A stretch of 64,000 nucleotides of DNA from Cystobasidiopsis lactophilus (Eukaryota; Basidiomycota; Agaricostilbomycetes; Agaricostilbales; Chionosphaeraceae): positions 657,434-721,433 of the forward strand of contig BCIO01000004.1 in the NCBI GenBank assembly GCA_001599975.1, written 5' to 3'. The notes under the pieces are model-generated. The model was not told where the DNA came from. It made no database searches and saw only the letters and a program-made list of their open reading frames with translations. This document shows positions 1-64,000 of this stretch, in pieces (the first letter of the stretch is position 1; the number at the start of each line of letters is the position of its first letter). Made by a program: the position numbers and the translations under genes.

Positions 1-1649
1 CCTTCAGGCGAGGCATCTTCCATGACCAGCTTCCCAAACCCAAACTCCTCGCCACCAGCTGGCGAGCGGAAGGACATGCGCTTCGCACTGGCGCTGGTCG
101 GGGGAGCAGTGGCGTTCGACCCACGACGAGGGCGAACGCCGATGGAAGACGACAAAGAAGCTGTCGCGCCGTGCGAAGTGCCAACGATGGACGAACGGCG
201 GCGGGTGGAGGAGTTGAGAGGTGCGGTAGGCGCGTCCAGCGGTGAGGTCGGGCCATGGGAGAGGGTGAGGCTCTTGAGGCCGGACGTCCGCCGCTGGGCT
301 TTGGTGGTGGCTGTGGGAATGGAAGAGGTGGAGGAGGAAGCGGTAGAAGACGAGTCGTGAGATTGGGAGAGGGAGAGGGAGCGCAGGGGCTTGAAGGTGG
401 TCGAGCTCGGCCCGACAGAGGAGCTGGGCGTGGTGAGCGCGGTGTCCAGCGGGGTCTCCAAAGGCGCCGGCAGTTGAGAGGGGGAGGTAGAGCCATCTAC
501 TGCCGTGCCGAGAACGTAGCGGGAAGACGGCGGTAGGAGGAGAGAGGCTGGTCGTTGGCGCTTGTTGGGCGAAGCCAAAGGCACCACCTTGGTCGTGGAG
601 CTCGAAAGCGACGAGTCAAACACGTCCCCCGAAGCTTCCTCCTCGAGCTCCTCCTCTTCTTCCTCCTCGATGAGCATGCCGAGGTCCAAAGCGCCCTTGC
701 CGCCTTGGATGGCCATGGCGGACGCGGCCGAAGGTTGCGAGGTGGGACCCCAAGACGCCCTCTTGTTGACCACGCCCTCTGACGTCGACGCCGGGAAAGG
801 CGACGACTCTTCCTGGAAGTCGCCGGCGTTGGGCGGGGTGGAGGATCGCCCTTCTAGCGCGTCCAACGCGGAAAGCCGGTTGGTGGCCCTTTGCGCCGCT
901 TTGGCCTCTTCCGCACTTGACGCCTCGCTGGCTGATGACTGGGGCGTTCTGGGCGACGCCGAGTATGGAAAAGTCGGGGAGGCCGTGAGCGCTGAGGGGT
1001 TGTTGAGCAAGTCTGGCGAGCCGCCAGCAGCGAGGAACTGGGGGTTGGAGATGATGGCGCCCGAAGCGATGAGGTTGGAGAGGATGTCCTGGGACTCTTT
1101 GGCGGTCGACACGCTGAGCTGGCGCGAGTGCCGAGACGGGCGGCGGGCGTGGGCTCGGGATTGAGCGTCGGACTGCGGCTTGATCAACGGAATGCCGCCG
1201 GTCGCTGTCCCCCGCGCGGTCTTGGACGCGGATGGGGAGTAGGACATGGACAGCGGCCTGGCCGGAGCAGCAGAGCCGGGCTGGGGGGACTTGGGGAAGG
1301 ACCAATCCAAGACCTGCTGGTTGTACGACTCGGTGCGCGAGTGGCGCTTGTTCATCGATGGCGAGGGCGGCACGACGGAGCGGGACATGGACCGGCGGTG
1401 CGCATGGCTGCTTGTCGTCGCTGATGCCGGCGCAGAGGGCAGCGAGGCGGCCTCGATGGACACTCGGCGGGAGAGCGACCTGGAATGGGACGCCCGCTTG
1501 GCCTGCCGCTGTCGGTATTGCTTGAGCTGTTTTGCGCGTGCTGTCAGCTTACACGTCCGCCTAGTGGAACTGGTGACAGGCCAACGCACCTTTTGCTTTG
1601 CGCTCTTGAGCTGCGCTTCCCTGGCAGACGCGCTCGCTGGGTTCTCCAT
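1..1649 (-). CDS. Ser/Pro-rich disordered protein, 5' part (C-terminus beyond window)
   Basis: The reverse strand reads through without a stop from an ATG at 1649 to the window edge once one short intron is removed (about 1541-1590, GTGCGT...ACAG). The start MENPASASAREAQLK is followed by a basic stretch, then long Ser/Pro/Thr-rich sequence with many basophilic-kinase-like sites (RRPSRHS, RRSMSRS, KRHSRTES). One short ordered-looking patch reads NQQVLDWSFPKSP. An acidic Glu run sits near 640-670. The last residues in view (KRMSFRSPAGGEEFGFGKL) look conserved. No catalytic domain is visible. The composition suggests a phosphorylated scaffold or regulatory protein, which is inference. The plus strand here also has open frames, but they lack a gene-like start and intron. 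Strand choice rests on the coherent motifs and the good splice junction. Confidence 0.6.
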   Translation of the reverse strand, partial: MENPASASAREAQLKSAKQKVRWPVTSSTRRTCKLTARAKQLKQYRQRQAKRASHSRSLSRRVSIEAASLPSAPASATTSSHAHRRSMSRSVVPPSPSMNKRHSRTESYNQQVLDWSFPKSPQPGSAAPARPLSMSYSPSASKTARGTATGGIPLIKPQSDAQSRAHARRPSRHSRQLSVSTAKESQDILSNLIASGAIISNPQFLAAGGSPDLLNNPSALTASPTFPYSASPRTPQSSASEASSAEEAKAAQRATNRLSALDALEGRSSTPPNAGDFQEESSPFPASTSEGVVNKRASWGPTSQPSAASAMAIQGGKGALDLGMLIEEEEEEELEEEASGDVFDSSLSSSTTKVVPLASPNKRQRPASLLLPPSSRYVLGTAVDGSTSPSQLPAPLETPLDTALTTPSSSVGPSSTTFKPLRSLSLSQSHDSSSTASSSTSSIPTATTKAQRRTSGLKSLTLSHGPTSPLDAPTAPLNSSTRRRSSIVGTSHGATASLSSSIGVRPRRGSNATAPPTSASAKRMSFRSPAGGEEFGFGKLVMEDASPE

Positions 1650-2678
1650 TTGATTAAAACGAGTGTGGGTGGGGGTTGCTGTGCTGGGACCTGGGCTGCT
1701 AGCTGGCTGGGCTGCTCAGAGCTGGGCCAGGCAGTCAAAGTCGGGAAAAAGGAGCGTCGAGCGAAGGGGGCTTCAAAGAATGGAAGGGGTGTCGACCGGC
1801 GACTGAACTTGATTTGTTGTGGGATGAGCGGCGGGGACGACCTGGGCGTGTTCTAATAGGGCGTGCACAAGCTGCTAGGACCAGAGCAGCTCGAAGCGGG
1901 TTTCGTGAAGACGGTTGCAGACAGAAAAGGAAAAATGTCGTTAGGAGCTGCTGTGTGGCGGACGCGATCTGTGCGCTCGGCGCGCGGGTGCTGCTGGGTT
2001 TGGGAGAGGATGGCCTGCAACCAGGGAACGTCGACCTTGACCAGAGGCGATATTGAAGTTTGGTGGTGAAGAACAACGAGCGATCGCCCCTTGGGAGCCA
2101 GGAAGGAGAGGGCGGGCGTTCTGGCCTTCTGCGTTTGGCAACTCCTCAATTTAACTTTCCCAGGCCTCTCTACTTGCCAACTCGGTACCTAGGCTTCTGA
2201 GCAGGAGAATTTAAGTCCTACATGATAAGCTAGCCATCGAACCATTGGCCCTTCGCTCGATAATTCGCGGTGGAAGCTCTCCCTTGCCAGGAACGCCACC
2301 CGCAGACGGCGACTTATTTTATGGCCTCGGAATCCTCTCAAACTGCGCACATAGCCTCCTTATGACATTTCGACTGAAAATCCAAGAAATTGGGGTGGGG
2401 TGAAAGGAGCAACTCGACAGGACAATAGGCGAGGGAGCGCCACTCGCCGTCCGGGCGGGCGATTTCTTTGCAATCCCCTCAACCTTGCTCTGTCTGTCTG
2501 CATCACTTCTTGATGGTATTTTAGTTGAAATTGAACCAGAATAACCGGAATCTTAGAGCAAAATTGCCCAAAAGAAAAAGGCCGCCGGAGCGCCACCTTG
2601 CTCACTCTGTCAAACAGTAGCGGGTTAAAGAATGTAAAACAATGCATACATGTCGATCTATATAGAGTGGCAACAAAT
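1650..2678. other. Intergenic region, about 1 kb
   Basis: This holds the upstream region of the disordered-protein gene (minus strand, start 1649) and the downstream region of the first fucosyltransferase-like gene. Short open frames exist but none has family features. A small GC-rich inverted repeat (GGCGAG...CTCGCC) lies near 2424-2445. I see no RNA gene. Confidence 0.5.
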
Positions 2679-5040
2679 CTACTCATCATACGAGAACAAG
2701 GACAAGGCGAAGTCCGGCTTCAGCCCAAACTTCTTCTTCTCGCGCTCCCACTCGCCAAGCTGGATCTCCTTGGTCTCGGCTGGGTCCAGCCCAAAGTACT
2801 GCTCGAACGATCAACCGTTTGAGCGCAAGCACCGAGGAGCTCATGGTAGGGACGGAGAACGAACGCGAACGGAGTTCCACGCCAGGCCGACTTGCAACTT
2901 GCCAGAGGTGGACGCAGGTTGGGACTTGAGCTTCTCCACGCGCTTGGTGATGATCTGATCCGTGTACGAGCTGTAAAGACTGATCAATAACCATTTTCGT
3001 CATCAAGCAACTGTATCGGCTCACCTGAATCTCGCGCAGATTCTCATGGCTGGCCACCAAGACCTCAGAAAAGGCGGGTAAAAGCAAGAGGCCAAAGAGG
3101 CTCACCACCTGCGACAAAGACCTCGGCGTCCATGGACACTTGCTTATCCATGATGCCGGCCACGCCTCGATCTAAGTCTTCGATCTTCAGCCGACCTTTC
3201 AGAGCTGTGCCCTCGGCAAGCTCGCGTTCCAGAGTGGTCAGCCTCAAATCGCCCATTTCCCCTGTTCAAAAGTCAGCGCCATGTAAGCCACAAGGAAGGC
3301 GGGAGAACAAGGGCACGAAAACCAACCTGATGAGAAGGCATCCAGGAAACGGCGCATGGCAATGTGGTTGTCCGGCGCCAGGTGCATCGTCCCAGAATGC
3401 GCGTACTCCGACTCTTCTCCTCGTTGTAAAGCCTCCACGGGGTAATCGGTGGCGAGGTAAACCGTCTTGAGTTCTGGGAACCGGCGATTGATCTCGCGAA
3501 GCATGTCAAGCAGCGAATCGGCACAGGCGGGTAGGCCGGTGGAGATGGTCTCCATGCGCCAGTGAACCGCGATAAAGTCCCCGAGCAAGTCGGAGATGCG
3601 CTGGGCCAAAACGGACCAGGTGCTCGAGTACTGAAAGTGCTCGTAAGGCTTGATGCCCGCCACGTCAATGCGGGGCGAGTTGAAGCGAGTGGAAGCGCGG
3701 GACAGGGTGACGAGCTCGATGATGTCTGTCGCTGCTTCATAAGAGACCACCATCACGTCGGGCGTTGGGTCATCAAGGTTGGGAGTGCGGGTGGCGGAGG
3801 CGATGATTGAGGGAGTTCGTAGAGAATCGATCACAAACGCGCCGTGCACCATTCGCCGCTCGTGGCTCGTCCGCCAGCCCACCGGTGGCTGCCCGAATGA
3901 AGTTTGAATAACCATGTAAGAACGCAAGGAGTGGAAGCAGAACGAACAAGGAAGCTGATCGGGCTGAAATCGCCAAATCGAAGGTAGGAGAATGGTTCCA
4001 TGATGCAGAAAGACGTGTCGCGGCTGGGGTAGCGTGCAGGCCTTGCGTCCGGATACACCTTGTACGCGCCAGCTGGGTCCGTCACTTCATCTCGAGTGAG
4101 CTGGACAATCTGACCAGAGGGAGCTGGGTCGCGCGAATTGATCCACTCGAACAGATCTGCAGGCTTTTTCAATCAATTTCGGAGAACTGAGGCGGAAGAG
4201 GATCGACGCACCATCTTGAAGGATGGTAGAGAAGCCCATGATGTCCATAGCATCCGCTTCATAGTACATCGACCAAGCGTTGGGGAAGCACGCGCCCATG
4301 CGAGAGTTGCCAATATGGGGCAGAACCAGGGTGCGATTTAAGGAGTGGGCCAGCAAGCCTAGAGCATAGAGGTGGATTGCTGCCTTTGATTCCTGCTCCG
4401 CAACTTTGCCAGGCAGCAAGAATTTGCACGGCCCCTGTGGGCAGAAGCGGGCGTCGGCTTCGGCAGCGGACAGGCGAGGCCTTGATGGCGCCAGGGACGG
4501 CATACTGAGCTCGTCGACCGGGAACATGATGTTCAAGTCGTCTTGCTGAGTTGTCGGGGTTGGGTCTTCCGAAGCAGACTCTTCGAGGTCCAGCTCCGCC
4601 TTTTGCTCGTCCGCCTGCATCTCAGCAATTTCCTCCGCCTCTGTTGGCTCCTCCTCCACTACCGCAACATCCTCCTCGTGAGGAATCCCCACAGCGTCAG
4701 AGTGCTCCTCGTCCTCGCCCAGCGTGACTTCCGGGGCAGACGAATTGATGTCGTCGTCTGAAGATGATGTGAAGGACGACAGCAAGTCCGAAACCTGCTG
4801 GCGGCCGGTGTCCCAGACCTCTTGTATGCTTGTTTTCTCTATCAGCCTGTCCGGCCTGGTCGCGCCGACAAGCAGGATCAAGCCGCCCAAAAAGGTGATG
4901 AATACCGCCCAAGTGATCCGCCGCCGCCGCCGCCCTTGCAGCTGCCTTTCGCGGAGCTCCAGCGCGTCTGGCTCTTTTACTGTAGGCCATGACTTGTCTT
5001 GGGCTTCGACAGGCAGCGAGATGTACTCCGAACGCGACAT
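2679..5040 (-). CDS. O-fucosyltransferase-like type II membrane protein, paralogue A
   Basis: Multi-exon gene from ATG 5040 (MSRSEYISLPVEAQ) to TAG at 2679-2681. The order is a short cytosolic tail with a basic cluster (LQGRRRRR), one membrane anchor (ITWAVFITFLGGLILLVGA), an acidic stalk, then a lumenal catalytic-like region. That region starts at FCPQGPCKFLLP and has HSLNRTLVLPH and the IAVHWRMET motif (about 3553-3578), which resembles the H-x-R region that binds GDP-fucose in POFUT/GT65-68-type enzymes. YLATDYPVEAL follows. A donor after ILQD joins DLFEWINSRDPAPSG cleanly. The C-terminus has a Trp/Glu/Arg-rich helix ending KKFGLKPDFALSLFSYDE. It is the first of three tandem copies with the same architecture. 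Likely a Golgi or ER glycosyltransferase; the donor sugar and substrate are inferred. Confidence 0.75.
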
Positions 5041-5434
5041 GCTGCACAAGATGCACAAGACTTCTTTTTTCTTTTTCGAAGAGGAGGAGCTGATTGACGG
5101 CTTGGGTGACTTGAAGCTGGCTGGTGTTCAAAGGAGTGACAGAAAGTGCCGTTCGGTCGCTACCAGAGCGAAGGATCCGGGTGTGAAGGGTCGGTTCGCT
5201 CTGTGCCACTTATTGCGGCGAGATTGACGCGTGAAAAGATTGTAAGAGAGTGGGCTGGACCAGTGCGCTCTCGGCCCACGCAAGCAGATCTGTTGGTGAC
5301 CCTCTAGAACAGGAAGCGAAATGAAGGGAGCGAGTCGTTGGGCCGGGACAAGAATAGAAGTGTCGCCGCGGGATCGGATCTCCTACTGAGGCTCTCCCAA
5401 CTTTTGGCAATATTGCAGTCCATGCCTATATACA
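5041..5434. other. Intergenic spacer between paralogues A and B
   Basis: About 390 bp that should hold the promoter of paralogue A and the 3' end of paralogue B. No further gene or RNA is visible. Confidence 0.45.
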
Positions 5435-7604
5435 TTAAAGCAATGCGTCTTGAGAATGCTGATTCTCCTTGATGGACAAGGGAAAGTCGGGGTCGAGCCC
5501 GAATTGCTTTCGCTCCCTTTCCATCTCTTGGTTTTGCCTCTCCGCTGTGGCAGTTTCGTCGATCCCAAAGTACTGGATACAGGCGCTGTTAGATAGGAAG
5601 GGCAGCTGGGCGTAAGGGGCGCACCTCAATAGAATTCCAGCACCGCGGTAATTCACTCGGTGGCAACGCTGATTGAGCCACGAGTCGCTGAACTCGCTTA
5701 TTGGCTATTTGCTCAGTAAATGAGCTTCTCCTCCCGCATTCAGAACCTAGATAACGTTCAATGAGATCAAGAGGTGTCAGGATGCGGAGTGTTACTCACT
5801 GCCAGCCAGCAAGACTGCAGCCTGCATCGCGATCTCCTTGTCCAGAATGCCCGCCACACCTGGATCCAGATCGCTTACGCTTAAATGCCCTCCTACGTTT
5901 GTATCCTTCGCCATTTCCCACTCTAAGGTCGTAAGTTTGATGTCGCCCATCTGCCCTGTTCATCGGCGTCGAGAAATTAGTCACTGAAGTACGACTGGCA
6001 GGGGAGTTACTCACCAGATGAAAAGGCCTCCAAAAATTGGCGCATGGCTCGGTGGTGGTCAGGATACAGAACCATCGTCCCGGAGTGCGCGTGTTCGGGA
6101 AGTTCTCCTTTGGCCAACGTTTCCACAGGGTAGTCGGTAGCGAGGTACACCACCTGGAGCTGGGGAAAGCGATTGCTGAGACCTCGCAACATGTCCAGTA
6201 AGGCGTCGGCACATAGAGGAAGTTGGCTCTGTCGAAGCAGCCTCTCATCAGCATGATGACGGACTACGATGGAACCACGGGAACTCTAACCGATTGTACG
6301 CTCTCCATCCGCCAATGTACAGCGATATAAGACGGGTCAATAGAATCGGCAACGTGTTGAGCAAGAAGATTCCAGGTCGAAGAGTAGGCGAGGTGCGAAT
6401 ACGGTTGAATTCCCACTCGGTCGACGTGGGCAGGGACTAGCGACGGTGATGCTCGCACCGCATCTAGCGTCTCGAGCTGAATGACATCGCCCCGCATGTC
6501 CCATCGGACGACCAGCACATCCGGGCTGAGGTCTTTGAGGTTTGTTTTGCGCGTGGCGCTAGCGAGGACAGAAGGCGTTCGAAGGGTGTCTATTATGAAT
6601 TTGCCATACGCTTGCCGACTGGGATATGTTGCGTAAAAAGAGAGCTGCCACGACGCTCTGAGCTCAAATGGCCGCCAAAGATGAGGTGACGAGACGAACG
6701 ACAAACTTGATCGGGCTAAAATCACCAAACCGGAGGTACGAGAAAGGCTTCCTAATACAGAATGGCGACGGTCTGCGACCTGGATAGGAGTTGGAATTTG
6801 TGTCGGGGTAGATTTTGTAGTCGTTAGATGCATTGGGCGAGGAGTCTCTGGCAAATTGGAGGAGTTGTCCGGACGGCGCAGGGTTGCGTAGGTTGACCCA
6901 TTCAAAAAGGTCTATATTGATAAGTCAACCTCATGCCCGAATGAGGACACAAAGCAGAGGGGCGCACTGTCTTGGAGGATAGTGGAGAATCCCATTTTGG
7001 CCAAAGCGTCCTCGTCGTAGTAGAAGGTGAAGGTGTCAGCCAAGCACGCTCCAAGCCTGGAATGGCCGGTATGGGGGAGGACAAGGGTGCGGCCAAGGGC
7101 GTGCGCCAGTAACGCGAGCGAATAAAGGTGCATAGTGGCTTTCGATTCCTGCTCGATAATGGTGTCCGGGAGTAGAAATTTGCAGGGACTTTGTGGACAG
7201 AACCGAGCGTCGGCTTCTGCGGCTGGCAAGCGTGGTCGTGAGGCAGACAATGAGGGCATGGCGAAATTCGGCGACGGGAGCTCAATGTCGAGTTGAGCAA
7301 GGCTTGGCGAGGCAAGGCTTTGTGAGGTAAGGCTGGGTGAGGTAAGGCTTGGTGAGACAAGAGCAGTCGGAGGTGCGCCAATTTTGACAAACAGCGAGCT
7401 AGAGTCGATGAAGAAGAAGACGACGATCAAGGTCAAGGAAAAGGGCACGACACTGTAAATCACCACTAGTCGCCACCTCTGCCCATTTCTGCTGATTCTA
7501 AGGTGCTCGCCAGGGTCGTCTGAGTTTATTGTCGAGTCCTCCTCTTTGCCGAGAGCTCGCGATTCTGAGGTCGCCAGCAGCTCATACTCGTCCGACCTCG
7601 ACAT
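5435..7604 (-). CDS. O-fucosyltransferase-like type II membrane protein, paralogue B
   Basis: Starts at ATG 7604 (MSRSDEYELLATSES), which aligns with the starts of its two neighbours. Longer open sequence runs upstream to 7718 but looks like leader. After a cytosolic tail come a membrane segment (LVVIYSVVPFSLTLIVVFFF) and a stalk with a short degenerate SLTSPSL-type repeat. The lumenal domain has FCPQSPCKFLLP, HALGRTLVLPHTG, IAVHWRMES (about 6307-6332) and YLATDYPVETL. The last exon reads YFGIDETATAERQNQEMERE and ends at 5435. Many introns, in positions shared with A and C. Same probable role as A: a secretory-pathway glycosyltransferase. Part of the catalytic exon near 6240-6300 is hard to join by eye, so a frame problem cannot be excluded. 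Confidence 0.7.
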
Positions 7605-7992
7605 CAAGCGAAGCCCACTCTTAGCCCGGACAACTGGGCGCGAACCAGCAAAGCACAAGCAGACGGAGCGGCGGTCACAAGCAAGCAACATGAACATCGA
7701 GTGCAGGACGGCAGGCAAATCAAAGGTCTGAGGCCATCAGAGGGCGAGCGGCTGTGGCTGCCTCCGGGCCATTCTATTATTGGCGTTTGGCATGCGTCCT
7801 AGTGTCTCCGACGGCGCCTTTGTACATCCAAGCAGCAAGTAGTCACGGAGCAGGTCCAGGAGAGCCAGCGTCGCCTCCACGACGGGGCCGCGGCGCGCCC
7901 GATCGCCGAACTCCACGCAAGATGCCGCCACTCTTCATTTGCGAATTTTGGAGCGTCTATCGTGGCATGCAGTAGTGTACACAGTCGGTGAT
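7605..7992. other. Intergenic spacer between paralogues B and C
   Basis: About 390 bp between the start of paralogue B and the stop of paralogue C. It is expected to carry the promoter of B. Nothing else is recognised. Confidence 0.45.
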
Positions 7993-10042
7993 CTAGGCGG
8001 TCCAGTCGAGGAACAAGGGGAAATCGTCACTCAGCCCAAACAGAGTCCGTTCTCTTTCCTCTTCTCCCGCTCGCCATATCTCGGCCGCCGTCTCGTTCGT
8101 GGCAAAGAACTGGAAGATCCCTATGAGGCTTGGTGACGGTCAGGAGGTATTTCGGGACGCACCTCGACAGAATTCCAGAGCAGTCCTGCAACATGCCTGG
8201 TTGAGCCGTCCGATTGGTCTTGGAGCCTTTCCACTCGTCGATTCGTTACCTGAGTAGTGACTGTACTTTGACGAGCGCAGTCCCTAGGGCCTGAAAAAAC
8301 GTGAGCTGGCTTGCGCCTAAAGAAGCAAGGCAGATAAAACGCACTGCCTGCAAGAAACACCTCTGCCGCCTTCAAAATCTCCCTCTCCACGATCCCAACT
8401 ACGCCGACATCCATGTCTGCCATCTTCACGCGACTGTTGAGCGCCGAGCCTTCTTCCAATTCCCTCTCAAGATAAGTCAAGCGAAGATCTCCCATCGAGC
8501 CTATTGGGACAGTCAGCACAAAGTACCCCAAGTGTAGTGAGGGCGACTGAAGGTCTTACCTGATTCAAAGGCATCCAATACTCGCCGCATGGCTTCATGA
8601 TTGTCTGGAGCAAGGTGAAAGGTGCTGGAGTGCCCGTTGGACGCTTTTATTCCCTTCGCCAAGGATCCAATGGGATAGTCGCTGGCCAAGTAGACGGTGG
8701 TCAAAGAAGGAAAGTGGCGGTGGAGAAGGCGAAGCTGGTCGAGCAACGCATCAGCACACGCCGGAAGCGACGATATTTTCGGCGTGATGGTCTCCATGCG
8801 CCAATGGATTCCGATGTAGCTTGTCATCGATTCTGATATACTCTGTGCTAGTTCTGACCATAGAGAGGCGTACTTCGGGTGAAAATACGGTTTGATGGCT
8901 GAGGAGTCGATGCGAGGCGGGTGGAAGCGGGTGGCGGCCTGGTCTAGGGTGTCGTGCAGTATGATGTCGGCACGTTGCTCACACTTGACAACCAGCACAT
9001 CCGGGGTACCTGAGAGGCCGGGAGTCCGGGTTGCGGCGACCAGCACAGAAGGCGTTCGGAGTGTGTCGATGATGAAAGCACCGTGCCGCATTCGCAACTG
9101 GGGATCCATTGTGTAGTTCATCGGCGGCTGTTTGCGGCTAAATCAGTGCTGCCATTGCCCTACAGAAAAAGCGCCCACCAAGAAAACGATAGGGCTGAAG
9201 TCCTCGAAGCGAAGATAGCTGTAGGGCTCTTGAATGCAAAAGGTCGTCTGCTGGCCGGGAAAGCTGTCTGGAGGTTCTTGAGAGTAGATTCGATAGGCCC
9301 CATTGTCCGCCGCTACTTGGTGGCGGGTCAGCTCGACGGTTTGGGCTGAAGGGGCCGGCTCGCGTGAGTTGATCCACTTGAAGAGATCTGTATTCGATGT
9401 TCAGTTGCCGCCAGCGGTTGAAATAGGGGGCCTGGAAAAACGAACCGTCCTGTAACACCGTTGAGAACCCCATAGTCGACATAGCGTCCTTCTGGTAGTA
9501 AAACGACCAAGGGTTGTTGAGGCAACTTCCGAGGCGGGAGCTCGACGCGTGCGGCAAGATGAGGGTGCGATTTAGGGAGTGGGCAAGTAGACCAAGCATG
9601 TAGAGATGAATTGCCTGTTCAGATGACCTGTCAACTTGTTGCTCAGCGCAAACAGGTTTTGATGAGGACGCACCGCTCTCGATTCTTGCTCTGGAATCAC
9701 TGCCGGAAGTAGGAACTTGCAGTTGCCATTCGGACAGAATTGGCTATCCGCTTGAGCAGCAGGAAGTCGAGGGCGAGTTGCGTCGAGCGCTGGCATCGTG
9801 AGGTGCTTCATCGGCTGCATGAAGTCCAGGTCCTCCTCGGACCCCGTCGCTGGTGTAGGGCTGGCTGCCGAACGGCGGAGAAGCGCAACTATCAGCGCGA
9901 GAGAAATGATAGCGGACAGGCTGGAAGCAAGGAGGCGCCGGCGTCGCCGATGGCGACGGCGCTGGCGGTCGCGAAGTTCGAGCATGTCGGGCTCCTCAGC
10001 GGAGGCACGCGCTGGTAGAGAAGTGTACTCCACATCTGGCAT
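7993..10042 (-). CDS. O-fucosyltransferase-like type II membrane protein, paralogue C
   Basis: Starts at ATG 10042 (MPDVEYTSLPARASAEEPD) and ends at TAG 7993-7995. The cytosolic tail is very basic (RQRRRHRRRRR), followed by a membrane anchor (LLASSLSAIISLALIVALL) and a shorter stalk than in A. The lumenal region has FCPNGNCKFLLP, HSLNRTLILPHAS, IGIHWRMETI (about 8794-8821) and YLASDYPIGSL. The final exon ends FGLSDDFPLFLDWTA, matching the FGL-DF(P/A)L ending of the other copies. The His-Trp-Arg motif is kept in all three copies, so all could be active. The copies differ most in the stalk and in the segment after the His-Trp-Arg motif. Confidence 0.72.
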
Positions 10043-10651
10043 GCAGGTCTGGTGGGTTCACGAAGAAGAGAAAGGCAGGTTGAGCGAGCGAGCCGTCCCA
10101 GCGAGTGGCAGGCAGCGCGACAAGAGGAAAAGGGCGATCGCAAATGCCTGGAAGCCTCCAGATGTTGCTCTGCAGCAAACGTGACTTGAAGGTTTAGGGC
10201 AGCACGCAGCACAGATGGAAAAGGGGAGGTTCGTGCATCGAAGCTCCCGCCGCACAACTTGCAGCCTTGGACGGGTGGCTTAGCAATGGCCAGAGGAAGG
10301 GTCGAACATCATTTCAAAGTTGCCACAGTGCAAAATGTAGCATGCAAGATTCATCAAATGGTTCCAAGGGATAAAGGTTGCTGGCCGGCTCCGCGGCGGC
10401 GAAAACTTTTCTGGGTGGCAAAAGTGTCAGTGCCGCTCGTTAGGCCCAACTTGAGATACCTATTGCAGAATTGAAGCCCGTGATACAACATGCGTGATGA
10501 CAAGGATACAAGAGTTGCAGGAAGAAAACAGTCTGAACCAGGCTCTGCTTATGAGCCTCTAATACTGATGCGGCAAGATGCGACGTGCGAGTGGAGACAG
10601 GGAGTGGAAGAGACAGAATGGAACCATTTGAAAGAGAGCGGCGAGTGGGAA
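10043..10651. other. Intergenic region, about 0.6 kb
   Basis: Lies upstream of paralogue C and downstream of the next minus-strand gene. It presumably holds the promoter of C. No coding sequence with family features was seen. Confidence 0.4.
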
Positions 10652-12374
10652 TCAGGAGAGGTCGGATTGGATGCCGCTGAAAAGCGGCGGCGAAGCGTAG
10701 AGGTCCGCTGCTTCTGCCTGCGAAAAGGCAGGGTTGGGGACGTAGAAGTCGTCCGAGTCGCCAAAGTAGCCGAACATCTGTTACTGGTGTCAAAAACCTT
10801 CGCAACTAGAGGCCAAAGTTTGCCGACTCACGCGGTCCGCGCCACCGATCAAGCCGACTTCGTTAGGTGCATCTTGTTCAACATTGACACCGTTATCCTG
10901 AACGCTTGATTAGCATTGAAAAGAGCATCCACTCCAAGTGGCCGACTCACAAAGGCGTAGGTGTTGTCAGGTCCAATTTCAGTTTCCGTCGGAATCAAAT
11001 GATAAAAGTTGTGTCTTGTCAGACGTTGCCCAACCATCTGCGAGCGTGAAAATGTCTTTAAGAGATGTCATCTTGGATAGTGAGCGAAAGATAAGCTTAC
11101 TCCAAGCGCAGTTTCAGTAGACGAACCATGGGCGAGCTCGCCGGTTGAGGAGCGTTCCAAGGTCGTCTCAATCTCATCGGCCCGCTCTTGAAGATCCTGA
11201 GTATCCTGGAAATTCAGTCGTATTCTCTCCTAGTCAAGCAAAGACAGAAGTGCTCACCACTCCGGCTTCGTGGCCCTCCGAGGAGGCTTCGTTCCTTTGG
11301 AATGAAGCATTCTGGCGACAACTAGGAGTGAGTTTTCACCTTTGAAGTGCAGGGTGCTAGAAGATTGAACGCACTCTCTGATTCGTAGGTTGGCTCCCAG
11401 TGGATCTGGTGAAGCGAGCGGGCGATGCTGTGGCAGCGCTCCGCGGGCTTATATCCTGGAATCGCCGCACCCTGGGAGTGCCAGTGGTGCTGGGAGCGGG
11501 CAAAGGTCGCGATGCAGGGACTGGTGCGGCGTCTTGGGTGTGTTGGGCAGCGCCTTTCTGCGACTTGGCCGGCGAGCGCTTCTTGTGGCTTGCTAGACGA
11601 GCGGTTTGAGCAGCAGCAGAGATAGCCGCGAACAGATCGACAGCCTCCTTGTTCAGCGTTGCAATTTGCAGCTGAGCTTTCGGAGGTGGTGGCTTCGACT
11701 GTCCCTCGCCCTTCGACCGAAGTCAGCGAGCCGTTCAACACAGACGAGAGCCAGGAAAGATACGCACTGCTTTGTATTGCCTCCAGGCAGTGAGGTGGTA
11801 GTTGTCGTTGGCGAGCTGGCTGAGCGCGCTGGTGTGCGCGTCCTCCAACTCAGCAAACTTGATCAGGTTGAGAAGACACGCAGCGGCCACTCCGGCCTCT
11901 TCGAGGCCTGGACCGAACTTGAGAAGCTGGCCGCCCATGGTCTTGGCGTTAGAGCCATCGCTCGAGCCGGTGAGCGCCGCAAAGCTGGATCGAGGACAAA
12001 TTTTGTCAGGAAGGTAAACAAGGGCCGTTTGAGCAGGCGGCGTACCTGACATGGAAGTCGAAGTGACCGTGCTTGCGTCTAAAGCTGTTGATAACAGATT
12101 TGACGCCTGGGTCGAGGGGGAAAAAGAGGCGGGGGACAAGAAGCGCATCTGGAGGCTGCGGCAGGGACGACATCTCCAAGGCACAGCTTCGGCAGATCTT
12201 CTTGTCTTTCAGGGGCCTTCCAAGCAAAGGAGCCACACAATACAACTCCAGAAAGCAGAGCAAGGTGGTGAAAGCAGAACAAGAGTCGTGGACCGTTCTC
12301 CCAAAGGCCAAAAGCTTCTTCAGCCGTTGACCTGGTCCGAGGTTTGCTGCGACGTTTGCCACCCCGGCTTGCAT
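10652..12374 (-). CDS. Uncharacterised protein, helical N-terminus and disordered middle
   Basis: Minus-strand gene with stop TGA at 10652-10654. An ATG at 12374 opens the longest frame. An in-frame ATG at 12173 (MSSLPQPPDALLVPR) is an equally good start. The conserved-looking part reads FFPLDPGVKSVINSFRRKHG, then across an intron FAALTGSSDGSNAKTMGGQL and LIKFAELEDAHTSALSQL, which suggests helical structure. A Ser/Pro/Ala-rich linker follows. The C-terminal exons read RHNFYHLIPTETEIGPDNTY and IGGADRMFGYFGDSDDFY, separated by very short introns. No family is recognised. The helical N-terminus is faintly BAR-like, but that is a guess. Confidence 0.5.
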
Positions 12375-12810
12375 TCCTCCAACAAATTTGAATCAATGAG
12401 CTCAAAAAGACGCGTTCTGACTCTGATGGGCTTCGCCCACAACGGGGAAGGAGCCGCAAGCCGGTCAGTCGCACACGCCACCGAGCCCATGACGAGGACA
12501 CACTCCACTGCGCGTGAGTTGTGAGGCGCGCGACTCAGCAGAAGCTGGATTCGGGACGTCTATGAGCAAAGAAAATGCGAATTGGGTTGCAAGTGTGATT
12601 TTGAACCTTTTGGGTCGTAGATAGCGCTCGCTCTTTCACCCGACTGCCAGCTCTTGTTATTTGAGGGCTGGCATGACTATACCAAAGCGATGAATATCCG
12701 GAAGAGTGGATCGAGAGTCGAAAAGGGTGTAGCGCTGAGCGATTGGCGAAGGCTAGAGAAAGGCACGCTGAGTGGCAAAAGTGGCGGCTAACCGACAAAG
12801 CCGTTGAAGT

Positions 12811-13420
12811 GGATTTCGATACCATGAGTGCCAGATAGGACACAAATTTGCTCTAGGACCGTGTAGAAGACCTGCAAAACCCAGAGATTGCGCATAATCG
12901 GAACAAGAACTTAGGATGCGACTGGCTCGGGTTCTGCTCGCGAGAGCTAACCGGGTCGTCGGGTGTTTTTATGTACGGCCGATTCTCACTACCTTCCTAG
13001 TGAGTCCAACAATGCGTAATGACCGACTGTCGCCTTCGCCAAAGACTTCCTTTCGCTTTTTTTTTTTGTTGGCTTGGACTCGTTCAGCAAGGCTCCTTTG
13101 ATCTCAGAAAATGACCGCTGGATTCGGATACCATGAGTGCCAGATGAGACACAAAAGTGCTAGAACACCACGTAGAAGACCCGCAAGGACGAGGAATTGT
13201 GCATAAATCGGACAAAATCTGGTTGTGGCGATCACTTGGGACCAGCTCGCCAGAGCTAACCAAGTCGTTGACGCTTCGTAGTACGGCCGATTCTCACTAC
13301 CTTCCTAGTGAATCCGACAATGTGCAATAACCGACTGTCGCCTTCGCCAAAGACTTCCCTTTCGCTTTTTTTTTGTTGGCTTGGACTCGACTCCTTGGAT
13401 CACAGAAAATGACCGTTGGG
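12811..13420. repeat. Two direct tandem copies of a ~300-bp repeat
   Basis: Copy 1 (about 12811-13111) and copy 2 (about 13112-13420) share ATACCATGAGTGCCAGAT at the left. They also share GATTCTCACTACCTTCCTAG, CGACTGTCGCCTTCGCC, an AAAGACTTCC/T-run block with TTGGCTTGGACTCG, and CAGAAAATGACCG at the right. The poly-T tract length differs between copies. No coding frame is kept across both, so this looks like a non-coding duplication. Confidence 0.85.
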
Positions 13421-14110
13421 TTCGGACCTGGATACCACAAACCCCCAAGAACCGATCAAGATTGCTCTTTGAGAAGTCGCTGTGGAAGGCGCGCTGGCAA
13501 TTGGGCATTCCCGATGAAAACCTTGGCGTGGCAGACTCGGTCTAGCTAAAGGGCAGATGTGAGACAGTCGATGTGTATCGTAGCTCCACTGGAAGTCGCC
13601 ACCTTTCTAGTTGAGGCTCACCAATGTGCAAAACGACTTTGTTCGAGACAACTCGGCTCGGCCCGCAATGCTGCGCATGGACGCCGAGCAACTTTTTTGG
13701 CCCTTCAGTCTCTGTGCATCGCGTCGAAAATCAAAGCAGACGTCCTTTGTGAACTCGGAACAAGCGTCGGACCAGCAGAAAGGGCAATGGCCGTGCAGAA
13801 CTATTCGAGCATGAGTGGCGGAACTTTGAACCTTCGACTTAAAGCGGGACAGCCTTGATCGCGTCCAATTCCAGGGCTAAGCATCATCGATAACATCTGA
13901 GATTCCAACAGAAGCAAAGGCAGCTTGCCGATCTGGCATAGCTATGCTGCAGGATCAAGCCCGCCGATCAACTCCAAGAGACGTTCGAGCGAACTCATCT
14001 TGATCCGCATCCACCAGAGCGGTTGTGGTTACTCTCAATACCTTCGTTGTTCAATCCAACGTGCGTCCGGCACACCAGCTCGCCCGTGACCGCAGTCCGG
14101 CCCTCCCTGG
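13421..14110. repeat. Decayed further copies of the ~300-bp repeat
   Basis: Fainter relatives of the adjacent repeat continue rightwards. The sequence CCACCTTTCTAGTTGAGGC followed by ACCAATGTGCAAAACGAC near 13600 aligns with the CTACCTTCCTAGTGA/CAATGTGCAATAACCGAC block. ACTCTCAATACCTTCGTTG near 14032 aligns with the same block. This suggests an older array of about four units with only the two left ones still clearly alike. Alignment is by eye. Confidence 0.45.
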
Positions 14111-14161
14111 ACAGCCGCTGCCCATGCATCGGACCTTAGCCTCAGTGACTTGCCGCACAAC

Positions 14162-15443
14162 ATGTCCGCGCTTCTAGAAGATATTGTTGTCTTACAGCCA
14201 ATTGCGGCGCTCGCCCCGCCGTCGGCTGCTGCACCCGCAGGCTCAGCATCGTTGGTTTTCCTGCGACAGCGCCCCCTCTCCATCATTCCCTTCCTCTTCG
14301 ACAGCTTCAAATCTTGCGTCTTGACATTTCGGCGTCCGGACGATCACAATCCGAGGGACATCACTTTCGCGCCGCTAGTCAGATCTTTCGTCCCAGCCGC
14401 CACAAATTACACTCGCACGATCGACGAGGCCAACGACGCCATCACCAGTCAAGCGCTCGACCGACTCGAGTGGCTCTTCTCCAAAGTGCAGATTGCCATC
14501 GTCCCACACGATTCGAAAGGTCCGGCTTGTTGGGCATTCAACCCGGAATGCAGCGAAACCCCAGACGGGGCCATTCTCGCCTGGGATCACTTCGACAGGC
14601 CAACTATATGCTTCACGCCGGCGCTTGACGAAGCTTGGCACCAGGCCAAAACCGAAGACGATCGGATCGCAGTTATAGGAAAGGGTCTGGAGGCTTGTGG
14701 CCACGAGCTCGGCCTCAACTTATTGCGCGCAGTAAGTTCACCCCTTGGTTAGTGCTCAGGTGTTCACTCTGGTACATATCTTCATGGCACTACAACCCCG
14801 GAGAGGCACCGCGGGCAAGTGTGCAGCAAGGCGGCGGCAGGTGCTGACGAGGGTGGCGAAGTCCAGTCAGAGCCGGTCTTCGGCGGAGAATTTGAGCTAT
14901 ATCGCAGTGCGCTGTTTATTTATTCGTCCATCATCTCTGACCCCACCCTTTAATCCAGTCCAAGACTACGGCTTCCATCTTGTCGGTTCTCTCGTTGCAC
15001 GCAGGAACGTCAACACCGTTGTCCTCCCCAAACTGGTCAAAGCTCGCCTCATGGCTTTCATCGTCCCCGAACGTCGACAAGACGTCGTCTTTCCAATTGT
15101 AGATGGTTCTGTCACGGTTTCCGTCAATTCAAAAGATTTCAAGCGGCACTTCCCCGACTTCGGCTCCGACCACCTCATGAAGGCCTTCTTGTCGGAAGCG
15201 CCCAGTCCGCTTTCAGATGTTGGCGCTTGCGTTGCGCGAATGCAGCTCGCCGAGTCCCATCCTTATCACACTCGTGAGCCCTCCTCGCCATCTGCAGGGG
15301 CGGCCGTGCGGCAAGGGGAAGGGACGAAGGTTCTGATTGAAGGCGGGGCCAAAGCTGCTATGGACGAGGACCAGGCGCAGGTGCTTCCCTCTGGATTCAC
15401 GGAAATCGCTGGTGGGGCGGACAAGTGGCTGATTGGTCGCTAG
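14162..15443 (+). CDS. Uncharacterised protein, three exons
   Basis: ATG at 14162 opens MSALLEDIVVLQPIAALAPP and runs to a GTAAGT donor near 14732 after GLNLLRA. Exon 2 is short (SKAAAGADEGGEVQSEP, then FGGEFELYR). A 52-nt GTGCGC...CCAG intron (about 14908-14959) joins it in frame to QDYGFHLVGSLVARRNVNTV. Exon 3 runs to the stop at 15443 and includes ARLMAFIVPERRQDVVFPIV. The joined product would be about 380 residues. The acceptor of the first intron is uncertain (CCCCGGAG near 14803 fits the frame). No signal peptide, membrane segment or catalytic motif is recognised, and I do not recognise the family. Confidence 0.6.
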
Positions 15444-15705
15444 GCGGGCCGGAGAGTCGAAATGCAAGCCCAGGCTTCCGCAACTGCCTCACTGATGGTA
15501 CATGCAATACTGTGTCTTCTTCGGAAGCATTCATTTCTACAGGTCATATTCTTGGTGTAATGGTGAGGCGCAGCCTGACCAACTGTGCCGACCATAGCGT
15601 TCCGCCACCGCAAAGAGGCCCGGCTCAACTCTTTCTCCCCATCGACGTCCTCTTTCGGTTTAGTCTTCTTTTGCGTGCCAGATCGGTGCTTCTTTCAGTT
15701 TTAAA

Positions 15706-17045
<1,340 letters not shown>

Positions 17046-17222
17046 ATTATAGCTATGAAAACTTAATCCTGTACTATGAACGTCGGCGCCGTCGATGCTG
17101 CACGCGCGTTAATTTCTTGCCCTTTCTCGACCGGCAGTCCATCGTCTCCATCTCCGCCGTGGTCGTCGCTGCCACACGTCATCCCGAACAGAGTGTAGAA
17201 ACATCCCAGAGCCAGATTCAGC

Positions 17223-18561
17223 ATGGCTCGCTTGCTGTTTCTTGCGCTCATCGCGCTTGCTGCGTTCGCAGTCCAGGCAGCGGATTACTACAAGACGCTG
17301 CAAGTCGACCGCAAGGCCTCCTTGCAGGACATCAAGAAACAGTACAGGAAGCTCAGTAAAAAGTACCACCCTGACAAGAGCAAGGAGGCGAACGCGAAAG
17401 AAAAGTCAGGCGCTTTCGTGTCTGCTTGGGCAAGCTGAAAACTCCTCGCTGACTCTGGTCTTGTCCCCTCAGGTTTGTTGAAGTAGCGCAGGCTTTCGAG
17501 GTTTTAAGCGACGACGAGAAACGGAGAGTGTATGACCGGCATGGAGAGGAGGGCCTTAAGAGAATGCAAAGTGGGCAGTCGGCCGACGGAGGAAGCCCGT
17601 TCGACCTCTTCAGTCGCTTCTTTGGGGGAGGGGGAGGGCAAACACAAGAGAGGAGAGGCCCCAATATGGTCACAGAAGTGGTCGTCGACCTTAAGGACAT
17701 CTGTGAGCCCGCCGTGGTTCAATCTGTCTTCGTTTCGCGTCTGATCCTTGGCTCCAGACACTGGGAAAACCTTCGATGTAAGTGCCATGGGCTTCTATTG
17801 ATCTTTTGCTTATCGCCCTGGTGCAGGTCGAAATCTCTGCCAAGCGGATCTGCCACCATTGCGATGGCTCTGGCGCGCACTCACCAAAAGACATTGTTGA
17901 ATGTCCTCGCTGCCAAGGGCAAGGCATCGTAATTGTGCAGCAGCAGATTGCACCGGGGATGGTTACCCGGATGCAGCAGCACTGCCCACAATGCCAAGGG
18001 CGCGGCAAGATCACCAAGCGCCTCTGCGCCGTGTGCTCTGGCCACCGCGTTGTCCAGACCTCAAATACCCTCAGCCTCTCAATAGACCGGGGGCTACCGG
18101 ATGGCACCGAGATTGTGTTTGAGAACGAGGCGGACGAGTCACCAGACTGGGTCGCGGGCGACGTGGTCGTGCATGTGCGGAGTAAGGTCGAGGCAGGCGG
18201 CTTCACCAGGAAGGGGCCGAACCTCTACTTCAAGGAGGCGATTGGGGTCGACGAGGCGCTTTTGGGCTTCGAAAGGAAGATCATGGGCTTGGACGGCCAC
18301 TGGCTCACACTCAAGCGGGAAGGGACAACTCAGCCGGGCTTTGTCCAGATCGTCAAGGACGAAGGGATGCCGCACTACCACCTTTCAGGGTTCGGCAACC
18401 TCTACGTCGAGTACTCTGTCGTTCTTCCAACCAAGCTGGAAGCCAATACCAAGACTAGTACGTTCCTTCGCTTGTTTCCAAGTTCCCACTGACCCTGTCC
18501 ACGAACAGAGCTGGAGGAAGCGTTCAAGTACCGAGACCAAAAGCGGCACAGCGAGCTGTGA
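17223..18561 (+). CDS. SCJ1: ER-lumenal DnaJ (Hsp40) co-chaperone, SCJ1/DNAJB11-like
   Basis: Type I J-protein that would stimulate BiP/Kar2 in the ER lumen. ATG 17223 gives a signal peptide ([18 protein letters not shown]), then the J domain [20 protein letters not shown] with the HPD motif (KYHPDKSK). After an intron comes [21 protein letters not shown] Gly-rich segment ([10 protein letters not shown]) and four zinc-finger repeats follow: [32 protein letters not shown]. The last repeat has HR where GxG is usual. The substrate-binding domain includes [20 protein letters not shown]. The C-terminus is KRHSEL, close to the HDEL ER-retrieval signal but with Ser in place of Asp. Convergent with VMA1, with only 133 bp between stops. 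Confidence 0.92.
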
Positions 18562-18694
18562 ATGACGATTGGACGAGTAGACGACGAGGGAAGGGGGCAG
18601 CTTCGCGGGCTTTTTTAGATCTCTATCAAAAATGCATTTTTTTACATCCTTTAAAACCCGTTTTGTGGACTTTAACCTGGTGTAGACGCCATAT

Positions 18695-21563
18695 CTAGTC
18701 CGACAAGCTCTGGAATTTTGACGTGAGCTGGTCGTGCAGCTTCTTAAACTCTGCAAAATGATAAAAAAAGTCAAAAGGTTGCCGGCAAGTGGCAAAGCGA
18801 GAGATCGTCCTTACTGCCCTCGACATCGGATTGGCCTTGACTCGGCGACTCGAACTTCATCTGTGGCACGAGCCCGGAGTGTCAACTTGAGAACTAGCTG
18901 AAGGAAAGCGAGCCGGACGCACCTGCGACAGCTGATACCACTCGTCGGACGTTGCGTCTCTGACCTTGCCCCAGGTGGTGTCGCCAGACTCGACCGCCTT
19001 GGTGGCCAGCTCGTAGTAGGTGATAAAGTTCTTGAGCATGCCGTTGGTCTTGTACTGCAAGCCAACAAACCAGCGTCAGCACCAGGCCCGCAAGAGCTGG
19101 AGGAGGGGCGAGGCTTACGAAGGGGCAGTAGCGGTCGTACTCCGAGATGCCGTTCTGCTGCAAAAAGTCGTCCTTGATCAAGCGGGCCACGTCCAACGTG
19201 ACCTTGTCCGGCTCGCCGAGGGCCGACTTGCCGACCAGCTGGACGATCTCGGCCAGCTCGTCCTCCTTTTGGAGGATCTCCTTGCAGCGGTTGCGGTAGT
19301 CGATGAAGGCCGGCTCGGTGGTCGAGTACCAGGGCTGGAGGATGCCGATGTACTTGGAGTAGGAGACGTTCCAGTTGACGGAGGGGAAGTGCTTGCGCTG
19401 GGCCAATTTCTTGTCCAAGCCCCAGAAGACCTGCACGGCAAAAAACGCGTTAGCTACTTCGCGAGCTACAAGACAGGTTTGCCGCACCTGAACAATACCC
19501 AGAGTGGCGGCCGTGACGGGATCTGAGAAATCACCACCGGGCGGCGAGACACTGGGCGACATAACTTCAGTCAAGGAGCTCATTGAGCTTAAAAAGGGAA
19601 GAGCACGCACGCTCCGATGATGGAAACGGTGCCCTCTCTCGACGGGCTGCCCAGAGCCTTGACCTTGCCGGCGCGCTCGTAGAACGAGGCGAGCTTGGCA
19701 CTGAGGTACGCGGGGTAGCCGGAGTCAGCTGGCATCTCCGCCAGGCGGCCGGAGATCTCTCGCAGCGCCTCGGCCCAGCGGGACGTGGAGTCGGCCATCA
19801 TGGCCACGTTCTTGCCCTGGTCGCGGAAGTACTCGGCGAGGGTGATGCCGGTGTAGATGGAGGCCTCGCGGGCGGCGACGGGCATGTTGGACGTGTTGGC
19901 GACCAGGGTGGTGCGCTTCATGATGGGCTCCTCCTTGCCGTTGATGTTGATCGTTAGCTCGGGGAACTCCATCAGCACCTCGGCCATCTCGTTGCCCCGC
20001 TCGCCGCACCCGACGTAGATGATGATGTCCGAGTTGGAGAACTTGGACACGGCCTGGCTAATGACTGTTGATTGCGCAGACATGACCTAGCTTGAGCAAA
20101 GTTGACTCTAGCTGAGGTGAAAGCGTCAAACCAACCTGTCTTGCCACAGCCAAAAGCACCTGGGATGGCGGTGGTGCCACCTTGGACGCAAGGGAAGAGG
20201 GAGTCGAGCACGCGCTGGCCGGTGAGCAAGGGAAAGTCGGCGGTGAGCTTGTCGGCGGACGGCCGGGGCGCGCGGACGGGCCAGACCTGCATGAGGCTGT
20301 GCTTGGTCGTCTTGCCCTCGAACTCGGTCTCGAGAATGGTGTCCTGTAAGGAACAAGGTGAAAAACAACTTGAGACTCTCGAAAGCGCAAAAGTTGAAAG
20401 GTGGTGATCTCCCTTACTTCGACCGTGTAAGCGCCCTTCTCGGCGATGTGGGTGATGGTTCCCATGGCGCGCGGGCCGAGCATAATCTTGTGGGTGTCCA
20501 AGAGCGAGTTCTCGTACACGGAGCCGAAAATGTCGCCGCCCGAAACATGGTCCCCGACCTGTGCGAACGCCGGCTCATGTAGAGTCCCAGTGAAGAGAGG
20601 TAGGGAGCAGGAACGCACCTTGAGGTCGGCGGGCGTGAAGTCCCACTTCTGCTTGCGGTCCAAAGCTTGGGTGTTGATGCCTCTCGGGATGTAGATGGAT
20701 TCGGACAGGTCGGCGATCGATTTGAGCGCTGTGGGACCCCGTAAAACGACCTATCAAGACCTTGAATTGATAAGGGAGGGTGGCGGGCAACTCACGTCGC
20801 TGGATGCCGTCGTAAATGTTGGACATCAAGCCCGGCCCCAGCTCGACGGAGAGCGGCTTGCCCGTCCGCAGCACCGGGTCGCCAATCGTCATGCCGGATG
20901 TCTGTACGATACAACATTGGATCTCATGTCAAGAGGGATCGAGACAAAAGGTGGAGGGAGCGCCAAACGCACCTCCTCGTAGACTTGGATGGTGGCCTTG
21001 TCGGCGTCAATCCGAATGATTTCTGTGGTCGACCCCGGCGTTCAGCTGGATCCTCTACAGCAGAACAAAGGAACCAGGCGCACCTCCGACGAGCTCATCG
21101 TGCCCGACTCTGCAAGCGAACTTGTTAAACGCAGCCCAAGACTGGGCTGAGGGATGAAGCTCCTTACTTGACCAGTTCGTACATGGCGGCGCCGGCCTGT
21201 CAATCGGGCTTCATTCGTCAGCCTATGCCTGGCTGTAAGTAGCGAGCCGCTGACCATGTTCTCGGCGACCACGACGCTGAGCGAGGGCAGTCGCTATCAG
21301 CCTTTGCGAGCAGCGATGCGCCAACAGGAGCAGGCAGGACTCACGGCCCAGAGACGGAGAACACTTGGCCAAACTTCTTCTCCTGCAAATCGCCTGGCTG
21401 GATCAGCTGCTGTTGTTCGAGTGACAGCTAACAGGGGGAGACAGCGACTTGCATTCTCCTCGTCTTGGATTCGCACCGTGTACTTCTTGGCACGTTCAAG
21501 AGCGCCCTGCCGATCGCACTGTGAGCATCACTCAGGTCTAATAGGGGCCAGACGCACTGCCAT
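18695..21563 (-). CDS. VMA1: V-type proton ATPase catalytic subunit A
   Basis: Catalytic subunit of the V1 sector, which hydrolyses ATP to acidify the vacuole. Exons in order read [52 protein letters not shown] and [20 protein letters not shown]. Then come [20 protein letters not shown], the nucleotide-binding loop [48 protein letters not shown], and a C-terminus ending [13 protein letters not shown] (TAG 18695-18697). The extreme N-terminus is less sure. ATG 21563 followed by two short introns gives an ALERAKKYT segment before the conserved core. No intein lies at the loop where the yeast VDE intein inserts. About a dozen short introns. Confidence 0.93.
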
Positions 21564-22166
21564 CGCTGCTGAAGTCGACGGACGAGCTCCAACCAAGCGA
21601 GCGCCGCCGAAGTCGCAGGGAGGGGGGTCACTCATGTTTGACCCCCCTTTGCCGCCTGCTCGTGGCGTTGCTCTCTGTGGCTGCAACAGCCAAATGAAGG
21701 TTCGCAGTCTGAGTCTGAACCTGTATGCGATGCTGGGAGCCTTTGCGAATCTGTCTTGCCTCTTGGTTCTCCAAACGCCGCACCTGGTGGCGCGACCGGC
21801 TCTCAGTTTCTGCGTTGGCTTGTGCTATTGGCTCCTCTGAACGCAGTCCGCAAGCAAGCAGCGAAACAAAACAGCTCAAGCCGCTCCCCTAGTCCAGTGC
21901 CGCGTTGCAGTTCCGTCACAGCCTCATACTGTAGTTCGCTCGGAGAGTCGGAGGTGGTCTCTTGCTGCCTGGCTGCGTTTCCCGGCCTAGGCCTTGCACC
22001 TCCCAAACCAGCAACAGCTCAGGTTAGTTCGTACCTATAAGTCTGCGTTCGAGAGCTCTTCTGGCGCCGCCACGCCTGCGTCTTACAGAATGCCTTCTGT
22101 CCGCATCTTCTTTTTATTTTGGGAAACCCTTTCCCTTCTCTTTTGCGCGCGCGCTTTCTCCCAACC
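21564..22166. promoter_or_regulatory. Divergent promoter region, VMA1 and hypothetical gene
   Basis: About 600 bp between the inferred start of VMA1 (minus) and ATG 22167 (plus). The two genes are head-to-head, so this should contain both promoters. A pyrimidine-rich stretch (TTCTTTTTATTTTGGG, then CCCTTTCCCTTCTCTTTTGC) lies just before the plus-strand ATG, as often seen at fungal transcription starts. No specific factor site is claimed. Confidence 0.5.
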
Positions 22167-22766
22167 ATGTCCATCGTCGACGAAATCAACCACATTGCCG
22201 CTCATTTCGCCCGCACCAACATCAGCCCGGGCGCCCCTCTCATCTTCGAGCTGCGCGAATTCGACTGGGTCGAGGACGACCCCAAGGTCCTCTGGCGCTT
22301 TTCCGCCAGCCACCCGCTCGCCGAGAACACGGTCCTGCCAAGACTCGACAAGTATGCGAGGTACGAGTGCGTCGGGTTCGCGGGCCAAGGCGCCTGTCTG
22401 TGCCCCATGCGTTTCATCGACCACGGCGTCGTCGAGCTGGACTACCAAGAGTGGGAAGGCGTGCGGCCCACAGTCCCAATTTTGGACCTGAACACGGGCG
22501 ACCACTTGTCCTTGGCTTCGGCGACGGCGTGCATGGCGAAAGAGGTCGCTCTGGCCGCTGGCTACCCCGCCGTCTGCTTTAGCACGGCCACGGACGACGG
22601 CAAGCGCTTTGGCCTCCGCTTCCTTTCTCAATCTGCCAAGGCAGCCCATGAAAAGGCCAAGGGCAAGAACTGGAAGGTGACAGCCGGCTGGAAAGAGGTG
22701 CCGCGTTTTGCTCAGCTCGTCAGAGATCACACCCAGGCCAAGCTCAACGCTGCGAGTACTACTTGA
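22167..22766 (+). CDS. Uncharacterised intronless protein of about 199 residues
   Basis: Uninterrupted frame from ATG 22167 (CCAACCATG context; MSIVDEINHIAAHFARTN) to TGA at 22764-22766. Visible segments include IFELREFDWVEDDPKVLWRF, YARYECVGFAGQGACLCPMR and a Lys-rich C-terminal helix (AAHEKAKGKNWKVT). There is no signal peptide and no long hydrophobic stretch. An in-frame upstream ATG exists at 22119, but the extension looks like leader sequence. Lack of introns is unusual here. I do not recognise the family. A polyadenylation-like AATAAA follows 34 bp after the stop. Confidence 0.7.
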   Translation: MSIVDEINHIAAHFARTNISPGAPLIFELREFDWVEDDPKVLWRFSASHPLAENTVLPRLDKYARYECVGFAGQGACLCPMRFIDHGVVELDYQEWEGVRPTVPILDLNTGDHLSLASATACMAKEVALAAGYPAVCFSTATDDGKRFGLRFLSQSAKAAHEKAKGKNWKVTAGWKEVPRFAQLVRDHTQAKLNAASTT

Positions 22767-22800
22767 GGGCACAGTATGACTCATGTTGGTACACTCTGGG

Positions 22801-22806
22801 AATAAA
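22801..22806 (+). terminator. Polyadenylation-signal-like AATAAA
   Basis: AATAAA lies 34 bp after the stop of the uncharacterised gene ending at 22766, in the right orientation and distance to guide 3'-end formation. Confidence 0.4.
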
Positions 22807-23043
22807 GCAGCCTGAGTTCAACTTGAAATATCATCATCCATTGGTAGCCCGACCACTCCCGTCGACGAATACAACATAGTCAGTCGTTCTGCTCCTTTCG
22901 TCGTCTTGCAAGCTGGCTCCAATCCCTCGGCACGCCACCAGAGATGTCGTGACAGCCTTGAGCTCAATCTCGATTCTGTGAAAGTTCTGGCCCTCGACTC
23001 GCTCCTTCTCCCTTATTTGCTCTCTAAACACCATTGCTTGGAA

Positions 23044-24566
23044 ATGCCCTCCGAGCTGCCATTAGAGCTGCTACCTCAAATCCTGGAGCACTTGTCCTTC
23101 TTGCACGCCTCGCTCTCGGCCTGCTGCCTGGTTTCGAGAGTGTTCCGGCTTGAAGCCACTGCTCGGTTGTACGAGTTCATTCGAGTCCGAGAATCCCACA
23201 AGCTGCTCTTAGTACGCTCACTCTCTCTTTCCCGTTCGCGCAAGAGTGAAGCTCAAAAGGGGGGAACAGGTGCTGAGGACATTATCGACCACACCTCATT
23301 CCGCTCTTCATGTTCGGCACTTGGAAGTGCGCGTCTGGCCACTTGGTTCTGCCACCGAGTCCATCTTACAAGACTGGGCAATGTTGGCGCTGAAGAACTG
23401 CAACAGGCTGGAGCGGTTGATTTGGACGAGGAAGGGCAGCTTGACCACGCCCATGCTCGAAGCGCTGTCCCCCAGTTTGAAGGCGTTCGAAGTGAACGGC
23501 TCGCCTGAGGGTTGGTCGCCTTCCTCCCTTATGAGGTTGCCAGAGCGACTATCAAGCTTGGCCCTCGTCATGCCCAACCGCGAACTCCTGCTTTGGACCT
23601 ACCCAGCCCTCAAGCGCCTTCCTCTTTTAACCGAACTCAAGATCCTCGGCTACTCCTCCTTAAGCGTAACGGACGAGCTCTTCGATGAGCTGCTAGTCCT
23701 CCCTCAACTCCAACTCACCTCTTTCTCCTTAACTGGCGCACCTAGAGTCTCCGACTCCACTCTTAAAACCTTCATCCTCCACCACTCCAAGACCCTGCGC
23801 CGACTCTCAATCGAGAACCTAAACGTCCAATCCGGATTCTTAGCTACCGTGTGCGAGGACTTGGCCGGGTTAAAAGAAGTGAAAACCACTTTCCCAGACA
23901 AGCATTGGGAAGAGGGCGAGAATGTGTACGAGGCCATCGGGGTGCTTTCTACGAAAGCAAAAGGGTTGCAGAGCGTCACCTTGTCTTGCGTCGGGGTGCG
24001 TTTCCTTTTTCTCCTTCAAGCTGTGACTTCAGCTGAGGGATCAGAGTTGGTGCACAGAAACCGGAGGAAGAGCACCGCTTCAAGCGCTACCCCGTGCCCA
24101 ACTACTTCCAACTCTCCCAAGTCCTCATAGCCGGTGAACGCTTGACCTACCTCGAACTTCGTGGGATCCTCATCATCGACTTCGCCCTCCTTTCTCACCT
24201 TTGCTCTTCCTGCCCCAACTTGAAGGACCTCATCCTCCACTTGGTCTGGCCGGATGATACGACCTTACTGTCTGGACCGCTAGCGAAGTTGGAAAAGGCG
24301 GAGACTGTGCATGTGATTTGTGGCAAGACGACGGTGGAGGAGGCCGAGGTGGTGGAATTGGTCCAGCCAATGGCGGAGACGTTGGTTAGGATCGGAGTGA
24401 GGAATAGGTGTGTGCCCTTTTTCTCTCTTGCTCATTTTGGGTGGCGGAAGCTGAGGAGTCGCACAGGTTGTGGAGCGTGCAGAGGACGCTAGGGGAGGAC
24501 GGGCAGATCAAAGTTGGGCTAGGCACTTATGAGCTGCCCTGGTGGCCTAGCTTTGGGCCGTTTTAA
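23044..24566 (+). CDS. F-box protein with leucine-rich C-terminal region
   Basis: ATG 23044 starts a clear F-box (MPSELPLELLPQILEHLSFL, then LSACCLVSRVFRLEATARLY), which in SCF ubiquitin ligases binds Skp1. The rest is leucine-rich and LRR-like: LRTLSTTPHSALHVRHLEVR, LPERLSSLALVMPN, LPLLTELKILGYSSLSVTDE, HHSKTLRRLSIENLN. Three introns are inferred. The last two join cleanly (SCVG to KPEEEHRFKR; VRNR to LWSVQRTLGED), ending at TAA 24564-24566. The first junction, around 23168-23245, does not join in phase at the obvious GTACGC donor. Either a less obvious donor (TT|GTACGAG near 23167) is used or a small frame error is present. The substrate is unknown. Confidence 0.75.
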
Positions 24567-24704
24567 CTGTGGGCAGATTCGACTTATTTTGACAGCAATA
24601 TCTATTGCGTCCGCATTATCCGACGCGGTTTTTCACATTCCAAATCGTCCCCTGCCAAACCTAACCTTGTCCATCCCGACATGAACTCCACCCTTATTGT
24701 GGCA

Positions 24705-25856
24705 CTAGCTCAAAGTCCAGCGGGAGGTGGCGTCCGAGTCAAAGTTCTGCTCGAGCACCAGCTGCAGGCTGCCAAAGTCGTTGACGGCGAAGGTGTTGGA
24801 AGTCGTGCGCTTGATCTGGCAGCCAGTCGGCGTGCCGGCGCAGGATTGGCAGGTGATTGCGAATTGGTCGCCCCTGTGCTTTGCGTTAGGAGGTGATGGA
24901 GTTGGGCTGCGCGACAGATGGGCTCACTTGGTCTTCCACTCGAGGCCAAAATCATTCGTGCTCTTAGCCACGTAGAGGTTGGTACCAGGGGCACTGCAGA
25001 ATGAAAGTTAGATAGTGAAGGCATTGAGTCGCGTGGAGAGCTCACTTTAAGGAGTAGGTCTTGCCAGAGGCGACGAACTTGAACTTGTCGCTCGACGACT
25101 TGAGGATCAGTTTACCACCAGCAACAGCTTTAGAAGACTGGTCGTCCCAAGTGAGGGATCCGCCTTGGCTGATCTTGAGCGTCTTGCCGTTGAGCGAGGG
25201 CGAGCAGGTGGTGGGCTTGGTGGAGATGAAGTTCCAGTTGGACTTCGACTTGGACAGGACGACGGAGTAGGATGTGGGGTTCTGGACGTACAGCTTGGTC
25301 GCCACATGCTGGATGGAGCACGTTTTGCCGATCGGGCTGCCCGTCGACTGGCAAGTCGAGCAGCTCACGGCGAACGCCTGCGCACTGCACCACCGCGTCG
25401 TTTCTCGTTAGAACTCTTTTCTGTTGTTGAAAAGAAAGCAACGAGGAACGCACGTCTTGGTGAGGACGATGCTCTTCTTGTCAGACGAAGCACCCAGATA
25501 CAGCGAGCCCGCCCTGTTCAAAGTCGATAAGTATCCCCAGCTCATGGCAAGGTTCGACTGTCCTTACTTGAAAGCAAAGCCGCCCTTCACGGAGACGGGC
25601 TGGAAGGCCTGCACGATATCGTACGTCTCGACAGTGACCGCGTTGCCGATCTCGAGGCCTGCGTCGAAGGCCCAGGCAGTGGTGGCACTGGAGCTAGGGC
25701 CGATATAGAACTGGCCTTTGGTGATGGCTGGGGTACATGCGCTGTTCGTGAGGATTTTGGTGAGCGGCGATCCCACTCAATACTCGGCGCGTTTTGATCT
25801 TACCTCTGAACGCCAGACACCAAGGCAACCACAACGAGGGACGCGACGGCCAGCAT
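24705..25856 (-). CDS. Predicted secreted Cys-containing repeat protein
   Basis: ATG 25856 gives a short signal peptide (MLAVASLVVVALVSGVQS). After an intron comes ACTPAITKGQFYIGPSSS. Further exons read AGSLYLGASSDKKSIVLTKT, SCSTCQSTGSPIGKTC, LYVQNPTSYSVVLSKSKSNW, SQGGSLTWDDQSSKAV and APGTNLYVAKSTNDFGLEWK. The last has ITCQSCAGTPTGCQIK, ending at TAG 24705-24707. Two CxxC clusters and several similar strand-rich modules (FYIG/LYLG/LYVQ/LYVA) suggest a beta-rich repeat fold, possibly trefoil-like. It is likely extracellular or cell-surface. No enzyme motif is visible and the family is not recognised. Head-to-head with SPT3. Confidence 0.75.
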
Positions 25857-26475
25857 TTTTTGTTCAAGTTGTTGGTGGAGCGGGAAGAAGCCCAAGCCAG
25901 CAGACGAACAGAGACACGGCCTGGGGCCTCCTTTCGCCAAGGGAAATTGGCATTGCCCTGGCCGGAATGCGCCGATCCTTTTCCCTTAATGGGCTCGTCC
26001 AACCCGCGCGTCTGAGACAGCCGGGAAGACCGGGTTAGAGGCCCATTTGAGCAGCACTAGCAATATTTGATCTTGCGACACGAGAGCAGGAGCTGGGCAG
26101 AGTGCAGTGGCAGCCACCGACGGAGCCGGAGCGGCCGGATGGAGAACGCAGGGTTTGGATCAGAAGGGTCCAGGGAAAGGTCACTGAGGTCTAATGCACA
26201 ACAGAACTACAGCGCAAGATCAGCCACAATAGCAGGCTCAGTTGGCGGTCAAGGCAAGAGATGGTTTCGGGGGAATTTTGGGCTTGTTGGGCGTGACCAT
26301 TGGCAAGGGGCCTCTGGCATTTACCAGAGTAACCTTGAGAGACCTAGCTAGACGCTAGAGGAGGCCAGAGCCGCGCCTGACAGGGCCTAGGTAAACGCAC
26401 GTGAAATGCAGCCGACAGCGGCCTCTTTCTGCACATGAACGGCTTGCCCGCATTCGTCCACCTCCGCTGCCCATA
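25857..26475. promoter_or_regulatory. Divergent promoter region, secreted protein and SPT3
   Basis: About 620 bp between two divergent starts. No additional gene is supported. A purine-rich segment lies around 26090-26340. No defined binding site is claimed. Confidence 0.4.
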
Positions 26476-27845
26476 ATGGCGTCTGCCGCAGCCAGTGCAG
26501 CGCTAAATGGCCCCAAGTATGCTCTGGAGATCGCTCAGATGGTGCGCTGCCTTGTTCCCTTGCCAGTCAAGGCTGGACGACGAGCTGAGAGATGGTGCGC
26601 TCGCAGCTGTCGGTGTTTGGCAACGTCCAGTCGCCCGCGCCAGAAGCTGTGCGCTACATAGAGGACACCGTTCGCTCTCACTTGGGCGACGTCGCTGTTC
26701 GAGCTCGGTACGCTGTCCTGTCCTTCAGCCGCTGCCCCCGTCGAGATGCTCATGCAGGCCCGCCAGACAACAAGCAAGCCTACGAGGGTCCAAGCTGATC
26801 ACCGTGGAAGATCTGTTATTCTTGATGCGCGAGGACAGCGTCCAAGTGGATCGCATCAAGTCCTACCTGACCTGGAAAGACATTCGCCGGCGGGCTATCG
26901 AGACCGAAGGCGGGTTGAAGATTGACGTCGAGCAGGTGGCGGCTGCGGACGACGAGGACGCGTCTGGGGAGGTGGCCCAGGCTACAGCGTCAACGTCGAA
27001 CGTCGAGTCGAAGAAGCGGCAGAAGTTTCGGTTGGCGACGCCGTGGAATCTGTTGGATTCGCTGGCCTACAACCCGGAGGAGGACGCGCCGACGCCGGTG
27101 GAGTCAGAGGAGGAGGATACGCTGCCGGGCTTGGGCGCGGAGAACAGAGAGCGGCTGCGGAGGTTTGACCAGGCCACCAAAAGCATGAGCAAGGAGCAGT
27201 ATATGGCATACGAGGACCGGCGGCAGGCTTCGTTCACCTACAAGAATGGTTCGTCTTTGCACTTGCTTTGGTCTCTACTCGTCATGGAGCTCATGTGTCG
27301 ACGAGTGAACAGTTAAGAAGTTTCGAGACTTCCTAAAGTGCGTCTTGCCTTCCGTGACGAGATTCGATGCCCGCTCATTACTGGAGATCCCTTCTCCAAA
27401 CAGATTCACCGCCTATCTAGAGGTCCCACCGTCAGACGAAGTCAGCGATTGCCTTTCACTGATCGCCTACGAGAAAGTGCGCGACATGTGTGTGGCGGCT
27501 TCCACCATCCCACCGCCTTCCTCTACCACCTCCAACCTTTCCAAATCAAAATCATCCACTCGAGTCTCAAGTTCGGCAGGTGGCACGCCAAAAGCCGAAG
27601 ACGAGTTGGAAATCCCAACTGGTCCTTTCTCAGCTCCACCTCCCGCTCCGTTGCTTTCACCCAAAGTGGACCCTGGCACCCCACTAGAACTCTTTCAACT
27701 CACGGAATCCACGCGGAAGAACGCCAGGAAGACCTTGAAGGCGAAGAGCTATGGGCTGAGCAATTTCAGGAGCAAGCCGTATGCGATTGGAGTAGGGAGG
27801 GCGAGGCAGCTGGCGGAGCGGCCGAGCTTGGGGTTGAGTTCGTAG
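26476..27845 (+). CDS. SPT3: SPT3-like histone-fold subunit of the SAGA complex
   Basis: SAGA subunit that helps deliver TBP to promoters; it carries histone folds like those of TAF13/TAF11. ATG 26476 starts MASAAASAALNGPKYALEIA. An intron (donor after EIAQM near 26538, acceptor near 26610) joins LSVFGNVQSPAPEAVRYIED, close to the QMMYVFGEVQDP motif I recall for SPT3. Then come LITVEDLLFLMRED, KSYLTWKDIRRRA, an acidic linker, MSKEQYMAYEDRRQASFTYK, KKFRDFLK and the second histone-fold part DEVSDCLSLIAYEKVRDM. A Ser/Pro-rich segment and a basic C-terminus end at 27845. The order and spacing of motifs match SPT3 orthologues. Confidence 0.9.
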
Positions 27846-28319
27846 AGCAAAGGCGGATGCGTGTGTTCGGCTACCTTATACCTATAGACTTTGAACGCCA
27901 CCCGAACTGGCAGTTGGCGGCAACGCTTGCTTGGAGCCAAAGAGCGAGCTTGTCCAGCGATCTTATCCGCTCAAATCGCCTTTAATCCTCGCTTTTCTGC
28001 TTATTTGAGCTGTTAAGAATGCCAAGCTCGATTGCCACCCTTGCTGCTACATCGACTCCGCCCTCAGCTCGAAGATCCCGGGAGTGCATGGAGTCTCTTG
28101 TCTCAATCAAACTGCCGTTTCAACTGCTCTGCTTGACCCGGCGAACTGTGAACATGGTCAGAGTGCAAACCACGAACCTGCTCGTCGACAAGGCCTTCGT
28201 GGGCTGAAGCTTCATGCTGTGCCAAAGAGCGCACGGATTTGCCGCCGCTCTTCCCGGAGTCGCTTCTCTTCTTCGAACGACTTCAGCGGCCTGGTTTCTA
28301 GATATTTGACTGCCAAGTA
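27846..28319. other. Intergenic region upstream of the NLR-like gene
   Basis: About 470 bp between SPT3 and the NLR-like gene, same direction. Short open frames here have no recognisable content. Presumed promoter and leader of the NLR-like gene. Confidence 0.4.
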
Positions 28320-31300
28320 ATGCTGCCGGAGACCGGCCGACTGGCGACTCTAGCAGCCAGGAATGCCAGGCGCGAGTCGCAGCCTGTTGAACCGCATGAC
28401 CTGGAGCGGCTGTCCGATGGGAATGGCCTGCACCTCGTTTCTGCCGCTGTGGAGCGGCCTATAGTCGCGGAGTAAGCTAGGTCCGCGCACTGGGCGCTGT
28501 CGAGGCTCAGGCCGGCGACCGCAGTGTGATTTTTGTGCATGGGATATCGGGAGACGCGACATCGACTTGGACCCACCCAGGTCTGTTCCCTCCTCTCATA
28601 TTACCTATAGACCTCTCTCAAAATGACAAGAGCATAGACACCGGGGTGTTCTGGCCCAAGGACTTGCTCGCGCCCGCCTTCCTCGCGCTGCGAATCTACA
28701 CCTTCGGCTACACCACCAGCTTGAACTCGTTCTTTGGCAGCGAGAATCTAAACCTCATTCGCAATCATGCTGAGAACTTGCTGGAAGCTGTGGCGAGTCG
28801 AGAGGTCGAGGTGCGTGCTCTTTTTCCCCTCGTTTTGGGAACTGTGCTGACCTTTCGCGGCCGACAGGATCTAAGTCGACCCATCATCTTTGTCGCCCAC
28901 AGCTTGGGGGGTCTGTTGGTCAAAGAGGTGCGCCTTGTCTTCTTACGCCTGTAAGACCTTGCTCATGCCTGGAGGCAGGCACTGGTCCGCGCTCGAACTC
29001 AGACCAAGCTGGAGTACCTGCGACCTGTTTTGGCCAACACCAGAGGGATCATCTTCATGGGCACGCCTCATCGTGGAGCGGACCAAGCCGCATGGCAATC
29101 GCTGGTTCGCAACTTTGCCTCCCTTGCCTCCAGCGCAGAGACGCCGGCCTTGCTTCGGCAGCTGGAAAAGGGCAGTGAAGCCCTCATGGCCCTCTCCACC
29201 TACTTCGTCCCGTGCTACGAAGAGTTCAAGCCCATGCTCCATTGCTTTTACGAGGCCCGCACGACGAAGGGCATGCAACACAAGGTCCGTCAAAGGGGAT
29301 GACTACGTGCTGTCCGTCCACTCATCAAAACACGCAGATTGTCGAGGAGGATTCCGCCAGGCACGGTTTTGCGGAAGAAAGCTCGGGCTCCATCGATGCC
29401 GACCATCTCGGGATGTGCAAGTTCTCGGCTCAAGGGGATGCGGGCTTCAAGGCTGTGCAGGGCGTTTTCACTCGCTGGATCAAGTGCCTTCGAGGTTAGC
29501 CACGTTTTCGTCTCTCGAATAACGCTGATGACTCGCAACAGAACCGCTTTCTTACCTTCCCGCTCGTCGACCAATCTTCGGGCGCGACCAAGATGTTTCA
29601 GCAACTGTTCAAGCGCTTCTTGCTTCCGGATCCATTCTCATCACGGGAGTCGGTGGGCTGGGCAAGACGTCTGTGGCAGAAGCTGCGCTCCACGACACCA
29701 AAGTCCAGCAGCGGTTCCTGCACCGTCGGCATTTCCTGTATTGCCAACAAATCGACCCCACCGCACTCCTGGACCCGGGCGAAAGGTTGGCCCACGCCAT
29801 CCTGCGATGCTTCGACTCCAAGAACATGTTCGTTGCGGCCGACCAAAGTCCAACCGCAAGAGCTGCCCAAATTGTTGGCGAGATCCGGCGAATAGTCGGC
29901 AACTTCCACCGCGTCCTCGTGCTGGACAACTTCGAAACCATCTGGTCTTCCTCTTCGTCTGCGGCTGAATCGGTCATCCGCCAGCTTTGCGAGATTCCGA
30001 CTTTGGCTGTCATCATCACCAGCCGCCAGGTCTTCAAACAGCGCGGCCTGCAGCATCTTATTCTCGACCCAGTATCAGCTGGATCGAGCCAGCTTGTCTT
30101 CTCTCACCATTATGACGAACGCGCCGTCACCTCGGAGGAGCAACCTATTCTTGACCTGCTCTTGGACTCGAAGCACATGGCTGGGCACTGTCTTTCAATC
30201 GCGCTCTTGGCTCGTGTCGCTCTTAACTCGATTTCAGCGACTCCCATCTCGGAGACCTACAACGACTGGAAAAAGACGCGCTCGCAGTTGCTGGCAGACG
30301 GCACAGCGGAGAACGCCCTCAGCAGCTTGCGGGTGTCGATCGAGTTGTCCCTCACAAGCGCCTTTGTCACCCAAGAAGAAGGAGCCCTGCCACTGCTCAC
30401 TCTCCTCGCTCATCTCCCTGCTGGCTTCCCTTCAAGTCCTATCGACGACATCAAGTCCCTCATTCCAGACCGGCCAAGAGCTGTCAATGTCCTACAATCC
30501 GCTTCCTTGATTGTTTGCCGGGACGATCGGTTCTCCTTGCTGCCACCCATCGCAGAACACCTTCGCGAGGCCTATCCTTTCCCCTCGCCGTCAACTACGA
30601 TCTCCCTTTGTCGTTTCTATTTGGAGTTGTTCAGCAAGCCCCTCTCACCACCGATTCCCGACGCTGCAAACATGGAGATCGTCGTCAAATTCTGGCTCCT
30701 TTGTGCAGACGCTGGTGTGGCAGGTCTGGAAGAGCTGCAGTCTTTTGCAAAGCATCTTCGACGCTCCGCCTTCGATCTGTACTCGGAAGGCTACCTCAGC
30801 AACGAGCTGCTCGAGATAGCCTCTGCCAGAGTGGCTCTCAGATTTGGGATGTGGGAGAGGAATAGGAGGAATGACAACAGAGCTGTCGATCTCACTCGAG
30901 AACTGGCAGTAGCTGAAGAGGAGCTGGCCATCTACCAAGGACAGCTAGGGCAGCACACACAGGCTTTCGAAACTACACAACGTGCTGGTCAGCGACAGCA
31001 GCTTCTTTTCAACCAAAACCCTTCGGCCTATCGCGAGGATCTGGCGGGCTCGCTCAACAACCTCTCCAACCGCTTGGGCGATGTTGGGCGCCACTCCGAG
31101 GCTTTGACCGCTATCGAGCAAGCGACCGATCATTGGCAGCTTCTTTTCAAAGAGCACTCTTCGGCCTACCGCAAGGCTCTGGCGGCCTCGCTCGACAACC
31201 TCTCCACCCGCTTGGCCGAGGTTGGCCGCCACTCAGAGGCTTTGAACGTTATCGAGCAAGCGGTGGAGCATCGACAGCTTCTTTTCAACGAGCACCCTTC

Positions 31301-32076
31301 GGCCTACCGCAAGGATCTGGCTCTCTCGCTCAACAACCTCTCCAACCGCTTGGCCGAGGTTGGCCGCCACTCCGAGGCTTTGACCTCTATCGAGCAAGCG
31401 ATGGAGCATTGGGAGCTTCTGTTCAAACAGCACCCCTCACGCAAGGATCGGGCGTACTCGCTCAACAACCTCTCCAACTGCTTGGCCGATGTTGGGCGCC
31501 CCTCCGAAGCTCTGACCGCAATGGAGCAAGCGGTGGAGTATCGGCAGCTTCTTTTCAATGAGCACCCTTCGGCCTACCGCAAGGACTTGGCGCAATCACT
31601 GTACAACCTTTCAATCACCTTGTCAAACGCCGGGCGTCATCCTGAAGCGCTGGAGGCTGTCTCTCAAGCGGTGCATCATCGACAGTTGCTGTTTGAAGAG
31701 CTTCCTTTCGCCTACCGCAAAGATCTGGCCGATGCTCTCTTCCAATTGGTCTACATACAAGAAAGGATGGACCCTTCTACGATCTCTCTCTCTCGTCGGC
31801 TCAGCAGGCTCTGAAACTATACGAAGAGCTGCAAAAGGAAACAGGTGGCTTTGAGGAAAATTTGGCATGGCTTGTAAAGATCATTGCTGCTGCCATTGTG
31901 AGTCCCTCCTTTTCCGATGACACTCGTGCCATAGACTCAATTTGCTTCAGGGCCAGAGTTCTGGCTCGAATGAGACTGAAGATGTGCAAAACGAGGATCC
32001 AGAGGAGGACCGAGCTGGCGTTCGTCAGAGCCAGGCTTCGGCACAACCCGGGGTGGCAAACGGAAATCTCTCATGA
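28320..32076 (+). CDS. NLR/STAND receptor: SesB-type hydrolase, NB-ARC, TPR repeats
   Basis: Fungal NOD-like receptor architecture. The proposed start ATG 28320 (MLPETGRLATLAARNARRES) leads via an uncertain small intron to an alpha/beta hydrolase: VIFVHGISGDATSTWTHPG, nucleophile motif FVAHSLGGLLVKE (about 28890-28927), GIIFMGTPHRGAD, and the His region DADHLGMCKFSAQGD. Then comes an NB-ARC-type NTPase with P-loop ITGVGGLGKTSVAEAALHD (about 29640-29695), Walker B HRVLVLDNFETIW, sensor-like AVIITSRQ, and HCLSIALLARVAL in the GLPL position. From 30999 there are six TPR-type units of about 46 residues. After the last unit the frame closes at 31814. A 56-nt intron (31749-31804) or a one-base slip in a CT run would continue it through QALKLYEELQKETGGFEENL to a stop at 32076. 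Likely role: non-self or heterokaryon recognition and regulated cell death (known for the class, inferred here). Confidence 0.85.
30999..31806 (+). repeat. Six tandem 46-residue TPR-type units inside the NLR-like gene
   Basis: Units begin at 30999, 31137, 31275, 31413, 31545 and 31683. The spacing is 138 bp except for one 132-bp unit, which lacks two residues. The core is LLFNEHPSAYRKDLALSLNN followed by LSNRLAEVGRHSEALTSIEQ. Units 2-5 are alike at the DNA level as well, while the last is diverging. Such homogenised repeats are typical of receptor arrays that change by unequal exchange. Confidence 0.9.
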
Positions 32077-32722
32077 TTGCTGCGAGGCGACTGTTCAGAA
32101 GAAGTGGGAAGTAGCCATGTTGCATCGGTGCGTTTTACCTGGCAGATGGAGGCTCACGCCTGGGCCCGGACTTTGGTGGCGTCACCAAGTCCCCATCAGT
32201 GCTTCTGGCAAGTGGCGAGAGCAGAAGTCGCGCGCGCGCAGAGAGCAACCAAACTTGTAATCTGAGCCCATAAGCTGTCCAAAGCCAACGCCACCAGTCA
32301 ACTGAAGCCTCATCGAGTTGGCCGCAGACGTCGACCCCGACTCGGCCCTGAGACGATCTCCAAGCAGCGTCGTCTCCCGGCCAGTCTTGGCTCTTGCAAC
32401 AAAGTGAAGCCTTCTAAGCAGCGCCCAGATCAAAGCCCTAGCCGGTGTGGGCTAAGCGTGTTGTTGATCACATCTGGCCCGCTGTTTACTCGCTTCGCCG
32501 CGTTGAATCGCATCAAATTGACCCCCGCCCTTTGGACCTTGGCTTTATACTTGGGCTTTATTCAAGCATCAAACGTTACATCCTTGACCCGCAACTACTG
32601 GCCGAGAGCTGGCCTAGCAGCGCGTGCTCAGACGGACGGCAACGACGCTCGCTCGGGCTGGTGATTGGTGGCCTGCTCCCGCGCCACCCACAGCTCTTGC
32701 ACGCGCAGAACGTGTCTCGAAC
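32077..32722. other. Intergenic or unassigned region
   Basis: About 650 bp after the NLR-like gene. Open sequence on the plus strand near 32450-32720 (for example LDLGFILGLYSSIKRYILDP) could be an upstream exon of the next small gene, but no good splice model was found. Confidence 0.35.
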
Positions 32723-33217
32723 AATGCTGGTGCCGCTGTGTACAACGATCCAAGGTTCGTCGCGCTGCCTACAATCTTACAAGTCCGGGCATGTTGACTG
32801 ATGTTGTGGCGGAGTGGACAGCTAGCGTCACAGTAGTACTTGATCATTCTCGGGACTACATTAAGCACTGAAGATCACTCGGGCTGGCACACACCACGAA
32901 CGAGTACTTTGACATCCTGCGAAGCGAAGAGCGGGCTATTAAAGCGGGAGCGCTCAAGATGGAGGTGTGTCTCGCTTCCTGTCTTCAGATCCCATTTGCT
33001 GTGTTCTTATGAGTTAAATGGTGTACAGAGACACAAAGCGGGCAAAGTGAATGACTTGGTCCGAGGCTCGATTAAGCAGTAAGTTACAAGATGCGTGGAG
33101 GCTGCTGGGCTTTTGGAACTTCAAGGTTCTTGCTCCTCCTCACTTCATGGAAATCACTTTCTGATGGCTCTATACTGACGAATGAACAGCCTGGATCCCA
33201 CTCATGATGCCGTTTGA
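32723..33217 (+). CDS. Unidentified small gene, 3' exons supported
   Basis: The last exons look real. ACACACCACGAACGAGTAC opens TTNEYFDILRSEERAIKAGA, ending KME. A GTGTGT...GTACAG intron joins RHKAGKVNDLVRGSIK. Another intron (GTAAGT...GAACAG) joins HLDPTHDAV and a stop at 33215-33217. The 5' part is unclear: ATG 32723 (MLVPLCTTIQ) with a GTTCGT...GACAG intron gives SVTVVLDHSRDYIK but then a stop in the simple reading. The gene may be partial or mis-modelled. I do not recognise the family. Confidence 0.35.
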
Positions 33218-33759
33218 GTTCGCCGACTTGCTCTTGCCACTCGGGCGCCCAGACCGGCTATCATCTGCATCATTGGCCGACTGATAACCCGCAACCTAAT
33301 CAAGGTCAATATCAGAGCTCAACGTCAGGGCTTGGTTTCACGCAGCAATACTCGAGTTTGCGAAAGTTCAATCGACGCACGCATCGCTCTGGAATCTTTT
33401 CTCAAGTAAGGCTTGCCCTACTCCCTATCAGATGAGCTACTACTGATTCTGTTGATTTGGCCGCGCAGATTCAGCTCTCGTGAAATTCGCACCGCGAGCG
33501 CCACCCGTCCGAATTGCAGCCCTCAAAAGCCCAAAGTTGGACCTTGGATCCCAATCGATCTCGACCTCATCCCCATCGTTTCCTCTTATGACTCTATGTA
33601 CAATGGCGGAAAGGCCGGCTTTGTCTCTCGCCTTTGAACAACAAGAAGCAGGGTGTTTGAACCTAAAAAATTTCGTGCACGGTCCTGCTCTCCCCTTCCG
33701 AAATTGCTGTGCCTCTGCGAAGTGGCTCTTGATCTTGAACAACGAAGAGTTGAGTGACC
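33218..33759. other. Intergenic region upstream of the tandem small-gene array
   Basis: About 540 bp with no supported gene. Contains the presumed promoter of the first array copy. Confidence 0.4.
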
Positions 33760-34874
33760 ATGGTGCGTTTGGCGGCTCCTTGCAGCAAAATGCAATTTGC
33801 TGACCGCTGCCTTCGAAGCACAGCCCTTCACACCAGAGGCGACCAAGATCACGCTCGAGTCGAAGGACGGCGGGGAGGACGAGGACAAGATCCGGCTGCC
33901 GTACGACGTCGACTACGCGGGCCGCCTGTTCAAGGAGCGGCCGACCGACCTGCTGGCCTTGGCGGACGGGACGGCGCGCCCGACTTTTGCGCTGACCGAC
34001 CCGCGGGGCAAGGTCGTCTACCAAGCCACCACCGCCGGCAACGTGCTCACCATCGAAAAGGTCGGCGTCGGCGCGGTCGGCAACGCGAATTGGAACCCGG
34101 CCAAGCTGGAGAAGAGCCAGATCTCCCTGCCGACTGGCGCTTCTTCCAATGGCACCCGCTTGACAGGCTCGTTGAAGGAGCTCATGGGCAGAGGGCTCCT
34201 CACTGCGTGCGTCTTGATCTCCTTGCTCTTGCCTGGTTGGGTCGGCTCATTTTGGGACGCGGTTGTCGAACAGAACCCGCACTTTAACACTGGGTGTGGA
34301 TAAGCTCAAGTGGAGCACGAGCTGCTACCAGTCCGGCTGTAGGTTTCTGCTACCTTTTGGTGTTCATCGAGACCTAAGTTTGGTTGCTCTGGATCTACAG
34401 CGGTGGAGGACGGCTTGTTCTTTGAGTTGCGTTTCGGTGGGAAGTCAGGTGCGCCCCTCATTCCTCTCCTACATTTGACTAGTCGGCTAGTCTCATTCGG
34501 AGGATGAGAGGACAGAGATCATAGCTACCACCCAAAGGCTCGCTCTGAAGGGCAAAGATGGGCCGCAAGCAGGTGCGACGTGGTTCTTCCCCCTTCTTCA
34601 ACGTTGCGTGCGCTGACGAGAGGTAATGCGCACAGACAAGTTCAACTCGTACCCTATCTGGATCAGCTCCAAAGGGCTTGGTGGGTTCTTCCTCTTCTTT
34701 CAGAGGACGTTCTCTTTCATCTAACACACTTCGCATTCGACAGCCTTACAAGATGTTCGTTCTCCTCTTTTCCCAAAAGCAAGGCCAGCCACTGACAACG
34801 TTGGAGCTCAGCTCATCGTCTGCAGTTTGCTGATCTGCGAACAAGCTCATACGCGGGGATTTGGCTCTGCTTGA
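33760..34874 (+). CDS. Tandem-array family protein, copy 1
   Basis: ATG 33760-33762 is followed at once by an intron (33763-33823, GTGCGT...GCACAG), then PFTPEATKITLESKDGGED. Conserved blocks of the array family are DYAGRLFKERPTD, GKVVYQATTAGNVLTIEKVG, QISLPTGASSNGTRLTGSLK, TLTLGVDKLKWSTSCYQSG, LFFELRFGGKS, IIATTQRLALKGKDG, KFNSYPIWISSKGLG and a C-terminus QLIVCSLLICEQAHTRG (TGA 34872-34874). About seven introns. The protein is small and probably beta-rich, with no signal peptide. The closing IVVT-LLCEQ strand and the GKVVY/FVIER pattern recall tubby-like DUF6593 proteins of basidiomycetes; this is a weak suggestion. All four copies lie on the plus strand. Confidence 0.72.
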
Positions 34875-35396
34875 TTCGGCCCGCCTTCAAGGACGCTTGA
34901 TGCATGTCGCGCCCGCCGGTCCTTTCTTTCCTTGTACCTTAGCCCATCCTCCACGGCCTACTCGCGCCTTTGAGAGGTGCTCCCTTGTATAACTGTCCTC
35001 GTCGACGCCTCCAAAGTTTAGCCGTGCCGAGGCGATCACGAATTTGGGCCCTTGACAAGCTTCTCTCTTTCGTGCGAGCATCTGCCTCAAATGTCGCAAT
35101 AGTCCTCTTTTGACGTTTCTTTAGAGCTGTAACCACCAAAGCCCCAGGACTGGCCAGCCAACGCACACCTTTGCGCAGCGCCGGCATCCTGTCAAATTAA
35201 AAAGAAACTCTCGGCTTCCACCTTCCTTCACGACCCTTCGCCAAGACCTCGGCAGCTGCCTCTGCTCCCTCTTAAACGACTTCCTTATCAGCAATCTCGA
35301 CTCGCGCCGAAAGCCCGGGGCAACTAGACTTAGAGCCACTCTCTCTCTTATCGATCATCAACTTTTCCAAACGCCCTAAAACTAGAAAGAAGAAGG
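34875..35396. other. Spacer between array copies 1 and 2
   Basis: About 520 bp. Holds the presumed promoter of copy 2, with a CT-rich stretch around 35330-35350 before its ATG. No other gene is supported. Confidence 0.4.
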
Positions 35397-36366
35397 ATGG
35401 TGTTCACCCCTCAGACCACCCACATCAGCCTTCAGTCCAAGGACGACGACGACGACCGGAAGAGCGCGCGGATCCACTTACCGGAAGGCGGGCCCTCCTA
35501 CGCCGTCCGTTTGTTCCGCAACCGCTCGCAGGACACGGGCAAAGGCACCTCCTTGTTCGAAGTGACCACCGTGTCTGGCAAAGTGGTCTACACCGCCCGC
35601 TCGAGTGCCGACGCCTTCGTGATTGAGCGTTCCGGGGAGGGAATGCAAGGGACCACGGCCGGCTCGGCGCTTTGGGACTCGACCAACCTCAACAAGTCTA
35701 CTATCAGCCTGCCTAGCTCTTCCTCTGGCAAAATCACCGGTCCTTTGAAGGACCTCCTTCCGAAGAGCTTCTTCCGCGGGTTAGTTTCTCTCTCCACCTG
35801 TCAGCCAGGTGGTGATCCTGACACCTGAGCGATCTCGTGTAGGGCTCGGACATTTACTATGGGCAGCGACAAGTTGAAGTGGACCAACACGTGCTACGAC
35901 CAAGCGAGTAAGTGCTTCTAGCACACTGACGATAGGCGCTTGGCTGACCGGACATTTGGCGCAGACCTGGCAGTCGACCAAATCTTCTACGAGCTGCGGT
36001 TCAAAGGCCGGTCAGAAGTCTTAGCCACCACAGAGCGCCTGGCTATGAAGAACATGGATGGATTCCCTCAAGGTGAGCCTTCGTGCTTTGATCGTTCAAG
36101 CCATGTTGCTCACTAGGCGTGGTTCGATAGACAAATTCGAGTCGTACCCAATCTGGATCTCCGCACAAGGTCTTGGTGGGTGTTCTTTTTGCTGGATGTC
36201 GAAAGGCGACATGTCTGATCGTTTGTTTTGCATTCCAGAATTCCTAGATGTGAGTTTCTTCCCAAGGACTAAGCCCCAGATCAAGGTCCTGATCCAGTTC
36301 CTCTTACAGCTCATCGTGGTCACTGCTCTACTGTGCGAGCAAGTCCACAACAGGCATTCAAGTTGA
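35397..36366 (+). CDS. Tandem-array family protein, copy 2 (start-codon intron absent)
   Basis: The clearest copy. ATG 35397 continues directly as MVFTPQTTHISLQSKDDDDD, so the start-codon intron of the other copies is missing. Then come SYAVRLFRNRSQD, LFEVTTVSGKVVYTARSSAD, FVIERSGEG, STISLPSSSSGKITGPLKDL, an intron from about 35780, ARTFTMGSDKLKWTNTCYDQ, FYELRFKGRSEVLATTERLA, KFESYPIWISAQGL, and a last exon LIVVTALLCEQVHNRHSS ending at TGA 36364-36366. About five introns with good GT/AG borders. Same family and unknown function as its neighbours. Confidence 0.78.
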
Positions 36367-37102
36367 ACAAGCGCGGATCTTGTGGTTTCAAGGAGGGGGA
36401 TTTTTTCAACAATGCCAGGCGCATTCCGAGTGTGTATATGGTGTCCTTTAGTCTTTTGCAAGCGACCTAGAGTAATTTCAGCCTTCTTATTGAAGTTCTT
36501 GTCGGCGTAGACCTGAAGCTGCTGCTCGATGACGGCCGCCACCGCCCCGCGCGAACTTTGAGCAGCTTTTGCCACCCTTTTGCGTTTCGAGGCTTGCCAG
36601 ACCTGCCTCCTAAGTGTCCTTCGCTTGTGCTCCTTGCGTCTGGTTTCTACGAGAGCTCGCTAGGCGCGCCCTGTTAGACTTTTGCGCCTCCGAGGGCTCC
36701 GCTCTCGCAATGTCACCGCGGCTGTCAGCTGGTGATCCGTCAAACGGTCCCTTGGCGGTTTCAGCGTGTCGTTTTGACACCCAGACAAGCCAACAATTGT
36801 TTGCGATCTCTGACCAGTGAAAGGTCTGGCAGCTGGTTGTGCCGATCATGGGGCTTTCAGCAGAATGATTTGACGCATTTCAGGCTTGCTTCTGGGTGTC
36901 TGGTCGATGGCTCTCAGCTCTGAGTGTTGGCGATCAACGAGAAAGGGGCCCGAACAAACTGGTCCAGCCAGGAGATGCACGGACTCTCAGGCCGCCTACC
37001 CAACTTGGACCCCTTTCAAGCACGAGCGCGCTGTTTTGGGTCGCATAGCCGCTGGAGCGTGTGCACAGTTTCTTCTTCGCCATCGACCAAGGTGTCCTTC
37101 TC
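36367..37102. other. Spacer between array copies 2 and 3
   Basis: About 740 bp without a supported gene. A minus-strand open frame near 36410-36575 has plausible sequence but no start context or domain. Presumed promoter of copy 3. Confidence 0.4.
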
Positions 37103-38218
37103 ATGGTGTGAGCCATCGATCGTATCTATTCAGCCTCCCACTGATGGCCTCCTAGTTTCACTCCCGACGCGACGTTAGTGAGCCTTCAATCCAAGGAGGA
37201 CAGTGCACGGCAAAGCATCGTCCTACCGTGAGTTGCTCCTTGGTCTGTGTCTTTGCTTAGGACTAGCCTCAATCCGGATGCAGCGAAGGTGTAGAATATG
37301 CCAAACGACTCTTTCGGCAAGTTCCCGCTCCTCACCACCCTTTGTCTAGGTTCCGTCCTCCGAACTGACGAGCCGCTACTGCAGCCACAAGACCGTCTAC
37401 CTCGACGAACGGTCCTCCATCTTTGAGCTGACAAGTCTATCACGCAAGGTCTTGTACACGGTGAGCTGGGCGCCTCTCCTTGCCTTGCTGCCAGAATGAA
37501 GCTCATATCAATGTTATGATCATCAGGCTCGCACGTCTGGCGATGTCTTCACCATCTCACGCACTGACCACGGCGAGATCGGAGGGGCGGTGTGGAACAC
37601 GTCCAAGCTGGACAAGTCGGCCATCACGCTCCCGGCTTCCGGGGCAAGCAGTGGCCGGATCACAGGTCTGCTCAGAGATCTGTTGGCGAAGAGCTTCTTT
37701 AAAAGGTGCGCACAAATATGAGACGATGGTCTATCTACTCCATGGCTTGGCTGACGGTGGACCAGCACGAGAACCTTCGAGATCGGGTCCCAGAAACTAC
37801 AGTGGTCCCAATCATGCTACGACATGTCAGACCTCGAAGCATCAAATCTCTTCTGCACTTTGCGGTTCAAAGGGGAGACCAGCGAGCTGGCGACCACTGA
37901 AAGGCTTGCACTTGGCAAACAGGACGGATCGCCTTACGGTAGGTCTACGATGCTTCCTCCTTGGATCTTGCCTCACCCTTTGTGAGAATAGACAGATTCA
38001 CCAGCTATCCGCTCTATGTCGCGCAGTCTGCGTTGCGTGAGTGCCACCCGATTTGCCACGGTCAATGTGTTTGCTGAGACTGAAGAACGCCAGCTTATCT
38101 CGATGTACGCTCGTCCAAGTGAGACCTTTTATGGCTATCCACTGACTACTCAGGACAGATCATTGTTGTCACAATGCTGATTTGCGAGCAAGTGCACATC
38201 AAGACGCACGGCGGCTGA
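37103..38218 (+). CDS. Tandem-array family protein, copy 3
   Basis: ATG 37103 with an intron starting five bases in (ATGGT|GTGAGC, 37108-37155) joins TTCACTCCC to give MVFTPDATLVSLQSKED. Further exons read QSIVLP, EGVEYAKRLFRQ, KTVYLDERSSIFELTSLSRK, ARTSGDVFTISRTDHGEIGG, SAITLPASGASSGRITGLLR, TRTFEIGSQKLQWSQSCYDM, LFCTLRFKGETSELATTERL, RFTSYPLYVAQSALR and QIIVVTMLICEQVHIKTHGG (TGA 38216-38218). One intron near 37350 would be only about 35 nt. The segment between RLFRQ and the conserved SIFEL block is longer than in copies 1 and 2. All family blocks are present, so it is probably functional. Confidence 0.7.
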
Positions 38219-38765
38219 AGCTTTTCTCGCCATACTTCACTTCTATATGCGATAATTTGGGCTTTTGTAGACATCTATTATGTAATATACCAAGCATGGA
38301 TAGCATGGGCGCCTTACTACCCTCACTTGCGAGGTGGCGAAAATGACGGCTAGGCTCGCTCGTTGTCTGGCTTGCTTCCTCCCTCGGCCCTCTCTTTTTG
38401 TCCCTTTGAGATTTGTCCCTTTGAGAGATGCATTAGCGCTATCAGCTTTGTATGCCATCTATCTGCTTGAAGAAGTGCTGGCGAAGGGATGTTTTGCGGA
38501 GCCGCCACCCTCGTTTTGACCTGCGAATTGTTGGCCGCTGTTTGGCAGTCTGCTATCTGCTTCCTCAACAGCTTATCTTCTCTTCTAATTTGGTTGATGC
38601 TCGTGAAAATGACAAGTTGCAATGCCCCTATGTGACTAAAACACGGCCGAGCTGTTGCGACGAGCACAGACGCTAGAAGGCACGACGCAGTGCTGCCGGT
38701 TTCAAGCCAACCGCCTCGTGATGTCGTTTTTGCGGCTTGCACCTCAACGAGCAGCAGGACAGGAG
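38219..38765. other. Spacer between array copies 3 and 4
   Basis: About 550 bp. A short direct repeat (GTCCCTTTGAGA twice, near 38399-38425) is visible. No gene is supported. Confidence 0.4.
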
Positions 38766-40001
38766 ATGGTGAGCTGCCCAAGCCTGCCTGAATGCCAAAC
38801 GACCACGCTGATGTTTCCCTTAGCCATTCACGCCCCCTTCGTCCACTCGCGTCACCCTTGAATCCAAAAGCAGCGACGAGGATGGCGAGGGAGAGCGTTT
38901 CCGTCTGCCCAACACAGTCAACTTTGTGGCTCGCTTGTTCAGAGAGCGCACTGCCGAGACGCTCGACCTCCGGAACCCGCCCTCGAACCGGTCCAACTTT
39001 GTCCTCACAAGGTAATGTGAGGTCATTGATCCGAGGAGCTATTTCTGATCCGATGCTGGCGAGAGAAGCAATGGCAGTGTGATCTACACTTGTTCAGTGG
39101 ATGCCAACGTGTTCAAGGTCGAGAAGCATGGCAGAGAAGTCGGCGGCGCTATCTTCAACAGCTCAAAATGTAAGAAGCGGAAGTCTCTGCCTTTATTGCC
39201 AGGCTGATGGCTTGAGTCCTCCACAGTGGAGAAGAGTGTGGTTCGACTGCCGGACGCGTCAGGAAGCCTTGTCATCGGGACTTTAAAGGAGCTGCTCGGC
39301 AAAGCATTGATGAGCGAGTGCGTTCCACCTCTAACTCTGAATGCGTGTGCTTGGTCACTGAATGGCTGGCACCGGACAGGACCCGGACTTTTGTCCACGC
39401 CGACTCCAAGCTGAAGTGGACGTCGCATTGCTACAACGCTGGTTGTAAGCCGAGTCTCACTATAAGTCCACGGGTCCGGTGTGAAGATGTTGCCGCCTGC
39501 TTTCAGGGCCTGAGGACGGTCAATACCTCGAGTTGCGCACCAAAGACAAGGCAAGTGCGCGTGGCCTGGTGGATCGCTTGGTGGGTCGATGCTGAGGACA
39601 CGCGAGCAGAAGCAACCCATGGCCTCGACCGAAAGAGTCGAGCTCAAAGGCAAGGACGGAGTGGCGACCGACAAATGGACCAGGTAAATTAAAAACTCCC
39701 GCTGGTGGCGAATTTGGGCCCCCGGTGATGATCGGAGGCGCAGTTATCCCCTCTGGCTCAGCGAAGAGGCACTGGGTGAGTTCACCACATCTCGGAGACG
39801 ACTCCGAGGGACTAGTGGCAGAGTTGGCCGAGGCTGCCGAAATCTGGACTGATTTGCGCATTTATCTTTTGTTCAGGCTTCCAAGACGTGCGTATCTTTT
39901 TGGTTCGCGTCCGATTACGCCACTGAAAAGAGTGCTCTTGGCGCCACCAGCTCGTTGTGGTGACACTGCTGCTCTGTGAACAGATCCAAACTATCCGTTA
40001 G
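38766..40001 (+). CDS. Tandem-array family protein, copy 4
   Basis: ATG 38766-38768 is followed at once by an intron (GTGAGC...CCTTAG), as in copy 1, then PFTPPSSTRVTLESKSSDED. Conserved blocks: VNFVARLFRERTAETLDL, VIYTCSVDANVFKVEKHGRE, SVVRLPDASGSLVIGTLKEL, TRTFVHADSKLKWTSHCYNA, DGQYLELRTKDK, and ASTERVELKGKDGVATDKW with YPLWLSEEALG. The last exon reads LVVVTLLLCEQIQTIR (TAG 39999-40001). It shares the start-codon intron and PFTP start with copy 1, suggesting those two are closer to each other or keep the ancestral form. Some middle exon borders (near 39010-39090 and 39570-39600) are uncertain. Confidence 0.68.
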
Positions 40002-40582
40002 TCCATTTGTGGCTTTTTTTTGTACGCGTCGCGGCTGTTCAGTCTGTGCCATCTGTCCTTGTAGGCGCGGCAGGCGAAGAGCAGTAGTAGCAGTCCAGAA
40101 GTATAATCGAGTGGGCGTGCGGCCTGCATCTTATGATAATATAATCTTCCTCTGCGGGCTCCTAAACGGCGTGACGAGCCGAAGATCTTTTTGCCACGAG
40201 CGGACGGAAACGGCGGCGACAAATTGGCTTTGAAGCCTCTGTTTGCAGAATCCCGACCCTTTTAGACTCGACCAGCAACGAGTTACTCTTGCGTCGATTT
40301 CATCCTAAAATCGAAGCAGGCTTCCATCTGGGGCTAACAAGCGGCTGCGTGAGCGAGACAGCTGACGGGGGACGGCGAGCTTCCTGCACGTCCCGAAAAA
40401 CCTTCGCAGCCTGCGACCACCTGCGCGGCTCTTTCGCTATTCACTCTGCTCTTCTGCCGCAGCTCGTCGCTCGGTGTCATTTGGTCGCCTTTCGAGCTTG
40501 CGGACAATTCGGAGGGCTGCCACCGTAAATTACCAAAACGTCAAGGGGCCCTGTCGATCCCTCGCATTCGACTTCCCTCGCA
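40002..40582. other. Intergenic region, about 0.6 kb
   Basis: Between the array and the hydrolase-like gene. No gene, repeat or RNA is recognised. It holds the presumed promoter of the hydrolase-like gene. Confidence 0.4.
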
Positions 40583-42590
40583 ATGCCCTACCTGCCTCTG
40601 CCCAATCAAGTTTATCTCCATTACAAGATTACTGCTCAGGATCGCGAATACGCCCCAGTGCTGCTCCTGCTCACCCCTGCCTGTATGTTGACGGCCAGCC
40701 GAATACGCCTTCTCTTCATTGAGCTTGCGACCAGATGCCTCGGTCGAATTCTTGGATCTCTATTTCTACAACGAGTGGCTGCGAGAGCATTTCACCATCG
40801 TCGCAGTCGACACGCGCTATCATGGAAAGACACGGGCGCCCATCAGCGAAGCATACGACTTCTGTGTGGTAAGGGCCGGCCTACCGGCCATGTCGGGGCA
40901 CTCGCTAATTCTCCATGACTTGCCATAGGGAGCTATAGATCTGGCTTTGCTACAGAAGGAACTCGGTGGGTAACCAATTCTCCATTCGCGTCTCGCTACG
41001 CCGCGCTCAATGGCTTCGGAACGAACCCGTAGACCTCGGGCCGTGGCACATCTTTGCGCGTGCGTTCTTGGCTCACTGGGCGGATCGTCTTCCTAACTTC
41101 CCTTCTGGCCTGTGCACACAGCACAACAGCACAACGTGAGGGTATTTTGATTTGATGCGCTCTACGGGCCTGTTGCTGAGAGACGGTGCTCGCAGGTCCA
41201 CATCAGTGTCCACTTCGCCGTGCTATTCCCCGACCTTGTGCAATCCATATGCATGACATCGGTGGGCGACATTGTACGACCAGGGTGGACGGTTGCATCC
41301 GTAGGCCGGCCGTCCTTCAAGTCTCATCAGGCGCCACCTTAACACTCTCTGCAGCTTCGACATTTCATGGCAGGATGGGCTGCAGCAAAGTATGTCCTTT
41401 TATATGCGTCGAGCCACAGTCTCATCGGTCAACGCAGGTCGCTGGACGATGCGGAGGAATCGTGCTTCGAAATGAGCATTATCCATTCGACAATGGTTCG
41501 TAGCTTTCCTCACCTTTCGGATCATCGTCTGACTAAGATGCAGCCCTTGCATGACGTCGAGATCTTGGACAACTTCATCGCCCACTTGCAACAGCGGTAT
41601 CCAAATAATGCCTGCCACGACGCGCTCAAGCTTGCTCACACCTCCTTCTCTGTAAGCACTTTTGCTAAGTCTGTCTCGGAGCCTGTGTGCTCAAAGGTAT
41701 TGTAGCGTCGATGTTTCGACCGGAATATCCTAAGCCAGATCCGGTGTCCCGTCCTCATGATCCAACCCGACTCGTCTCTTGTCTTTCCATCTCATGTTGC
41801 TCACGATGCACAAAGTATGATGACAAACGTGCTGAGAGGTGCCGAAGTGAAAGTCTTAGATGGTGAATTTGCTCACTTGATGGCATTACCGCGCTAGACT
41901 GATGGCACATGTGGATCTTGCAGGCGCACCGTGAGTTGCTCGATGGTACACGAGTTACTGATCTTACAGGCTCTCTGTCAGCGAGGGCTGCACCTGGTTG
42001 CCAGATCACTGCTACGAAGTATTGGCAAATTTAAATTTTTGGCTGGAGCGACAACTAGTGCGTCCAGCTGACTTCCTGCCTCTTCATTCTGTCTTCTGAC
42101 CAAATTTGGACTCGTAGGCCGCGCCAGAGATACTGGAGCCCGAACCGCCCAAGCCTATGGACCTGGCAGACGCCTTGCGCCGACTTGCCGCAATCCAGCA
42201 GAACCCTAGCATCGCTGATCGCGATCCGACATCTCCTGAGAGCTTTTCTCTGGTGACGAAAGAACGGAAGGAGGACTTGCGGGCCTTTTTGCGGGACTGT
42301 GAGGCAACGATGGCCTTTTGCCCGCTCGACGATTTGGGGCGGCCCTTGCGGAAGTGCGTGTAGCTCTCACATTGCCCCGAAAATGAGGCTGACCTGCAAG
42401 TACAACAAGGTTCTCGGAGCGCGGAACCAATCTCAAGTCTTACCCGCATTCCCTCAACTCCTCCGCAATCTCGCTCCAAACCACCATCTCAGTATCCTAT
42501 TCCTCTAATGGCACCCGCAACACTTCGATATACGACGAGGACGAGTCCGTTTCGGATCCGACGTCTAGCAAGACATCCTCTTCCGAGTAA
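40583..42590 (+). CDS. Alpha/beta-hydrolase-like protein with Ser-rich tail, many introns
   Basis: ATG 40583 (MPYLPLPNQVYLHYKITAQD) leads through about eleven short introns. Exons read SVEFLDLYFYNEWLREHF with TIVAVDTRYHGKTRAPISEA, GAIDLALLQKELDLGPWHIF, VHISVHFAVLFPDLVQSICM and EILDNFIAHLQQRYPNNACH. Then come IRCPVLMIQPDSSLVFPSHV, NVLRGAEVKVLDG, and LPDHCYEVLANLNFWLERQL. The fold order (oxyanion region, DTRYHGKT, nucleophile region, RCPVLMI strand) is that of an alpha/beta hydrolase. The expected GxSxG is not seen where it should lie; HIFAPQQHN takes its place. A C-terminal extension (PEPPKPMDLADALRRLAAIQ, ending SDPTSSKTSSSE) runs to TAA 42588-42590. A 7-nt microexon (41924-41930) is proposed. 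Possibly a non-catalytic hydrolase. Confidence 0.65.
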
Positions 42591-42812
42591 ACTACCACCT
42601 CTTAACGACCATCTTTCGCCTGGAGTCGAGCCCGCTCCTCCGCCGCCCTTACCTGTAACACCTTGCCATTACCACCACGCCCATCATATAACGAACATGC
42701 AATCGAACTACTGAAATTGAAAACTCATTTAGCGATTGCTTGCGGCCTCCGATGCGGTTAAGAAAGTCCAAAGCGACGTCGACAGCGGCCTCGACCCGAG
42801 CACGCCATAAAG

Positions 42813-44479
42813 TTACCTGATTTCAGAGATGGCTTCCACCACATGCTCGCGCTCCATGTAACCTAGAATGGCTTCGATCTCGGAACTGTGAACACGAAAA
42901 GCAACGCGGCCAAACAAAAAGTCATTAAAAGGAGGGGCGGAACGAAAGATCGGCAAAACCAGAAGAACCCACCTTTTGTGGCCCTTGATGCGCTCAATCT
43001 CCTGCCAGTTGTAGTTCGCCAGCCCTCGGCCCACCTCCACAGTCTCCTCCTCGTCCCCGTCTAGGCTGAGTGCGGCCAAGTCCTCCACGCTGCTCTCGAT
43101 CGACCTCCCGCCCTCCTCCATCCCGTTGATCAATTTCCGCTTTTTCCGCCTGACCGCAATCCGCACGGCCTGGCCAGCCGCAAAGCTTCCTTCGACCTGC
43201 ACCACCCCCGCCGCCAAGAGCCGCCCGCCGTTCCCCTCGTGGTCCTCCGACGGCTTTTGGGAGGAGCGCTTCCTAAAGAGGGCCCGGTAGGCGCCCTCGT
43301 CAATGATCAACCTCCCCCGCGGCGCCAGGCCATGCAAGATCCACCACCTGCGGTCCGGCATGGGCGAGTCCATGGGCAAGAAGATGGTGTGCGGGGGTTC
43401 GCCCTCGGCTCGCGGGCTTTCGACCGAGGCCAGCTCGATAGGGGTGGAGGTGGAGGATGTACTGGATGATGGACAGGGGGAGGAGATGATGGGGAAGATG
43501 TTGTTGGGCTTAGAAGAGTGCATGATCACGGTCGCCACACCGGCGCCGGTGGCCAGTTCGGCGGCGATGAGCTTGGTTTCCATACCGCCTGTCCCGAGTG
43601 AGGAGCCTAGCGTCGCCGTGCTCACTGTGTGTTACGACAGAATCGAGACTTGAGTGACAAGTTACAGGGAAGGCGAAACAACACACCTCTCGCTCTGAGA
43701 GCCTCGATATCTCGCACCACCTTGACCTGCTGGGCGGTCGGACACCGCCTCGGGTTTTCCGTGTACAGACAATCCACGTCGGTCAGTAAAAACAGGTAGT
43801 CGGCCATGACCATGCCCGCTGTGATGGCAGACAAAGTGTCGTTGTCGCCAAACTTGATCTCTTGCACGGCGACCGTGTCGTTCTCGTTGACGATGGGGAT
43901 GACGCCCATGGCCAATAGCGATGTTAAGGTTTTAGTGGCGTTAATGTAGCGGGATCTCTGTCGATGCCTCCGAGGTCACAATCACAATTCAAGAGTCGAG
44001 GAGGGAGGCCAGCACGAACATCTGAAATGTCGTTTCTAGTCAAAAGGATCTGGGCGATTGGCTGGCCCAGTTCGCCAAACAGAGTGTCGTAGAGCGCAAT
44101 CAGCCTGCCTTGGCCAATGGCAGCGAGGGCCTGTGCTCGCAAGCACTCCGAGTCAACAATCATCGCCCACAAAAAAAGTCCTGCGAGCCCCCAAAGCCAA
44201 ACGCACCTGCTTGTCCGCCAGTGCCTTAGGTCTTTTACTGAGCTGCATCCGCTTGAGGCCCATCCCAATCGCCCCCGAGCTGACGAGCACGACCCGGTGG
44301 CCCGCCGCTCGGAGGGAGACGATGGCTTCCGCTATTGAGGACAGGACGCTCAGCTGCGGCTGCAAGGTCGACTCGGACACGATGCTGGAAGTGCCGAGCT
44401 TGACGACGATCGTCAGGCTGGACGACGAGTCCGTCCGCCGAGGGTTCCTCATTGCTGCTGCGTGGTCGCTTGGCCTCAC
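42813..44479 (-). CDS. PRO1: Glutamate 5-kinase (proline biosynthesis)
   Basis: ATP:glutamate 5-phosphotransferase, first step of proline synthesis. ATG 44479 ([20 protein letters not shown]) leads to the amino-acid-kinase core: [98 protein letters not shown], and [20 protein letters not shown]. The C-terminal PUA-type region has [20 protein letters not shown] and [20 protein letters not shown], ending VEAISEIR at 42813. Ser/Thr/Pro and acidic inserts lie between and inside these domains (for example near 43440-43480 and 43050-43130), making it longer than bacterial PUA-bearing kinases. About five introns. It is head-to-head with the arrestin gene, 214 bp apart. Confidence 0.92.
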
Positions 44480-44693
44480 AGAAATTTATGCGCCTTTGCA
44501 CTTCCCACTCCCGCTTCACTCGTGATGGTTGCCAGCTGCGCTTAATTCCTACACAAAGGCCAAAGACCGAGAGCGGCCAGCATAAGGTTCAAGCGCAAGG
44601 CCAAGCGAGGCCAAATTCAAAGGTAAACAACATCTATCGGCAAGCGGCGTCGCTAGCTTCTCTCTTGCTCCCTAACCGCCATCTTCATCCATC
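44480..44693. promoter_or_regulatory. Short divergent promoter, PRO1 and arrestin-domain gene
   Basis: Only 214 bp separate the two divergent ATGs, so both promoters must overlap or sit within each other's transcribed leaders. No specific factor site is claimed. Confidence 0.5.
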
Positions 44694-47600
44694 ATGGCTG
44701 GTTTAGGCATCTCCTTCTCGCCCGGCCTGCTCCAGGAGATCGAGCACATCAGGCCGCAGAAACGACCCTTGCCCGCGCTGCCCATGCGCAGGGCCATTTC
44801 CTGCGAAGAGCTCAAATCCCAGCCGCAACCTCAACGTCGGGCGCGGATTGCAGAGGAGGAGCCTCAGATCATTGACTCTGGCCTGGACTCGGTTTTGGAG
44901 GAGGAAGAGTACGACTCGGCCTTGGAAGACGAGGAGGAGCAGCCCGTCATGGAGCGGACGAGGCGGCAGTCGAGCTTCGACGGCCTCGTCCAGAGCGCCG
45001 CGCTCCGAAACATGAACCGACCTGTCGAAGCGCCTTTGGCTCGGTCGCTGGGCAGGCCGAGGAGCATGATGGAGCTCGGCCAGATGTCCGCCTTGCACGC
45101 CGCCGCGCTTGACCCTCGCGCCCACCAAGCTTCCTTGCTCCGCTCCTACCATCAACCGGCGCCTGCGTATGTGAACGACCAGCCGGCATCGATGTCTCGC
45201 TCGACTTCGGCTGCTGGCCAGCTTCAGCTCAACTACCAATTCCCGCCTCGCTCCCAGCCCGCCTCGCCGGTCGACTCAGAAGCCTCTTACACTTCCGCTG
45301 CAGCCATGCATCTGGCCCGAGCCAAGTCGCAACTGACCATGCGGTCCACGTCGCCCATGCCAGTGGTCGAAGGTGGCGCTCATTCGTACTCGCCCGACCG
45401 ACAGCGCCACACTACGAGCTTGGACCCGACTATGGCAGAGGAAGAGACCAGCTCAGTCGTGGGGACCCAGCACCAGGACATCAGCTTAACCCGCCACTCG
45501 ACCCTCTTGTCCGCCGGCGCCAACCCGTTGAAGCGGCAAAAAGAGCTCAACCGGCTACTGACGCCTTCCAACCCCAAGCTCACCTCTTCTTCCTCGTCCT
45601 TGAAAGAGGACAGCCCGGCGAAGAAGTCGCCGATCATGCTGGAACAGGCTAAAGGCAAAGCGAGGGTCGAGCTGGACGTTGTGCTCGCCAGCCAGCTCAT
45701 TGTGGAAGGCGGCCTGCTCAAGGGCAAAATGACGGTCAAGGTTAATAGCAAGGAGAAGGACGGCAGTGACAAGGAGCTGTGGATCAACTTGCCGAAAGTT
45801 CGAGTGGTCGGCTTTGAAGGTGCGCTTCTTTGTTCTCCCAAGAGTGACTGCGATCTTGTTCTGACCTAACCAATGCACTCAGAGCTGGCCAACGGGGGCG
45901 CAAGGCACATCTTCTACCACCACGCATCGCCCATCTCTGGCCAGACCGATAACTCACCCTTACCGTGCTTTGTCGCCAATTCACCCTCGGACGAAGAGGG
46001 CTTCTCAAAGGCGAAAAATGGAGCGCATTCTTTCCCGTTCAGCATGCGGTTGCCGATCGGAAAGGGGGCCAAGGGCAGCTTGAAGTGCAAGCAGGGCGAG
46101 GTCAAGTACATTGTCATCGGGTGAGTGGCCTTATCTTCTTCAGCATGCGCTTTATTCTTAGCTTGCGATTGCCACACGCAGCTCGATCAAGCTCAAGTCG
46201 AAAAATGGCCAAGACCGCTCCATCGCCCACTTTTACCGTCAAATCGAAGTCTTCCCTTACCTCGACCGGACCACCACCCTGGCGTCTTCGCCGGAGCTCC
46301 TGAGCGCTGAAGCTTCTAAGGGCCTGTTTTTGGGCGGCGACGGCAAGGTGGAGCTGACGGCAAGCATCCACCGCTCGAACTGGGTGGCCGGCCAAATGGC
46401 CTACGTCTCCGTCTCGGTCGCCAACCGCACTTCGAAGAAGGTCAAAAACCTGGCCTTGACTCTGGTTAAGACCACTACCGTCTTCCGCTCTCGCCCGCAC
46501 TCGCCTTCAGGCGACGAACCGGCCCAGCCCGATGTAGACCAGGGAACGGGTCAGGCCACCAAGAAGAAGGTCGCCGAAAGCCTGCTCGAAGTAGGAAAGA
46601 AGGGCGCAAAGGGCGACGTGACGGCGAAAGGCATGTGGCTGGGAGTGGAAGCGAAGGAGAACGCGGAGTTTTGCCACTCGATCCTAGTCCCCGTTGGTTG
46701 CTCGGCTTTTCTTCATTTTGGACCAAACTGATTATCTGAACCAGTCCGATCAACTTTCTGTGACCAAAGGCAAACACCTCGAAGTGTCCTACAGCCTTCG
46801 TGTGGCGGTCAGCAGTTCGCTGGCAGCCGACGTGGCGGTGGAGCTGCCCCTTCGCATCGTCAACTTTGTTTCGCTTGATCCACCACCCGGTCACATCTCT
46901 TCGGAGGTTGCCACCGCAACGGTGGGACAGTCCAAGATGGCTCGCATGATCTCGACGGACACTCTCCAGCCCTCAGAGCTCAACAGACTCGTCGGCAGCC
47001 AAGGCCACGGGCACCCCGAAAAGCAGTTGAAGCACCAAATGTCTCTCCAGTGCATCGGTTCAGCTATCGCCAGCGCTACGGCCCGCCGCAACTCCCAGCA
47101 GGAAGACGACGAGATGGATTCCGGCGACGAGCTGGACACCGTCCTCGATTCCTGCCTTGGTACCCCCATCAACTACGTTGAGGACTCACTCTCCTCCCCT
47201 TCAAAGAGTTTGAGGGTCGTCAACAACGAGAACGCCTCCCCTGGACTCTCTCGATCGCACTCGGCCTACCTCATCGCTACCCCGGCATCGCCAGTACGCG
47301 CGCGCGTTCCCTCTGCGGCTAAGCCTTCCTCATCACCCACCAAACCCACCCCCCTTAAATCGGCCATGAAACCGGCTCGGCGCAACTCCACTCATTCCAG
47401 ATCCTTGTCGACAGAAGGCGCGGTGGGCGCTCGCCGTGGATCGCCCCTCAGCCCTGCCCTATCTCCGGGTGCTTCTTCGGACTCTGGCAGTTCGGTCGCC
47501 ACCCCACAAAGCGACATGCTCTCGCCCAAGGCCTTTCCGATGGTCTACGAGGAGCAACCCAGCGGCCTGGCGTTGCGGACGAAATCGTCTGTGATGTCGC

Positions 47601-47782
47601 TCAAGGCCAAAGATCTCGCGGCAATGTCTGTCCGCGACCGCGTGCACTCGCTCGAAGTACCACATCCCGCCTTCGACCGACGAGGATCGCAGAACTCCAT
47701 TCTCTCTGTGACCAGCCCCGCCAAGCTGGCTCGCGATAACAGCATCATCTCCTTCAAAGCGCCTCTACTCCGGAATTTCTAA
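44694..47782 (+). CDS. Arrestin-domain protein (ART/PalF-like trafficking adaptor)
   Basis: ATG 44694 (MAGLGISFSPGLLQEIEHIR) starts a long Ser/Pro/Gln-rich N-terminal region. An arrestin N-like part follows: LDVVLASQLIVEGGLLKGKM, ELWINLPKVRVVGFEE, RHIFYHHASPISGQTDN, FPFSMRLPIGKGAKGSLKCK, with EVFPYLDRTTTLA. The C-like part reads LGGDGKVELTASIHRSNWVA, AYVSVSVANRTSKKVKNLAL, TTVFRSRPHSPSGDE and LEVSYSLRVAVSSSLAADVA, VELPLRIVNFVSLDPPPGH. A long disordered tail ends at 47782. Three introns are clear (near 45820-45882, 46122-46181 and 46691-46743). Family members link ubiquitin ligases to membrane cargo or take part in pH sensing. I see no sure PY motif, so the subtype is open. Confidence 0.85.
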
Positions 47783-47956
47783 TTGTTCTACCTTGTCTTC
47801 ATGCTTCACGGACGCTTTTGTTTGCCTTTGTACACTTTTATTGACGTCGAGCGACGACGCCTGTATCTTTATTCTATAATCGTCAAGTATCTCTTCATGC
47901 AATGCATCGTACGACCTTTGAAGGACCCCAGACCCGTCCCAGCAGCATGCGATGTC

Positions 47957-48990
47957 CTACGCCTCGAAACGCCTCTTTTGCTTTGAGCGCATCGTCACGT
48001 TCTGTCGCCTTTGGTATTCCGCCCACCCCTCCTCCAGCACTACAAACACCAACCATACGATCCCCACCAAGCCAAACTCGAATGCGAACGGAAATCGGAG
48101 AGGGTAGCGCCAGCGGTAGAGGCTGGCCAGCTGGCCAACGTACTTGATGATGACTTTGCTCGACAGTTTTGACTCGCCGACGACTCTTTTCGAGAAGCTG
48201 AAGGGCACCTCGGCGATTTGGCGATTGGCGACCGACGTTTTGAGAAGAAGCTCGAGGGCGATCTTGAAGCCCATCGGGTTAACGGGCTGTGAGGTCAAGT
48301 ACTGGCGTGGTAGTTGGATCAGAATCATTGGAAGAGACCTTATGATAAGAAAAAGGGGCCCACAAGGTCTTTCGTGAGGCCGAAAAAGCCGGTCATTGGA
48401 TCGCTCGCGCTGGTGAGTGGCCTGGCCAAGATCCGCGCTCCCCACGATATGAGCCTGCGATAGGCTGGCCAGTCCTTGTCCATCTCCACTCCTTTGCCAT
48501 AACGCGTCCCGAGCACGAAAGGCTTCTCGGCTGACAGGGCCGCAATCAGCAGAGGCACGGCCTCGGGAGGGTGCTGCAAGTCGGCGTCCATGACAATGAG
48601 CTTCGTCCCTTCCGCCTCTTGAAATCCTCTCAGAACGGCGCTGGAAAGCCCGCTTTCGTTGGTGCGGACGATCAAGCGCACGTTGTAGCCCTCCGCTGCG
48701 AGGGAGGCGCAAGCCTCTTCCGTCCCGTCCTGGCTGTTGTCGTCCACCACGACGACCTCCGTGGTTGAAGGGTCTTCGACTGCCCTGAATACGCGCTCGA
48801 CCAAAGGCCGGAGATTGGGCGCTTCATGGTAGGCCGGCACAACAATGCTGGCTTCCATCTTTCGAGTGCCTTCTGACGTGTCGATGGCGCTTCGCAGCTT
48901 GGATCCGGCACTGGTAATGTACAGAAACAACAGGAAGGGCGCGACACTCAAGAGTATTGCACGGCGCAAGTGTTGAGCATGCCTTCGCAT
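47957..48990 (-). CDS. DPM1: Dolichol-phosphate mannosyltransferase
   Basis: GT2-family enzyme that makes Dol-P-Man at the ER membrane for N-glycans, O-mannosylation and GPI anchors. Motifs: ASIVVPAYHEAPNLRPLVER, EVVVVDDNSQDGTEEAC, VRTNESGLSSAVLRGFQEAE, the DxD motif in VMDADLQHPPEAVP, LGTRYGKGVEMDKDWPAYRR, and DPMTGFFGLTKDL. One intron (about 48289-48372) leads to PVNPMGFKIALELLLKT and RQIAEVPFSFSKRVVGESKL. A C-terminal hydrophobic segment (FAFEFGLVGIVWLVFVVLEE) marks the single-subunit, yeast-like membrane form. ATG 48990 adds an N-terminal hydrophobic stretch (AILLSVAPFLLFLYI). The inner ATG at 48858 (MEASIVVPAYHEAP) gives the usual family start. Confidence 0.9.
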
Positions 48991-49087
48991 CAAAAAGGTG
49001 ATGGGGAAGGGACAAGATGTTCAAATGGTCGGTGGGAACTCCATCTCGAATGGTGTAGGGTGCCAGTGGTTTCAGATGCAATACACT

Positions 49088-52000
49088 CTACAAAAAGCCC
49101 TGTTTCCTCCAGTAGCTCAGCCACTTGAGGCAGTCGCCAGCGTCAAGCGGCCTGATTTCCGCTAAAGCCTTGGACAAGCTCTGCGCCTTTGTTGTCGACA
49201 GGGTGAGAGGAGTAGCTTTGGCAGTTGCCGCTGAGGCCTTGGCAGTGAAGTAAGCTTGCAGTTTGATCGCCGGATTCTTGGTGGCGTCCGTCTCGCCTCC
49301 GAGGTGTTGGAGCCAATGCTGCCAGTCTGCCAATGGGATCTTCAGTTCGGTGGCAATAGAAGACAGGAGTGTCTCCCAAGGCACAGGGTGGGGGTGGACG
49401 AGATGGAGGATTGGCGGAGGAGACGACTGGCTGAATTGGAAGATGGCTCGTGCAGCGACGTCGACTGGTAGCCAATTCACGTCCTGATTTTTCAGGGTCA
49501 GTCACGTTTGAAATCTCTGGATGATTGAGATATCACACCTCTGCAGGGCTGGGCAAGCATTGTGTGCTTTGGGCCGACTTGACCAGCAGCGGGAACCAAT
49601 CCGTCGTATTCCACGCTCCGTTCTTAGTCGAGCCACACAGTTGACCAATTCGGACGCTTGTGCTCTTCAAAGCAGTTTGAGCAGATGCTGCCTCCAGTAT
49701 GCGTTCGCCGACGTGCTTTGACCTGCCATAGCCCAGAGGCGACGCCAAACAGGTTGATGTCGGCTCTTCTGGCACAGGTGCTCCAGGCGTATATTGGCCA
49801 ACCGAGCTGACAGAAGAAGTATTGATGTAGAGGGGAGGCTCTTGAAACGGCGAGGCAAGGGCGAAGTCGACCAGCGCACGTAGCCCTTTGATGTTGGACT
49901 CGAATGACGGCAGCGACAAGTTGAAGTCCAAACGCCATGCGTTGTGGATGATGCATGTTATCGACTGTTGGATTTTTGCGAACAATTCCGGGTCGACGCC
50001 AAACCCGGGCTGGCCCACGTCACCTTCGACCAGTACGACCTTGCCGCTGTGCAGAATGGCGGGGTCTATTCCTCGGTCGGTCAGTGCGGTGGTCTGTCGA
50101 TCCAAAAGTGATGCGTTCGCAGCCGGGCGGTTGAGGGCGTAGATAGTCGTTGTGGCTGGATCAGATGCGAAGAAGTCCAGTAAGTAGCTGCCCAAAGTAC
50201 CGGTGGTGCCAGTGATCAGAATGGTGCGCTTGCTTGGGCGAGACGAGCTGCCCTTATGAGCGGGGAAGTCAGCTGTGTACTTCTGAATCATGGCGTTGAC
50301 TTGTTGCAGAGCGGCTTGGGGATCGTCGGCCTTGGCCACTCCGGACGTCTGGTCGAAGATGTACTGCGAGAGGGCCACCACAGTGGGATGTTGATACACA
50401 AAATTTGCAGGCAACTTGGGTGCGGCGCCACTCTTCCGCAAGGCTGCAATAAGCTTCTGGCGAATGAAAGTAGCTTGCAAGCTGTTTGCCGATTTCGTCA
50501 GTACGGACTTGGAAACAGGATTGCTTGCTCACCTGTCGCATCCTTGCTCAAACAGATCTCTTTCAGGGTTGATGCTGCCGCCATCTGGACGCACGATCCG
50601 ATGCACAAGCTCAGAAACGTATGTCGAGGTGGCGTCCGCGGTCCACTCTGCGGGAACTTCGCCGTCTGGGCTGGAAGCTTGTTCGACCGTCTCGTACAGT
50701 TGATCGATTTCGTCTATCTCTAGCATCAGGCCAGGTTTGTGGGCCGACGAGCGTGGCCTGCTCACCGTTGTAAAGGTCCAGAGTCTTAGGTCGAGCGACC
50801 GAACCTTTAGTGGTATAGAACATTGGCTTAGACGCTGAGGTGACCAGAATCATTTCTACCTTGGGCATCAGCATTCGAAGAAGGGCTACCGGATGAACCT
50901 TACGCACCTTTATAAACGCGACTATGAGAAGGCGCGAAGTCATTGGCTTGGACAACTTTGGGCCTGATGACTTGTCGTTAGACGAGATTCAAAGCGAAAG
51001 GAAGCACAGGGCTGCCTACCAGATGAGGTTTCGGAAAGCTATCAGTTGTCCTTCGTCTGACGGGTCGATGGCATGATTAGGTGAAGGTTCAATCAAGATG
51101 CCGTTTTGAAAACGACTACGACCAAAGTAGATGCAGGACTTGACGTAGGGGGAGGCTCGGATGATGAGTTCCAGAGGGTTGGGACTGGAGAAGTGTTCAG
51201 CGAGGGCCGGCAGAAAACAAGACGAGGTGACTTACTTCGTCTTCTCGCCAGTCGACAGCATGATTTGATCGTCCACTCTTCCCACAATCTTGATAAGACC
51301 GGGCCGGGTTGGGTGCTTCGCCACCAAGTCGTTGGTGCGGTAGGTGTTGGTGGCTGGGTCTGCCAGAGCCAGGGTGTGCGTGGGCGTTCCCCTCAACACA
51401 AGCTCGTACACCTTTCCTTCGTCGTCTTGCGGCTCAAAAATGGGAGACGTCTTTGAGACCGCCGATTTAGCCAGGTTTTTCCCGTCCGCAAGTCAAACGC
51501 TCACGTTAGCCTGCAGTTCGATCCAGTCCCAATCCAGCCCGTATGGCCTCTCAGCCACAGTCACCGTGACAGGTCCAATCTCCGTACTGCCCCATCCCTG
51601 GTAGAGACCGACGCCCTCTGAAGCCAAGAAATCGCCAACAGCTTTCGGCAGCGGTCCGCCACTGTTTCGCGCCCAGTCGAAGGTCTTCAGAATCTTGATC
51701 GCTTCTTCATCTTGAGACCAGGCCACAAAGTGAGACGGCGGGGAGATGACATGCGTGGCGCCGCTTTCCTTCCACGATTTGAGCACACTTTCTGGCGTAG
51801 GAATTACTGGAGGTTCTTGAGGTGGGAAAGCCACCACAGAGGCGCCAGTACTTGATGGAACTCCCTGTGCTCGATTGGGCCCAGGCTCGGTACGGTCTGA
51901 GAGGGTAGTGCTCACGATGCATTGGAAGAAGCCTGAAGCGTGGAATGGCGGAACAGCCTGCAGGCCAAGCACGTGGTTGCACATATCTTGATAACCATAC

Positions 52001-52740
52001 ATTGGCTATCTGAATGGTCAGCAAGAAGTTCTGAATGGCAGGATGAAATTCCGGGTGCTCACGCTTCGCACCCATTGCAGGAGGAAAAGATGTGTGAAAG
52101 GGATAGGCTTTGGGAATGCCGTGCTGCCAGAGGAATGCAAGATGATGACGATGGACTCCGGGTCTACGCTTGAGAGATCCGGCAGCGGCGAGGTGTCAAC
52201 CGGCGATTTAAAGAAGACCTCATCGAAGAGCGGCGCGTGCAACACCTTGATACCAGAGCCCGCTTCAGCCATCACATCTCTTACAAGCTTGGCCTCTTGT
52301 TCTCCCTCGCTGGCAAAGAGGAACTTGGAGTTGGTGACCTTGAGCAAGTGCGCTACGCCCGGGACCGAATTTCGAGGCGAGAGCAAGAATGCCGTGCAGC
52401 CCGTTCGCAGGATACCGAGCATCAGTGCCACAAAGGAAAGGGTGTCTCTGTGAGCCAGGACAGCAACGACGGGGCGCTCGTTACCAGGCAGCTGGGCCAG
52501 CAGGTCGGCAGCGACTCGATTGACGGCATCTCCAAGCTGGCGCCAGGTGATTTCCTTCAATCCTGAGCCGGACTTGTAGCGAGCGTACACATGGTCACCG
52601 CTGAGCCGAGCGTGGTGGTCGACGATCTCAGCCAGGCAGAGGGATCCATCGAGCGCTGGTGGGGTGAAAGTCGCCGAGCCTTTGGCATGGTGCGTCCTGA
52701 AGTCGTTGGTGGGCAGGAGCTCGGAACTTTTGGAAGCCAT
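49088..52740 (-). CDS. NRPS-like adenylating reductase (A-T-R)
   Basis: A three-domain enzyme that would activate a carboxylic acid, load it on a carrier and release it reductively as aldehyde. ATG 52740 starts MASKSSELLPTNDFRTHHAK. The adenylation domain has VIILHSSGSTAFPKPIPFTH, VPPFHASGFFQCIV and LYQGWGSTEIGPVTVTVAER. A thiolation domain follows, with PERDLFEQGCDS joining LQATFIRQKLIAALRKSGAA (the Ser accepts phosphopantetheine). The C-terminal Rossmann reductase has TILITGTTGTLGSYLLDFFA, TIYALNRPAANASLLDR, INTSSVSSVGQYTPGAP, the YxxxK motif in LGYGRSKHVGERILEAA, DVNWLPVDVAARAIFQFS, ending LSYWRKQGFL. It lacks the extra N-terminal region of aminoadipate reductase Lys2, so it is more likely a CAR-like secondary-metabolism enzyme. 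The substrate cannot be read. Confidence 0.87.
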
Positions 52741-53143
52741 GATTCTGGGATAGAGAGCAAGGAGAACAGAGCCATTTTTGGCACGGCAAAGCAAAGTGCA
52801 CGCTCCCAAGCGGTGGCCAATTCAGTGCGGGGTGACAATCTTCGGCAGCCTGTGCCGAGCGCGCTTGATGAGCTTGAACGAGAGGGCGCAAGGAGCGAAA
52901 GCATTTTGGATAGGCAACAGAGTGAGTCGAAGAAGTTGTGGCAAAGGGGCAAGCTGTTCGATCGAAAAGTTCGTGATGCAATGCAAACAAGGGTATGAAA
53001 GCCAAAATGCAACGATGTGTTAGAAGAAGAGGTGGTGTGAGGGTGGCGAGGTGAAGAGGGACATGGTGAATGTGGTGGTAGTACAAGTTTATTTATTTAG
53101 TCGTTGGGCGCCCGGCGTGAGGAATGAGCTGGCGATTAATTGA
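52741..53143. other. Intergenic region upstream of the adenylating reductase
   Basis: About 400 bp between the reductase start and the transporter stop, both minus. Presumed promoter of the reductase. No gene is supported. Confidence 0.4.
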
Positions 53144-54773
53144 TTATGGCGACCTGGCTTCTTCTGAAAGCAGCGGCGTTGATTCTCTTGACCTCTTGTC
53201 GCTGAAGACGGGCGTCGAAGAGCGGAAGGAGGGGGAGGAGAGGATGCCGTTAAACACGCTGTCATGTTGGACTCAGAATCCGTGCTTCTGAAATGAAGGG
53301 AGAGTCGACTCACAATGTGCCGTAGACCAGGACAGCGAAGCCCACGAGCTGTAGCCACTTGAAGGTTTCCCAGCCGAGGTAAAGCGACACGAGCCAGATG
53401 TTGATGGTCCGGCAGCAATCGATAGTCGAGCGAGCGGTGGCGGAGACACTGCGAAAGGGGAGCGATGAGCTTGACACTCTACAGCAACTCGCGGAAGGGA
53501 AACGCACGTCTTAGTGACTGCCAGGCCGAAAAAGTTGAACAGGCCAATGGAGAGGGCGATGGCGATGCTGGAGAGCCAGACGGACCGGTTGTCGATGATT
53601 TGCTCCCAGCCCACGCGCACGTCAAAAACGCCGCCGGTGCCTTGGGGTGTCCGTCCGACGAGCATGAACATGACGCCCATGAGGAAGAGGGTGACACAGA
53701 GGCCGAAAAAGCCTTCCAAGCCGACCGCCCGCAGTGGCTCGACGCTGTAGTTCAACATGATCTGTGCGAACACCGCAAACGTTAATGTCAGAACCACGCT
53801 GGCCTGATAGTGGGCGAGGGGAGCAACGCACCTTCTCCTCGATCACGAACTGCGAAGCCGTGAAGATTTGGGCGAAAAGCACCAAAGCAACGCCGACCAG
53901 AACCTTGGACACATCGCCCTCCGCCGCTTCCACGTCTGAGTGCTTAGCACCAGACAAGCCGACAATGGCGACGCCCAGGGTGACGACAACCAAGGCGCCA
54001 ATGTCGGATCTGGACAAGCGCCGCCCGAGGTAGAGCACGCTGAACAGGGCAACCCAGAGGGAGAGCGAGCCTCGGACCATTTGGTAGATGGAAACCGGGG
54101 TGTAGAGAAGACCGAGGTTCATGATGGTGGTGCCGGCGAGATCGCAGAAGGCGGGGAGGCAGAAGAGGAACCGTTTGCGCCCCAGCAGCTGGAGGGGCTC
54201 GGGCACCATGAACTCCGAGTCGACGGAGACGACGACCGGGTTAGGGGTGGCACCGTGAGCTGCTTTAGGGAGGCCGGCGCCGCGGGAGCGCTCCTCGTCG
54301 ACCCGGACGGGGATGAGGCCCTGGTTGAGGAGCGAGGCGTCATCGGAGATGGCGATGCCGGAATCCAGCGGTTTGGCGGCGAACTTTGCCTTTAGCTTCT
54401 CGTAGTACTCTTGCTGCTTGCTCAGGAGCGGGTTGTACCGAGAGGTGACGAGCGAGAGGGCGAAGAGGCAGAGGGCCTCGCCCAAGAACATGTTGACGGT
54501 TTGCCAGACCGGTTGCTCGAACGTCCTGGGGTGGGCGGTGCCGCAATCGCCCACGCAGACCTTGTCTTGGGCCTTGGAGAAGAGCGAGTTGGCGGCGCCT
54601 GTTGCGAGCACACAAATCTCAGTTGACACACTCATGCGTCAGCGAGCCCTCGGAATCCAAACCGACCTGTGTCATGCAACTGATCAGCCTTGGCCTACAC
54701 GCTCCGATAAGGGTCCAAAGCACACACCTGTTACCAGCATGCCAGTCACGTACACGACCGTGAGGGCCGACAT
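53144..54773 (-). CDS. DMT-superfamily transporter, SLC35F6-like
   Basis: ATG 54773 (MSALTVVYVTGMLVT) is joined by an intron of about 127 nt to GAANSLFSKAQDK, giving the first helix. Further membrane segments: VNMFLGEALCLFALSLV, LFCLPAFCDLAGTTIMNLGL, YQMVRGSLSLWVALFSVLYL, IGALVVVTLGVAIVGLSG, LVGVALVLFAQIFTASQFVI, GLCVTLFLMGVMFMLVG, SSIAIALSIGLFNFFGLAVT and WLQLVGFAVLVYGT. A hydrophilic loop of about 100 residues splits helices 2 and 3. The tail VFNGILSSPSF...STPLLSEEARSP ends at TAA 53144-53146 and carries a dileucine-like STPLL motif. The SLC35F6 group sits in internal (lysosomal or vacuolar) membranes. Substrate unknown. Confidence 0.85.
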
Positions 54774-55101
54774 GTTGTGTGTTGACTCAAGGGAGAACCC
54801 TCGTCGAATAGCTTATCGCGGATCGGATGCACGCGACCAGGGTGGATGCGCTGGGCTGCTGGGCTGATTGGCCGTCTAAGAACGTCGCGAAGGAGGGTGG
54901 CCTGGGTGTTGATTGGGCAGATGAAGCTCCTGAGGCGTCGAACAGTCGTGGGCCCAGAGCGAGCTTGCTTGGGCTCGCCATTCTGCCGGGACGCGGGGGC
55001 TTCGATACTTGTGGTCCTACTTCAGCCTTATTTCCCAAAGCATAAAGGTTTTTTACATTTCAATTTGGTGGCAAGCGCAAGGGAAAGGAAAGGCAGGGAG
55101 A
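54774..55101. other. Intergenic region between transporter and LEU4
   Basis: About 330 bp with no supported gene. It contains the presumed promoter of the transporter and the 3' region of LEU4. Confidence 0.4.
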
Positions 55102-57197
55102 CTATTTGCCGGGGAGGGTGTTGGGCTGGCTGGCACCGCCGAGCACGCAGCGCTCAAGCAGAGCCTCGAGGTCGTCGGCGTTGCGCACCGCCGCGTTGAC
55201 CGCAGAGATGACGGCCTTGAGGGAGGCAGCCGTCACATCCTCGTCGGTGGCCACGCCCCAGAAGCCAGGAGCTTTGGCGCTGTCCGCCGCGGTGGCGTCA
55301 ACGAGCTCGACGTAGGACGCCGCGCGGGTGTCCGAGCCAACGCCGATGGCGTGTTCTGAGTACTCTCGGATTTTGAGGTTGAGGTTGCAGCCCTTGGCGA
55401 GGGCGTCGAGCAGGGAGGAGAGCGGGCCGTTGCCGTTGCCCTGGACCTCCTTGACCGAGCCATTGTCGAGCAGCTTGCCCTTGAACTGGCGGTGCTTGGG
55501 CCCTTCTTCAGCCGCCATGCTCTCGCCCGCCGCATCCAAAGCGTAGTCGACCAGCTGGAAGCGGCCCTCGAAGCCCTTGCCGTAGCAGTGCGTCGCGCGG
55601 AACACGCGCTCAATGTCCTCCGCTGTCATCTCCTTGCCCGACCGGTCCGCGACCTCTTGGACGATCTGGTAGAAGGCGACTTGGAGACGGCGGGGCAGGT
55701 CGAGCTGCAGAGCCTGCTGCACCAAGTAGGCCACGCCGCCCTTGCCGGACTGCGAGTTGACGCGGATGACGGCCTCGTACGTGCAGCCAATGTCGGCGGG
55801 GTCGAGGCCGAGGTAGGGCATGCTCCAGATCGGGTCTTCGGCTTTAGCGCGGGCTGCAAAGCCCTTTTTGATGGCGTCCTGGTGTGAGCCGGAGAATGCA
55901 GTGAAGACGAGGTCGCCGGCGTACGGGTGGCGGGGGTGGACCGGGATCTCGTTGCACGAGGTGACGGTCTCAATGATGGGGTAGATGTCGGAAAAGTCGA
56001 GGTTGGGGGAGACGCCTTGGGAGTACATGTTGAGGGCGACGGTGACGATGTCGACGTTGCCAGTGCGCTCGCCGTTGCCAAAGAGGCAGCCCTCGACCCG
56101 GTCGCCACCGGCCAGCAGGCCTTGCTCGGTGGCGGCCACACCCGTGCCTCGGTCGTTGTGCGTGTGCAGCGAGACCACAACGTGCTCTCGGTTATTCACA
56201 TGGCGGCAGAAGTATTCGATCTGTAGGGTGCCATGATGGATGAGCATCGCTTAAAGGGTTGCTGAAGGGTAAATAGTGCCTACCTGGTCAGCGTAGTTAT
56301 TGGGGGTAGCGACCTCGACGGTGGCGGGCAAGTTGAAAATGATGGGGAACTCCTTGGCGCGGTCCAAGCCCTTGAACCAGACATCCTGTACCGCGTTGCA
56401 AATCTCGACGGCAAACTCGGGCTCGGTCTGGGTGAAAGTCTCTGGCGAGTACTCAAACTGCCACTGGGTGATGTCGCCTCTCGCCCTCGCCTCGTCGACG
56501 AGCTGGCGGACGAGCTTGACCTTGCCAAGGGCCAGGTCGATGGTTTGCTGCTTGTCGTTGTTGAAGACGGTTTTGCGGAAGAGGGGGGAGGTAGCGTTGT
56601 AAAGATGGAAGATGACCCGCGGAGCGTCCTTGACTGATTCGAAGGTCCGCCTAATCAGGTCTTCGCGGGCTTGACTGAGGACCTGCAGTTTTCATCCCCA
56701 CCTAGGACATCAACATGCTGCTGATGTAGGGTAGGAGGGCGAGACTTGCCTGGAGCCAGACCCCCTCCTTCTCGCCCAGCTTCTTCTCGACTAAGCCGCG
56801 CACAAAGTTGAAGTCGGTGTCACTGGCTGACGGGAAAGCGACCTCAATCTCCTTGAATCCACAAGCCACGAGCTGCAGCGTGTGTGCCGTGTGGTGAGCA
56901 GGCAGCGGAGCAAGCATGAATTTTTAGAACGCAGCGCACCATCTTGTAGAACCTCGTCTTCTGCTCGATGGTCATCGGGTTCACGTTGGACTGGTTGCCA
57001 TCGCGCAGGTCGGAGGAGAGCCACCTGGGCGCCTTGGTGATCTGCTGGTCTGGCCAAGTGCGGTCGGGCAGGTTGACCGGCTTAAACGGGCGGTACTTGG
57101 TGGACGGGTTGGAGAGCATGTTGCCTTGCTGGTGCGCTACACTGCCAGAGCTGAACAGTCGTTTGTACAGGGACGGGCCAGCAAAAGCGGCTTTCAT
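55102..57197 (-). CDS. LEU4: 2-isopropylmalate synthase, mitochondrial
   Basis: Condenses acetyl-CoA and 2-oxoisovalerate in the first committed step of leucine synthesis. ATG 57197 gives a presequence-like start ([20 protein letters not shown]). Catalytic domain: [20 protein letters not shown] (the LRDGNQ signature), [53 protein letters not shown], and the metal-binding HxH in [20 protein letters not shown], followed by [20 protein letters not shown]. The C-terminal LeuA regulatory domain has [19 protein letters not shown] and [16 protein letters not shown], where leucine feedback normally acts. It ends [10 protein letters not shown] at 55102. Four or five introns lie in the 5' half. All key motifs are intact. 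Confidence 0.94.
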
Positions 57198-57489
57198 CAA
57201 TTCGTTGTCTGATTCGAATCACAAATTTTTTGGGTCGACGCGGGGCGAGAATTGTGAAAGGCATCTGGGCGACGCAATTTTGTGAAAGCTCGGCGGATCG
57301 GTGGCGACGAATGCTCATTTCGCCGAATGGAGAGCTCATCTCGCCGAATGGGAGCACAATGCGTCCCTCGCGACAAAGAGGGAGTATAGCGAGTGGATTG
57401 CAAGAGCACCGGTGGCGACCTGCCCTTAACAGCCAGGTGCAAGGACGGCAGTGCCCTATACTTGAATGCTTGGAGTGACGGGTAAGAAT

Positions 57490-57832
57490 GATCATGGCAG
57501 AGGGAGTGGAAAGGACACCGGTCGCATAGATAACCTGGAAATGTCAAAGTCAGGTTCTGCCTGATTGGCCAAAGGCCCAAGGTGGCGACTCCTCACCTTC
57601 AAGAAAAAGACGGCGGCCTTCTGCCAGCTGACAGTCCGGACCTCGACAGAGTGTTCGTCTTGAGCGAAGATCTCCTTCTGTGCGACTCGGGCGCGGTAAG
57701 CCCTCCAGGTCTCCCAGATAGCAATTTCGAACACGCGCTCACCAACTCTGATGGCTCCTTGTAAGGAACGGCCTCGGGCGCAGCCTCGACATTGACCTCG
57801 GCCGGGTCCTTCTCATAGTCGGTTTTGGACAT
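57490..57832 (-). pseudogene. Truncated amino-acid-transporter-like 5' remnant
   Basis: From ATG 57832 the sequence reads MSKTDYEKDPAEVNVEAAPE and VPYKEPSEL. A second block, in a shifted frame without a clear intron between them, reads VGERVFEIAIWETWRAYRAR and SVEVRTVSWQKAAVFFLK. A good intron (GTGAGG...TTCCAG) joins VIYATGVLSTPSAM. An SWQKA...G-LS-PSAM start resembles the first membrane helix of AVT-type amino acid transporters (Aa_trans family). Nothing of the remaining helices follows before LEU4 begins about 290 bp on. The piece therefore looks like a host gene remnant cut off after helix 1, probably non-functional. Confidence 0.6.
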
Positions 57833-58395
57833 TGTGATAATGAAGAGGAGGTAAGTTGTGAGGTGAGGAAAGAAGGTGTTGGAGGGCAAGAAAGGAATGG
57901 GGTCAGTTCATTCGATTACCAGCCGTAAGGGGATAGAATATTCATCTCATCACCATAAGGAGGAGCTGAAGAGCCATCCTGACTCGTAAATGCGCCAGGC
58001 GGAGGAAGCGGCCAATCATCACCTCGACCAAGAAGCTTCGGCGCTCTCCACACAAGCATCTACAGGCCAGGAACAAGACAGCACTTCAAGAGCAACACAA
58101 ACAGGGATCGATCATTCAGAGGCAAGCCAGGTGACATGCCAGCGAATGCGCCATGGCGAACCTTGCCGGCGTCACACAACGCCAGCCCAAAGCGACCGCG
58201 AGTCTGGGAGCGAAGCAACGTCCAAGGTTCGTCACAATGAGAGTCAAAACTGTGTCGACGCCATCATCAGCCCATTTCATCATGGTCGAGCAGGTCCAAG
58301 CTCTAAATTCGCCTCCGAGTCTTGGGCCCAATCCGCCGTCATCTCGGAGCTGTCGATTTCTTGTCTGGACTTCTGTGCCTGAATTGTTTCCAGCT
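57833..58395. other. Intergenic region, about 0.56 kb
   Basis: Divergent space between the transporter remnant and the HSL-type hydrolase. A polar open frame (57990-58382) has no recognisable content and is not called a gene. Confidence 0.4.
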
Positions 58396-59433
58396 ATGTC
58401 AACAGCAACGAGCGAGGAGAAGCATTGGCCCCTAGGATGGCTCTACTTCACGCTTTGGCTCGGCGCGAATTTGCTTCGTCCCCTCGGTGTACTTGCGCGT
58501 GTGTTTGGGAATAGACGGCAGCGAAAGGCGGTTCCGAAGTCCGTCAAGGTTGAGGATATCTGGATCCCGTCAAGGCAACGTGGCAGGCAGATCAAAGTGA
58601 CCAGCTACGAGAAGATGACATCGGTGCCCGATAAGCCCAAGCCCGTTCATCTCAGCTGGCACGGGTGAGCAATGATCTAGGTTGTTTCGTGGTTTTTCAT
58701 TGAAGCGGTTGGCAGATCGGGCTTCATGCTGGACCTACACGGTCAAGACGCGGAATTCTGCGGTCGACTGGCGGACGAGCTGGACTGCATCGTCTTGGAC
58801 TGCGACTACCGCAAGGCACCAGAGCACCCTTACCCTGCTGCATACAATGACGCAGAAGATGTGATGACATGGCTAGAACAGAACCCGGTATGTCCTCACT
58901 GGTTGTGCTTATGGAGGATTTCAAACGAACGTCATTAGATTGCGTTCAATCTGGCCAAAGTCACCGTCGGCGGCTTCTCTGCGGGCGGCTCGTTGGCCGG
59001 GAGGGTTGCCTTTCATTGCCGGCCTGGTGGCAACGCAATCCAAGCAGCCACTTTCTTCTATACCAACCCCCAGTACTCAAAGTTTCACGCTCACCCGCCT
59101 GGATCTGGTAGCATTCCGCCGACGTGGATGCTCAAGTTCTTCTACTACTGTTTTTTCCTGCCTTCCGAAGATCGCGCCTCGCCCTTTGTGTCCATCGCTT
59201 CCAACCCAACCTCGGCCTTTCCTGCCCACGTCTTGATCGCTGTTGGCGAGAAAGACTACCTGCTGGCGCCCAACCTGGAGCTGATTCAACGCCTGGAGAA
59301 AGACCACCCGGACCTCCGAAAAATCATCCTCAAGGGAGTCGGGCACGGCTTTGACAAGGAGCCGTCAGCGCGGGAGCAAAAGGAACAATGCTACGGCCTC
59401 GCGTTTCAGCTTTTGCGGGCAGCACAGGGCTGA
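58396..59433 (+). CDS. Alpha/beta hydrolase of the HSL family
   Basis: Esterase/lipase of the hormone-sensitive-lipase type (Abhydrolase_3). ATG 58396 (MSTATSEEKHWPLGWLYFTL) starts with a membrane-like segment (WLYFTLWLGANLLRPLGVL). The oxyanion motif spans an intron: HLSWHG joins SGFMLDLHG. Then come DCDYRKAPEHPYPAAYNDAE, the nucleophile GGFSAGGSLA (GxSxG), the Asp region VLIAVGEKDYLLAPNLE and the catalytic His in ILKGVGHGFDKEP, ending at TGA 59431-59433. The triad is complete. The region after the nucleophile (GRVAFHCRPGGNAIQAATFF) is a little unusual but stays open. About two or three introns. It is probably membrane-associated with its active domain outside or in a lumen. Substrate unknown. 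Confidence 0.85.
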
Positions 59434-59609
59434 TGGCGCCAAAGAGAAGAGAGTGTCGAGTGACGGCTTGCTCTCCGGCTCTTGCGGAGGGGCTGAGCTG
59501 ATGCAGCTCAGGTGGCGACTAAAGGCTTTCCAGCATCATCGCGCCCGTACAAGAGGCATTTTCTTGCTACCGCAAGTCGCTCTCTCTGCGAGGTCGGCGC
59601 ATCACAAGC

Positions 59610-61133
59610 TTGAAATTTCTTTTGGATTGGTACGTCGAGATCCGTCAAAAAGTTTCTATCTCGCGCGACCAACCAATAACCTGCTGCAAGCTCCCCTTTA
59701 ATTGCCTTCTCGACTCATGGCTGGCAAGAGCTTGCTGGATTTGCGTGAGCACTCGCTTGTCTTCTTTGCAGAGAAAAGGGTGGTCCAGTGCTGAATGGGG
59801 TTGTCCAGCCGACGACGTTCTGTTCAGCATCGTCAAATACCTTTTCGGTGGCTCCCCGCTGGCTTTGGATCCTATTGCGGTCAAACCAAGCATCCCAAAG
59901 ACGCTGTTCACCAACAAGCGCCTCGCTAGGCTCACCGAGCAAGTTGTCTGGCGTCACGTCAGACTGTCGTACTACCCTTCCTCTTCTTTCCGCCTCGACA
60001 TTCAATCCCACGCCGACCCAGTGGCACTGAAGCAGCGATTGCTCGTGCTGAAGCGCTCCAAGCTGGTTGAGAGGGTTTTGTTTGAGGTGGTTGGAGGTTG
60101 GGACCTGGTCAGCGCCCTGACCGCGACCGACTTGACGGACTGCTTCAGCATTCTTGACTTCCTCTCGGTCAACGTCAGTTTGACTCGCCTGGACCTCTCG
60201 CTCCAACGCTTCGCCTCTTACGAGACCTTCGACGCCTTTTTCAGTCATCCTTCGTTCGCCCCCTTCCGCGGTCGCGTCGGCCATTTGGATATGAGGTGCG
60301 CAAAGGCATTTGGATGCGAGCCTTGTCGACGTCTGGACGTCCAGGCTTTTGGCCGCCTCACTCAACTTTCGATCTCGCCGGGCATACTCGCTCAAGAGGT
60401 GTTCGGAAATGGCGCCCTCCAGTCGCCTCTCATCCAGCTTGTGACGGCTCAAAGAGGCAAAAGCGGGTCTTGGGCGATTGTGAAGGCCACTGTGGCCGCT
60501 TTCATGGCGACCCCCGTGGACCAGGATCGCGCGGGCTTTACCTTGTCTGTCGACTATGACCTCATCAAGCAGCAAGCGCTCACCTTCCTATCGTCCTCCA
60601 CGTCCCTTCACGCCTTGCACCTGAAGCTCGACTTCGCAAGCGAAGGCGATTTGGCGGACTGGATGGCCGCGGTACCAAAAACCCTTGCCGAGTTGGATCT
60701 GGAGCTCGTGTGCCATCTTAAAGATGGAAGCGCTGCTGCCCCGGATCTCACCACCCTCAGCCCCTTCTCCAGCTTGTCCTCACTCCGTCTGCGACAAAAC
60801 TACGGCACTGGTTACGAAGAGGCACTGCACGTCAAGCGCGCGTCGCTCCACTTCGACGACTTTGATGACAACAGCGAAAAGATCTTGGACTTCGTCGGTT
60901 TGCCCGACTCACTCATCCGCATCGAACTCGAGCATCGGTACGAGCACATGCAAGATCTCTTGCCCGCGCTGGAGTACTCCGCCATTTTGCCGAACTTGAA
61001 AGAGCTGGTGGTTTGGGCGATTCCCTATAGCGACTTCCCCGCGGGATTTGGCGACTACTTGATCGAGACTGTCAGCTGTGGAAGGAGGGCTAAGGTCGAA
61101 TATCACAGCCCATCGGAAAGAGAGGAGTATTGA
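59610..61133 (+). CDS. F-box-like leucine-rich protein, copy 1 (start unresolved)
   Basis: Long uninterrupted frame ending at TGA 61131-61133, but with no ATG before residue 227 or so. The true start is either in an upstream exon or lost. The N-terminal motif CPADDVLFSIVKYLFGG resembles a degenerate F-box helix. TNKRLARLTEQVVWRHVRLS follows, as in fungal F-box proteins where a strand VWRHV starts the second part. Leucine-rich stretches (LTRLDLSLQRF, LAELDLELV, LSSLRLRQNYG, LIRIELEHRY, LKELVVWAI) cover the rest. ATG 59718 opens another frame whose only nearby intron would be 27 nt and out of phase. Its next neighbour is a paralogue. Confidence 0.6.
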   Translation: MKFLLDWYVEIRQKVSISRDQPITCCKLPFNCLLDSWLARACWICVSTRLSSLQRKGWSSAEWGCPADDVLFSIVKYLFGGSPLALDPIAVKPSIPKTLFTNKRLARLTEQVVWRHVRLSYYPSSSFRLDIQSHADPVALKQRLLVLKRSKLVERVLFEVVGGWDLVSALTATDLTDCFSILDFLSVNVSLTRLDLSLQRFASYETFDAFFSHPSFAPFRGRVGHLDMRCAKAFGCEPCRRLDVQAFGRLTQLSISPGILAQEVFGNGALQSPLIQLVTAQRGKSGSWAIVKATVAAFMATPVDQDRAGFTLSVDYDLIKQQALTFLSSSTSLHALHLKLDFASEGDLADWMAAVPKTLAELDLELVCHLKDGSAAAPDLTTLSPFSSLSSLRLRQNYGTGYEEALHVKRASLHFDDFDDNSEKILDFVGLPDSLIRIELEHRYEHMQDLLPALEYSAILPNLKELVVWAIPYSDFPAGFGDYLIETVSCGRRAKVEYHSPSEREEY

Positions 61134-61306
61134 AGGGCAGCGAGCTGGCTTCCAAAAAGCACCCCGGACACGCGGTGTGCTTGCACATCCCCTCTTCCTA
61201 CATAAAATTTGGACTTGTTCATCCGAGGGGCAACCCGCAAGTCGGTGCATCGTTGCGCGACGGACTTTTGCCACTTCCAGCGACCTTGTCCGCAAACGGT
61301 GAAGCC

Positions 61307-62911
61307 ATGAGCCAGCTCGGCCTCGACGAGGTCTACACCGCTCACAGCAACGTCAAAGAGATCCCGGAAGACCCCAACTCGCCTCTTATCGTGCCAGACT
61401 CGACCCAAATGGAAGCGCCTGTCAAGAAAGACTTGCTCGCTCCTTTGCGTAGGTTCGCTCTTCCCATAACTGATGCACGCGCTCAGGAGTGCCCACCAGC
61501 GGACGACGTGCTTCGAAACATTGTCAGCCGCGTCTTAGGCAAGGGAAGGATGCCCTGGTTTCTTCTCTTCGAGGATGGACAAAGCGCCCTCTCAGACGCC
61601 TCTCCCGCCGTGCTCTTCACCTGCAGACGCTTGGCCCGGATCGTCGTTCAGATTCTCTGGCGAAAGGTCAAAGTCGAAGTGATCCTCTCTCATTTCAGGC
61701 GAAGCACGTTCAGCAGCAAGCGCTTTGTGGCGACTTTGAGGGATCGCGCTCCGCACATCGACACGCTGTTCCTGAACGTTAGCGACAGATATATGTTCGA
61801 CAAGTCGCTCGAATATCGCGATCTCTCTTTCGCTTTCGCCGTGTTGGGCAGGCTGTCACCAGAGCACCTCGTCACTCTCCCTCGTCTGGAGGTTGATCTC
61901 CACAACCTGGCTTCCACCGACACGATACACAACTTTCTGTCGCACGAATCGTTCCAGCCCTTCCGAAAAATCCTGGCGGCCTTGCGCATCGAATGCGAGC
62001 CCACCGTCGCAATGACCGTGCACAATGTGCCCATCTTCTCGCACCTGAAATACCTTAGGTGCTCCCCAGCAGCCTTGGCAGATCGATCCTTCCCTCAATT
62101 TCGACTTTATTCGCCATTTATCACTCGTTGGGAGGGCGCAGATTCCGAAGACGGTTGGCACACGACTTCTCTCTGGGTCTGCTTCGAATCGCCGCAGCCT
62201 CCTACCGACAAGCCCGCCGAAGCCGCACATGCCGCACAAAGTTACAAGCCTGATCTTGATCGACTTTTTGTGGCCAATCCTCGTCTGCGCAGTTTCCATT
62301 TGACGCTGCTCAAGTACACTTCAGTCGACTGGAACGCTTGGACCCAGTGCTTTCCGCAGACTCCCACCCTCAAGTCGTTGGATATACGCATCAAAGACGT
62401 CGCCTACGACCGCTTGGGAAGCTCCTCCGGTCGGGACCGCGAGCTTACTTCGATCAGTGGCAGGGCACTTCCCGAACCCCCGCATGATCAGATTGATCTT
62501 CAAGGCCTTAGCATTGCTGGCACTTTCACAAGGGAGGATAAAATTCCGGTGGATGGAAAAGCTGGCCAAGAGGGAGGAAAAGTTGGCGGCGGTCTCAACT
62601 TCGCATCGTTGCCGCCTTCGATCACGTCCCTCACCCTGGAGCTTGGCGGCGAGCACCTCCATCGTCTCATTTCGTCTCTCCGTGATCCCGCCGCTTTGGT
62701 CAACCTCCAGTCTTTGGTCCTCATCGGAGTGAATGGCTCGCCCTTCCCCTTCACTCATGCAGCCATCGCTTCGGCCTGCCAATGCGCTTCCGTGCGCCTG
62801 TCAACCGAACGCTTCCTCAACACCAGAAACTCACTGGGCATGTCTTATGGTCCGCCTTCGTCTCCGCCCACCCCGAGAACCATGACACGCCAAAACAGCA
62901 GCCAAATTTGA
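61307..62911 (+). CDS. F-box-like leucine-rich protein, copy 2
   Basis: ATG 61307 (MSQLGLDEVYTAHSNVKEIP) opens one uninterrupted exon to TGA 62909-62911. After a polar leader, CPPADDVLRNIVSRVLG and FTCRRLARIVVQILWRKVKV match the CPADDVL...RLAR...VWRHV pattern of the preceding gene. Leucine-rich segments follow (LVTLPRLEVDLHNL, LRSFHLTLLKYTSVDW, LKSLDIRIKDVAYDRL, ITSLTLELGGEHLHRL, LQSLVLIGVNGSPFPF). The polar C-terminus has PPSSPPTPRTMTRQNSSQ. Without a textbook F-box, a role as SCF substrate receptor is only suggested. The pair looks like a local duplication that has diverged strongly. Confidence 0.72.
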   Translation: MSQLGLDEVYTAHSNVKEIPEDPNSPLIVPDSTQMEAPVKKDLLAPLRRFALPITDARAQECPPADDVLRNIVSRVLGKGRMPWFLLFEDGQSALSDASPAVLFTCRRLARIVVQILWRKVKVEVILSHFRRSTFSSKRFVATLRDRAPHIDTLFLNVSDRYMFDKSLEYRDLSFAFAVLGRLSPEHLVTLPRLEVDLHNLASTDTIHNFLSHESFQPFRKILAALRIECEPTVAMTVHNVPIFSHLKYLRCSPAALADRSFPQFRLYSPFITRWEGADSEDGWHTTSLWVCFESPQPPTDKPAEAAHAAQSYKPDLDRLFVANPRLRSFHLTLLKYTSVDWNAWTQCFPQTPTLKSLDIRIKDVAYDRLGSSSGRDRELTSISGRALPEPPHDQIDLQGLSIAGTFTREDKIPVDGKAGQEGGKVGGGLNFASLPPSITSLTLELGGEHLHRLISSLRDPAALVNLQSLVLIGVNGSPFPFTHAAIASACQCASVRLSTERFLNTRNSLGMSYGPPSSPPTPRTMTRQNSSQI

Positions 62912-63187
62912 AGAGCGGTGGCGAATCTGTGCGCCGTGTGCGGTGTCGCTCGCGTCGCTCAGCGGAGGGACCGTGCTCAGCAAAGGGCCTTGACGCTATT
63001 TTTCTTCTCAAACCACCACCATCTGCGACTGCTTTTGAAATGCTAGAAATGTACAGCACCTCAAGTGTCGAGTCGTGCGCTTCGGTGGAGAGCCGACGCG
63101 GGCCCGAAGACGCCAAACTCCCTCTCCGCTGAGGCCAAGATTCTGCTGCAAAGGACCTTTGCGACTTCTACCAGACGACTAGCAAGC

Positions 63188-64000
63188 ATGTGGCCCTCTC
63201 TGACCCTTGGAAACGGCGACAAGATCCCAGGTGAGCTGCTCACGCGAGGGCTGGATCTCCACCACCGTCTGTTTCTAATTCAGTGCGATGGCCAGGCATT
63301 GGGTTTGGCACCGGAACGGCGCATTACAAGAAGACTGGACGTGAGCCGACTCTCTATCCTTTCGCTGCCTGGTGCAGTTGCTTGGCCGGAATAATATTGA
63401 ATTACGCCATTGGCGCATTGCTCTGCAGCCAACGGTGTCAACGATGAGCTCGTCGAAACCGTCTTGGCCGCCATCAAGGCTGGATATCGCCACATCGACA
63501 GCGCGGAGATGTATGCGTGAGTGACCTTGCCTTCCTCTTGACACGACAATGGTGTTGCCCACTCTCAAGTTGTTTTCCAACAGCAACGAGAAGTCCACTG
63601 GCGTCGCCATCCAGAAGTCGGGCGTCCCTCGAGAGGAGCTGTTCATCACCTCCAAGGTCGCCAACGCCGTGAAGGACGTTGAGGCCACTTTGAAAAAGCA
63701 GCTCGAGGAGCTTCAGGTTTCTTACCTGGATCTTTACCTGATCCATGATCGTTAGTGTTTCAGTTTGCTACTGTCAAGACCTCATTGACGCTCTGAAACA
63801 GCTACGTGCGGTGAGAAGCACGGTCTGAAGCTTTCGGACGTCTGGAAGCAGCTCGAGGCCTGCAAGGCCAAAGGTGAAGCGCTTGGTTCATTTGGGCTGG
63901 CACCATCTGATGATGTTCACATATCAAGGCCTCGTCAAGGCCATTGGCGTCTCGAACCACCGCGAGCGCCACCTGGACGAGATCCTGGCGGTCGCCACCG
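63188..64000 (+). CDS. Aldo/keto reductase, 5' part (cut by window end)
   Basis: NADPH-dependent oxidoreductase of the AKR superfamily. ATG 63188 (MWPSLTLGNGDKIP) is joined by introns to IGFGTGTAHYKKTG, DELVETVLAAIKAGYRHIDS with AEMYA (catalytic Asp and Tyr), EKSTGVAIQKSGVPREELFI, TSKVANAVKDVEATLKKQLE (Lys of the tetrad) and VSYLDLYLIHD (His). Then come LKLSDVWKQLEACKAK and GLVKAIGVSNHRERHLDEIL. The sequence leaves the window inside ILAVAT. GFGTGT and the spacing recall yeast keto-amide reductase YDL124W. About five introns so far. All four catalytic residues are present. Confidence 0.9.

What the first reader, a model, noticed from the sequence alone, without database searches (positions are those of the whole stretch)
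28320..32076. Complete fungal NLR: SesB-type hydrolase + NB-ARC + TPR
Hydrolase triad regions (AHSLGG nucleophile, MGTPHRGAD, DHLGMCKF), P-loop GVGGLGKTS, Walker B VLVLDNFE and TPR array are present in the classical order. In other fungi this class controls non-self recognition and cell death. Basidiomycete members are little studied. The neighbouring lineage-specific array makes this region a good candidate for an allorecognition locus.
Basis: partly seen in the sequence, partly recalled or inferred. Interest (0 to 1): 0.75.

Follow-up and report, generated by a model that had tools for sequence, protein, structure and literature searches.

The report
Fungal immune-receptor-like gene, end broken
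This stretch of fungal DNA holds a gene for an intracellular immune-receptor-like protein (a lipase-like enzyme, a nucleotide switch and a repeat-built sensor), which is a known kind of gene, but its last repeat is interrupted by a reading-frame break and its switch is not of the type first named.

Summary
One + strand gene starts at ATG 28320; six GT-AG introns of 47-57 nt lead into a large exon. It encodes a SesB-type alpha/beta hydrolase, a STAND NTPase and a TPR array. The NTPase exon has no in-frame ATG before its P-loop, so hydrolase and NTPase look like one gene.

Three corrections. (1) The NTPase is not NB-ARC by Pfam: nSTAND1 39.1 bits (cut-off 27.1), NB-ARC 14.8 (cut-off 23.5), NACHT not listed. 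(2) The gene is not complete as read: the frame changes inside the last TPR (about 31760-31795); the frame in use stops at 31814. (3) The "lineage-specific array" is DUF6593-like (one copy tested), with nothing found tying it to allorecognition.

The hydrolase aligns with bacterial ones; Ser, Glu and His are shared by 6 of 6. Differences between repeats include all five positions recalled as the TPR binding face (small numbers). Best reading: a new member of a known kind, a hydrolase-effector STAND receptor. Allorecognition is untested. The fungal lineage could not be determined.

The parts
28320..28471 (+). exon 1: start codon and N-terminal segment, ends after the second base of a codon
   Evidence: ATG 28320; donor GTAAGC; joins in frame to exon 2 to give ...PIVADVIFVHGISGD. 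Predicted, no transcript.
28472..28524 (+). intron 1, 53 nt
   Evidence: GTAAGC...CGCAG; in frame, the strongest donor among several in-frame choices
28525..28580 (+). exon 2: hydrolase start, VIFVHG strand
28638..28810 (+). exon 3: hydrolase
   Evidence: introns 28581-28637 and 28811-28867, 57 nt each, GT-AG
28868..28927 (+). exon 4: hydrolase nucleophile HSLGG (Ser codon 28901-28903)
   Evidence: Ser shared by 6 of 6 aligned
28979..29284 (+). exon 5: hydrolase; GTPHRG 29060-29077; probable catalytic Glu codon 29252-29254 (CFYEAR)
   Evidence: Glu shared by 6 of 6 aligned; Asp of GAD by 3 of 6
29338..29494 (+). exon 6: hydrolase end; catalytic His codon 29404-29406 (DADHLGMCK)
   Evidence: His shared by 6 of 6; reading through the next intron stops at 29497
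29495..29541 (+). intron 6, 47 nt, joins hydrolase and NTPase in frame
   Evidence: GTTAGC...CAACAG
29542..31814 (+). exon 7: STAND NTPase, linker helices and TPR array; ends at TGA in the frame in use
   Evidence: Pfam nSTAND1, TPR_10, TPR_12; first in-frame ATG at 29826, after the P-loop
29646..29672 (+). Walker A GVGGLGKTS
29913..29936 (+). Walker B VLVLDNFE
   Evidence: neither D followed by an acidic residue (NB-ARC) nor D[GAS]hDE (NACHT), as described in PMC12258605
30996..31679 (+). five TPR units (46, 46, 46, 44, 46 aa)
   Evidence: TRF 30998-31592, period 138, 4.4 copies, 82%; unit alignment; confident helices in the model
31680..31814 (+). sixth TPR unit, cut short in the frame in use; frame change between about 31760 and 31795
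   Evidence: codon log-odds switch frame at about 31770; five-unit register
31815..31897 (+). tail in the second frame (rest of last TPR and C-terminal segment)
   Evidence: open in frame mod 3 = 2; codon scores weak here
31898..31950 (+). intron of the tail, 53 nt
   Evidence: GTGAGT...TTCAG
31951..32076 (+). last tail exon, rich in acidic residues, stop 32074-32076
33758..40000 (+). neighbouring array of four DUF6593-like genes (about 33.76, 35.40, 37.15 and 38.82 kb); context, not part of the receptor
   Evidence: one copy, spliced by hand, scores DUF6593 27.9 bits, cut-off 27.0; the others assigned by similarity to each other; ends approximate

Best explanation
A fungal NLR-type receptor gene. 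Shown from sequence: one gene encodes an N-terminal SesB-like alpha/beta hydrolase with a conserved Ser-Glu-His set, a central STAND NTPase closest to Pfam nSTAND1, and a kinesin-light-chain-type TPR array grown by unit duplication. Inferred: at rest the NTPase holds nucleotide and the TPR superhelix keeps the hydrolase apart; binding of a ligand (non-self protein, or a host protein altered by an invader) to the concave TPR face leads to nucleotide exchange and oligomerisation; the clustered hydrolases then cleave lipids or esters and damage or kill the cell. Also inferred: repeat duplication and changes at binding-face positions retune what is bound. In this sequence the last TPR and C-terminal tail are cut off by a frame change, so this copy may be truncated, or the sequence may carry an error there.
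For: Domain order and scores. One gene: in-frame 47-nt intron, no ATG before the P-loop in the NTPase exon. Hydrolase relatives on bacterial plasmids: of 27 records matched I fetched 5; among them Nostoc hydrolase-AAA_35, Gloeothece hydrolase-WD40 annotated as an NB-ARC protein (its NTPase is by annotation; Pfam showed 25 of 75 families, all repeat-type), Undibacterium hydrolase-TPR, and a Rhizobium ABC-3C system protein, 35.4% identical. Ser, Glu, His the same in 6 of 6. PADLOC candidate-defence model DUF626_VIII matches the hydrolase at 7e-9. The TPR part matches bacterial TPR proteins at 35-46% in the 25 listed of 88 plasmid records, 64 of the 88 from Streptomyces; the Nocardia one also has an nSTAND domain. 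The TPR part is modelled with block pLDDT 69-92, and the best target-normalised TM-scores among the 50 PDB rows listed are BtubC (0.82) and kinesin light chain (up to 0.73). Repeat differences include 5 of 5 recalled binding-face positions against 8 of 25 others. A P. anserina sesB-like/NB-ARC/TPR gene shows repeat-number polymorphism and selected concave sites (PMC4986451 section 17).
Against: Frame break in the last TPR. Repeats 57-78% identical, below the 85% mark. dN/dS between repeats is mixed, 0.20-1.27, above 1 in only 2 of 10 pairs. The NTPase was not modelled with confidence (block pLDDT 23-50, single sequence). By E-value the top PDB matches are other TPR proteins (TTC7B, OGT, LGN) with large rmsd. 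The P of the GxP motif reads C (AGHCLSIAL; motif recalled). No transcript, no isolate and no fungal relative could be examined.
Confidence: 0.72

Rival explanations
1. The locus is a decaying NLR: the frame change is real and fixed, and the protein made (1058 aa) lacks half of the last TPR and the tail.
For: The first frame scores best up to 31769, the second in 31770-31829. TGA at 31814. A good intron and an open second-frame tail follow, as expected of a formerly continuous gene. The stretch contains a CT dinucleotide run, a likely slippage site (visible in the printout).
Against: A single break near the 3' end; roughly 93% of the apparent full length, with all catalytic motifs, is open. It may be a sequencing or assembly error. 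A repeat array can lose its end and still work. Codon scores are modest, and in one bin (31830-31859) the first frame scores above the second (-1.0 against -2.6).
Confidence: 0.4
2. The frame is restored by a further 56-nt intron (31749-31804), so the gene is complete to 32076.
For: GT...CAG borders give an open frame to 32076; other introns here are 47-57 nt.
Against: Weak donor (GTCTAC). Codon scores stay positive inside the proposed intron, first in one frame then in the other. Splicing would remove about 18 residues of the last TPR, whereas the unspliced reading keeps the TPR register.
Confidence: 0.15
3. An allorecognition (heterokaryon incompatibility) gene together with the neighbouring array.
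For: Ascomycete NLRs with TPRs control incompatibility (plp-1, PMC12881547 passages). Repeat differences include the recalled binding-face positions.
Against: [quoted passage not shown] The array is DUF6593-like with no link found. No polymorphism data.
Confidence: 0.15
4. A housekeeping lipase-TPR protein (lipid remodelling or trafficking) that is not an immune receptor.
For: The hydrolase belongs to the wide DUF676 class; the TPRs are KLC-like.
Against: A STAND NTPase between hydrolase and repeats, with a bacterial hydrolase-NTPase relative, is the receptor pattern; the array is fairly recently duplicated.
Confidence: 0.1

Closest known systems
[quoted passage not shown] PMC4986451 section 17)
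   Same: Hydrolase, NTPase and TPR in the same order; TPRs modelled there on a kinesin light chain, the type matched here; duplicated repeats; variable positions on the concave face (there measured, here inferred)
   Different: NB-ARC there, nSTAND1-like here; repeats here 46 aa rather than the usual 42 (PMC4986451 section 13) and below 85% identity; frame break here. No sequence of that gene was compared.
Neurospora crassa PLP-1 (patatin/NB-ARC/TPR; PMC12881547 passages)
   Same: Lipase-type effector plus STAND plus TPR; works like it in outline
   Different: Patatin rather than SesB-type effector; NB-ARC; function demonstrated there, not here
Cyanobacterial plasmid proteins with the same hydrolase (Gloeothece L001, Nostoc L003)
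   Same: N-terminal hydrolase with the same Ser-Glu-His set, joined to an NTPase: AAA_35 by Pfam in Nostoc, NB-ARC by annotation in Gloeothece
   Different: WD40 (Gloeothece) or no repeats (Nostoc) instead of TPR
Actinobacterial nSTAND-TPR_10 protein (Nocardia L006)
   Same: TPR part 38.7% identical over a 342-residue span of the query; nSTAND-type NTPase
   Different: nSTAND5 and a trypsin-like N-terminus (below cut-off) instead of a hydrolase; ten TPR_10 stretches
Bacterial ABC-three-component system protein (Rhizobium L004)
   Same: Same hydrolase domain, 35.4% identical
   Different: CTD9 instead of STAND and TPR

Membership tests
Fungal SesB-like NLR | N-terminal SesB-like alpha/beta hydrolase (PMC4986451 merges SesB with Pfam alpha/beta hydrolases) | tested here: met
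   Abhydrolase_6 32.8 bits (cut-off 26.3), DUF676 20.3 (cut-off 20.3); Ser, Glu, His 6 of 6
Fungal SesB-like NLR | match to the authors' own SesB profile | not testable with these tools
   profile not held
Fungal SesB-like NLR | central STAND NTPase | tested here: met
   nSTAND1 39.1 bits (cut-off 27.1); Walker A and B
Fungal SesB-like NLR | C-terminal superstructure-forming repeats | tested here: met
   TPR_10, TPR_12; array; confident helical model
Fungal SesB-like NLR | all parts in one gene | tested here: met
   in-frame intron 29495-29541; no in-frame ATG before the P-loop. By sequence only, no RNA
Fungal SesB-like NLR | unbroken reading frame to the end of the repeats | tested here: not met
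   stop 31814 inside the last TPR; codon signal changes frame
NB-ARC | Pfam PF00931 at its curated cut-off | tested here: not met
   14.8 bits against 23.5, only residues 320-364
NB-ARC | Walker B with an acidic residue directly after the first Asp (PMC12258605) | tested here: not met
   VLVLDNFE: D followed by N
NACHT | Pfam NACHT match; Walker B D[GAS]hDE | tested here: not met
   no NACHT among the 21 families at E up to 0.1; D-N-F-E-T
nSTAND1 | Pfam PF20703 at its curated cut-off | tested here: met
   39.1 bits, profile positions 17-176 of 379, i.e. the P-loop half only
Highly internally conserved NLR repeats (HiC) | over 85% identity over at least 100 aa (PMC4986451 section 13) | tested here: not met
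   10 pairs of five units: 57-78% amino-acid identity
Allorecognition (het) locus | polymorphism between isolates and incompatibility phenotype | not testable with these tools
   single sequence, no genome held

The most novel reading that the evidence does not exclude
The gene belongs to a class of basidiomycete hydrolase-STAND-TPR receptors whose NTPase is nSTAND1-like, so that surveys baited with NACHT and NB-ARC miss it. If the fungus belongs to a lineage reported to lack NLRs (Pucciniomycotina or Tremellomycetes in PMC4986451, whose authors themselves allow that divergence may have hidden them), the reported absence is partly a detection gap, and fungal NLR-type immunity reaches deeper into Basidiomycota than stated.
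Probability: 0.25. Interest if true: 0.6.

Novelty: new member of a known kind. Interest (0 to 1): 0.38.

Why it matters
Published surveys say SesB-like effectors are almost missing from basidiomycete NLRs (PMC9815663) and that NLRs were not found in the earliest-branching Basidiomycota (PMC12258605) or in Pucciniomycotina and Tremellomycetes (PMC4986451). PMC9815663 and PMC4986451 delimited their proteins by NACHT and NB-ARC matches. This gene fails the Pfam NB-ARC and NACHT cut-offs yet has the full receptor layout, so it is a concrete bait for asking whether those absences are real; whether those surveys' own searches would have caught it was not tested. Its hydrolase is also clearly alignable with bacterial hydrolases of STAND and ABC-3C proteins, one more link between fungal and bacterial effectors.

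Tried and rejected
No whole genome is held, so paralogues and genome-wide NLR counts could not be obtained. Single-protein scans found no relative in viral contigs (1 pattern stretch, 0 confirmed) or genome contigs (18 stretches, 0 confirmed). PDB sequence search gave only kinesin light chains for exon 7 (14 sequences) and nothing convincing for the hydrolase or the NTPase part (best E 0.49 and 0.24). NCBIfam gave 7 families for exon 7, mostly TPR-type and all below their cut-offs, and none for the hydrolase. The AlphaFold model of exon 7 was made without relatives; only its TPR part is usable, so matches of the NTPase part (for example the STAND-TPR entry 6mfv, rmsd 30) are not counted. Rfam and tRNA scans of the window were empty (the tRNA tool uses the bacterial code).

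Considered and rejected: hydrolase and NTPase as two genes (no ATG before the P-loop; non-ATG starts not considered); intron 31749-31804 (see rivals); exon 2 starting at 28511 with a longer N-terminus, used and replaced after by the in-frame 28472-28524 intron; the Asp of GAD as the catalytic acid (3 of 6); strong positive selection on the repeats (omega above 1 in 2 of 10 pairs). Taxon: GC 56.4%, short introns, an AMP-binding plus NAD_binding_4 pair that looks like fungal LYS2 and DUF6593 point to a fungus, probably a basidiomycete (what these families imply is recalled); I could not place it further. M. lychnidis-dioicae has 55.4% GC (PMC4469406 passages), which proves nothing.

Papers: PMC4986451, passages and sections 13, 14, 17; PMC12258605, passages and section 12; PMC9815663, passages; PMC12881547, PMC10197012, PMC4469406, passages. 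Others only as search listings.
Full report
What is there. No whole genome is held for the window; short spliceosomal-type introns show it is eukaryotic. A + strand gene begins at ATG 28320. Its first six introns are 53, 57, 57, 51, 53 and 47 nt, all GT-AG, and join the exons in frame. The spliced reading in the first frame is 1058 aa to TGA 31814. Pfam finds, in order, an alpha/beta hydrolase (Abhydrolase_6 32.8 bits against 26.3; DUF676 20.3 against 20.3), a STAND NTPase (nSTAND1 39.1 against 27.1) and TPRs (TPR_10 71.2 against 27.5).

One gene, not two. Reading on from the last hydrolase exon stops at 29497, inside the 47-nt intron. The NTPase exon is open from 29532, but its first in-frame ATG is at 29826, after the P-loop at 29646-29672. 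An NTPase gene starting with ATG on its own would lack its Walker A motif. Retention of this intron would yield a stand-alone hydrolase.

The hydrolase. tblastn against plasmids found 27 records with a match, 7 of them covering at least 80% of the 301-aa query. I fetched five of the 27. By Pfam they are a Gloeothece hydrolase-WD40 protein, annotated as NB-ARC (25 of its 75 families were shown, none of them an NTPase); a Nostoc hydrolase-AAA_35 protein; an Undibacterium hydrolase-TPR protein; a Rhizobium ABC-three-component protein (CTD9); and a 1373-aa Enterobacter protein with only hydrolase-type matches. For two of the five (Gloeothece, Undibacterium) no hydrolase family reached its cut-off in the rows shown; the tblastn match carries them. 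Aligned with the window protein, the nucleophile Ser, a Glu in CFYEAR and the His of DADH are the same in 6 of 6, while the Asp of GTPHRGAD is shared by 3 of 6. The triad is therefore probably Ser 28901-28903, Glu 29252-29254 and His 29404-29406. PADLOC's DUF626_VIII model also matches (7e-9).

The NTPase. Pfam NB-ARC reaches 14.8 bits over 45 residues, below the 23.5 cut-off; NACHT is not among the 21 families listed at E up to 0.1; nSTAND1 passes, over the P-loop half of its profile. Walker B is VLVLDNFE: the residue after the first Asp is Asn, whereas PMC12258605 describes a directly following acidic residue for NB-ARC and D[GAS]hDE for NACHT (passage). I recall that LDNFE-type Walker B motifs are common in agaricomycete TPR proteins; no call tested that. 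The fold of this part could not be modelled (block pLDDT 23-50).

The TPRs. The array has a 138-nt period over 30998-31592 (82% matches). Five units are 57-78% identical in protein over the 10 pairs, and units 1-4 are 81-89% identical in DNA, so they arose by fairly recent duplication. The model is confident over the array (block pLDDT 69-92). By E-value the first PDB matches are various TPR proteins (TTC7B, OGT, LGN); the best target-normalised TM-scores among the 50 rows listed are BtubC 0.82 and kinesin light chain up to 0.73, the latter being the template type used for the Podospora gene in PMC4986451. Repeats fall short of the 85% HiC mark. Nei-Gojobori ratios between units run from 0.20 to 1.27, above 1 in 2 of 10 pairs, so no general positive selection is shown. 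When units 1-4 are put in canonical TPR numbering, the positions 2, 5, 9, 12 and 13, which I recall as the hypervariable binding-face positions, all differ (5 of 5) against 8 of the other 25 (one-sided Fisher p = 0.009). With unit 5 added it is 5 of 5 against 11 of 25 (p = 0.03); against the five non-consensus helix-A positions alone it is 1 of 5 (p = 0.02) and 2 of 5 (p = 0.08). The set was chosen after seeing the repeats and the numbers are small. A paper search for those positions returned 3 listings, none holding the phrase 'hypervariable positions'. The pattern agrees with, but does not prove, a retuned binding face as in PMC4986451 section 17.

The break. In 30-nt bins the first frame scores best up to 31769 (1.1, 4.5, 1.7); the second frame scores 5.4 and 2.2 in the next two bins, then -2.6, -1.1 and 1.6; in the -2.6 bin (31830-31859) the first frame was less negative (-1.0). 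The best single switch point is 31773, with near ties from 31761 to 31776. The first frame stops at 31814. A 56-nt intron at 31749-31804 could also join the frames, but its donor is weak, codon scores stay positive inside it, and it would cut the last TPR. So 'complete' holds only if an unlikely intron is used or the sequence is wrong there. Whether the break is natural cannot be told from one sequence.

Surroundings. Upstream lies a gene with a TFIID 18-kDa (TAF13-type) match (39 bits against 27). Downstream the 'lineage-specific array' is a set of four genes with many short introns. One copy, spliced to 222 aa, reaches the Pfam cut-off for DUF6593 (27.9 against 27.0); the other three were assigned by similarity only. 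Nothing found ties them to the receptor. No second NLR-like gene turned up among the window ORFs scanned, but those scans covered selected ORFs, not every frame.

How it most likely works. By family knowledge (STAND switches, SesB- and patatin-type effectors, TPR sensors) it is an intracellular receptor whose hydrolase is unleashed by ligand-driven oligomerisation. The parts are shown; the switch, ligand, substrate and outcome are inferred. [quoted passage not shown]

Novelty. The layout is known in ascomycetes (PMC4986451, PMC12258605). In basidiomycetes SesB-like N-termini are reported as almost missing (PMC9815663); PMC4986451 nevertheless lists one SesB-like NACHT-WD40 NLR from the basidiomycete Piriformospora indica. 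NLRs were not found in Pucciniomycotina and Tremellomycetes (PMC4986451, which itself allows that divergence may have hidden them) or in the earliest-branching Basidiomycota (PMC12258605). A table row in PMC4469406 gives NACHT counts of 0 to 2 for nine species outside Agaricomycetes and 44 in the Agaricomycetes column (passage with cut header). This protein falls below Pfam's NB-ARC and NACHT cut-offs, so such surveys could miss it. Because I could not place the fungus, this stays a conditional point. I file it as a new member of a known kind.

Noticed in passing
33758-40000 (+): Four tandem DUF6593-like genes with many short introns; one copy (222 aa as spliced by hand) passes the Pfam cut-off. 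Function unknown.
   Followed up: partly
2680-10060 (-): A gene in three tandem copies (similar ORF sets around 2.7-5.1, 5.4-7.7 and 8.0-10.1 kb; matched pieces 34-64% identical in protein); the four ORFs tested have no Pfam match above cut-off.
   Followed up: partly
59523-62908 (+): Two adjacent, slightly overlapping long ORFs (536 and 605 aa) that are 26% identical to each other over 439 columns and have no Pfam match at E up to 10.
   Followed up: partly
12810-13374: Direct repeat with a spacing of 308-309 nt in two copies: a 94-nt part at 89% and a 102-nt part at 75% identity, with a T-run.
   Followed up: partly
29495-29541: Retention of this intron would end the protein at 29497 and give a stand-alone hydrolase.
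   Followed up: partly
49536-52821 (-): AMP-binding and NAD_binding_4 ORFs that look like a fungal LYS2 gene; with the IPMS (55105-56250) and AA_kinase/PUA (42816-43975) ORFs useful for placing the fungus.
   Followed up: no
L004 3953-5152: The SesB-like hydrolase domain also occurs in a Rhizobium ABC-three-component system protein (CTD9), 35.4% identical to the fungal domain.
   Followed up: partly
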